Source: Bacteroidota bacterium
Lineage (GTDB): Bacteria > Bacteroidota > Ignavibacteria > Palsa-1295
Assembly (NCBI GenBank): GCA_030706385.1
Contig: JAUZOQ010000027.1
Location: forward strand, 1 to 35,899
Direction of reading: 5' to 3'
Length of the DNA stretch: 35,899 nt
The notes under the pieces were generated by a model that searched no databases, was not told the origin of the DNA, and saw nothing but the letters and a program-made list of their open reading frames with translations. Position numbers and translations under genes: made by a program. Position 1 is the stretch's first letter; every line of letters starts with the position of its first letter. This document shows, one piece after another, positions 1 through 35,899 of this stretch.

Positions 1-2409
1 GATACCATAGGAATGATCGGCGTAACCTGGCGTGATCTTATGAAGGAAGTGCACCTTCCCATCCGCCTCGCGAACTTCGACTTTCAAGTTATGGATCCGC
101 GGATAGCGATCGGCAAGAGCATTAAGTTCGTGGTAATGAGTTGCGAAAAGCGTTCGTGCGCCGGGAATAGTGTCGTGAATATATTCCGATATCGCCCAGG
201 CAATTGAAAGTCCATCGAAGGTTGAAGTGCCTCTGCCAAGTTCATCGAATAGTAGTAACGAATTCTTCGTAGCGTTATTCAGAATATTTGCCGCCTCATT
301 CATTTCAACAAGGAAGGTCGACTCGCCGCTTGAAAGATTATCACTTGCTCCGACTCTGGTGAAGATTCTGTCAAGTACAGGTAAGGTACACTTTGATGCC
401 GGGACAAAAGATCCGACATGGGCCAGTAGTGCGATTATTCCCGTCTGCCGAAGAAAGACGGACTTGCCGGACATATTCGGTCCGGTGATGACGTAGAACT
501 CCTTCTCGCCATTCTTAAAGTTTACATTATTGGGTGTGAAGCGTTCTCCGATTGGAAGGGACTTCTCGACAACGGGATGCCTGCCGCTTTGGATGACAAA
601 GGCTCCTGAGTCATCAAATTCGGGCTTGACCCATGCTCCGCGAGTTGCAACGGTGGCAAGCGACACAAGAACATCTGCCATGCCAAGTAACGAAGCATTA
701 TGTTGCAGTGATTCAACTTCACCAATGACTTGTGCTCGAAGTTGCGCTGCAATTTCAAGCTCGAGTGTTGCCATACGTTCCTCGGCGCCGAAGATCTTTT
801 GTTCGTATTCTTTGAGCTCCGGAGTAATATAACGTTCAGCATTCGCAAGGGTTTGTTTACGATCGTAATCTTCAGGGACTTTTGACTTATGAGTATTACT
901 TACTTCGATGTAGTATCCGAATACTCCATTAAAATCAACTTTCAGCGATGAGATCCCTGTGCGCTCGCGCTCGCGGGATTGTATATCGAGAAGTTTTTGA
1001 CGGCTTGTCGAAGTCAATTCTCTGAGCTCATCGAGTTCGATATTCGCTCCGTCGCGGATCACTCCGAGATTCGAGGGATTGACGGGAGCTTCAGGATTGA
1101 TCGTACGATCTATCTTTTCTGCAAGCTCGCTTAGGGGCCGAAGATCTTTAGCGATCATCTCTAAGAGTTCGGAAGTATTAGCACCCTCCGGAGATTCGGG
1201 AGCAAATTGCGAAATGTTCGAGAGTAGATTCTTGACATCTGGGATGCGCCACAATGTAAACTTCAATTGAAGATAGTCGCGCGGTGAAAGATTTCGGGCG
1301 CTGGCGAAACGGCCCGCCAGGCGTTCGAGATCGCCAAGCTGACGGAATTCCAGCCGAAGTTGTTCGCGCAACTCGCGAGCTTCAGTAAGGAGAACAATTG
1401 CATCAAGACGTGCCGAAATCTCCGGAAGACTGCGAAGCGGCATGGCAAGCCATTTGCGAAGTAGGCGCGCTCCCATTGCAGTCGAAGTCTCGTCCAGTGT
1501 TCCGAGGAGCGAAGCGTTTGAGCCGTCATCGGAAATCGGGAAAAAAATTTCAAGATTTCGCCGCGTAGATTGATCGAGGATGAGTGTACGGCTTGTGTCG
1601 AAGCGAGTGATGCGAGTGATATGCGTAAGCGTCGTGGCCGAGCGCGTTTCTCTCAAATAATCCAGTACAGCCCCCGCTGCTGTGACTGCAAGTGACAGCT
1701 CGTCAATTCCAAAACCTTTCAGTGATGAAGTTTTGAAATGGTCGAGCAGAAGTTGCCGTGCAGTTTCCGGATTGAATGCCCATTCTTCTCGTTTTGTAAG
1801 TGTGGGTTTCTGCTCAAGAGCCAGAACATACGGAGCCAGTTCGATTTTCTGGGCTTCTCGACGAGAGATCAGTAATTCTCGCAATCCCAAGGAAGAGAGA
1901 TGCTCGGCCAAATGAGATTCTGCGATCTCGCCTGCGACAAATTCACCGGTTGAAACATCTGCGTATGCAATGCCCGCCAATCCGCCGGATGTTACGATAG
2001 CTCCTACATAAGTATTGCGACCAGTCTCCAATAATTTTTCGTTCATCTGCACGCCAGGAGTCACGACTTCGACTACATCTCTTCGGACAATACCTTTAGC
2101 AAGTTTCGGGTCTTCGAGTTGTTCGCAGACTGCTACACGGTAGCCGCTGCGGATCATTTTCGGAAGGTAATTGTCGAGCTGGTGATGCGGGAATCCAGCA
2201 AGCTCAATATTGCCCGCTGTTCCATTGTTGCGTTTGGTAAGTGCGATGCCTGTGACCTTCGCTGTTGTGACGGCATCTTCGCCAAACGTCTCGAAGAAAT
2301 CGCCCATTCGGAAAAAAAGGACCGTATCGGGATACCGTGCCTTGATCGAGCCATACTGCTTCATCAAGGGAGTTTGTTTATCTTCGGCTATTCTTGCTTC
2401 TTTCGGCAT
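1..2409 (-). CDS. mutS: DNA mismatch repair protein MutS (3' end cut by window edge)
   Basis: MutS recognises mispaired bases and small loops and recruits MutL through an ATP-driven clamp. The frame is open from ATG at 2409 to the window edge (803 codons; the family usually has about 850-890). The mismatch-reading motif near the N-terminus is GDFFETF, with F38 and E40 in the F-x-E positions and Phe in place of the usual Tyr between them. The ATPase domain carries Walker A TGPNMSGKS (Lys about residue 649) and Walker B/signature DELGRGTSTFDG. The last visible residues (GYADHSYGI) match the conserved stretch shortly before the C-terminal dimerisation helices, so only a short tail is missing. 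It is transcribed away from hutI. The identification is secure; only the C-terminus is unseen. Confidence 0.97.
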   Translation of the reverse strand, partial: MPKEARIAEDKQTPLMKQYGSIKARYPDTVLFFRMGDFFETFGEDAVTTAKVTGIALTKRNNGTAGNIELAGFPHHQLDNYLPKMIRSGYRVAVCEQLEDPKLAKGIVRRDVVEVVTPGVQMNEKLLETGRNTYVGAIVTSGGLAGIAYADVSTGEFVAGEIAESHLAEHLSSLGLRELLISRREAQKIELAPYVLALEQKPTLTKREEWAFNPETARQLLLDHFKTSSLKGFGIDELSLAVTAAGAVLDYLRETRSATTLTHITRITRFDTSRTLILDQSTRRNLEIFFPISDDGSNASLLGTLDETSTAMGARLLRKWLAMPLRSLPEISARLDAIVLLTEARELREQLRLEFRQLGDLERLAGRFASARNLSPRDYLQLKFTLWRIPDVKNLLSNISQFAPESPEGANTSELLEMIAKDLRPLSELAEKIDRTINPEAPVNPSNLGVIRDGANIELDELRELTSTSRQKLLDIQSRERERTGISSLKVDFNGVFGYYIEVSNTHKSKVPEDYDRKQTLANAERYITPELKEYEQKIFGAEERMATLELEIAAQLRAQVIGEVESLQHNASLLGMADVLVSLATVATRGAWVKPEFDDSGAFVIQSGRHPVVEKSLPIGERFTPNNVNFKNGEKEFYVITGPNMSGKSVFLRQTGIIALLAHVGSFVPASKCTLPVLDRIFTRVGASDNLSSGESTFLVEMNEAANILNNATKNSLLLFDELGRGTSTFDGLSIAWAISEYIHDTIPGARTLFATHYHELNALADRYPRIHNLKVEVREADGKVHFLHKITPGYADHSYGI

Positions 2410-2436
2410 TACTATAGGTGCTCACATCAACGTTAA

Positions 2437-2466
2437 CAAAGTTACGAAATTTCTTTTTATCTGAAA
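2437..2466 (-). promoter_or_regulatory. Candidate Bacteroidota-type promoter of mutS
   Basis: On the minus strand TAACTTTG (2444-2437) matches the Bacteroidota -7 consensus TAnnTTTG exactly. TTTC (2466-2463), one mismatch from the -33 TTTG, lies 18 nt upstream. Transcription would start a few bases further on, giving a leader of roughly 20-25 nt before the ATG at 2409. The consensus is known from Bacteroides and Flavobacterium; its use in this organism is inferred. Confidence 0.45.
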
Positions 2467-2581
2467 GAATTCCATTGCACAAGGTTTATAGAACTCTCTC
2501 TGGGCGTCAAACGCGTCGAATTCCAACGACAACGAAACATGATTTATTACACTAACACAATGGAAGAGCCTTCGAAAGTCA

Positions 2582-2589
2582 TATTTTTG
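2582..2589 (+). promoter_or_regulatory. Candidate -7 element at the hutI start
   Basis: TATTTTTG is an exact match to TAnnTTTG and ends 5 nt before the hutI ATG at 2595. No convincing TTG/TTTG -33 element lies 17-23 nt upstream. If it works as a promoter, the transcript would begin at or next to the start codon, that is, leaderless or nearly so. In AT-rich spacer DNA it could also be chance. Confidence 0.3.
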
Positions 2590-2594
2590 TGGAG

Positions 2595-3833
2595 ATGAAG
2601 ATCTATCGGAATATTTCAGCACTAATTACTCCTATCGGAAAATCCGCTCTCCGGGGCACTGCAATGCGCAGGAATGTCATGACTGTTAGGAATGCCTGTA
2701 TGATTGTTGACGATCGTGGTACAATTATCGATGCAGGAAGCGAGAAAGAAATCGGAGGGAGAACATTTGAGGAGGAAATTGACTGCAAAGGGCTGCTTGC
2801 GCTTCCAGGTTTTGTCGATTCGCATACTCATGCAGTTTTCATGGGCGAGAGGAGCAGCGAATTTTGCATGAGGGCGGAAGGGAAGTCATATCAGGAGATC
2901 GCAGCCATGGGAGGGGGAATACGCTCGAGTGTTGAGCATGTCCGTAATTCTTCTGCGACCGAGATCGCAGACTATTCGCAAAAATTCGTTCGCAACGCTC
3001 TTTCACTCGGAACGACTACCATGGAGATCAAGTCCGGCTACGGACTTTCTGCAGAATCGGAAATCGCACTTCTCGAAGCCGCCAAACGAGTTGGAGAGCT
3101 CACAGGTATGGAGGTTCTCCGCACATGGCTCGGTGCCCATGCTGTGCCTGCGGGTAAGAAACAATCACTATATGTTCAAGAGTTGGTGAGTGAACAGCTC
3201 CCCGAAGTTATCGGAAGGCATGCAGCTGAGTTTTGTGACGTGTTTTGCGATGAAGGGTATTTTACCAATGATGAAGCAGAAGAGATATGTGTTGCTGCAA
3301 GGGCCGCCGGGTTGAAGATAAAACTCCATGCCGATGAACTTGCTGATACTTCAGGAGCAGCTCTTGCAGTAAAACTCGGCTCTTATAGCGCCGATCATTT
3401 GTTAAAGATTAGCGATGCCGGAATCTTGGCATTAGCCGGGAGTGACCGAACCGTTGCGACTCTGCTGCCCATCACGGCACTGTGCATCCGGTCGGCGTAC
3501 GCTCCGGCCCGAAAGATGATCGAATCGGGATGTGCAGTGGCCGTCGCAACGGACTGCAACCCCGGAAGTTCAATGAGTGAGAATATGCAGCTAGCGATTT
3601 CACTTGCTGTCATCGGCATGGGCATGAGTCCGGAAGAAGCCTTATCGGCAGCGACGCTCAATGGAGCGGCTGCTGTTGATCGTGCTTCGACTCACGGATC
3701 GATCGAAAAAGGAAAGCGCGCGGATTTTGCTCTTTATGATATTCCGAGCCTATCCTATCTTCCTTATCACATCGGCGTGAGTGATATTGCAGCAGTCGTA
3801 AAGAACGGACGAATTGTAAGCGGAATTCTGTAA
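2595..3833 (+). CDS. hutI: Imidazolonepropionase
   Basis: HutI hydrolyses 4-imidazolone-5-propanoate to N-formimino-L-glutamate, the third step of histidine breakdown, in the cytoplasm. The protein has about 412 residues, normal for this amidohydrolase family. Visible landmarks are the metal-binding HTH of VDSHTHAVF (H77, H79), GGGIRSSVEH, the substrate-region motif EIKSGYGL, HADELADTSG, SADHLL, and the late Asp region ATDCNPGSSMSENM, followed by the C-terminal GSIEKGKRADF typical of amidohydrolases. I chose ATG 2595; an in-frame GTG at 2589 would add two residues. hutH, hutU and hutG are not in the window, so the rest of the pathway must lie elsewhere or be absent. The next gene begins one base after the stop. 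Confidence 0.95.
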   Translation: MKIYRNISALITPIGKSALRGTAMRRNVMTVRNACMIVDDRGTIIDAGSEKEIGGRTFEEEIDCKGLLALPGFVDSHTHAVFMGERSSEFCMRAEGKSYQEIAAMGGGIRSSVEHVRNSSATEIADYSQKFVRNALSLGTTTMEIKSGYGLSAESEIALLEAAKRVGELTGMEVLRTWLGAHAVPAGKKQSLYVQELVSEQLPEVIGRHAAEFCDVFCDEGYFTNDEAEEICVAARAAGLKIKLHADELADTSGAALAVKLGSYSADHLLKISDAGILALAGSDRTVATLLPITALCIRSAYAPARKMIESGCAVAVATDCNPGSSMSENMQLAISLAVIGMGMSPEEALSAATLNGAAAVDRASTHGSIEKGKRADFALYDIPSLSYLPYHIGVSDIAAVVKNGRIVSGIL

Positions 3834-3834
3834 T

Positions 3835-4356
3835 ATGAGAAATGTAATTTTTATTATTGCGATCTTTTTCTGGATCTTGAACATGATCGCAAAGAGCAAG
3901 CGTAGGCAAAAACAAACGACAGAGCGGGAGCGAATCGTCGAGCTAAATAAGCGCGTAGGGCAAAGGACCGAAACAGACGGGAGCCGGAGCCGGAAGTCTC
4001 AGCAATTGCCCAGAGAAATTCAGGCATTGCTTGCTACTCGGAAAGCTCCCCTGCCGGAAGCGACCGATTATGAATTAGCATATGCTTCGAACGATTATGC
4101 AGTTGAAGAAAAGAAAGCTGAGTTGCCGCTGACTGAGGTCGAACTTGAGCCTGCATCGCACTTTAGGAAAAATATCGGTATGATCGAATCTCTCGGCACT
4201 GAATCTGCCGAGGAGAAAGAGGCATACGATAAGGATAAGAGGGTCATTCCAAGTTTGGAATTGACTGCACCTGCGATCAGGCAATATGTGATCGGCGCCG
4301 AGATCCTTGGGAAGCCAAAGGCTTTACGTAATTCGAGACAAATCCGTTCTCTATAG
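3835..4356 (+). CDS. Hypothetical membrane-anchored protein
   Basis: I do not recognise this 173-residue protein. It begins with a short hydrophobic stretch (about residues 4-19, VIFIIAIFFWILNMIA) followed at once by basic residues (KSKRRQK), which fits one N-terminal membrane anchor with the rest in the cytoplasm. The remainder is hydrophilic, charged, rich in Glu, Arg and Lys, with no Cys and no catalytic motif I can name. It starts one base after the hutI stop and ends eight bases before the rodA TTG start, so it is probably co-transcribed with both. The position before rodA hints at a cell-envelope role, but its sequence does not resemble MreC or MreD. Function unknown. Confidence 0.75.
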   Translation: MRNVIFIIAIFFWILNMIAKSKRRQKQTTERERIVELNKRVGQRTETDGSRSRKSQQLPREIQALLATRKAPLPEATDYELAYASNDYAVEEKKAELPLTEVELEPASHFRKNIGMIESLGTESAEEKEAYDKDKRVIPSLELTAPAIRQYVIGAEILGKPKALRNSRQIRSL

Positions 4357-4364
4357 AGGAACCC

Positions 4365-5624
4365 TTGGCTAGAGCAATTAAATTAGGCACGAATCCGAAA
4401 GTCGAAGCTCTTGACGTGAAGGACTTTGACGTTTCCACATTTATTTTTGTCCTACTCCTCACCATCGGTGGGTTTGTTGCCATCTATAGTGCAACATTCG
4501 CAGCGCAAATGAACGATCGCTTCAGCCAACAACTCCTCTTTGGTTCTGTCGGGATCGCCATTCTTATCGTCATGGCTCTCGTCCCGGTTCGATGGTTCTC
4601 TGTTGCAGCATACCCCGTCTACATTCTTTCACTTGGCCTTCTTGTGCTAGTACTGGTGAAGGGAGAGGTTGTCTACAATCAGAAAAACTGGCTCGCATTA
4701 TTTGGAGGTTTGCGCTTCCAGCCTTCAGAGATTGCCAAACTAGGTACGATCATGGCGCTTGGGAAATTTCTCTCCGCTGATAGAAAGTTGACGAGACCGT
4801 TTGACCTCATAGTCGCCTGCGGAATTGTCCTGCTTCCAATTGCCCTGATCTTGCTTGAACCGGATCCTGGAAGTGCGATGATCTATTTCGGATTGCTTTT
4901 TATTGTATTGCTTTGGGCCGGTGCCGATCTTTTTCTGCTGCTTACTGTGGTTGGCGGAGCCGTTGTTGCCGTGCTCTCGCTTTTTGGAAAGACTCCGATG
5001 ATTATCTCCGTTTTATCGGTTGGAGCAATGCTATTCTTCTTCTTTCGAAAAAATCTCATTACCACGGTAGTAGCATTCAGCATTTTGATTGGCGCATCGT
5101 TCAGCGCGGATTTTATCTACAATCATTTGCATCAATATCAACGTCAGCGCATTGACTTACTTCTCAATCCGGAGATGGATCCTCTAGGCGGAGGATATAA
5201 CATTATTCAGACGAAGATGGCTATCGGTTCCGGTGGGTTGGTAGGGAAGGGATACTTGCAGGGCACGCAGACTCAACTTCGTTTTGTGCCTAAGCAATGG
5301 ACGGATTTCATCATGAGTGTTCCTGCCGAAGAATTTGGCTTCCTAGGCTCTCTAGCGATCCTGTTGCTGTATATATTTCTAATATACCGAAGTCTTGCCA
5401 TCGCTGCTTCGGTCAGAAGCAACTTTTCAAGTCTCCTGGCTATCGGGATAACCGGGATTTGGTTCTTGCATGTCCTGGTAAATATCGGAATGACAATCGG
5501 CCTGTTCCCAGTCGTTGGAATTCCGCTCCCTTTCATGAGTTACGGCGGGTCCGCATTGATAACGAATATGGTCATGGCCGGAATCCTCATGAACTTGTAT
5601 CGCAACAGGCGGGTGATGTATTAG
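4365..5624 (+). CDS. rodA: RodA-type peptidoglycan glycosyltransferase (SEDS family)
   Basis: SEDS proteins polymerise lipid II into glycan strands; RodA works in the elongation machinery with a class B penicillin-binding protein. The 419-residue protein has about ten membrane segments. Motifs include FQPSEIAKL, LEPDPGSA, the loop KMAIGSGGLVGKGYLQGTQTQ, and WTDFI, whose Asp (about D314) corresponds to the essential SEDS aspartate, then AEEFGFLGS and PLPFMSYGGSALI. The long KMAIGSGG...GTQTQ loop and FVPKQWTDFI favour RodA over FtsW. The start is TTG at 4365, supported by AGAGGA (4355-4360) four bases upstream; no better start was found. No mreBCD or pbp2 gene lies beside it, which is unusual for rodA. 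Confidence 0.9.
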   Translation: MARAIKLGTNPKVEALDVKDFDVSTFIFVLLLTIGGFVAIYSATFAAQMNDRFSQQLLFGSVGIAILIVMALVPVRWFSVAAYPVYILSLGLLVLVLVKGEVVYNQKNWLALFGGLRFQPSEIAKLGTIMALGKFLSADRKLTRPFDLIVACGIVLLPIALILLEPDPGSAMIYFGLLFIVLLWAGADLFLLLTVVGGAVVAVLSLFGKTPMIISVLSVGAMLFFFFRKNLITTVVAFSILIGASFSADFIYNHLHQYQRQRIDLLLNPEMDPLGGGYNIIQTKMAIGSGGLVGKGYLQGTQTQLRFVPKQWTDFIMSVPAEEFGFLGSLAILLLYIFLIYRSLAIAASVRSNFSSLLAIGITGIWFLHVLVNIGMTIGLFPVVGIPLPFMSYGGSALITNMVMAGILMNLYRNRRVMY

Positions 5625-5765
5625 TCTCTCCGGAGCTCCCGATCCGATTTGTAGATATCGAGAAAACGTGAATCCTTGCCGAAATCCAGCAGGGTTAAAT
5701 TCAGTGTAGTAAGCGAGTGCCGGTTTTTTCCCTAACCTGTAACTATTCTTTGTCTAATTCGTTGT

Positions 5766-5777
5766 GTGTTGTAACAC
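5766..5777 (+). promoter_or_regulatory. Short inverted repeat upstream of the TIGR03118 lipoprotein gene
   Basis: GTGTT-GT-AACAC lies 41-52 nt before the ATG at 5819, in the spacer that should hold this gene's promoter. Its size and position suit an operator, but it is short and may be coincidental. No T-run follows, so it is not a terminator. Confidence 0.2.
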
Positions 5778-5818
5778 GCATTCATCAATTGTATTCATTC
5801 ATTCAAGGAGAGATACAC

Positions 5819-6922
5819 ATGTCCACTACTACTAATAATATTCACAAATGGCTCGCCGCCATTGGTTTTCTGACTTTGTTCGTGCTTGCTTCATGCAAAA
5901 GTAGCACAAGTCCCACGACTACTCCGAGCACTCCCTTTGTCGAGACGGCTTTGGTCTCAGATACGCTTGGATATAATGCCGCATTGATAGATACTACCTT
6001 CGCAAACGGATGGGGTATTTCTGTCGGTCCGACTGGGTTGTTCTGGCTATCGTCAAATCATGGAGGCGTAACTGATATCTATGATGGGAACGGAGTTACC
6101 AAAAAAGCGCCTGTGACGATCCCTTCTAATAATGGTACAGATCCTGGAGCTCCAACCGGTGTGATCTATAATGGCACTGCAGATTTTGGATCATACCTTT
6201 TCATCTATGCCGGAGAGGACGGAATCATTGCCGGCTGGAAAGCTGCCAGTGGATCAAGCGCTGTAAAACTTGCTACGGATGCATCGTCCGGCGCAGTCTA
6301 TAAAGGAATTGCGATGGCAAGCACGGGTGGCAACAACTACCTATACGTTACAGATTTTGGAGAGAACAAGATCGTTGTCTACGATAAGAACTTCCAACCA
6401 GTCTCGATGACTTTCACCGAGGGCGGTTCGCCTGCAATACCGATTGGTACTCCAGGGTTCGGGCCGTTCGGAATCCAGAATATCGGAGGTTTGCTCTACG
6501 TAACCTACGCAAAACATAAACCTGCACCAGATGATGGTGACGATGCAGGCGGGGCAGGAAATGGATATGTTAGCGTATTCAAACCTGACGGCACATTTGT
6601 CAAGCGATTTGCTTCACAAGGCACACTCAGTTCGCCTTGGGGGATTGCTGTTGCACCTTCAACCTTCGGTCAATTCAAGAACGCTATCCTTGTCGCCAAT
6701 TTTGGTGATGGCACAATTAGCGGTTTTGATTCCACCGGAGCATCATTAGGACAGATCTCGACTGATGCGAACAACACACCGATGCATATTCCAGGAATAT
6801 GGGGACTCCTTTCGACCGGGTCGACCTCCTTAGGCAATGGTGATGTTCCCAACGCCCTTTACTTTACAGCTGGGCCGCACGAAGAGGACCACGGAATCTT
6901 CGGATATGTCTTACCTCAGTAA
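5819..6922 (+). CDS. TIGR03118 family lipoprotein, predicted beta-propeller-like
   Basis: This 367-residue exported protein resembles the uncharacterised TIGR03118 family, whose biochemical role I do not know. It has a lipoprotein signal peptide with lipobox LASC (Cys26) followed by a Ser/Thr/Pro linker. The mature part contains recurring segments of the sort seen in NHL/SMP-30-type propellers: NGWGISVGPTGLFWLSSN, YDGNGV, PTGVIYNG, LYVTDFGENKIVVYD, SPWGIAVAP and LVANFGDGTISGFD. The ATG at 5819 is supported by AAGGAGAG (5805-5812) six bases upstream, one of the best ribosome-binding sites in the window. An upstream in-frame start at 5717 would place about 34 residues before the signal peptide and is rejected. 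It is a single-gene unit closed by a terminator. Confidence 0.85.
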   Translation: MSTTTNNIHKWLAAIGFLTLFVLASCKSSTSPTTTPSTPFVETALVSDTLGYNAALIDTTFANGWGISVGPTGLFWLSSNHGGVTDIYDGNGVTKKAPVTIPSNNGTDPGAPTGVIYNGTADFGSYLFIYAGEDGIIAGWKAASGSSAVKLATDASSGAVYKGIAMASTGGNNYLYVTDFGENKIVVYDKNFQPVSMTFTEGGSPAIPIGTPGFGPFGIQNIGGLLYVTYAKHKPAPDDGDDAGGAGNGYVSVFKPDGTFVKRFASQGTLSSPWGIAVAPSTFGQFKNAILVANFGDGTISGFDSTGASLGQISTDANNTPMHIPGIWGLLSTGSTSLGNGDVPNALYFTAGPHEEDHGIFGYVLPQ

Positions 6923-6945
6923 GAGCAGGTTAATAATCGAATCTG

Positions 6946-6977
6946 AAATCCTATGCCAAGGCATAGGATTTTTTTTT
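6946..6977 (+). terminator. Rho-independent terminator after the TIGR03118 gene
   Basis: The arms AAATCCTATGCC and GGCATAGGATTT pair perfectly, with a tight turn that would open to a small loop, and run directly into a tract of nine T residues (6969-6977). It begins 24 nt after the stop at 6922 and insulates this gene from the nuo operon. Confidence 0.9.
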
Positions 6978-7156
6978 ACAGTAATTTTCGGAATTTCGAG
7001 AGAGAGTCCGCAAAACATTTTCATGGGACGGTCTTTGCCAGGCAATGAACTAAATGGAACTGGTCGCATTGAATAATTAACCTTGGGTTCATGAGAATTC
7101 TACTGGCAAGAATCCGAAATTTGAGCGACTTAGCAGAATGTTCGTCGAAGAAGTCC

Positions 7157-7164
7157 TATATTTG
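7157..7164 (+). promoter_or_regulatory. Candidate distal -7 element of the nuo operon
   Basis: TATATTTG matches TAnnTTTG exactly and would give a leader of about 85 nt to the nuoA ATG. A clear -33 TTTG at normal spacing is missing; TTTG at 7120-7123 is too far away (33 nt). Confidence 0.35.
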
Positions 7165-7238
7165 TAGGCGAAACTTTGTCGTTTGAGCGGCATTTTCTCG
7201 AAAAAAAAGTTGTTTTCTCAAGACTTTTTAGGACACCC

Positions 7239-7246
7239 TATCTTTT
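7239..7246 (+). promoter_or_regulatory. Candidate proximal -7 element next to nuoA
   Basis: TATCTTTT has one mismatch to TAnnTTTG and ends eight bases before the ATG at 7255. TTGTTTTC (7210-7217) upstream could act as a loose -33 region. If used, the nuoA transcript would be nearly leaderless. Confidence 0.25.
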
Positions 7247-7254
7247 AAGTTGAG

Positions 7255-7728
7255 ATGCTGAACGAATTTAGTCACGTATTTGCATTTTTTCTTCTTGCAA
7301 TAATCTTTGTTGCCGGGGGGATTATTTCCAACTACTTCATTCGGCCGCACAAACCGAATGAACTGAAGCTCTCCATTTATGAATGCGGCGAAGATCCCAT
7401 CGGCTCAAGTTGGCTGAAATTCAATATTCGTTTTTATGTCGTCGCTCTGATCTTTATCTTATTCGACGTCGAAATAGTTTTTCTTTTTCCATGGGCTGTT
7501 GTCTATAAGCAAATGGGAGTATTGGCATTTGCTGAGATGCTGGTATTCCTGGCAGTGCTCATAGTGGGGTTTGCGTACGTATGGGTTAAGGGCGATCTTG
7601 ACTGGGTACGGCCGAAACCTTATATTGCCAAACTTGACGATCTTATTTCACGCGACAAACCACGCATCATTCCGAGGCCGGTGCCAACCATGGCTCAGCC
7701 GGTGCCGGAAGAAGTTGTCGCAGGGTAA
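7255..7728 (+). CDS. nuoA: Complex I (NADH-quinone oxidoreductase) subunit A
   Basis: NuoA is a small membrane subunit near the quinone site of complex I. The 157-residue product has the expected three membrane segments (about 7-27, 62-82 and 90-112). The conserved loop after the first helix includes YECGEDP with the family Cys, and GSSWLKFNIRFYVVAL; the second helix contains IFILFDVEIVFLFPW. The C-terminal tail is hydrophilic and Pro-rich, slightly longer than in E. coli. It is the first gene of an operon continuing through nuoN. No clear Shine-Dalgarno site precedes the ATG. Confidence 0.96.
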   Translation: MLNEFSHVFAFFLLAIIFVAGGIISNYFIRPHKPNELKLSIYECGEDPIGSSWLKFNIRFYVVALIFILFDVEIVFLFPWAVVYKQMGVLAFAEMLVFLAVLIVGFAYVWVKGDLDWVRPKPYIAKLDDLISRDKPRIIPRPVPTMAQPVPEEVVAG

Positions 7729-7769
7729 TTCGAATTCTTAATTTGTGGGGCGGAGATTCTGATCCGTCT

Positions 7770-7789
7770 GAGAAGGCAAATACCTTCTC
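7770..7789 (+). other. Stem-loop between nuoA and nuoB
   Basis: GAGAAGG and CCTTCTC form a 7-bp stem with a 6-nt loop in the 102-nt gap between nuoA and nuoB. No T-run follows, so it is not a standard terminator. It may affect mRNA processing or stability. Confidence 0.45.
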
Positions 7790-7830
7790 TCCGGCACATC
7801 ATGGCCGGTCTGCAGCAAATCTAAACCTAG

Positions 7831-8331
7831 ATGGGACTTTTAGACAAACAAGATAATCCGTTCGAATCGAGCAATATCGTAATTACCGGTGCCGATACAC
7901 TGCTAAACTGGGCACGTTTATCAAGCTTATGGATGATGGGCTTCGGTTTAGCCTGTTGCGCGATCGAGATGATGGCAGCTTCCGCATCTCACTATGATAT
8001 CGGTCGTTTCGGTGTCATCCCCCGTCCGAGCCCACGTCAATCCGACATCATGCTTATCTCGGGTACTGTCACTCTGAAAATGGCTACGCGCACGAAACTG
8101 TTGTATGAGCAGATGCCAGATCCAAAGTACATTATTTCCATGGGTTCGTGCTCGAACTGTGGCGGACCGTATTGGGAACACGGATACCATGTCTTGAAGG
8201 GCGTCGATCGTGTCATTCCTGTTGATGTGTATGTTCCCGGCTGCCCGCCTCGTCCGGAAGCACTCTTGGAAGGATTGATCAAGGTGCAGGAAAAAGTGCG
8301 GAAACAATCGCTCGGAAAAACAACTGTATGA
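7831..8331 (+). CDS. nuoB: Complex I subunit B (cluster N2 subunit)
   Basis: NuoB holds the terminal [4Fe-4S] cluster N2 that passes electrons to quinone. In the 166-residue protein the four expected ligands are visible: the vicinal pair in GLACCAIEM (C42, C43), the Cys of SMGSC (C107) and the Cys of [10 protein letters not shown] (C138). The motif [14 protein letters not shown] is also characteristic. The N-terminus is short, without the extension seen in some proteobacteria. The gene lies between two intercistronic hairpins, more separated from its neighbours than most genes of this operon. Confidence 0.97.
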
Positions 8332-8337
8332 TTTGAT

Positions 8338-8364
8338 GATAAGCCGACTTCTCGTCGGCTTATC
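8338..8364 (+). other. Strong stem-loop between nuoB and nuoC
   Basis: Arms GATAAGCCGAC and GTCGGCTTATC form a perfect 11-bp stem with a 5-nt loop, beginning seven bases after the nuoB stop. CGAATATGAC follows rather than a T-run, so intrinsic termination is unlikely. It fits an mRNA-stabilising or processing hairpin. Confidence 0.6.
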
Positions 8365-8398
8365 CGAATATGACTTGATGTAGTGCGAACGTAAGAAA

Positions 8399-8899
8399 AT
8401 GACGAATACAGAAATTTACGATAAGCTTAAGTCGGCATTCGGCCCGGTAATCGGCGAGTGGCATGAACAAACAGGAGGGGAGTATATGAAGCGCCTGTCT
8501 TCGTATGCTGATGTTGCCGATACCAGCTTCATTCGCGACGTCTGCCTCTATCTTCGCGACGAACCGGGACTCGAATTTGATAGCTTGCTTCTTCTTTCCT
8601 CGGTTGATAATGGCGACAAGACTCTCTCCGTGGCCTATCACCTGGAATCGAAAACCATGAGGCATTATATCGCATTAAAGGTTACAGTACCTCTTGATAA
8701 TGCGATCGTGCCATCGGTCACGGAAGTATGGAGTCATGCCAATTGGCAGGAGCGCGAAGCATGGGACATGATGGGAATCAAATTTCTTAATCATCCCGAT
8801 ATGCGCAGAATACTGCTTGACGACGACTGGGTCGGACACCCGCTACGCAAGGACTATGTCTATCCCGATTATTACAGAGGAATGAAAGTACCGTACTAG
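8399..8899 (+). CDS. nuoC: Complex I subunit C
   Basis: NuoC (30-kDa subunit homologue) is part of the peripheral arm, packing against NuoD. The 166-residue protein shows the family signature WQEREAWDMMGIKFLNHPD followed by RRILLDDDWVGHPLRKDY, ending a few residues after the conserved DYVYP. It is a separate gene and not fused to nuoD as in E. coli. It starts with ATG at 8399, 34 nt past the hairpin, without a clear Shine-Dalgarno site. Confidence 0.95.
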   Translation: MTNTEIYDKLKSAFGPVIGEWHEQTGGEYMKRLSSYADVADTSFIRDVCLYLRDEPGLEFDSLLLLSSVDNGDKTLSVAYHLESKTMRHYIALKVTVPLDNAIVPSVTEVWSHANWQEREAWDMMGIKFLNHPDMRRILLDDDWVGHPLRKDYVYPDYYRGMKVPY

Positions 8900-8957
8900 A
8901 ATTTATCGGGGAGATCATGGAGATTTCCACCCCGCACTGGAACGAGAAACGAAATTT

Positions 8958-10157
8958 ATGGAAGTACTAGAGAGAAAAATGCAAACGCTGCCGGTTCCTA
9001 CAAAGGTTATCCCGGCAGAACAGATCGATCCGAAGAGGCTCCGAACGGAGGAGATGGTACTGAATGTCGGACCTCAGCATCCATCGACTCATGGCGTACT
9101 TCGTCTCGAGGCAGTGCTTGACGGCGAGTTAGTCATTGACGTCGTTCCATTTCTTGGTTATCTGCATAGATGCTTTGAAAAGCATGCAGAGGCAATGACC
9201 TATCCTCAGGTTGTTCCCTACGTCGACAGGATGGATTATCTTGCTCCGATGAACGGCGAACTTGGGTATGCTCTGGCCGTCGAGCGGATGATGGGAATCG
9301 AAGTGCCGGAGAAAGTCGAATACATCCGTGTACTCTTTAATGAACTGCAGCGAATCGCTTCGCATCTTGTTGCCGTAGGCACATTTGGAATGGATGCCGG
9401 CGCGTTTACTCCCTTCCTCTATTGTTTCCGCGACCGTGAAGATGTTTTAGAGATCTTTGAAAAAACATGCGGCGCACGCCTGCTCTACAATTATATCTGG
9501 GTAGGTGGCCTTTCTCATGATTTGCATCCCGATGTTTTATCGATGTGCCGTGCCTTTGTAAAGAAGAGCCGCGCCACTCATAAGGAGATCAACGAACTGC
9601 TTACGTTCAATAAGATCTTTGTCGAACGCGTTGCGAATATTGGAATTCTGAAACCCGATGTTGCGATCAATGGCGGAGCTTCAGGGCCGATGCTTCGCGG
9701 ATCTGGAGTGAAATGGGATTTGCGGCGTGACGATCCGTATTCGATTTATGACCGTTTCGAATTTGAAGTCCCGGTTGGAACGGGGATGATGGGTACGCTC
9801 GGAGATTGTTTTGACAGGCATTGGGTGAGAATGTGCGAGTGGGAGCAATCGCTTAATATCATTGAGCAAGTGCTTGAAAAATTTCCGCAGAACGATAAGA
9901 CCGATGTTCAGAAGGCTGTGCCGAAACGCATCAAGCCTGCGGCTGGTGAAATCTATTCGCGCGTCGAGACAGCTCGTGGAGAACTTGGATACTATATTAT
10001 CTCCAAAGATAACATCAATCCATGGCGAGTCAAAGTGCGTTCTCCAGCTTTTGTGAACTTGAGCCTGCTTCCGATCATTTCGCGTGGCTACTTGATGGCC
10101 GATCTGATCGTCATTCTAGGCTCCGTGGATATTGTGCTCGGAGAAGTGGACAGGTAA
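8958..10157 (+). CDS. nuoD: Complex I subunit D (49-kDa homologue)
   Basis: NuoD forms the quinone-binding pocket together with NuoB and is descended from the large subunit of [NiFe] hydrogenases. The 399-residue protein carries NVGPQHPSTHGVLRL (with the quinone-site His), GYLHRCFEKHAE, YVDRMDYLAPMNGE, FGMDAGAFTPF, and the closing segment SRGYLMADLIVILGSVDIVLGEVDR that is typical of the family. The hydrogenase nickel ligands are absent, as expected. The 58-nt gap from nuoC holds no gene. The start at 8958 gives a roughly 37-residue N-terminal extension before the conserved core; the Met at codon 8 is a possible alternative. Confidence 0.97.
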   Translation: MEVLERKMQTLPVPTKVIPAEQIDPKRLRTEEMVLNVGPQHPSTHGVLRLEAVLDGELVIDVVPFLGYLHRCFEKHAEAMTYPQVVPYVDRMDYLAPMNGELGYALAVERMMGIEVPEKVEYIRVLFNELQRIASHLVAVGTFGMDAGAFTPFLYCFRDREDVLEIFEKTCGARLLYNYIWVGGLSHDLHPDVLSMCRAFVKKSRATHKEINELLTFNKIFVERVANIGILKPDVAINGGASGPMLRGSGVKWDLRRDDPYSIYDRFEFEVPVGTGMMGTLGDCFDRHWVRMCEWEQSLNIIEQVLEKFPQNDKTDVQKAVPKRIKPAAGEIYSRVETARGELGYYIISKDNINPWRVKVRSPAFVNLSLLPIISRGYLMADLIVILGSVDIVLGEVDR

Positions 10158-10181
10158 TCATTAGGATTAATCTATTACAGG

Positions 10182-11276
10182 ATGTTTCAAGACCTAAATC
10201 AATTTATCGTAAGTCTGATCGGCAAGGGCGACCTCTCTGATATCTTATCAGTAGTCGTGTATTCAGCATTACCGCTGGTCTTAATCCTACTCTATGCCCT
10301 CGTGGCGATTCTTGGAGAGATGAAGATTTCAGCTTGGCTTCAGGACCGATTGGGACCAATGCGAACGGGGCCTTATGGTATCCTTCAGCCCATAGCTGAC
10401 ATGTTGAAGCTCATCCAGAAGGAAGATACGACGCCAAAACTTGCCGATAAGAAGCTCTACAATGCAGCGCCGTTCATTGTTTTTATCGGAAGCTATATGG
10501 CGTTTGCAGCTCTTCCTTTTGCGGCGATGTATGCCGGTGCAAGGATTAACACAGGTATTTTTTATATCGTGGCTGTCAGTGGAGTGGTAGTCGTTGGAAT
10601 CTTGATGGCAGGGTGGGGATCGAACAATAAGTATGCGCTTCTCGGGTCGATGCGTTCAGTTGCCCAGATCGTCAGCTATGAGATTCCCGCCGGTCTGGCA
10701 ATATTATCAGTTGTAATGATAGCCGGAACAATGGATTTGCAGACGATCTCTCACTTGCAGCAAGGAGGATTACAGAACTGGTTCATATTCGGTGGTCCAA
10801 AATCACTTGCAGGATTCGGCGGCGGTTATGCCTGGATACTTACTCCGCTCATGGTTGTCTCCTTCCTGATCTATATCGTCGCATCGCTAGCGGAAACGAA
10901 TCGTGTTCCATTCGATATTCCGGAAGCTGAATCGGAACTTGTAGCAGGCTATCACACTGAATATTCTGCGATGAAATTCGCTCTGTTCTTTTTGGCTGAA
11001 TATGCTAATATGTTCGCCGTGAGTGCTATTGCTTCCGTGCTGTTTCTTGGCGGCTGGAATTCGCCGATTGCAGGATTTTTGGATGCTCCCTGGATGGGAG
11101 CGATCTGGTTTATCGGAAAGGCATTTAGTTTTGTTTTGATCCAAATTTGGATTCGCTGGACGCTTCCACGGTTGCGCGTAGATCAGTTAATGCATATTTG
11201 TTGGAAAGTGATGATCCCCTTCGGAATGGCAACAGTTCTTCTCGTCGGTACGATCGTGACGTTCCTAGCGCACTAA
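10182..11276 (+). CDS. nuoH: Complex I subunit H
   Basis: NuoH is the membrane subunit that joins the peripheral arm to the proton pumps and lines the quinone channel. The 364-residue protein has about eight membrane helices. Conserved pieces are [32 protein letters not shown] (split across the first cytoplasmic loop), [47 protein letters not shown] and the late [18 protein letters not shown]. All match the family closely. The following 71-aa gene starts directly after the stop codon, indicating tight co-translation. Confidence 0.97.
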
Positions 11277-11492
11277 ATGTGGAAACGTCGGCTTGTCTTT
11301 AACCTGATCTTTTTTATCGGTACGCTGATCGCCGGAATAGGCTGGCTCAGCGAACTGCGAGAATGGAATCTTCGGCTTGGCGATCTGGCGATTGCCGGAC
11401 ACGCAATCCAGATCGCAGGAATATTTGGAAATCTTCTGACGCCTGATGAAACAGGATTTGAAGAAGATCATAAGGAATTTGAAGACCAATAA
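11277..11492 (+). CDS. Small two-helix membrane protein inside the nuo operon (unknown)
   Basis: This 71-residue protein matches no complex I subunit I know. Its ATG follows the nuoH TAA with no gap, and its own TAA lies three bases before the nuoI ATG, so it is packed as tightly as the flanking subunits, which argues strongly for a real gene. It begins MWKRR, then has a hydrophobic helix (about 7-24, VFNLIFFIGTLIAGIGWL), a short loop with charged residues (SELREWNLRLGD), a second more moderate helix (about 36-53) and an acidic tail (EEDHKEFEDQ). The basic N-terminus and acidic C-terminus suggest a hairpin with both ends in the cytoplasm. It may be an accessory or assembly factor at the NuoH-NuoI interface; that is inference from position only. 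Confidence 0.8.
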   Translation: MWKRRLVFNLIFFIGTLIAGIGWLSELREWNLRLGDLAIAGHAIQIAGIFGNLLTPDETGFEEDHKEFEDQ

Positions 11493-11495
11493 CAC

Positions 11496-12173
11496 ATGAG
11501 CGGATATTTTAAGGATATACAAGAGGGAATCGGAACAGCATTCAAGGGAATGTCGATTGTCATGAAGCATCTTCTCAAGCCGAAGGTGACCAGGCAGTAT
11601 CCGAATCCCGAAGCTCGATTCCAGTTGCCGGAGCGCGCACGTAACAGGCTCTACGTCAATATGGATGATTGCATTGGCTGTGATCAGTGTGCGCGTGCTT
11701 GTCCGGTTAATTGTATTACTATTGATACTGCAAAGGCTATTGCAGGGGAAAACATCGGAACGACATCAAATGGGAAAAAGAAGTCTCTTTGGGTAACGCG
11801 CTTTGACATTGATATCGCAAAATGCTGTTACTGCGGACTCTGTGTATACCCTTGTCCAACAGAGTGTATCATCATGACGGACGTCTATGAGTTTTCGGAG
11901 TATGATCGTGTGAACCTCATCTATAACTACGCTACGATGGATGCGTCTGAGGCTGCCGAACATACGGAAAAAGCAAAAAAAGAGGATGAGCGACTTGCTG
12001 CCGAGCGAGCGAAACAAGCCGAGGAAAAGGCAAAAGCAGCAGCTGCGAATCCGCAGCCTGCCGCGCCGCCAGCTCCTGCGCCACAGGCGCCGCCTGCTGC
12101 CGGAGGCATAAAGCCCCCGCCGTTTGCTGCAAAACCCGGAGGGATCAAGCCGCCGCCCTTCAAAGCTGGATAA
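11496..12173 (+). CDS. nuoI: Complex I subunit I with unusual C-terminal tail
   Basis: NuoI carries two [4Fe-4S] clusters (N6a and N6b) that relay electrons to NuoB. Both ferredoxin motifs are intact: CIGCDQCARACP (C59, C62, C65, C69) and C110-x2-C113-x2-C116-x3-C120, read from CCYCGLCVYPCP. The core ends near residue 147. An extra tail of almost 80 residues follows: a charged Ala/Glu/Lys segment likely to form a helix or coiled coil (about 149-183), a Pro/Ala-rich linker (184-202), and two copies of a 12-residue unit beginning GGIKPPPF at 203 and 215. Family members are usually around 160-180 residues. The 3-nt gap from the 71-aa gene indicates coupling. Confidence 0.95.
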   Translation: MSGYFKDIQEGIGTAFKGMSIVMKHLLKPKVTRQYPNPEARFQLPERARNRLYVNMDDCIGCDQCARACPVNCITIDTAKAIAGENIGTTSNGKKKSLWVTRFDIDIAKCCYCGLCVYPCPTECIIMTDVYEFSEYDRVNLIYNYATMDASEAAEHTEKAKKEDERLAAERAKQAEEKAKAAAANPQPAAPPAPAPQAPPAAGGIKPPPFAAKPGGIKPPPFKAG

Positions 12174-12193
12174 CGTACATTTTCAAGATCAGA

Positions 12194-12862
12194 ATGTTTG
12201 ACATAATTTTCTATATTTTCGGTGCAATAACGGTAGGCGGTGCTTTGGTAACGGCATTCGCAAGGAATATCGTATATGCTGCATTTTCACTGCTGTTTAC
12301 TTTCTTTGGGATTGCCGGGCTCTATATTATGGCCAACGCAGACTTCCTGGCAGTCACTCAGCTACTAGTTTATGTCGGCGGTATCTTGATCCTTTTGATT
12401 TTCGGCGTTATGTTGACGAGCCGGATCGGTACAGTGGATATTCGCGTAGGCACAGGATCCCGGTGGGTTGCGGGAATTATGGCTTTAGGACTTTTTGCGA
12501 TCTTATGCGCTGCATTTTTTGGTACTGCTGCAACCCATACAGAAAAGTCGGCCGATGGCAAATCGCAGGTCGTGACTTCATGGGCAACGCATGCGACACG
12601 CCCGTGGTCGGGCAGCAAGTGGAATCAGGATGCGACGACGGAAGCGTTGAAGCCAAAATATGGAGCCCCCGATGAGGTGAAATCGAATGAAGGATCTTCG
12701 GGTACTTCGGTTGAGATCGGAACACTCTTTCTTACTGATTATCTGCTTCCCTTCGAAGTTATTTCAGTATTGATCTTAGTATCGCTTCTTGGTGCAACGA
12801 TGATCGCGCGCAAAGAACCGACGAAAGAAGAAGAAGCCATCGCTGAATCGGTATCAGTTTAA
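12194..12862 (+). CDS. nuoJ: Complex I subunit J with enlarged loop
   Basis: NuoJ is a membrane subunit whose third helix undergoes a pi-bulge transition during coupling. The 222-residue product has the typical N-terminal helices and the motif FLAVTQLLVYVGGILILLIFGVM, split here for length, then two further hydrophobic segments. Between the last two helices there is a hydrophilic insertion of about 60 residues (about 113-172), rich in Thr, Ser, Lys and Glu. The C-terminus returns to a membrane helix (LLPFEVISVLILVSLLGA) with a charged end. E. coli NuoJ has 184 residues, so the extra length is mostly this loop. Confidence 0.93.
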   Translation: MFDIIFYIFGAITVGGALVTAFARNIVYAAFSLLFTFFGIAGLYIMANADFLAVTQLLVYVGGILILLIFGVMLTSRIGTVDIRVGTGSRWVAGIMALGLFAILCAAFFGTAATHTEKSADGKSQVVTSWATHATRPWSGSKWNQDATTEALKPKYGAPDEVKSNEGSSGTSVEIGTLFLTDYLLPFEVISVLILVSLLGATMIARKEPTKEEEAIAESVSV

Positions 12863-12872
12863 TACATTTATT

Positions 12873-13181
12873 ATGACAGTCGGACTAAATCATTTTCTCG
12901 TTATTGGCGCAATTCTCTTTGTGCTTGGGATCTTTGCCATGCTTTCGAGAAGGAATGTTATTGCTGTTCTTATGGGAGTCGAGCTCATCTTAAATGCGGC
13001 AAACATTAATTTTATTGCTTTCACGCGTTACGGTGGCGTGAACATCGGCGGGCAGATGGCTGCCATCTTTGTTATTGTCATTGCTGCCGGTGAAGCAGCC
13101 GTGGCGCTTGCCATTGTACTGAATATCTACAAGAACTTCAAATCGGTTAATCCATCCGAAGTGGATTCGCTCAGAGACTAA
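12873..13181 (+). CDS. nuoK: Complex I subunit K
   Basis: NuoK is a three-helix subunit of the membrane arm related to MrpC/MnhC of antiporters. The 102-residue protein shows GVELILNAANINFIAF, with the conserved Glu in the second helix, and a third helix containing IVIAAGEAAVALAIVLNIYK with the second conserved Glu; both are needed for proton pumping in the family. Length and topology are standard. The gene starts ten bases after nuoJ and ends six bases before nuoL. Confidence 0.96.
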   Translation: MTVGLNHFLVIGAILFVLGIFAMLSRRNVIAVLMGVELILNAANINFIAFTRYGGVNIGGQMAAIFVIVIAAGEAAVALAIVLNIYKNFKSVNPSEVDSLRD

Positions 13182-13187
13182 CGCTCT

Positions 13188-15368
13188 ATGGATCAACTCT
13201 TATCGCTATCGCTCATCATACTCGGGCTTCCGCTGCTCTCGTTCGTGATTATCATTTTTAATCAGAAACGTTTGCAACAGAAAGCCCATCTTATCGGCAT
13301 ACCGATACTTGGCATCGCTCTTGCACTTGCCATCTATATCTGCTATTCCAAACTCTCCGGCATTCCGGCAACTATTAACTGGTCAACGAAATGGATCAGT
13401 TTTGGCAATGTGCCTGGTGTTGGTGAGTGGAATCTGATGACGGGGATCATGATCGATAATCTCACTGCGATCATGCTCGTCGTTGTAACCCTTATTTCTT
13501 TCCTTGTTCATCTGTTCAGCAGCAAGTACATGGAAGGGGATATTCGCTATGCTCGATATTTTGCCTATCTCGGTATCTTTACATTTTCGATGTTGGGAAT
13601 CGTCATCGGCAATAATCTTTTCGCTCTCTATATTTTCTGGGAGCTTGTCGGATTCTCAAGTTATGCATTGATCTCGCACTGGTATGAGAAGCCGGGTCCG
13701 CAGCTCGCATCGAAAAAAGCCTTTATTGTCAATCGTGTCGGTGATGTTGGAATGTGGACGGGATTGATGTTGGTATTCGGAACATTCCATACGTTCAACT
13801 TTACTGATATCTTTGCCGCCATTCAACATGGCTTGCCGCAGAGCTTCAGTTTATTGGGAATGAGCCCTGAAGCGACACTTACGGCGGCAGGCGTCTTGAT
13901 CTTCTGCGGAGCTGTCGGTAAGAGCGCACAATTTCCACTTCATGTCTGGCTTCCGGATGCTATGGAAGGCCCTACGCCGGTATCTGCACTTATCCATGCA
14001 GCAACGATGGTTGCCGCCGGTGTCTATTTAGTCTGCAGAATATTCCCGATGCTCACAGGCGATGCAATGCTCGTGATCGCAATGGTTGGCGGATTCACCA
14101 GCTTCCTCGCCGCTACGATCGCACTGACAGCGAACGATATCAAGAAAGTACTTGCCTATTCGACGGTCTCGCAGCTTGGATACATGATCATGGCTCTTGG
14201 AGTAGGCGCTTTCAGTGCCGGTTTCTTCCATTTGACGACTCATGCGATGTTCAAGGCCTGCCTCTTTCTGGGATCGGGTTCAGTCATTCATGCCATGCAT
14301 CATTCGCTCCACCATTTGCATGATCACCATACCGATCCGCAGGATATGCGCAACATGGGTGGATTGCTTAAGAAAATGCCGATTACCGGTTATACCTTTA
14401 TCATTGCTACGCTTGCCATCAGTGGAATTCCCTTGATGAGTGGGTTCATGTCGAAAGATGAGATTCTTGCCGGTGCAACAGCGTACAGTTCGTTGCAGGG
14501 GGGTATCGCATCGGTTCTTCCATGGATTGGGTTCGGAGTAGCCATGATGACTGCCTTTTACATGTGGCGCCAGGTCTTCATGACGTTTTTCGGAAAACCG
14601 AAGAAACCCGAGATCTACGAACACATTCACGAATCACCGAAGGCAATGATCATCCCGCTTGTCATTCTCGCAGGACTATCGTTCTGGATCTGGTACGGAG
14701 CAAATCCGATCGATCCGGCAGGTGGCTGGTTTATGAAGAATTGGGCGAAGACCCCTGCGCAGATCGTACCGGTCGCAACGGCCGCACATTTCGGAGAAAG
14801 TCATAAGGTTGAAACGGAAGCTCCGAAGGTCGAAGCTAACGGTGCAGTAGAAACACATGCGGCTGAACCTATGGAGCATCAGGAGATACTTGAGCATAAG
14901 ACCCATGAAGTCGCTGGCACCGGCATGTTGATCTCTATCTTCATGGCGATCACCGGTATCGCGCTTGCGTGGTTCCTGTATATGAAGAATACAGCTCTAC
15001 CCGATAAGATCGCTAAGACATTTGCTCCGCTCTATCGACTGAGCGTGAATAAATGGTACATCGATGAGTTTTATGAATTCGCCTTTGTCGGGTCGTTCAT
15101 GCTTTTTGCACGCATGTGCGCATGGTTCGATACAAATATTATCGATGGAATCGTCAATACTGTCGGAAAGTCTACGGTAGTTGTCTCCAAGATCGGTGGA
15201 TGGTTCGATAAGTATATCGTTGATGGGATTGTGAATTTGACTGCAGGAATCACTCAGATCATCGGCATGGGATTCCGCTCCGTACAGACCGGCAAGATCC
15301 AGACATACCTGGCATGGACTCTTGCAGGAGTCGTCATTGTGTTTGCTATTATCGCATGGAAACTATGA
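13188..15368 (+). CDS. nuoL: Complex I subunit L (proton pump)
   Basis: NuoL is the distal antiporter-like pump with a long lateral helix. The 726-residue protein, longer than E. coli NuoL (613), carries FWELVGFSSYALISHW with the key Glu, GKSAQFPLHVWLPDAMEGPTP (split), ALIHAATMVAAGVYLV, and the conserved Lys-bearing region LAYSTVSQLGYMIMALG. The His-rich segment near HHLHDHHTDPQDMRNMGGL precedes LLKKMP. A His/Glu-rich hydrophilic loop (about residues 531-577) is inserted before the penultimate part, and the C-terminal lateral-helix region holds a near-duplicate WFD-x2-[IV]-x-DGIVN unit. The stop codon overlaps the next ATG by four bases. Confidence 0.96.
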   Translation: MDQLLSLSLIILGLPLLSFVIIIFNQKRLQQKAHLIGIPILGIALALAIYICYSKLSGIPATINWSTKWISFGNVPGVGEWNLMTGIMIDNLTAIMLVVVTLISFLVHLFSSKYMEGDIRYARYFAYLGIFTFSMLGIVIGNNLFALYIFWELVGFSSYALISHWYEKPGPQLASKKAFIVNRVGDVGMWTGLMLVFGTFHTFNFTDIFAAIQHGLPQSFSLLGMSPEATLTAAGVLIFCGAVGKSAQFPLHVWLPDAMEGPTPVSALIHAATMVAAGVYLVCRIFPMLTGDAMLVIAMVGGFTSFLAATIALTANDIKKVLAYSTVSQLGYMIMALGVGAFSAGFFHLTTHAMFKACLFLGSGSVIHAMHHSLHHLHDHHTDPQDMRNMGGLLKKMPITGYTFIIATLAISGIPLMSGFMSKDEILAGATAYSSLQGGIASVLPWIGFGVAMMTAFYMWRQVFMTFFGKPKKPEIYEHIHESPKAMIIPLVILAGLSFWIWYGANPIDPAGGWFMKNWAKTPAQIVPVATAAHFGESHKVETEAPKVEANGAVETHAAEPMEHQEILEHKTHEVAGTGMLISIFMAITGIALAWFLYMKNTALPDKIAKTFAPLYRLSVNKWYIDEFYEFAFVGSFMLFARMCAWFDTNIIDGIVNTVGKSTVVVSKIGGWFDKYIVDGIVNLTAGITQIIGMGFRSVQTGKIQTYLAWTLAGVVIVFAIIAWKL
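15123..15239 (+). repeat. Imperfect internal duplication in nuoL
   Basis: TGGTTCGATA occurs at 15123 and at 15201, 78 nt (26 codons) apart. Each copy opens a 12-residue unit (WFDTNIIDGIVN and WFDKYIVDGIVN, 9 of 12 identical). The units fall in the C-terminal lateral-helix region of NuoL. Codon choice differs between copies, so this is an old duplication or convergent motif, not a recent one. Confidence 0.6.
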
Positions 15369-17401
15369 GATCGAAGAACATTATATTCGTATTTGTGCTG
15401 GCATTAGCCGCTACCCTTGGCGGCCATCGTTCCATTCTTGCTCAGGCTCCGCTTTCTGTTGATGCGCCGAAAGTAATGGATGTCGTTCCGGGCGTCGTAT
15501 ACATTAATTTGAAGGCTAACCGAGGACTCGATCTGGCGAATATCAGTCCGACTCACACTGGCAACGCAGATTTGGACAATCTTTTTGCTCGCATAGGAGT
15601 AACGGAAGTTGTTCCCTTCTGTAGGGATCTGAAGGAAAATGCCGTCATTGATTATCATGGTTACGATGGAATTTTCGTAATTACCTTTTCTGCCGAAGGC
15701 CGCTCTCCTCGAGATATTGCGCATGACTTCCTGAAACTTGACGTCGTAAGTGGAGCGAGCCCTCGTTACAATTTTCAAAAGTGTTATACACCCAACGATC
15801 CCAGCATTACGACTGCATACGCGTTAAACAACAGTCACATGCATGTACTGGATGCTTGGGGAGTGTCAAAAGGCAATGCAAATATTATCATCGCCGATCT
15901 CGACGAAGGTGTCAATTATAATCACGAAGATCTCACAGCCAATATCTATAAACTAGGAAATTATTTTGGACGCGATATCGTCGGCGATAGCGGAACATCT
16001 CAGAAGTTCAAACCTGATAACGATCCGATGCCTGGTTTAGGCCAAAGCCATGGAACATTCACCACAGGTTGTTTTGGCGCAGTTGCCGATAATGGCAAAG
16101 GTGCAGCAGGCTCCGGATTCAACTGTAAGATCATGGCGATCAAGATCGCCGATAATGCAGGAAATCTCTTAGGTGGATATGAAGGAATAGCCTACGCATG
16201 GATGCATGGCGCGAAGATCCTCAATTGCTCATGGGGAGGATATGAGACCGATCCTTCACTCATCGATTTCTTTCAAACGTTCATCGATTCAGCAGTGGCC
16301 AATGGTGCCCTTATTGTCGCTGCTGCAGGCAATGATGCGCGGAACATCGATCAAGGTGGCAGCCATTTTATTCCAGCCTATCTGAAGAACGTCCTCACCG
16401 TTGGGGCGTCAGACATTAATGACCTGCCCGCAAGCTTCACAAATTTCGGAAAATCAGTTGACGTATACGCTCCTGGAGCAAACATTTTTTCCACGACTTT
16501 CCCTGGTAATAGCGCCTACGACCAGTCAAGCGGTACTTCGTTTGCGTGTCCTCTGACTTCCGGTGTGGCGGGATTGGTTTGGGCAAAGAATCCTACCTGG
16601 CTTCCCAAATTTGTAATGAGGCAGATCATTGAAACCTGTGATAATGTACTTCAACAATCCAGCCGAACAAATTACTGGGGTCGCGTGAATGCCTATAGTG
16701 CTCTCACGAAACCGACTATTGCAGGCTTAGGAATTACCGATTACAAGATCGATGGTGTCGATAAAGGAAGCTTGAATTACACGAATAAGGTCTATTCCAT
16801 CGATGTGAGTTTTAAGAATTACATGTTCGCCGGTTCCGGTATTCAGGCAAAGTTGTTGCCGATCGATGGGACGGTTTCCGATTATGGCGGCTATAAGGTT
16901 CAAGCAGGCACAGCCGCGTTGGGCTCCATAAGCGCGCAGCAGGAAGTCATAGGCTCCTTCAAGTTTAGCCGTGATGGAACCGATGGCGGAATGGGAGCGC
17001 AGCTTCCACTCTTCTTTGCAATTTCCTATGGTACTTCAGGATCGGGAAGTAAGTACTTTGATACTCTCGTCGTTTTCCTCGATATCAGTGGTGATAATAT
17101 CTTTGTGACTCAGGGAGTTTCAGAATCGGACGCCAAACTTGTCCGCCTTGAGCAGAATTTCCCGAATCCCGTTTCCGGTGAGGGCACGATCAGTTTCGAA
17201 CTTGCAGAGCAAGGTTATGCCAGGCTCTCTCTCACGGATATGCTTGGCAGAGAGAATCGAGTGCTTTCCGAAGGCATGCTCTCGGCAGGTACTCACAACG
17301 TTCAGTTCGACGCCCGTACTTTGGAAAATGGTGTGTATATGTACACCTTGGAGACCTTGGGCGGAGCAGTTGCTACGAAGCGGCTCGTCGTTATTCATTA
17401 A
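15365..17401 (+). CDS. Subtilisin-like S8 protease with T9SS sorting tail
   Basis: This is a secreted serine endopeptidase of family S8. From ATG 15365 the protein has 678 residues: a signal peptide (MRSKNIIFVFVLALAATLGG, ending near SILAQA), a propeptide-like region (about 30-160), the catalytic domain, and a C-terminal domain. The triad is intact: D180 in ADLDEGVN, H229 in SHGTFTTG and S392 in SGTSFACP, with the oxyanion Asn N323 in AAAGND. The end (about 593-678: LEQNFPNPVSG, LTDMLGRE, NGVYMYTL, KRLVV) is a T9SS type A sorting domain, so it is probably exported across the outer membrane. The ATG overlaps the nuoL stop (ATGA), and nuoM follows 30 nt later. An upstream in-frame start at 15314 would spoil the signal peptide. 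Its place inside a nuo operon is highly unusual. Confidence 0.93.
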   Translation: MRSKNIIFVFVLALAATLGGHRSILAQAPLSVDAPKVMDVVPGVVYINLKANRGLDLANISPTHTGNADLDNLFARIGVTEVVPFCRDLKENAVIDYHGYDGIFVITFSAEGRSPRDIAHDFLKLDVVSGASPRYNFQKCYTPNDPSITTAYALNNSHMHVLDAWGVSKGNANIIIADLDEGVNYNHEDLTANIYKLGNYFGRDIVGDSGTSQKFKPDNDPMPGLGQSHGTFTTGCFGAVADNGKGAAGSGFNCKIMAIKIADNAGNLLGGYEGIAYAWMHGAKILNCSWGGYETDPSLIDFFQTFIDSAVANGALIVAAAGNDARNIDQGGSHFIPAYLKNVLTVGASDINDLPASFTNFGKSVDVYAPGANIFSTTFPGNSAYDQSSGTSFACPLTSGVAGLVWAKNPTWLPKFVMRQIIETCDNVLQQSSRTNYWGRVNAYSALTKPTIAGLGITDYKIDGVDKGSLNYTNKVYSIDVSFKNYMFAGSGIQAKLLPIDGTVSDYGGYKVQAGTAALGSISAQQEVIGSFKFSRDGTDGGMGAQLPLFFAISYGTSGSGSKYFDTLVVFLDISGDNIFVTQGVSESDAKLVRLEQNFPNPVSGEGTISFELAEQGYARLSLTDMLGRENRVLSEGMLSAGTHNVQFDARTLENGVYMYTLETLGGAVATKRLVVIH

Positions 17402-17431
17402 TCGATTTTTAAACGCAAAAGAAACATACTT

Positions 17432-19030
17432 ATGCTTGGCTTTCCGATCTTATCGATACTAACGCTCCTGCCCATTGCGGGAATGATCATCACGGCATTT
17501 GTGCCGAAGACGAATGTAAAAATGATTCGCGGTATTACCGTGGGGGTTACAGCCCTTCAAGTCATTTTTGCAATTGTTTTATGGGCAAATTTCAACGGGT
17601 CGATGGCCGGGATCAACGATCCGAAGGGATTCCAATTCGTCGAAAAGCACGAATGGATTCGTATCTCCGGCCTTGGTGTCTTCGGAAATGTAGCCATTGA
17701 TTATTTCATGGGAATTGACGGACTCTCCGTTCTCATGGTACTACTTACTGCGCTGATCTCATTCGTTGGAGCAATAGCAAGCTTCTCAATTGAGAAACAG
17801 CATAAAGGATACTTCCTCATGTATCTGCTCTTGGTAACGGGCATGATGGGTGTATTCTGCGCTTTGGACTTCTTCCTCTTCTATGTGTTTTGGGAGTTGA
17901 TGCTGTTGCCGATGTACTTCCTGATCGGTATTTGGGGAGGTCCGCGCCGCGAGTATGCTGCGATCAAGTTCTTCATCTACACACTTTTCGGATCCGTCTT
18001 CATGCTCTTAGTGATGATCGGATTGTATTTCACGACTCAGGTTCAGATCGGAGGAGTATCCTGGCATACCTTCAGCATCCTCGATATGATGAATCCGGCC
18101 AATCATGTTACGGGTTCGATCTTTGCAACGATCGGTAATACCTGGCGATACGTGGGATATCTCGGACTCTTTTTGGGCTTTGCCATTAAGATACCGATGT
18201 TTCCGTTTCATACCTGGCTTCCGGATGCTCACGTTGAGGCGCCGACAGCAATATCCGTCATTCTTGCCGGCGTTCTTCTGAAAATGGGTACCTATGGCAT
18301 TCTGCGGATCTGCTATGGTATTTTCCCTGAGATCGCTGTTGCCACAAGCCAATACATGGTGATCTTCGGAGTCATCAATATCGTCTATGGTGCATTCTGC
18401 GCAATGGCACAGAAGGATCTGAAGAAACTGATAGCCTACAGTTCTATCAGCCATATGGGATACGTCATGCTTGGCATGGCAGCATTGAACTCGCAGGGTA
18501 TGATGGGAGCAATATTTCAAATGTTCAACCACGGTACGATCACGGCGATGCTTTTCTTAAGTGTCGGTGTTCTTTATGACCGCGCACATACCAGAGGATT
18601 GAACGAGTTCGGCGGACTGGCGAACAAGATGCCGAAGTATTTCGCACTGGTCGTCATCTGCTACTTCGCATCGCTCGGCCTTCCGGGCATGTCGGGATTC
18701 ATCTCCGAGGCATTCGTATTTCTCGGTGCGTTCCAGACTTTCCAGTTCTGGACTATCGTCTCGACGCTTGGAATTATCCTGACGGCGGCGTATATGCTTT
18801 GGGCGTTGCAGAGAATGTTCCTTGGCACCTTGCCCGAGCGTTGGAATAATCTCACCGATATTAACGGACGCGAGCTCGTTGCTCTTGTTCCGCTGGCGGC
18901 AATCGTGATCTTCCTGGGTATCTATCCGGCACCGATCATAAATCTTATGTCAACGAGCGTCAATCAACTCGTTACCTTTGTCAATGCTGCAGGACCGAAG
19001 GTGATGCAAGCCGCCTCGATCGTACGATAA
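17432..19030 (+). CDS. nuoM: Complex I subunit M (proton pump)
   Basis: NuoM is the second antiporter-like pump. The 532-residue protein has about 14 membrane helices with FYVFWELMLLPMYFLIGIWGG (split; contains the essential Glu), GFAIKIPMFPFHTWLPDAHVEAPT (split), SVILAGVLLKMGTYGILR, LKKLIAYSSISHMGYVMLG and ALGLPGMSGF-like SLGLPGMSGFISE. The ORF begins 30 nt after the protease stop, so it stays in the same transcription unit. Length is close to other NuoM proteins (about 500-530). Confidence 0.96.
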   Translation: MLGFPILSILTLLPIAGMIITAFVPKTNVKMIRGITVGVTALQVIFAIVLWANFNGSMAGINDPKGFQFVEKHEWIRISGLGVFGNVAIDYFMGIDGLSVLMVLLTALISFVGAIASFSIEKQHKGYFLMYLLLVTGMMGVFCALDFFLFYVFWELMLLPMYFLIGIWGGPRREYAAIKFFIYTLFGSVFMLLVMIGLYFTTQVQIGGVSWHTFSILDMMNPANHVTGSIFATIGNTWRYVGYLGLFLGFAIKIPMFPFHTWLPDAHVEAPTAISVILAGVLLKMGTYGILRICYGIFPEIAVATSQYMVIFGVINIVYGAFCAMAQKDLKKLIAYSSISHMGYVMLGMAALNSQGMMGAIFQMFNHGTITAMLFLSVGVLYDRAHTRGLNEFGGLANKMPKYFALVVICYFASLGLPGMSGFISEAFVFLGAFQTFQFWTIVSTLGIILTAAYMLWALQRMFLGTLPERWNNLTDINGRELVALVPLAAIVIFLGIYPAPIINLMSTSVNQLVTFVNAAGPKVMQAASIVR

Positions 19031-19089
19031 AGCTTCAGGCTATTATTGCAGGAGAGATGATCAATAGCAATCCATCATAAAGTTACAGG

Positions 19090-20808
19090 ATGAATCCAAA
19101 TATTATTAATCCGCAAGAACTGGCGAAGCTTTTCGCTCCGCTCGTGAAGACCAGTATGTCGCATTTCCTGCCGGAGACTATTCTCACGGTTGGTTTTCTG
19201 CTTGCTATCATACTTGATCTTTTGATCAAGAAGTCGAGCCAGAAAAAACTTACCGGTTACTTTGCACTTATCGTTCTTGCTGCAGCATTTGTGACTTCAT
19301 GGATGCAATGGCAGCCGTATGTAGAAGGAAGCACTACATGGAAAGGCGGCTCCATGATCTTCCCGTATATGACGACCCTTATTCCGCAAATCGGCATGGC
19401 TGTAGTCGATAATTTTGCAGTCTTTTTCAAGTTGTTGATCTCCTTGTCTGCGATGCTGATCGTACTCATGTCGATGCTCTCGCGTGAAGTCGAAGAGCGG
19501 GGAAGACATAATGGAGAATACTTCGCATTGCTTCTGGCCCTTACACTGGGCATGTTCCTAATGCCTGCGGCAACGGATCTGGTGATGATGTATATATCAC
19601 TTGAACTCGTTTCGATCACGAGCTACATCATGGTTGGCTTCATGAAAGAGAACTCGCGGAGTTCGGAAGCCTCGATGAAATACGTTCTCTTTGGCGCATT
19701 CAGCTCCGGCTTGATGATCTATGGATTTTCGATTCTCTATGGGCTAACCGGAACAACGAGCATTGTTGGCATTCAGGCGGTACTTCAGTCGGGTATGGAA
19801 GCCCATACTGTTAATCAATTAGCTCTTTGGGTAGGCGTCATTCTCTCCTTGGCCGGCATGGGCTATAAGATCAGCGCTGCGCCATTTCATTTCTGGACGC
19901 CTGACGTTTATGAGGGTGCTCCGATTCCGATCACAGCCTTGCTTTCTGTTGCCTCGAAAGCCGGCGGGTTTGGTCTCTTGATGAGATTTCTGATGTTCGG
20001 CTTTCCTGTTGATTTTCAGACCGGAAAATTACTGCTTAACTGGCCGCTCGTCGTTGCCGTACTTGCTGCAGTCACGATGACTCTCGGAAATTTTGCTGCG
20101 CTCCGCCAATCGAACATCAAGCGAATGCTTGCCTACTCGACGATCGCTCACGCTGGTTATATGATGGTTGGTCTCGTTGCCGTCGGAAGCGGTCTATTCA
20201 TGCTTGCCGAAGTGCGATCGGTAGGGTTTCATAAGGAGTTGTTGCCACATTTCTATGAAATGAGCGGAATGGTCTCCGTTATGATCTATCTTGTAGCTTA
20301 TCTATTTACGAATTTGGGAGCATTCTACGTCATTATGCTGATCGCCAATAAGATCGGCTCCGAAGAGATCGAGGATTACAAGGGATTCGCAAAGAAGTCT
20401 CCGCTCTTGGCTGTCAGCCTCGGAATATTCTTAGTATCACTGACAGGAATTCCGCTTACTGTCGGCTTCATTGGGAAATTGTATATATTCTCTTCCATTC
20501 TGACTGCAGATCCGATAACGCATGCCACGCCATGGGTCTGGCTTGCCGTTGTCATGGTGCTGAACTCGGTGGTTTCGTTGTACTACTACGTTCGAGTCAT
20601 GCAGGCGATGTTCATCAAGCAGGCGGATGCGCAGACCGCGCCGCTGACAAGCGCTCTCTCTGTGGGGCCTGATGGTACGTTGAGTTATTCACTGATCTCG
20701 AAGATCTTCATCTTTGCTTTCCTGGTCCCCACGATCGTGCTCGGCGTTTATTTTCAACCCGTCGTGGATTTCACAAGCAATGTGGTGCGCTTCTTCTCAT
20801 TACAATAA
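19090..20808 (+). CDS. nuoN: Complex I subunit N (proton pump)
   Basis: NuoN is the third antiporter-like pump, adjoining NuoK. The 572-residue protein is longer than E. coli NuoN (485). Motifs include MMYISLELVSITSYIMVGF with the key Glu, GMGYKISAAPFHFWTPDVYEGAP (split), SVASKAGGFGLLMRF, IKRMLAYSTIAHAGYMMVGL and SLTGIPLTVGFIGK. Extra length comes from the N-terminus, a hydrophilic stretch after the YMMVGL helix (near residues 375-395), and a polar insert before the last helix. The 59-nt gap from nuoM contains no gene. The rhodanese gene follows after nine bases. Confidence 0.96.
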   Translation: MNPNIINPQELAKLFAPLVKTSMSHFLPETILTVGFLLAIILDLLIKKSSQKKLTGYFALIVLAAAFVTSWMQWQPYVEGSTTWKGGSMIFPYMTTLIPQIGMAVVDNFAVFFKLLISLSAMLIVLMSMLSREVEERGRHNGEYFALLLALTLGMFLMPAATDLVMMYISLELVSITSYIMVGFMKENSRSSEASMKYVLFGAFSSGLMIYGFSILYGLTGTTSIVGIQAVLQSGMEAHTVNQLALWVGVILSLAGMGYKISAAPFHFWTPDVYEGAPIPITALLSVASKAGGFGLLMRFLMFGFPVDFQTGKLLLNWPLVVAVLAAVTMTLGNFAALRQSNIKRMLAYSTIAHAGYMMVGLVAVGSGLFMLAEVRSVGFHKELLPHFYEMSGMVSVMIYLVAYLFTNLGAFYVIMLIANKIGSEEIEDYKGFAKKSPLLAVSLGIFLVSLTGIPLTVGFIGKLYIFSSILTADPITHATPWVWLAVVMVLNSVVSLYYYVRVMQAMFIKQADAQTAPLTSALSVGPDGTLSYSLISKIFIFAFLVPTIVLGVYFQPVVDFTSNVVRFFSLQ

Positions 20809-20817
20809 AGGATCCAT

Positions 20818-21138
20818 GTGACTCCGTTCGAAATCAGTGTTGAGGAGTTGAAGGCGTTACTTGAAGAAAAGCAACCGGTCCAATTAATCGATTGCCGAGA
20901 AGAAGACGAATACGCGATCTGCAATATCGGCGGCACACTGATTCCGATGCAGGAGATGCCACGACATTTGGATGACTTTGATCCCGATAAGCCTCTTGTT
21001 ATCATGTGTCATATCGGCGCGCGTAGTTCTATGGTTGCCGAATACCTGAGGCGAAATGGATATCCCAATGCCCAGAGCCTCCGCGGCGGAATTCACGCCT
21101 GGAGCCAGAGGATCGATCCCAAGATCAAAATATACTAA
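20818..21138 (+). CDS. Single-domain rhodanese (sulfurtransferase)
   Basis: Rhodanese domains carry a persulfide on an active-site Cys and move sulfur to acceptors. This 106-residue protein is a single domain with IDCREEDEY near the N-terminus, the active loop CHIGARSS (C64) and the closing motif LRGGIHAWS. The start is GTG at 20818, supported by AAAGGA (20807-20812); the ATG two bases earlier runs straight into TGA. It is the last gene of the nuo transcription unit and may support Fe-S cluster supply, but that role is inferred from position. Its stop overlaps the stop of the convergent DoxX gene by two bases. Confidence 0.92.
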   Translation: MTPFEISVEELKALLEEKQPVQLIDCREEDEYAICNIGGTLIPMQEMPRHLDDFDPDKPLVIMCHIGARSSMVAEYLRRNGYPNAQSLRGGIHAWSQRIDPKIKIY

Positions 21139-21629
21139 GAAATTTTCCTTTGATCCGGATCCGAGCCTCGCTTTGCATCCATCGATATTGGACCAGGCCC
21201 AACAACTAATAGAAAGATCGATGTCATAAGTTGAGCAAAGTCAGTGCGAATCTCGTGCAGGACGGCCCATATTCCGATTTGCGGTGGAGACGGGGGCAAG
21301 GCTAAGGGCGAGGTTCCGAGCAAGATGCCGATCTTTGTCGAGAGAATGGCGACGATCATCTCCATGATAAATAGGAGAGAAAACACTCTGGTCAGATATC
21401 CAAAGACGATACACAGACCTCCGATTATTTCCAAAACTGCGATACATGTTGCTGCGACCTCAGGCATTGGAATACCAAGCTTTGTGAATCGCCCGACGCC
21501 TTGATTCGGGTAGACAAATTTCAATATGCCTTCCCATAGGAATACGCTACCGGTCATTAAGCGAATCAGAATTGTGGCTTTCGGCGCTGTGGCCGGAGGA
21601 TGGAGAAGTTTATTCAGATAAGTATTCAT
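21135..21629 (-). CDS. DoxX family membrane protein
   Basis: DoxX-like proteins are four-helix membrane proteins linked in some bacteria to quinone or redox homeostasis; their exact reaction is mostly unknown. This 164-residue protein has four hydrophobic segments. The family pattern is visible as LIRLMTGSVFLWEGILKF, FTKLGIPMPEVAATCIAVLE and GGLCIVFGYLTR. A Pro-rich loop (PLALPPSPPQ) precedes the last part. It is transcribed away from the ECF sigma gene, from a shared 126-nt spacer, so joint regulation is possible. Confidence 0.85.
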   Translation of the reverse strand: MNTYLNKLLHPPATAPKATILIRLMTGSVFLWEGILKFVYPNQGVGRFTKLGIPMPEVAATCIAVLEIIGGLCIVFGYLTRVFSLLFIMEMIVAILSTKIGILLGTSPLALPPSPPQIGIWAVLHEIRTDFAQLMTSIFLLVVGPGPISMDAKRGSDPDQRKIS

Positions 21630-21682
21630 TGTGATATATTTGGTTGAAAATAGTATTACTCTAGACCGGCAATGACATAATT

Positions 21683-21700
21683 TTATTCCCAGAGGAATAA
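21683..21700. promoter_or_regulatory. Inverted repeat between doxX and the ECF sigma gene
   Basis: TTATTCC-CAGA-GGAATAA is a perfect 7-bp inverted repeat in the divergent spacer, 56 nt before the sigma gene and 54 nt before doxX. No T-run follows on either strand. It is a candidate operator serving one or both genes. Confidence 0.35.
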
Positions 21701-21755
21701 TTCGGCTTTAATTTCGGTCTATATACTATCAAGATATACAGAATCAACTGCTAGA

Positions 21756-22289
21756 TTGGCACAAGAAGAGAAAAATTCCATATTTGCAATTAAGATCGTG
21801 CCCCATCTGGATGCGGCCTACAATCTTGCGCGCGGGCTTGCCAGGAATGAGCAGGATGCCGAAGATATCGTCCAGGACGCATTCATTCGCGCATATTCTT
21901 ACCTCGATTCGTTTTCCGGGAAGGACGGTAAGACTTGGCTGCTTGCTATCGTGCGCAACACATTCTATTCCTGGCGGGAGAGAAAACAAGTGCGTCAAAA
22001 GGTCGAAGTAAGTGATCGGACACTTGACGATCTATTCATTTCCGATTCATCCCGTACTCCGGAAGCAGTATTCGAGTCAAAGGACACGCAAGAGGAAGTT
22101 CATAAGGCATTGAATTCTCTTCCGGTCGAGTTCCGCGAAACGTTGATCCTTTGGGAGATCGAGTCGATGTCCTATAAGGAGATTGCAAGCATTACCGGTG
22201 TGCCGATGGGCACAGTGATGTCGCGACTGGCCAGAGGTAGGGAAATGCTTCGCACACTGCTGAATAATCGTTGGAAGGGTAATGTCTAA
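21756..22289 (+). CDS. ECF-type RNA polymerase sigma factor
   Basis: This 177-residue protein is a group IV (ECF, RpoE-like) sigma factor. Region 2 is seen in NEQDAEDIVQDAFIRAY and WLLAIVRNTFYSWRERK; region 4 in LPVEFRETLILWEIE and MSYKEIASITGVPMGTVMSR, the helix-turn-helix that reads the -35 element. The only usable start is TTG at 21756; no in-frame ATG or GTG lies between it and region 2, and no clear Shine-Dalgarno site is present. The downstream gene overlaps by eight bases and encodes the matching anti-sigma factor. Autoregulation from the upstream spacer is likely but not shown. Confidence 0.93.
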   Translation: MAQEEKNSIFAIKIVPHLDAAYNLARGLARNEQDAEDIVQDAFIRAYSYLDSFSGKDGKTWLLAIVRNTFYSWRERKQVRQKVEVSDRTLDDLFISDSSRTPEAVFESKDTQEEVHKALNSLPVEFRETLILWEIESMSYKEIASITGVPMGTVMSRLARGREMLRTLLNNRWKGNV

Positions 22290-23037
22290 GATGCAATCAC
22301 AAGATATCCATGCGCTTCTGCACCCGTATTTTGATGGGGAATTGGCTTATTCGGACTCCATTCTTTTTGAAGAGCATCTTGAGAACTGCCCTGATTGTTC
22401 CCTCGCCTTAGCCGAGCAACAAGAGCTTCGTATGCTGATGGAAGGGCCCGGATTACGGTATCCTGCTCCAGCAAAACTCAGACATAATATCTACTCGTCT
22501 TATGCGAGAAATCAGCAATCCTCAAGAATACTAATCCATTGGAACTGGAAGATTTATGGAATCGCCGCAAGCATTGCGATTGCACTCCTCGGCTTCTGGA
22601 TTGTCCTGGCACCCGGTTCACCCTCTGCTGAATCTTCGGAAGCCAGGGAAATTGTCTCAGGCCATCTACGATCCTTGATGGCAACACATCTTTTTGACGT
22701 TGCTTCGACCGACCAGCATACGGTCAAACCGTGGTTTACTGGAAGGGTTGATTTTTCACCCGTTGTTAAAGATCTGTCGGACCGGGGATTCCAATTGCTC
22801 GGCGGACGATTGGATTACATTGCCGGTAGACCTGCTGCGGCCTTGGTCTATCAATACCGCAAACATACGATCAATGTTTTCGAGTGGAATACCGGAGTGG
22901 TGAACCCTCAGGGAGAGGAAAAGAGTACGATGAAGGGCTTTAATCTCGTCGCGGAATGGATCGGTCCGATCAAGGTATGGATAGTTAGCGATCTCAATAC
23001 CGAAGAGCTCGATATCCTCGCGAATGCATTACGATAG
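22282..23037 (+). CDS. Membrane anti-sigma factor with zinc-finger (ZAS) domain
   Basis: The 251-residue protein should hold the preceding sigma factor inactive at the inner membrane. The N-terminal domain shows LHPYFDGEL and H32-x3-C36-x2-C39, the zinc-binding anti-sigma pattern. One membrane segment follows (about residues 88-108, IYGIAASIAIALLGFWIVL). The periplasmic part contains HLRSLMATHLFDVAS, HTVKPWFTGRVDFSP, LLGGRLDYIAGRPAAALVYQYR and HTINVFEW, a module known in proteobacterial RsiW-like regulators. ATG 22282 overlaps the end of the sigma gene; Met4 at 22291 is an alternative. Its stop directly abuts the stop of the convergent hydrolase gene. Confidence 0.9.
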   Translation: MSKMQSQDIHALLHPYFDGELAYSDSILFEEHLENCPDCSLALAEQQELRMLMEGPGLRYPAPAKLRHNIYSSYARNQQSSRILIHWNWKIYGIAASIAIALLGFWIVLAPGSPSAESSEAREIVSGHLRSLMATHLFDVASTDQHTVKPWFTGRVDFSPVVKDLSDRGFQLLGGRLDYIAGRPAAALVYQYRKHTINVFEWNTGVVNPQGEEKSTMKGFNLVAEWIGPIKVWIVSDLNTEELDILANALR

Positions 23038-23799
23038 CTAGATCACTGCCTTCCAGAATTCGCGCACCGAATGAGTGAATGAAGTCAAGTCAAGTTTTGA
23101 GATCGGATGTGGCGAATTCGGATGAATGGCAAGAAAGGTTTTCTGTCTATCCTGTGACTGATAAAGCTTCGTTATCTCAGGCAGAGTTACCAGATTATCC
23201 CTATCACCTGCGCTCAGGAGCAGAGGAGCCCGGATCGAGCGCAAGTCATCCGCCGAGAGCTGCTCAACTCGGAAATGCCCGATAATGCTTCTCATTGCGG
23301 TAACAGTTCTATCCAGTCCGTTGGCAGAGTGCAGTCCCGAAAGCAGGTCATAACCATTTTGAGAACGTGCCCTGATCTTTTCTGTGTCGAGAGAATCGAG
23401 CGCCTCAATGATTGCTTCTTCGGTCCAATAGAACTTCATTCCATGGCTGACTATGCTTCGAACCATGCTCGGAGCGATGCGAGCTAGTTCAAGGCCAACA
23501 TAGCCCCCCATGCTATAGCCGATGATATCCACTGAGAATATCTTGAGTTCTTCTAAGAGCGAGCGGACTGATTCTGCGAGATCTCTTGTCGTCAGCATAC
23601 CGTGATCAGTGGTACTTTCACCATGACCGGGGAAATCCGGGAGAATAAGTATACGCTTCTCATAGAAGCGCGAGAGCGTATCGAATTCTCTTCTGGTGCT
23701 CAGGGCACTATGCAAGAAGAGAATCGGAATTTCTTCAGTCGCGAATTCGGTGTTTCTGATCTCGTAGGAAATAGTAGAGAGGCCTGAGGTGAACGTCAT
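23038..23799 (-). CDS. Alpha/beta hydrolase
   Basis: This 253-residue protein belongs to the alpha/beta hydrolase fold. The nucleophile elbow is GYSMGG (S96), after the oxyanion-region motif FLHSALSTRREF and DFPGHGES. A late Asp in SAGDRDNLV and a His in NSPHPISKL probably complete the triad. The substrate is unknown. I chose ATG 23799; a start at 23826 would lie inside the terminator hairpin of hppD, so it is rejected. It lies downstream of hppD on the same strand but the terminator between them suggests separate expression. Confidence 0.85.
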   Translation of the reverse strand: MTFTSGLSTISYEIRNTEFATEEIPILFLHSALSTRREFDTLSRFYEKRILILPDFPGHGESTTDHGMLTTRDLAESVRSLLEELKIFSVDIIGYSMGGYVGLELARIAPSMVRSIVSHGMKFYWTEEAIIEALDSLDTEKIRARSQNGYDLLSGLHSANGLDRTVTAMRSIIGHFRVEQLSADDLRSIRAPLLLSAGDRDNLVTLPEITKLYQSQDRQKTFLAIHPNSPHPISKLDLTSFTHSVREFWKAVI

Positions 23800-23808
23800 G
23801 GTGAGCTG

Positions 23809-23837
23809 AAAAAAAAGAGCCGGCATTATGCCGGCTC
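23809..23837 (-). terminator. Rho-independent terminator of hppD
   Basis: Read on the minus strand, GAGCCGGCA and TGCCGGCTC form a 9-bp GC-rich stem with a TAA loop, followed by eight T residues (plus-strand A-run 23809-23816). It begins 12 nt after the hppD stop. Confidence 0.93.
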
Positions 23838-23849
23838 ATATTCATTAGC

Positions 23850-24989
23850 TTATAAATTCCCACGCAATTGCTGTTCGCGTTCGATCGCTTCAAAGAGGGC
23901 CTTGAAATTTCCCTTTCCAAAACTTCTGCCGCCGCGGCGTTGGATGATCTCGAAAAAGAGGGTAGGGCGATCCTCAACGGGTTTCGTAAAGATCTGCAGC
24001 ATATACCCGTCATCATCACGGTCAACGAGAATTCCAAGCTTGGCAAGTTCGTCGACAGGTTCGTTGATCCTACCCACGCGTGACTCCAGGTCCTGGTAAT
24101 ATGAGCTCGGTACCTTCAGGAATTCGACACCTTGCTCTGTGAGTTTCGTAACACTCTCAATGATGTTGCCGGTCGCTATAGCAATGTGCTGCGCTCCGGG
24201 TCCGTTATACCATTCGATATATTCCTCGATCTGAGATTTTTTCTTTCCATTTGCAGGTTCGTTGATGGGAAATTTGATCTTCTCCGATCCGCTTGCCACA
24301 ACCTTCGACATGAGGGCTGAGTACTCCGTACTAATATCCTTGTCATCAAAAGAAACGAAGAGATGGAAACCCATCACTTCTTCATACCATTTCACCCATG
24401 TATCCATTTCATTCCAACCGACATTGCCGACGATATGATCGACGGCTGCCAGTCCGGTCGGACGCGCAATGGGATCGTCCTTGGTTATCATGCGATATCC
24501 CGGTGCGAATCCTTGATAGTTCTTCCTGTCCACGAATGTGTGGAGCGTATCGCCATAGGTACGAATCGATGCAGTTCGATAAGTACCGTTCTCATCGGTC
24601 ACTTCACGCGGTTCCTGTACACCGATGGCGCCTCGCTTCGTGGTCTCACGAAATGATCGCTCGACATCGTCAACTTCGATGGCGATCACGCTTACACCAT
24701 CTCCATGCTTATTGAGCATGGCATTGATCGGATGATCCTGTGTAAGGGGAGTTGTCAGGATCAAGCGCACTTTCCCTTGTTCGAGAACGTAACTTGCACG
24801 GTCGCGCAGGCCTGTTTCGAGGCCTGCATATCCAGTCAGTTTGAATCCAAAAGCCGAACGATAGTAGTAGGCCGATTGCTTGGCATTTCCTACGTAAAAC
24901 TCGATGTGATCGATGCCTTTTAGAGGTAGAAAATCCTGCTCTTTCGGGCTTGTTTTGGCTCTTTCTGCGACTAATTCTGCTTGTGCCAT
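23850..24989 (-). CDS. hppD: 4-hydroxyphenylpyruvate dioxygenase
   Basis: HppD converts 4-hydroxyphenylpyruvate and oxygen to homogentisate and carbon dioxide, the second step of tyrosine breakdown, using non-haem Fe(II). The 379-residue protein has the two vicinal-oxygen-chelate halves. The three iron ligands are visible: H185 in VDHIVGN, H268 in GAQHIAIAT and E347 in LFFEIIQRRG. The C-terminal GRSFGKGNFKALFEAIE is also typical. No homogentisate dioxygenase, maleylacetoacetate isomerase or fumarylacetoacetase lies here; homogentisate could also feed other routes. It is divergent from dacB, 48 bases apart. Confidence 0.97.
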   Translation of the reverse strand: MAQAELVAERAKTSPKEQDFLPLKGIDHIEFYVGNAKQSAYYYRSAFGFKLTGYAGLETGLRDRASYVLEQGKVRLILTTPLTQDHPINAMLNKHGDGVSVIAIEVDDVERSFRETTKRGAIGVQEPREVTDENGTYRTASIRTYGDTLHTFVDRKNYQGFAPGYRMITKDDPIARPTGLAAVDHIVGNVGWNEMDTWVKWYEEVMGFHLFVSFDDKDISTEYSALMSKVVASGSEKIKFPINEPANGKKKSQIEEYIEWYNGPGAQHIAIATGNIIESVTKLTEQGVEFLKVPSSYYQDLESRVGRINEPVDELAKLGILVDRDDDGYMLQIFTKPVEDRPTLFFEIIQRRGGRSFGKGNFKALFEAIEREQQLRGNL

Positions 24990-25037
24990 GTTTGATAATT
25001 AGAATTTATTACAGCTTCGGTAGATATTTATCTTTCG

Positions 25038-26657
25038 ATGAAAACACTTTTTGGGAGGCTATCGGTTCGGGATAGGTATTGCAAGGGATTGGTCTATGCC
25101 ATTTTTGTCCTTTTTTCTTCCGTGCTGCTCGAAACCGAGCTGCTTGCACAACCACAAACCGCGCCGATCCAATCGAAGTCACCCCAGGAACTTGAGGCCA
25201 TACAAAAACTGCAACACGGAATAGAGGCCGATGTCAATGACCCGCGGTTTGCTCACTCCTTTGTCGGAATAGAAATCAAATCAGTAAAGACCGGAGAATC
25301 GCTTTTTCACCAGAATGAAGGCAAGAACTTCCTTCCCGCATCCAATCTAAAACTCTTTACTACGGCGACAGCGCTTGGACTTTTAGGCACCGATTATCGG
25401 TACACGACGCAACTTGTTACCGATGGAGAGATTCATCGAAGTGTCCTGAAAGGGAATCTGATCATCCGCGGAAGCGGTGATCCGACACTTGGCTCGCCCT
25501 CGATGTATCCGGACAAGGACCCTGGTTCTGTATTCAATGCGTGGGCAGATTCTCTCGAACGGATGGGTATAGAAAAGATCGATGGCTCGATCATCTGTGA
25601 TCCGGATTGTTTCACAGATGAAGCCTACCCTGAAGGTTGGGCAGTCGAAGATATGCCTTTCTACTTTGCTACGGTTTCAAGCGGTCTTTCGTTTGCCGAT
25701 AATGCCGTCGGTGTTTCCGTTACTCCAGGTTTGCACAGCGGTTCGAAAGCACTGTACGAAACTTCGCCGGAAACTGACTATTTTTCAGTTGATAATACAG
25801 CCACGACGCATGAACCGAAAGTAGCCGATCGTTCCAAAGGTAAAGATTCTTCGAACACGACAGCCTATCTTCCGACAAACTCGATAAAGGTGACTCGCAG
25901 CTCTGGCGAAAATACCATAAGCATAACCGGTACTATAGATCGGGGTTCGCCGGGCGTTCACGAACAATTATCGGTTGAGAATCCCTCGATGTATGCCGCT
26001 ACGGTCTTCCGAGAAATACTTGAATACCGAGGCTTCACCATTACCGGAGGGACAATGGCGGCTTCAGAACTCGACGATAAGGTTGACTACTCAGAGGCGC
26101 AGACACTTGCGCGGTCTATTAGTCCGCCGATGAGCGAGATCGTGAAAGTTTTGAATAAGAAATCCCAGAATTTCTATTCCGAACAACTCATCCGAACGAT
26201 CGGCAAGGAAATAATGGGAAAAGGGAATTGGGAATCCGGGATCACTGCCGAAAAAAGATATCTCTCTTTTCTTGGCCTTGATGTTGATCGAATTGCTTTG
26301 CACGATGGATCGGGGCTATCGCGAATGGACCTGGTATCGCCGCAGGATGTTGTGATGCTGCTTCGTTCAGTTCAGCGCCAGCCGAAGATCTTTCCGGCTT
26401 TTGACTCCTCGCTTCCAGTCATGGGTGTTGATGGAACGCTCTCAGAGCGGCTTAAGGGAAGCGGCGCAATGAACAACGTCCACGCCAAGACAGGATTCTT
26501 AACAGGCATTCGCTGCCTGAGCGGCTACGTTCGGACGAAAGATGATGAGATGCTTGCCTTTAGTTTTATGGTCAATAATTACACGATACCGACGAAGGAG
26601 ATCAACGAACTTCAAGATCAGCTTATCCTTCTGCTGGTCAATTTTTCCAGGAAATAA
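25038..26657 (+). CDS. dacB: D-alanyl-D-alanine carboxypeptidase/endopeptidase, PBP4 type (S13)
   Basis: S13 enzymes trim or cut peptidoglycan cross-links in the periplasm. The 539-residue protein has an N-terminal hydrophobic export segment (about 18-36) ending near LLAQP. The three active-site motifs are present: S102-x2-K105 in PASNLKLF, S376-x-N378 in KKSQNFYSE and K484-T-G in HAKTGFLTG. GNLIIRGSGDPTL is another family hallmark. Between the first two motifs lies the usual domain insertion. The stop codon shares a base with the ATG of the next gene. A TATCTTTC sequence (25029-25036) sits two bases before the ATG. Confidence 0.93.
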   Translation: MKTLFGRLSVRDRYCKGLVYAIFVLFSSVLLETELLAQPQTAPIQSKSPQELEAIQKLQHGIEADVNDPRFAHSFVGIEIKSVKTGESLFHQNEGKNFLPASNLKLFTTATALGLLGTDYRYTTQLVTDGEIHRSVLKGNLIIRGSGDPTLGSPSMYPDKDPGSVFNAWADSLERMGIEKIDGSIICDPDCFTDEAYPEGWAVEDMPFYFATVSSGLSFADNAVGVSVTPGLHSGSKALYETSPETDYFSVDNTATTHEPKVADRSKGKDSSNTTAYLPTNSIKVTRSSGENTISITGTIDRGSPGVHEQLSVENPSMYAATVFREILEYRGFTITGGTMAASELDDKVDYSEAQTLARSISPPMSEIVKVLNKKSQNFYSEQLIRTIGKEIMGKGNWESGITAEKRYLSFLGLDVDRIALHDGSGLSRMDLVSPQDVVMLLRSVQRQPKIFPAFDSSLPVMGVDGTLSERLKGSGAMNNVHAKTGFLTGIRCLSGYVRTKDDEMLAFSFMVNNYTIPTKEINELQDQLILLLVNFSRK

Positions 26658-27136
26658 TGGCCGCGATTACCATCCGTGATGAGTTTACTCCAAACGATCA
26701 GATCAAGATCATCGAGCGTCACCGGGTCCTATATGAAACTGAATATGGCTTCAATGCGGAATTTGGCGATTATGTAGCGTCGTCCCTTTCCGAACCTATT
26801 GAACGTCTTTGGATCGCCGAGCGCGACGGAGAGTTTATCGGCTGTATAGGACTAGTAGAAGCGGATACAAACACTGGCCAACTACGATGGTTTCTCATTG
26901 AGCCTGCTGCTCGTGGCGTGGGATTGGGGAAAACTCTCATGCAGAGGTTGTTGGATCATTGCAGGGAAAGAGGATATGAAAGGATCTTCCTTTGGACGGT
27001 GAATAAACTCCCTGCTGCTCGTGCAATCTATGAGCGGTTCGGATTCAAGCTTCGTGAGCAGAAGCCCGAGAGGCTGCTTTGGGGCCAAAACCTATCCGAG
27101 GAACGCTGGGATTTGTCTTTAGGCGAGAACCGTTAA
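26657..27136 (+). CDS. GNAT family N-acetyltransferase
   Basis: The 159-residue protein has the GNAT fold, transferring an acetyl group from acetyl-CoA. Motif A is clear in LRWFLIEPAARGVGLGKTLM with the pyrophosphate-binding R-G-x-G-x-G, and motif B in AARAIYERFGFKL. The substrate cannot be told from sequence. Its ATG overlaps the dacB stop by one base (TAATG), so the two genes are translationally coupled. Confidence 0.9.
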   Translation: MAAITIRDEFTPNDQIKIIERHRVLYETEYGFNAEFGDYVASSLSEPIERLWIAERDGEFIGCIGLVEADTNTGQLRWFLIEPAARGVGLGKTLMQRLLDHCRERGYERIFLWTVNKLPAARAIYERFGFKLREQKPERLLWGQNLSEERWDLSLGENR

Positions 27137-27220
27137 TTAGGGCGTTCGTGTCATGAAAATCGGTTGCCTAGGGCTAACCCGGCATGCTACATCGCTGAAA
27201 CAATCCTTATATGACGGCAG

Positions 27221-27228
27221 TATATTTG
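27221..27228 (+). promoter_or_regulatory. Candidate -7 element at the M16 peptidase gene
   Basis: TATATTTG matches TAnnTTTG exactly and ends three bases before ATG 27232. CTG (27195-27197) is a weak -33 candidate at 23 nt. If active, the mRNA would begin at about the ATG, which would also settle the start in favour of 27232 over 27211. Confidence 0.3.
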
Positions 27229-27231
27229 TCT

Positions 27232-28599
27232 ATGAAAAAATTATCGGTTGTTTGTTTTCTCGTTCTTGCCTGTTCAACATCGTTCGCCCAACTTCCTCCC
27301 TGGACGCGGTTTACATTGGATAACGGGCTTGAAGTCCTGGTTTGCGAAAATCATCTGACACCGATCGTGACGATCGAGATCGCAGTAAAGAACGGTTCGT
27401 TTACCGAGACTCCCGATATCAACGGTCTGTCTCATTTGTACGAACATATGTTCTTCACGGCCAACAAACGCGATACAAGTGAGGATGACTTCCTCGACCG
27501 AGTCGATAAGCTCGGAATTGTCTATAATGGTGAAACGCACGAAGAGAACGTTCAATATTATTTCACCTTGCCAAAGCAGAACTTGGAAAAAGGTTTGGAT
27601 TTTATGGCCGTCGCAATTACCTCACCGCTTTTCAAACAAACGGAGCTTGATAATCAAATAGCAGTCGTCAACGGTGAATTCGATCGGAATGAAGCCAATC
27701 CCTACTTTAGCTTCACTCGCGCACTATCGCAGAAGTTGTGGGGCGATCTCTGGAATCGCAAGGAGCCGCTTGGAGTACGCCCTGCTATCAATGCAGCAAC
27801 TCGCGAAAAAATGCTTGCGATCCAAAAAAAATATTACATTCCGAACAACTCTTTGCTCATTGTCGCCGGTGATGTGAACACGAGCGAGATTAAGAAGCTT
27901 GTTCCTAAATATTTCTCTTCATGGCAGGAAGGACCCGATCCATTCAAGAAGGATCCCTCTCCGGTCATTCCACCGTTGGAAAAGACGAGCTATGTTACCG
28001 ATTTTGTCGATCAGCCAACTGCAGCCGTCGCGATCCGCTGGCATGGGCCGTCGATCGGTATCGACGACAAATCGACCTATGCAGCAGACGTTTTCAGTGA
28101 GATCATCCGCCAGGCCGAACATGAATTCACCAAATCACTCATGGAATCCGGTGTCGCAACATCCTCGAATTTTTGGTATTATACGCAACGACTTGCGGGT
28201 CCAATTCAGGCGGATATTGCAACCACTCCCGATAAGCTTCAGGATGCTCTGCGGGTGTTCTGGCAGCAGTTTGACAAGTTTACCGATCCGCATTATTTTA
28301 CCGACGAGGAGTTAGAGACTTCCAAAGCTCAGTTGCGGAGCAGAATCCTATACGATAGCGAGAGCCTTTCGGAGTTCTCGAAAACTATTGCGTTCTGGTG
28401 GGCTTCGACGGGGTTGGATTATTATGAAGGATATCTCGACAATCTTGCCAAAGTGAATAGAAAAGATATTAAAGCCTATATCGATAAGTACCTTACGAAT
28501 AAACCTTATATCCTTGGTCTGGCCATCGATCAGAATTCCATGTCCCGACTACATCTTGAGCCTTCCATGCTTGGTCACGGCGCAGTTAACCCGAAATGA
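27232..28599 (+). CDS. M16 family zinc metallopeptidase, catalytic partner
   Basis: M16 peptidases (pitrilysin family) degrade peptides in a clamshell chamber. From ATG 27232 the protein has 455 residues with a classic signal peptide (MKKLSVVCFLVLACSTSFAQ). The inverted zinc motif is HLYEH (H68, E71, H72), and E149 in NGEFDRNEANP lies 76 residues after H72, the right spacing for the third ligand. It is therefore probably active in the periplasm. An ATG at 27211 would extend the N-terminus by seven residues. It overlaps the next gene, a related protein without the zinc site; the two likely form a heterodimer as in other M16B pairs. Confidence 0.93.
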   Translation: MKKLSVVCFLVLACSTSFAQLPPWTRFTLDNGLEVLVCENHLTPIVTIEIAVKNGSFTETPDINGLSHLYEHMFFTANKRDTSEDDFLDRVDKLGIVYNGETHEENVQYYFTLPKQNLEKGLDFMAVAITSPLFKQTELDNQIAVVNGEFDRNEANPYFSFTRALSQKLWGDLWNRKEPLGVRPAINAATREKMLAIQKKYYIPNNSLLIVAGDVNTSEIKKLVPKYFSSWQEGPDPFKKDPSPVIPPLEKTSYVTDFVDQPTAAVAIRWHGPSIGIDDKSTYAADVFSEIIRQAEHEFTKSLMESGVATSSNFWYYTQRLAGPIQADIATTPDKLQDALRVFWQQFDKFTDPHYFTDEELETSKAQLRSRILYDSESLSEFSKTIAFWWASTGLDYYEGYLDNLAKVNRKDIKAYIDKYLTNKPYILGLAIDQNSMSRLHLEPSMLGHGAVNPK

Positions 28600-29957
28600 T
28601 ATATCTTTTGCACATGAAAATCTTCTACCTACTTTTCGCATCTCTGCTCCTGTTAACGTCTGCTGAAGCCGAGCGCTCTATGGCACATTCTTTTACTGAC
28701 GATGCATCGATCACCGATGTTCAGGAATTTTCGGTCGATGGTATTGATGTTCTTCTCCGGGATAGCAAGGAAGCGCCAGTCGTTACAGCCGTTCTCTTTA
28801 TCAAGGGCGGATCGAGTGCGATACCACAGACTGAACTGCCTTCCAGCGAATATTTTGCTCTCTCCGTCATCCCTGCAAGCGGATCGGAATTTACGACGAA
28901 GCAACGGTTCCGCCGCGTAATGATGAGAATGGGCTCGGGACTCGGAGGGTCGGATGCCCGTGATTATGCCGTCCTGAGCCTTCGGGCAACGAGAGAAAAT
29001 TTCGATACGACGTGGAAATTCTTTTCTGAAGTCATTGTGCATCCTACTGTTGATCCGGTGGAATTCCAGAACCTGAAGCGGAATGCCCTCGTCAGCTTTC
29101 AAAGCGGGCGCAACAATCCGGATGTGCTTTCGAGAACAATCCTCGATTCGATCTATTTTCTCGATCATCCTTACGGGAGGCGATTGACTAAAGAAAATAT
29201 CGAAATGCAGACCCCGGAGAATGTGCTCGCTTATTACAAATCGATCATGATAAAATCTCGGATGCTGCTCGTTGTTGTCGGCAATATATCGCGCTCCGAG
29301 TTGGAAAAGAAGATGAGAAAGGGCGGATTGACTTCCTTGCCTCAGGGCAGCTATATGCCTCCTGAGATCCCGATTCCGGAAAAATCCAAGACTCCGGGAG
29401 CATATTTCCCTCCTATCGATCGGAAGCTGCCGACCAAATACGTCGTTGGCTATCACCGAATTCCCAACAGAGGAGATTCCGACTATTATCCGTATATCCG
29501 CCTTCGCAATTTTTTCGGAGGATTTCTCTTTCAACATTTACGCGTGCAAACAAATCTTGCGTATGCACCGAATAACGAAGATATCGATGGGCGAGCGTCC
29601 GTCGAAATGATCTCATTCCAGACTCCATACGTCGATAGTGCAATCAGATTAGTCTTTAAGGATGTCGATTTCTTTCAGCAAAACACGTTGCTCGAATCCG
29701 CCATCAAAGGGAATGTTGCAAAATGGGCGACAAGCAATTACCTCAAGCAAGAGACAACTGCAGAGCAAGCCGTTGCCCTCGGCCAAGCCCAACTCCTGAC
29801 GGGCTCATGGAGGAATGCCTTTATTTCCTTCGATAAACTATCCAATATTAAAGGAGAGGATATTGTGCGCGTGGCAAAGACCTATTTCAAGAATTTCAAT
29901 TGGGTAGTCGTCGGAGATACGAGGGATGTCGATAAGAAGCTTCTGGAATCACGATAG
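28596..29957 (+). CDS. M16 family protein lacking the zinc motif, non-catalytic partner
   Basis: The 453-residue protein has an N-terminal signal peptide (FYLLFASLLLLTSAEA) and the M16 scaffold: FIKGGSS, where active members have the strand before HxxEH; DHPYGRRLTKENI; LVVVGNISRSELEKK; and the second-half features LRNFFGG and RVQTNLAYAP. At the zinc position it reads PSSEYFAL, so HxxEH is lost. In family heterodimers such a subunit supplies the R/Y pair for substrate binding; here LAYAP may be a remnant. The ATG at 28596 overlaps the stop of the catalytic gene; Met7 (28614) is an alternative start giving a tidier signal peptide. Confidence 0.9.
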   Translation: MIYLLHMKIFYLLFASLLLLTSAEAERSMAHSFTDDASITDVQEFSVDGIDVLLRDSKEAPVVTAVLFIKGGSSAIPQTELPSSEYFALSVIPASGSEFTTKQRFRRVMMRMGSGLGGSDARDYAVLSLRATRENFDTTWKFFSEVIVHPTVDPVEFQNLKRNALVSFQSGRNNPDVLSRTILDSIYFLDHPYGRRLTKENIEMQTPENVLAYYKSIMIKSRMLLVVVGNISRSELEKKMRKGGLTSLPQGSYMPPEIPIPEKSKTPGAYFPPIDRKLPTKYVVGYHRIPNRGDSDYYPYIRLRNFFGGFLFQHLRVQTNLAYAPNNEDIDGRASVEMISFQTPYVDSAIRLVFKDVDFFQQNTLLESAIKGNVAKWATSNYLKQETTAEQAVALGQAQLLTGSWRNAFISFDKLSNIKGEDIVRVAKTYFKNFNWVVVGDTRDVDKKLLESR

Positions 29958-29979
29958 ACTGATTTCTAGGGGCTCTCCT

Positions 29980-31140
29980 TCAGGTCATTTTGAGCAGCAA
30001 TCCGATTCCTGCGGCAACAACGACTATGATCGGCTCGGGAATCCTCAATCTGAATAGAAGGATTGCCGTAGCCACTGCGATAACTAAAGAGGGGATATCC
30101 GTTAGTGTTTGCAGACCCAAGTTGAAGAGTGATCCAAGGATTGCCCCTGTTGTTGCAGCAGTCACTCCCTGAATGAAAGCGCTCACTCCCGGATGTTTTG
30201 CGATCCTCTCGTAGAACGGAGTAAGAATAACGACAAAGAGGTAGACGGGCAAGAAGACTCCAAGTGCAGCTGCAATTGCACCAGGTAATGCCGAAATGAG
30301 ATAACCAATAAAGGCCACCGTAATTACAACCGGTCCGGGCGTGATCATTGCAACTGCCACTGCATCGACAAATTGCTTATCGGTCAGCCAATGATTTTGC
30401 TGCACCACTCCCCCATAAAGGAAAGGTACGATTGCTAGCCCGCTTCCGAAGACTACTGATCCGGCCTGAGCAAAATAGAGAAAAAGATCAATGAAGGAAC
30501 GGGAACCGCTTAGGACTGGAATTGCCTCAAGGATATAGGCTGGAATCCAGAGCCGCAACTTGTTGCGAGCAAATAGCGTCTTACGTGTGACATAAATTAA
30601 GTTTATCACGCCAGCCGCCACAAGCATCCAAATCGGTTCGCCGTGCAGCAGCGCCGTGCCGACTGCCGATAGTCCGAACAGGACCCAAAGCAACTGATTG
30701 CTTCCAAGCGCCGTCCTGGCCAGCTTGTAAGCCGATCGCACCATGATGCCAAGAACCGCTGCGCTGATTCCATAAAATGCAGCGGACATCCATGGCATTT
30801 CTCCATACTGCAAATACACAACGGCAAGGCCGACGACCATGAGAAAGGAAGGCAAGACGAAAAATATCCCGACGAGCGTTGCTCCCAGTATCTTGCTGCG
30901 GATATAGCCGATATAGAGGGCCAGTTGAGTTGCAAACGGACCAGGCGCGAGCTTGCTGAAGGCAAGCCCTCGAATGTATTCATCTTTCGTGACCCAGCCA
31001 CGCTCCTCGACCAAATCTCGCTCCATGTAGCCGGCAAGCGGCACTGGTCCGCCGAAACCGATAGTGCCGAGCTTAAGGAAATATAGTACGAGTCCGCGAA
31101 GAGAATATGGTTCTTTCTCCATGGGGAGAGAATCTGGCAT
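29980..31140 (-). CDS. chrA: ChrA-type CHR family transporter
   Basis: CHR proteins are inner-membrane transporters; the best known expel chromate with sulfate as analogue. The 386-residue protein has two homologous halves, each with the signature: TIGFGGPVPLAGYMERDLVE...LAPGPFATQLALYIGY (residues about 26-80) and GSVVFGSGLAIVPFLYGGV...MITPGPVVITVAFIGY (about 225-285). This is the full-length two-domain form. The substrate of this protein is not known; many CHR proteins have no tested activity. It is the last gene of a three-gene minus-strand unit after the barrel and DUF1259 genes. Met7 (31122) is a possible alternative start. Confidence 0.9.
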   Translation of the reverse strand: MPDSLPMEKEPYSLRGLVLYFLKLGTIGFGGPVPLAGYMERDLVEERGWVTKDEYIRGLAFSKLAPGPFATQLALYIGYIRSKILGATLVGIFFVLPSFLMVVGLAVVYLQYGEMPWMSAAFYGISAAVLGIMVRSAYKLARTALGSNQLLWVLFGLSAVGTALLHGEPIWMLVAAGVINLIYVTRKTLFARNKLRLWIPAYILEAIPVLSGSRSFIDLFLYFAQAGSVVFGSGLAIVPFLYGGVVQQNHWLTDKQFVDAVAVAMITPGPVVITVAFIGYLISALPGAIAAALGVFLPVYLFVVILTPFYERIAKHPGVSAFIQGVTAATTGAILGSLFNLGLQTLTDIPSLVIAVATAILLFRLRIPEPIIVVVAAGIGLLLKMT

Positions 31141-31180
31141 TAGATTATTTCTCAGGCTAACAATAAACCGAGAGGCAATG

Positions 31181-31969
31181 TCACATCAGTAACTGTAATC
31201 CAACATATGCATAATAATTTGCATTTGGTGAAGAAAAGCCTGAAGTCTCCAGATCTTTTCCGATTCCGGCAAGAATGCCATATGTTTCGGATAATTTTAT
31301 TTGTGATCCGATATTCACAAAAGTACCGCCTCTGAAGAATATCTCGTCCTCGCCTGTAAGAGAAATGGTGGTGGAGCGACTAAACGTGGTGTGGAGCTCG
31401 GCAAGTAAATTGAAAGATTCGCCGAACTCGTGCCCGAGACAGATTCCGAGAATCCATTGCTTTTGAGTTGCCAGGATCTGATATCCTGCCTGGACGTTCA
31501 CGTCAATATCAAGTATTTCCTTGCTTATCGCTATGGGAAGAAATATTCCAAAAGCAGGAGACTTGGTCCCTTCCTCTTCGGGATTGAACGAAATGATCGG
31601 TTGTGGATATGCCGAAAGTGAAACTCCGTCTTTCTTTTCGTCGAAGATACGGTATTTGAAACCCAGCGTAATATTGTCGAACCTGTTCGCAAGATTATCT
31701 CCCTTCTCGGCCGTCCAGGTAAACTCAGCCTTCAACTGGATCCGCTCGCCAATTCCGTAATTCAGATCGACGATGGGAAAACTTCTGGTATTGTCGTTCT
31801 TACTGCCTTCGTATTCTAATGCGAAGTTCGTCTCCCATTTGCCATCTCCTGGAACACCCGAATCGTCAGTAAGCATCGGAGGTCCTCCCTGGGCCAGAAC
31901 GAGCCGGCTGGTGAAGAGGATCATTAATAGGAGCACACAGGGGAGGGCGCGGTGTAGGTAAATCTTCAT
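31181..31969 (-). CDS. Outer-membrane beta-barrel protein
   Basis: The 262-residue protein has a signal peptide (CVLLLMILFTSRLVLAQ), then GGPPMLTDDSGVPGDGKWE, a start typical of the MetA/transporter-like barrel family (Pfam Phenol_MetA_deg-like, as I recall it). Alternating hydrophobic strands follow: IQLKAEFTWTAEKG, ITLGFKYRIFD, VNVQAGYQILAT, FNLLAELHTTF and the end NYYAYVGLQLLM, where a hydrophobic terminus marks a final barrel strand. It may be a passive channel or a structural partner. It sits 36 bases after the DUF1259 gene and 40 bases before chrA on the same strand, so the three are probably co-transcribed. Confidence 0.8.
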   Translation of the reverse strand: MKIYLHRALPCVLLLMILFTSRLVLAQGGPPMLTDDSGVPGDGKWETNFALEYEGSKNDNTRSFPIVDLNYGIGERIQLKAEFTWTAEKGDNLANRFDNITLGFKYRIFDEKKDGVSLSAYPQPIISFNPEEEGTKSPAFGIFLPIAISKEILDIDVNVQAGYQILATQKQWILGICLGHEFGESFNLLAELHTTFSRSTTISLTGEDEIFFRGGTFVNIGSQIKLSETYGILAGIGKDLETSGFSSPNANYYAYVGLQLLM

Positions 31970-32005
31970 TATGTTGTTATTACGAAAAATTCAATCCGGT
32001 AGATT

Positions 32006-32863
32006 TCATTTTGAAATATTGACTTCGTTCAAAGCAGCTTTTAGGCCACGGGCAATCTTTTCCGGCGAGTCATAACCCCAAAAATGCATCATGAACATTC
32101 GGGGAGTCTCATTGAGCATATGATTATGCAACGCTGTTGCCATGATTCCGTGATCGTGAAGTGCCTGCATGACAGGACGGATCTCGGATTCGATTAGCAC
32201 AAAATCACCTGTCGTAGCCACCTTCTCTCCCGATCGCTGGAGATTGATGGCCACTGCCATTCCCATATATGCCGGGACCTCCATTCCGTGTTCTTTTATC
32301 TTATCCGCTCGAGGAATTCCGAACTGAAGGATTGATCCTTTGCGATCACCCTTTCTTTCGAGGATCGACTCCACATCGGTCCAGTCAACTTGAGCGGCCT
32401 GCACAGGCGGTGCAGGTGGTGGGGTCCCAGTAAGCGCGAAGACGGCTCTCAGTTTCTCGGCAAGTTCCGCCGGCTCGCCCTCAGCCTCGATATGCATATA
32501 CTTGATCGAAGGTGATTCATCCACGAGATGGTTATGTATCGCAGTGATCGAAATACCTTCCTCCAGAAGTTTCGATTCGACTGGAGAAACCTCTTTGTCG
32601 AGCAGCACAATATCGCCCATGACCATCACATCTGCGTCGTGAGGCATAAAACCCATCCAGGACGTCAGCGCCAAGCCAGGGGCAATTTCAACTCCACCGA
32701 CACTTACCTTGAGATCGGTGCGAGGGAACGTGACTTTAAGCATATTGGCTTTCACCGTACCTTTACGGCCGATGGCCGACTCGACCTTGGTCCAATCGGG
32801 TTGTTGAGCGAAAAGGGGGAATGAACAGAACAAGGGGAGTAGGAAAGCTAAAGAAGTTTTCAT
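32006..32863 (-). CDS. Exported tandem-DUF1259 protein (LppY/LpqO-like)
   Basis: The 285-residue protein has a signal peptide (MKTSLAFLLPLFCSFPLFAQ) and two copies of the DUF1259 domain (about 22-150 and 160-285). Each copy begins with DWT-[KD]-VES-x2-x-RKG and ends with the same His pattern HNH-x3-E-[ST]-P-x5-H: H110, H112 and H124 in the first copy; H246, H248 and H260 in the second. Metal binding is plausible but unproven. ATG 32863 is preceded by AAGGATG at a good distance; an extension to 33025 is rejected because it precedes the signal peptide. Function is unknown. It heads the unit with the barrel and chrA. Confidence 0.87.
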   Translation of the reverse strand: MKTSLAFLLPLFCSFPLFAQQPDWTKVESAIGRKGTVKANMLKVTFPRTDLKVSVGGVEIAPGLALTSWMGFMPHDADVMVMGDIVLLDKEVSPVESKLLEEGISITAIHNHLVDESPSIKYMHIEAEGEPAELAEKLRAVFALTGTPPPAPPVQAAQVDWTDVESILERKGDRKGSILQFGIPRADKIKEHGMEVPAYMGMAVAINLQRSGEKVATTGDFVLIESEIRPVMQALHDHGIMATALHNHMLNETPRMFMMHFWGYDSPEKIARGLKAALNEVNISK

Positions 32864-33012
32864 GAAACATCCTTTATATAAGTGGTGCGATCGGGTACTG
32901 AAACAAAACAATGCGAAAAAAGTTGTGCATATGAACGGATAGAAGAGAATTGGGCTTTTGACGAAAGTCAAAATTTTCATTTGTCGGCTGCATTCCTGAA
33001 AGAAATTGCCAA

Positions 33013-35563
<2,551 letters not shown>

Positions 35564-35780
35564 AACAGGATGGATGAAATCGGATTCATACTGGTATACA
35601 GGGTGTAACGTTTTATGATCTTTGAAGTATATTATATTAAGATGTCATACGCCTTGTGGATAAGACGTTCATACTTCTAGGAAGGTTTGGCACACAACTT
35701 GCTAACAGTATTGAACAATATCGAGATAAGGGGTTAAAACATCAACCACCAATAACATGCAAGCCAGGGAGGCGGGCAAT
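35564..35780 (+). other. Non-coding spacer before the TPR gene
   Basis: I find no gene here. It contains the AT-rich run TATATTATATTAAG (35630-35643), a 5-bp inverted repeat TATTG-AA-CAATA (35710-35721), and the ribosome-binding site AGGGAGG (35766-35772). A promoter for the TPR gene is expected here but no clear one can be assigned. Confidence 0.5.
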
Positions 35781-35899
35781 ATGAAGACGACAAAAGTAGA
35801 ACAACAGGGAACACCGCAGGAACGGGCGCAGGAATTTCTGCAGAAAGCGTATCGCTTGCAGATGTCCGGCCACGTTCAGGAAGCGATCGAGAATTACAA
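35781..35899 (+). CDS. TPR-repeat protein, N-terminal fragment (cut by window edge)
   Basis: Only 39 complete codons are visible. After a short polar N-terminus (MKTTKVEQQG) comes AQEFLQKAYRLQMSGHVQEAIENY, here split over one repeat, in which the A-Y-R-L...G...A-I-E-N-Y pattern fits the first helix pair of a tetratricopeptide repeat, a protein-protein interaction module. ATG 35781 has AGGGAGG eight bases upstream, one of the clearest Shine-Dalgarno sites in the window; an in-frame ATG at 35757 would lie upstream of that site. The remaining domains are unseen, so no function can be given. Confidence 0.75.
   Translation, partial: MKTTKVEQQGTPQERAQEFLQKAYRLQMSGHVQEAIENY

Follow-up and report, generated by a model that had tools for sequence, protein, structure and literature searches.

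In the nuo operon of an Ignavibacteria genome, a short open reading frame (ORF) lies between nuoH and nuoI, which raises the question of whether it encodes a protein and, if so, whether that protein works with complex I. The window, that is, the whole stretch of DNA that was analyzed, comprises 35,899 nucleotides. A sequence-only reading had described the ORF product as an unrecognized two-helix protein locked between nuoH and nuoI, and had proposed a lineage-specific accessory or assembly subunit.

The host operon

The features of the window operon are the following.

7255..10157, + strand: nuoA, nuoB, nuoC and nuoD, the upstream part of the operon (Pfam)
10182..11276, + strand: nuoH, 364 aa (Pfam NADHdh, E 2.7e-115; end set by the junction letters)
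11277..11492, + strand: gene for the 71-aa two-helix membrane protein, with an ATG start; homologues have about 67-97 aa
11496..12173, + strand: nuoI, 225 aa; C-terminal tail rich in proline (Fer4 and NuoI models)
12194..15368, + strand: nuoJ, nuoK and nuoL (Pfam)
15314..17401: subtilase with a Por_Secre_tail sorting domain, between nuoL and nuoM (Pfam)
17432..20808, + strand: nuoM and nuoN (Pfam)

All eleven expected core genes (nuoABCDHIJKLMN) are present in the operon, and the ORF is additional to them. Because nuoE, nuoF and nuoG were not found in the window operon, it is of the 11-subunit type; the window belongs to contig C82, whereas the NuoF-family matches of this genome were located on C93 and C79. 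The junction letters, TAA-ATG, confirmed that the ORF start abuts the nuoH stop (nuoH ends at 11276, gap 0 nt) and that 3 nt separate the ORF from nuoI, which starts at 11496. This spacing had been called tighter than at most junctions of the operon, and it is: the remaining nuoA-nuoL junctions measure 102, 67, 58, 24, 20, 10 and 6 nt.

The operon also holds a gene from outside the nuo set, the subtilase, whose first possible start overlaps nuoL. Its homologues were found at the nuoL-nuoM junction in six relatives (G002, G003, G008, G009, G010 and G012) and beside nuoL in G007, and the gene is kept in every genome of the family with a readable nuoL-nuoM junction. We know of no evident use that complex I could make of a secreted protease. 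Since this unrelated gene is equally conserved at its junction, synteny alone proves little about the ORF.

A gene under purifying selection

From base composition alone, a 70-codon open frame is expected at one given position with a probability of about 0.026, which is not very rare, and hence the length of the ORF is weak evidence by itself. The ORF is conserved across relatives, however, and is therefore more than a chance frame. When two congeneric genomes were compared, the proteins were 71-72% identical, substitutions by codon position numbered 15/11/37, and dN/dS was 0.085, with synonymous sites near saturation. The shifted frames of the ORF carried 4-7 stops and gave ratios >1. The ORF is a real gene under purifying selection. 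The contrary reading, of a chance open frame or of a true gene in the antisense ORF 11265-11570, is refuted by the conservation in 11 genomes, the codon-position bias in the plus frame, the stops in the shifted frames and the finding that, read in antisense, the congeneric genome has stops in all three frames; we give it practically no credence. The value of pN was 0.181 for the ORF versus 0.052 for nuoH and 0.053 for nuoI, so that the ORF is constrained, yet more loosely than the core subunits.

Distribution across genomes

A protein search of 41 genomes found the ORF in 11, all of the window's family, and a profile search of the class, covering 197 genomes, returned the same 11 and nothing else; none of the 184 sampled class genomes outside the family carries it. 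A search across the phylum, less sensitive than the class search because at most 14 first-look candidates were scored per genome, gave no convincing genome with the ORF outside the family. Three weak matches in the phylum (E 0.0047-0.0067) were dropped because their loci held no nuo genes. G003 gave a further weak match beside its main one (E 0.0016), which was discarded because its locus had no NuoH match.

Within the family, 11 of 13 genomes have the ORF. The two others, G004 and G005, are each 67% complete, and neither yielded a NuoI match at E 1e-30; NuoH was not found in G004, and in G005 only a second type of NuoH was found (see below). As both ORF-less genomes lack the first-type nuoH, the ORF is present in all 11 genomes that have it. 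A homologue search with dN/dS had been suggested as the check on the sequence-only reading, which was to fall if relatives with the same junction did not keep the frame; the frame is conserved in every genome with this nuoH.

Sequence features and family searches

Kyte-Doolittle analysis of the window protein gave hydrophobic segments at residues 6-24 and 37-55, and the net charges of the N-terminus, loop and C-terminus are +3, -1 and -7, in agreement with the two membrane helices and oppositely charged ends noted earlier. Two hydrophobic segments recur in all 11 homologues, as does an acidic C-terminal part (net -2 to -9). In eight of them the N-terminal part carries a net positive charge; in two its net charge is zero, and in one, whose row was cut short of its start, it is -1. 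In the alignments the row of G010 starts slightly downstream of the likely ATG, by a few codons, and the starts of several homologues (GTG or TTG) were guessed, which affects the lengths but not the core. Judging by the charges of the window protein, the topology would be N-in/C-in. Nine positions are invariant among the 11 homologues: F12, G15, A19, G22, W23, G41, H42, Q45 and P56. H42 was considered as a heme or quinone ligand, and a single invariant histidine was judged insufficient support. AlphaFold2, run with 8 sequences, predicted helices at 2-27, 35-54 and 59-69 (mean pLDDT 73.7; pTM 0.43).

The description of the protein as unrecognized was borne out. Pfam and NCBIfam searches with the ORF and the 11 homologues gave no family above threshold, and the ORF matches none of the 14 Nuo families in these databases. 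MARVEL (E 0.12), DUF6944 (E 0.015) and DUF751 (E 0.016) were rejected as not significant and as differing between members. DUF5337 (PF17272), a family of small proteins encoded in the nuo operons of some Alphaproteobacteria, was matched by one of the 11 members, not significantly (E 0.071); its name did not occur in our literature search. A search of PDB sequences gave nothing beyond one match at E 6.7, and a search of PDB folds gave 39 matches, the best at E 1.4, none significant and none a complex I subunit. Generic hairpins made up the fold matches, the PorLM/GldLM motor and designed coiled coils among them, and this null result says little because the pTM of the model is 0.43. In the titles and abstract beginnings of open-licence literature on complex I accessory subunits, nuoH/nuoI and Kapabacteria, no small protein at the nuoH-nuoI junction was mentioned. 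The ORF thus represents a real protein family, so far unnamed, that is found in one bacterial family only.

Linkage to nuoH

In all 11 genomes, the ORF has a start codon at -4 to +19 nt relative to the nuoH stop; in G008, G010 and G011 the two genes truly overlap. In contrast, nuoI is displaced (by at least 0.7 kb or onto another contig) in 5 of the 11: between the ORF and nuoI lie about 0.7 kb in G011, 0.9 kb in G008, 1.4 kb in G007 and 3.0 kb in G009, while G012 carries nuoI on a separate contig from nuoH and the ORF. The nuoH-ORF pair of G012 (L163:7511-8861, on C1) stands alone among unrelated genes; nuoD was located on C9, and nuoI through nuoN on C47. In G007 and G008, about 0.6 kb also separates nuoD from nuoH. 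The operon is broken around the nuoH-ORF pair and never inside it, as nuoI and nuoD are displaced while the pair is kept. The constant partner of the ORF is nuoH, and the view that it is locked between nuoH and nuoI was too specific, given the displacement of nuoI.

The genes inserted between the ORF and nuoI in G007 (L027:4737-5326) and G008 (L159:12451-13102) resemble a putative toxin-antitoxin pair with a PIN-like toxin.

These arrangements also bear on the idea that the ORF is a cis-acting element of translational coupling, whose peptide is irrelevant and which merely carries ribosomes from nuoH to nuoI. Spacing as close as 0 and 3 nt, as seen in the window, would suit such an element. However, the amino-acid sequence is under selection and has nine invariant residues, and nuoI does not adjoin the ORF in 5 of the 11 genomes. 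A peptide-irrelevant coupling element is thus largely refuted, and we regard it as very improbable.

A second complex I without the ORF

Nine genomes of the family, including that of the window, possess a second, divergent nuoH-nuoI set. The second nuoH is 47-50% identical to the first in full-length matches and 43-55% in the split matches of G003, G009 and G010. No ORF match lies between the second nuoH and nuoI in any of the nine cases; in eight of them nuoH and the start of the NuoI match are about 0.1 kb apart, and in G012 about 0.78 kb. The NuoF gene is on another contig for one second set (L127, G000:C96) and about 59 kb away for another (L131, G002:C5:63394). Two sets of nuo genes are also mentioned for a related organism (PMC6338057).

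Outside the family, 73 nuoH loci, queried with the window ORF alone and without a profile, gave no ORF match. In 72 of them nuoI lies downstream (L039 ends before nuoI), and the estimated nuoH-nuoI gap is at most 132 nt in 69 of these 72. The exceptions are L064 (414 nt), L082 (234 nt) and L083 (1675 nt), where the intervening ORFs are unlike the ORF protein. L083 contains a 560-aa ORF without a scored segment; nested out of frame in it is a 39-aa frame with two segments by a crude hydropathy count.

In a tree of 92 NuoH proteins, the 11 ORF-linked ones formed one clade (SH-aLRT 99), and 8 second-type proteins formed another; the tree takes 8 of the 9 second-type rows, the G005 protein, a 1-residue row, having been left out. 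Six positions separate the 11 from the rest: M47, Y93, R121, G146, V242 and I324. The tree is a quick one whose root was not inferred, and it therefore cannot by itself tell gain from loss. The single clade of the 11 ORF-linked nuoH genes suggests, as the simplest account, that the ORF was gained once, where the first-type nuoH of the family arose.

A possible role on NuoH

The protein probably has an accessory-subunit role. In the proposed mechanism, ribosomes ending nuoH would re-initiate at the overlapping or abutting start of the ORF, so that the protein would be made in step with NuoH and inserted into the inner membrane as a hairpin of N-in/C-in topology. Helix 1 might pack on a neighboring helix through its small-residue face (G15, A19 and G22). 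Helix 2, through its polar face (H42 and Q45), and the acidic tail might together help to keep NuoH, the complex's heel or its bound lipids in place. The protein would then stay bound to NuoH, perhaps in stoichiometric amounts, and could influence quinone access. A lineage-specific accessory subunit on NuoH of the family's 11-subunit, nuoEFG-less complex I is a proposal to which we give about even chances. Of the earlier suggestion, a genuine lineage-specific two-helix protein of the complex I operon has stood the analysis, and a role as a subunit or in assembly is putative. A gene conserved with the genes of the complex throughout its lineage is what an accessory subunit should have, and the ORF shows this in all 11 genomes with this nuoH. 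Its faster evolution than nuoH suits an accessory role, and equally a loosely constrained passenger.

Much of the same evidence would fit an assembly or membrane-insertion factor, a hairpin that binds nascent NuoH, aids its insertion or its pairing with partners, and is then released. The linkage to nuoH speaks equally for this reading and for a subunit, as do most other facts; a start right behind nuoH in 11 of 11 genomes would suit a factor required while NuoH is emerging from the ribosome, and faster evolution than nuoH would suit it as well. Against it, no such ORF accompanies the second nuoH or the 73 other nuoH loci inspected, and the protein has no likeness to any Pfam or NCBIfam family. 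We hold an assembly factor to be unlikely, though a serious contender. The ORF could also encode a membrane protein whose function has nothing to do with complex I, one that entered the operon a single time and was retained through operon conservation. The persistent subtilase at nuoL-nuoM shows that an unrelated gene can last in these operons, which counts against the subunit reading, as do the low pTM and the lack of a significant fold match, and the confinement of the ORF to one family is likewise what a passenger would show. Unlike nuoI, however, the ORF never leaves nuoH, even where the operon is scattered, and its start overlaps nuoH or lies close to it in every one of the 11 genomes. 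We rate a passenger as less likely, slightly below an assembly factor.

Comparison with known systems

The nearest likeness to the proposed accessory subunit is NdhL of the cyanobacterial, ferredoxin-fed NDH-1. This two-helix protein lies on NdhA, the homologue of NuoH, where the quinone cavity opens and lipids are bound, and its loss leaves almost no activity (PMC7021789). With 71 aa and two helices, the ORF protein is small like NdhL (PF10716) and falls within the pattern of about 70-80 aa and two helices. NdhL contacts NdhA near the quinone cavity, whereas the tie of the ORF protein to nuoH is known here from gene linkage. An accessory hairpin would fit an NdhL-like role because it is made directly after NuoH and is kept through operon breakage. 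None of the 11 members of the ORF family matches PF10716 at E up to 5, however, and in the window genome the two matches to this model, of 12.7 and 12.3 bits, stay below the cut-off of 25 and lie away from the ORF, on contigs C91 and C126; by record names, NdhL belongs to a different lineage. The likeness is therefore one of working, not of kinship. By analogy, the protein might be an independently evolved counterpart of NdhL on NuoH, marking an NADH-independent complex I isoform outside oxygenic phototrophs as opposed to the second complex I, with an invariant, membrane-embedded His/Gln pair for contacts with quinone, lipid or a cofactor; this is a speculative extension that we think doubtful. 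A conserved, isoform-specific extra membrane protein would provide a second case beside NdhL for comparison.

Supernumerary subunits of complex I occur in other bacteria, Nqo15 of Thermus among them. In Paracoccus, the lineage-specific extra subunits NDUFS4, NDUFS6, NDUFA12 and a PIMT subunit are described (PMC11522691). Like these, the ORF would be a lineage-restricted addition to a bacterial core complex; the Paracoccus extras described there sit on the hydrophilic domain and heel, whereas the ORF protein is a predicted membrane hairpin.

For Melioribacter roseus, a nuoEFG-less cluster has been reported, with a donor other than NADH, e.g., ferredoxin, proposed (PMC3534657). The window operon is, on that description, of the same nuoEFG-less 11-subunit type as in M. 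roseus and other Ignavibacteria; the locus labelled M. roseus (L038) gave no ORF match. An account of the Desulfitobacterium enzyme considers the electron donor of 11-subunit enzymes unresolved and additional subunits possible, with biochemistry needed (PMC11238625). As to electron uptake and extra subunits of nuoEFG-less complexes, the ORF gives a concrete handle in one family.

Other features of the operon

Ahead of nuoA lies a 401-aa ORF (5717-6922) with no Pfam match at E 1e-5. NuoI (11496-12173) bears a long Ala/Pro-rich C-terminal tail, apparently unusual for this subunit, which ends in two GGIKPPPF-type repeats.

Follow-up and report, generated by a model that had tools for sequence, protein, structure and literature searches.

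In the class Ignavibacteria the genes of complex I keep a strongly conserved order, which is almost never interrupted among about 100 operons of the class. The window analyzed here, a stretch of 35,899 nucleotides, raises the question of why a gene for a subtilisin-like protease with features of a secreted protein should lie between nuoL and nuoM. A first reading of the sequence alone offered two answers: an insertion tolerated without disturbing expression, or export of the protease deliberately tied to respiratory gene expression. The account that we favor, with a probability of roughly 0.6, is that a subtilase bearing a type IX secretion system (T9SS) sorting tail was captured once at the nuoL/nuoM junction in the ancestor of the window's family and inherited there. 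It would be transcribed with the nuo genes and exported, and would be kept because its supply scales with respiratory growth, without any direct role in complex I.

The protease and its operon

The operon of the window has the order nuoA-B-C-D-H-I-J-K-L-[S8]-M-N, with 11 subunit genes on one strand between positions 7255 and 20808 (Table 1). nuoE, nuoF and nuoG were not found in this interval; two NuoF-like genes are located on other contigs of the genome, both scoring below the family cut-off. The rhodanese-domain gene adjoins nuoN also in other genera of the family (L064, L066-L070). Downstream of the operon, an ECF-type sigma factor gene stands beside a zf-HC2 putative zinc finger gene, possibly encoding an anti-sigma factor (21756-23037), and genes for an S13 D-Ala-D-Ala carboxypeptidase, a GNAT acetyltransferase and two consecutive M16 peptidases are clustered at 25038-29957.

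Table 1. Positions of the complex I genes, the protease gene and its parts in the window
Feature	Position	Strand	Basis
nuoA, B, C, D, H, I, J, K (upstream part of operon)	7255..13181	+	Pfam
nuoL	13188..15368	+	Proton_antipo_M, Proton_antipo_N
Overlap of protease start and nuoL stop (ATGA, 4 nt)	15365..15368	+	sequence
S8 subtilase gene with T9SS sorting tail, 678 aa	15365..17401	+	sequence, profile matches, fold search
Predicted signal peptide, about residues 1-28, without lipobox	15365..15448	+	read from sequence, inferred
Probable propeptide, about residues 40-135, alternating strands and helices	15482..15769	+	predicted secondary structure; ortholog L040
Peptidase_S8 catalytic domain, residues 173-427; D180, H229, N323, S392	15881..16645	+	Pfam
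Por_Secre_tail, T9SS type A sorting domain, residues 599-676	17159..17392	+	Pfam and NCBIfam
Spacer protease-nuoM, 30 nt, without terminator-like site	17402..17431	+	sequence
nuoM	17432..19030	+	Proton_antipo_M
nuoN	19090..20808	+	Proton_antipo_M
Rhodanese-domain gene 3' of nuoN	20818..21138	+	domain match

The protease reading frame is complete (678 codons). The catalytic domain matches Peptidase_S8 (PF00082) with an E-value of 7e-43, and the Asp, His and Ser residues lie in the DLDEG, SHGT and SGTSFA motifs of family S8, with N323 as the oxyanion residue. The C-terminal sorting domain characteristic of T9SS type A cargo scored above the curated cut-offs of both PF18962 (31.3 bits, cut-off 27) and TIGR04183 (31.8 bits, cut-off 23). 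The open reading frame and the profile matches thus confirm the initial description of a complete S8 gene with an intact triad (D180, H229, S392) and a T9SS tail between the two nuo genes. Besides the catalytic domain and the tail, the protein contains beta-rich modules; in ortholog L040 a Peptidase_S8_N match was found, which fell below its own cut-off. A pseudogene was ruled out by the open frames and retained catalytic residues, and recent foreign DNA by the GC content (0.477 as compared with 0.45-0.51 in the neighboring genes) and the presence of orthologs in other families of the class.

The best PDB sequence match is thermitase (E 2e-30), accompanied by related secreted subtilases. The structure model had low to modest confidence (mean pLDDT 59), represented the catalytic core poorly and served for the broad fold only; a fold search with it retrieved secreted subtilases, among them thermitase, deseasin and the multi-domain fervidolysin. 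The window protease has the catalytic domain and the D/H/N/S residues in common with thermitase, deseasin MCP-01 and fervidolysin, but differs from them by the T9SS tail and by the location of its gene inside a complex I operon, and the orthologs of genus g3 carry an additional BNR/sortilin-like region.

Components of the T9SS are encoded in the same genome as the protease: a profile search detected SprA and three PorV-family proteins above cut-off. Within this genome the protease query gave about 110 matches, mostly to the sorting tail alone. Judging from the signal peptide, propeptide, active site and tail, the protein would leave the cell through Sec and then the type IX system, and would act degradatively at or beyond the cell surface. 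Most likely it is a scavenging enzyme, putatively made from the nuo operon and exported. In its PF18962/TIGR04183 tail, signal peptide and accompanying T9SS components it resembles the T9SS type A cargo proteases of Bacteroidota. T9SS cargo genes are usually scattered in genomes; in contrast, this one has a fixed place, conserved among relatives, inside a core respiratory operon.

The nuoL/nuoM junction in the family and in the class

The window's family is designated here f1; its named members were deposited as Candidatus Kapaibacterium sp. or as Bacteroidetes or Ignavibacteriae metagenome-assembled genomes (MAGs). A comparison of the junction in relatives had been suggested, with absence from all close relatives as the outcome that would speak against a conserved arrangement. 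An orthologous T9SS subtilase was found at the junction in 11 of the 12 readable f1 genomes, representing four genera (G000, G001, G002, G003, G005, G006, G007, G008, G009, G010 and G012), which excludes a one-off insertion and, through its recurrence, places the arrangement beyond chance. The catalytic D/H/N/S residues are kept in every f1 copy covering the site, and all scanned copies with a C-terminus matched the sorting tail, that of G010 below cut-off. The junction region is divided by a contig break in G001 and G007, each piece carrying the expected neighbor, and in G005 the contig covers the nuoM side alone. G004, a genome 67% complete in which neither a standard NuoL nor a standard NuoM was found, stands outside the count of 12.

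Because the nameable genomes are MAGs, and the contig breaks in G001 and G007 fall inside or beside the gene, an assembly or binning artefact was considered. It is extremely improbable: the genomes with a linked protease come from different studies, and the same junction recurs in many independent assemblies, on contigs of 1.8 Mb (G002), 296 kb (G003) and 226 kb (G008).

The sole readable exception in f1 is G011. Its nuoL and nuoM share a contig and are separated by a spacer of just 135 nt (L043:1769-1903), which lacks the protease gene and contains a short ORF bearing no resemblance to it. Since this genome retains nuoL and nuoM and has no linked copy, the linkage of the protease to the nuo genes is not obligatory and is dispensable in G011.

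nuoL and nuoM coordinates were paired in 121 class genomes. The gap between the two genes was 2067-3477 nt in 7 of 7 contiguous f1 genomes, and a corrected gap above about 610 nt was seen in none of the 114 non-f1 class genomes with contiguous nuoL-nuoM; the two largest non-f1 gaps (G108, G157) hold only small ORFs unlike the protease. Likewise, no nuoL-nuoM insert longer than 600 nt was present in 100 non-f1 operons read directly, a set overlapping the 114. When relatives of the protease were sought in GTDB species genomes, only the f1 members among the best 80 had nuo neighbors, and nuo neighbors were absent from all phylum-level relatives examined with 1.5-kb flanks.

Descent and transcription of the protease gene

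The f1 proteases form one clade (support 100/99; SH-aLRT 100 in a wider tree), whose sister sequences, from families f14, f15, f19 and f24, are proteases of the same kind that are not adjacent to nuo. In S8 trees built from longer alignments genera g1, g2 and g5 group together as in the NuoM tree, with weak support; a conflict in the tree of the catalytic domain only, which placed g1 with g3 and not with g2 and g5, disappeared with the longer alignment. Genus g3 has a second, unlinked copy (G003, G007, G008, G009 and G011, at L032, L037, L039, L041 and L044, with an upstream neighbor common to L041 and L044), and these copies group with the linked g3 copies. In G011 the unlinked paralog is the only copy kept. 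Taking into account that the NuoM tree nests G011 inside g3, its lack of a linked copy is most simply explained by loss. An AU test did not reject a topology in which all linked copies form one clade apart from the g3 paralog B (p 0.26). The simplest account of these trees would be one capture in the f1 ancestor, vertical descent, one duplication to an unlinked site in g3 and one loss. In other words, a T9SS subtilase already present in the class would have moved once into the junction and been inherited there ever since. As history, the originally proposed insertion without disturbance of expression is plausible.

Orthologous proteases share about 35-65% identity, as opposed to about 66-94% for NuoM, and this much faster divergence, which counts against the favored account, suggests that the substrate of the protease may not be constant. 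In the two g3 protease pairs for which an estimate was obtained, dN/dS was 0.09 and 0.15 at high dS, values indicating apparent purifying selection; between G000 and G001 dS was saturated and the ratio unusable.

The sequence-only reading had also described a protease ATG overlapping the nuoL stop and nuoM starting 30 nt after the protease stop, which the coordinates bear out, and had read this as translational coupling. The overlap is ATGA in the window's species (G000) and TAATG in its congener G001, so coupling is possible in this genus. The overlap is, however, limited to g1: in the other genera about 6-41 nt separate the nuoL stop from the protease start, which rules out coupling as a conserved property outside g1. 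Promoter- and terminator-like sites were only slightly more frequent in the region than in shuffled sequence (17 versus 12.5 and 12 versus 8.1, respectively), and the protease-nuoM spacer of the window is too short for a promoter. The spacer is longer in some g3 genomes (G008, G009) and may contain an internal promoter there. Given the overlap or short spacers, the shortness of the window's protease-nuoM spacer and the near-shuffled level of promoter- and terminator-like sites, the conserved feature is likely to be co-transcription of the protease with the nuo genes, not coupling.

Retention of the gene and other genes embedded in nuo operons

The nuo operons of the class rarely contain inserts: apart from those of f1 and the family f2 (see below), only three of about 100 class operons had any. 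Between nuoC and nuoD, G172 (f26) carries a lipoprotein-like gene of the beta-propeller (PQQ-like) type together with a gene for a T9SS-tailed protein (L144:5737-8190). Between nuoI and nuoJ, G179 (f22) carries genes for a T9SS-tailed protein of 887 aa and for a small outer-membrane beta-barrel (L182:8539-11841). In G047 (f16) HEPN-like and nucleotidyltransferase-like genes, by eye a toxin-antitoxin-like pair, lie between nuoK and nuoL (L163:7791-9001). Within f1, some g3 genomes carry further variable genes at nuoH-nuoI.

What has kept the protease gene in place can be considered against this background. In the favored account the protease would be read from the nuo transcript, and selection would act on a protease supply scaling with respiratory growth, retention being helped by the risk to nuoM of removing or moving the gene. 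The main rival is that the gene landed once, harmlessly, and has stayed because its excision would damage nuoL or nuoM; the protease would then be useful and its link to respiration meaningless. This we consider possible, though clearly less probable than selection for supply. It is favored by the clean loss of the linked copy in G011, which kept nuoL, nuoM and the unlinked paralog, by the sporadic unrelated inserts in G047, G172 and G179 and by the differences in overlap and spacers between genera. On the other hand, the very rarity of such inserts argues against it, as does the fact that the gene has stayed put in g1, g2 and g5 even though relatives in the class carry the protease unlinked. 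As for the originally suggested tie to the expression of respiratory genes, a putative link is favored by the long retention and by the missing promoter room before nuoM in the window, and the loss in G011 shows that it is not obligatory. Altogether, the long family-wide placement suggests that production of the protease is tied to production of the respiratory chain.

Three points make a direct role of the protease in complex I unlikely: its sequence signals target it to the outside, its orthologs in other families do not adjoin nuo, and G011 does without a linked copy. The specific idea that the enzyme acts on complex I or its assembly, for example by trimming periplasmic loops of NuoL and NuoM, could draw on the position of the gene between two membrane-arm subunits only and on the passage of the protein through the periplasm during export. 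Nevertheless, with a signal peptide and T9SS tail directing it outside, orthologs in other families unlinked to nuo, a nuo operon without a linked copy in G011 and rapid divergence as compared with the conserved NuoL and NuoM, this idea has very little probability.

Complex I operons with accessory genes exist, e.g. in Rhodothermus marinus, and the f1 operon resembles them in having a non-subunit gene within the nuo order. It differs in that the f1 gene encodes a putative exported degradative enzyme and not an energy- or cofactor-related protein. No earlier description of a protease within nuoL-nuoM was found in the literature searched, which lay mostly outside the subscription journals. The components are each known; what is new is that a T9SS protease occupies the nuoL-nuoM junction on a family-wide scale. 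The fixed protease offers a testable case either of an exported degradative enzyme under respiratory control or of an operon capturing and entrenching a passenger.

In family f2 an insert of about 2 kb was found at nuoK/nuoL in 9 of the 9 genomes examined (L048, L146-L151, L155 and L225). Where the sequence is unmasked, its product is an OmpA-family outer-membrane protein with TSP3 repeats, as judged from domain matches for G041 and G013 and by eye for the other copies, some of which are masked with N. Embedding of envelope genes in nuo operons thus recurs in the class, and two inserts are fixed at the family scale. Genes for exported and envelope proteins feature prominently among those embedded, the events being too few for a firm claim of enrichment. 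According to a broader proposal, complex I operons of the class repeatedly take up genes encoding surface and secreted proteins, which are then kept at the family scale because surface export, dependent on the proton-motive force in the case of the T9SS, and building of the respiratory chain must rise and fall together. This proposal is speculative and in our view rather doubtful. As a second family-wide case, the OmpA-type insert of f2 allows the ideas of respiratory control and of passenger entrenchment to be compared.
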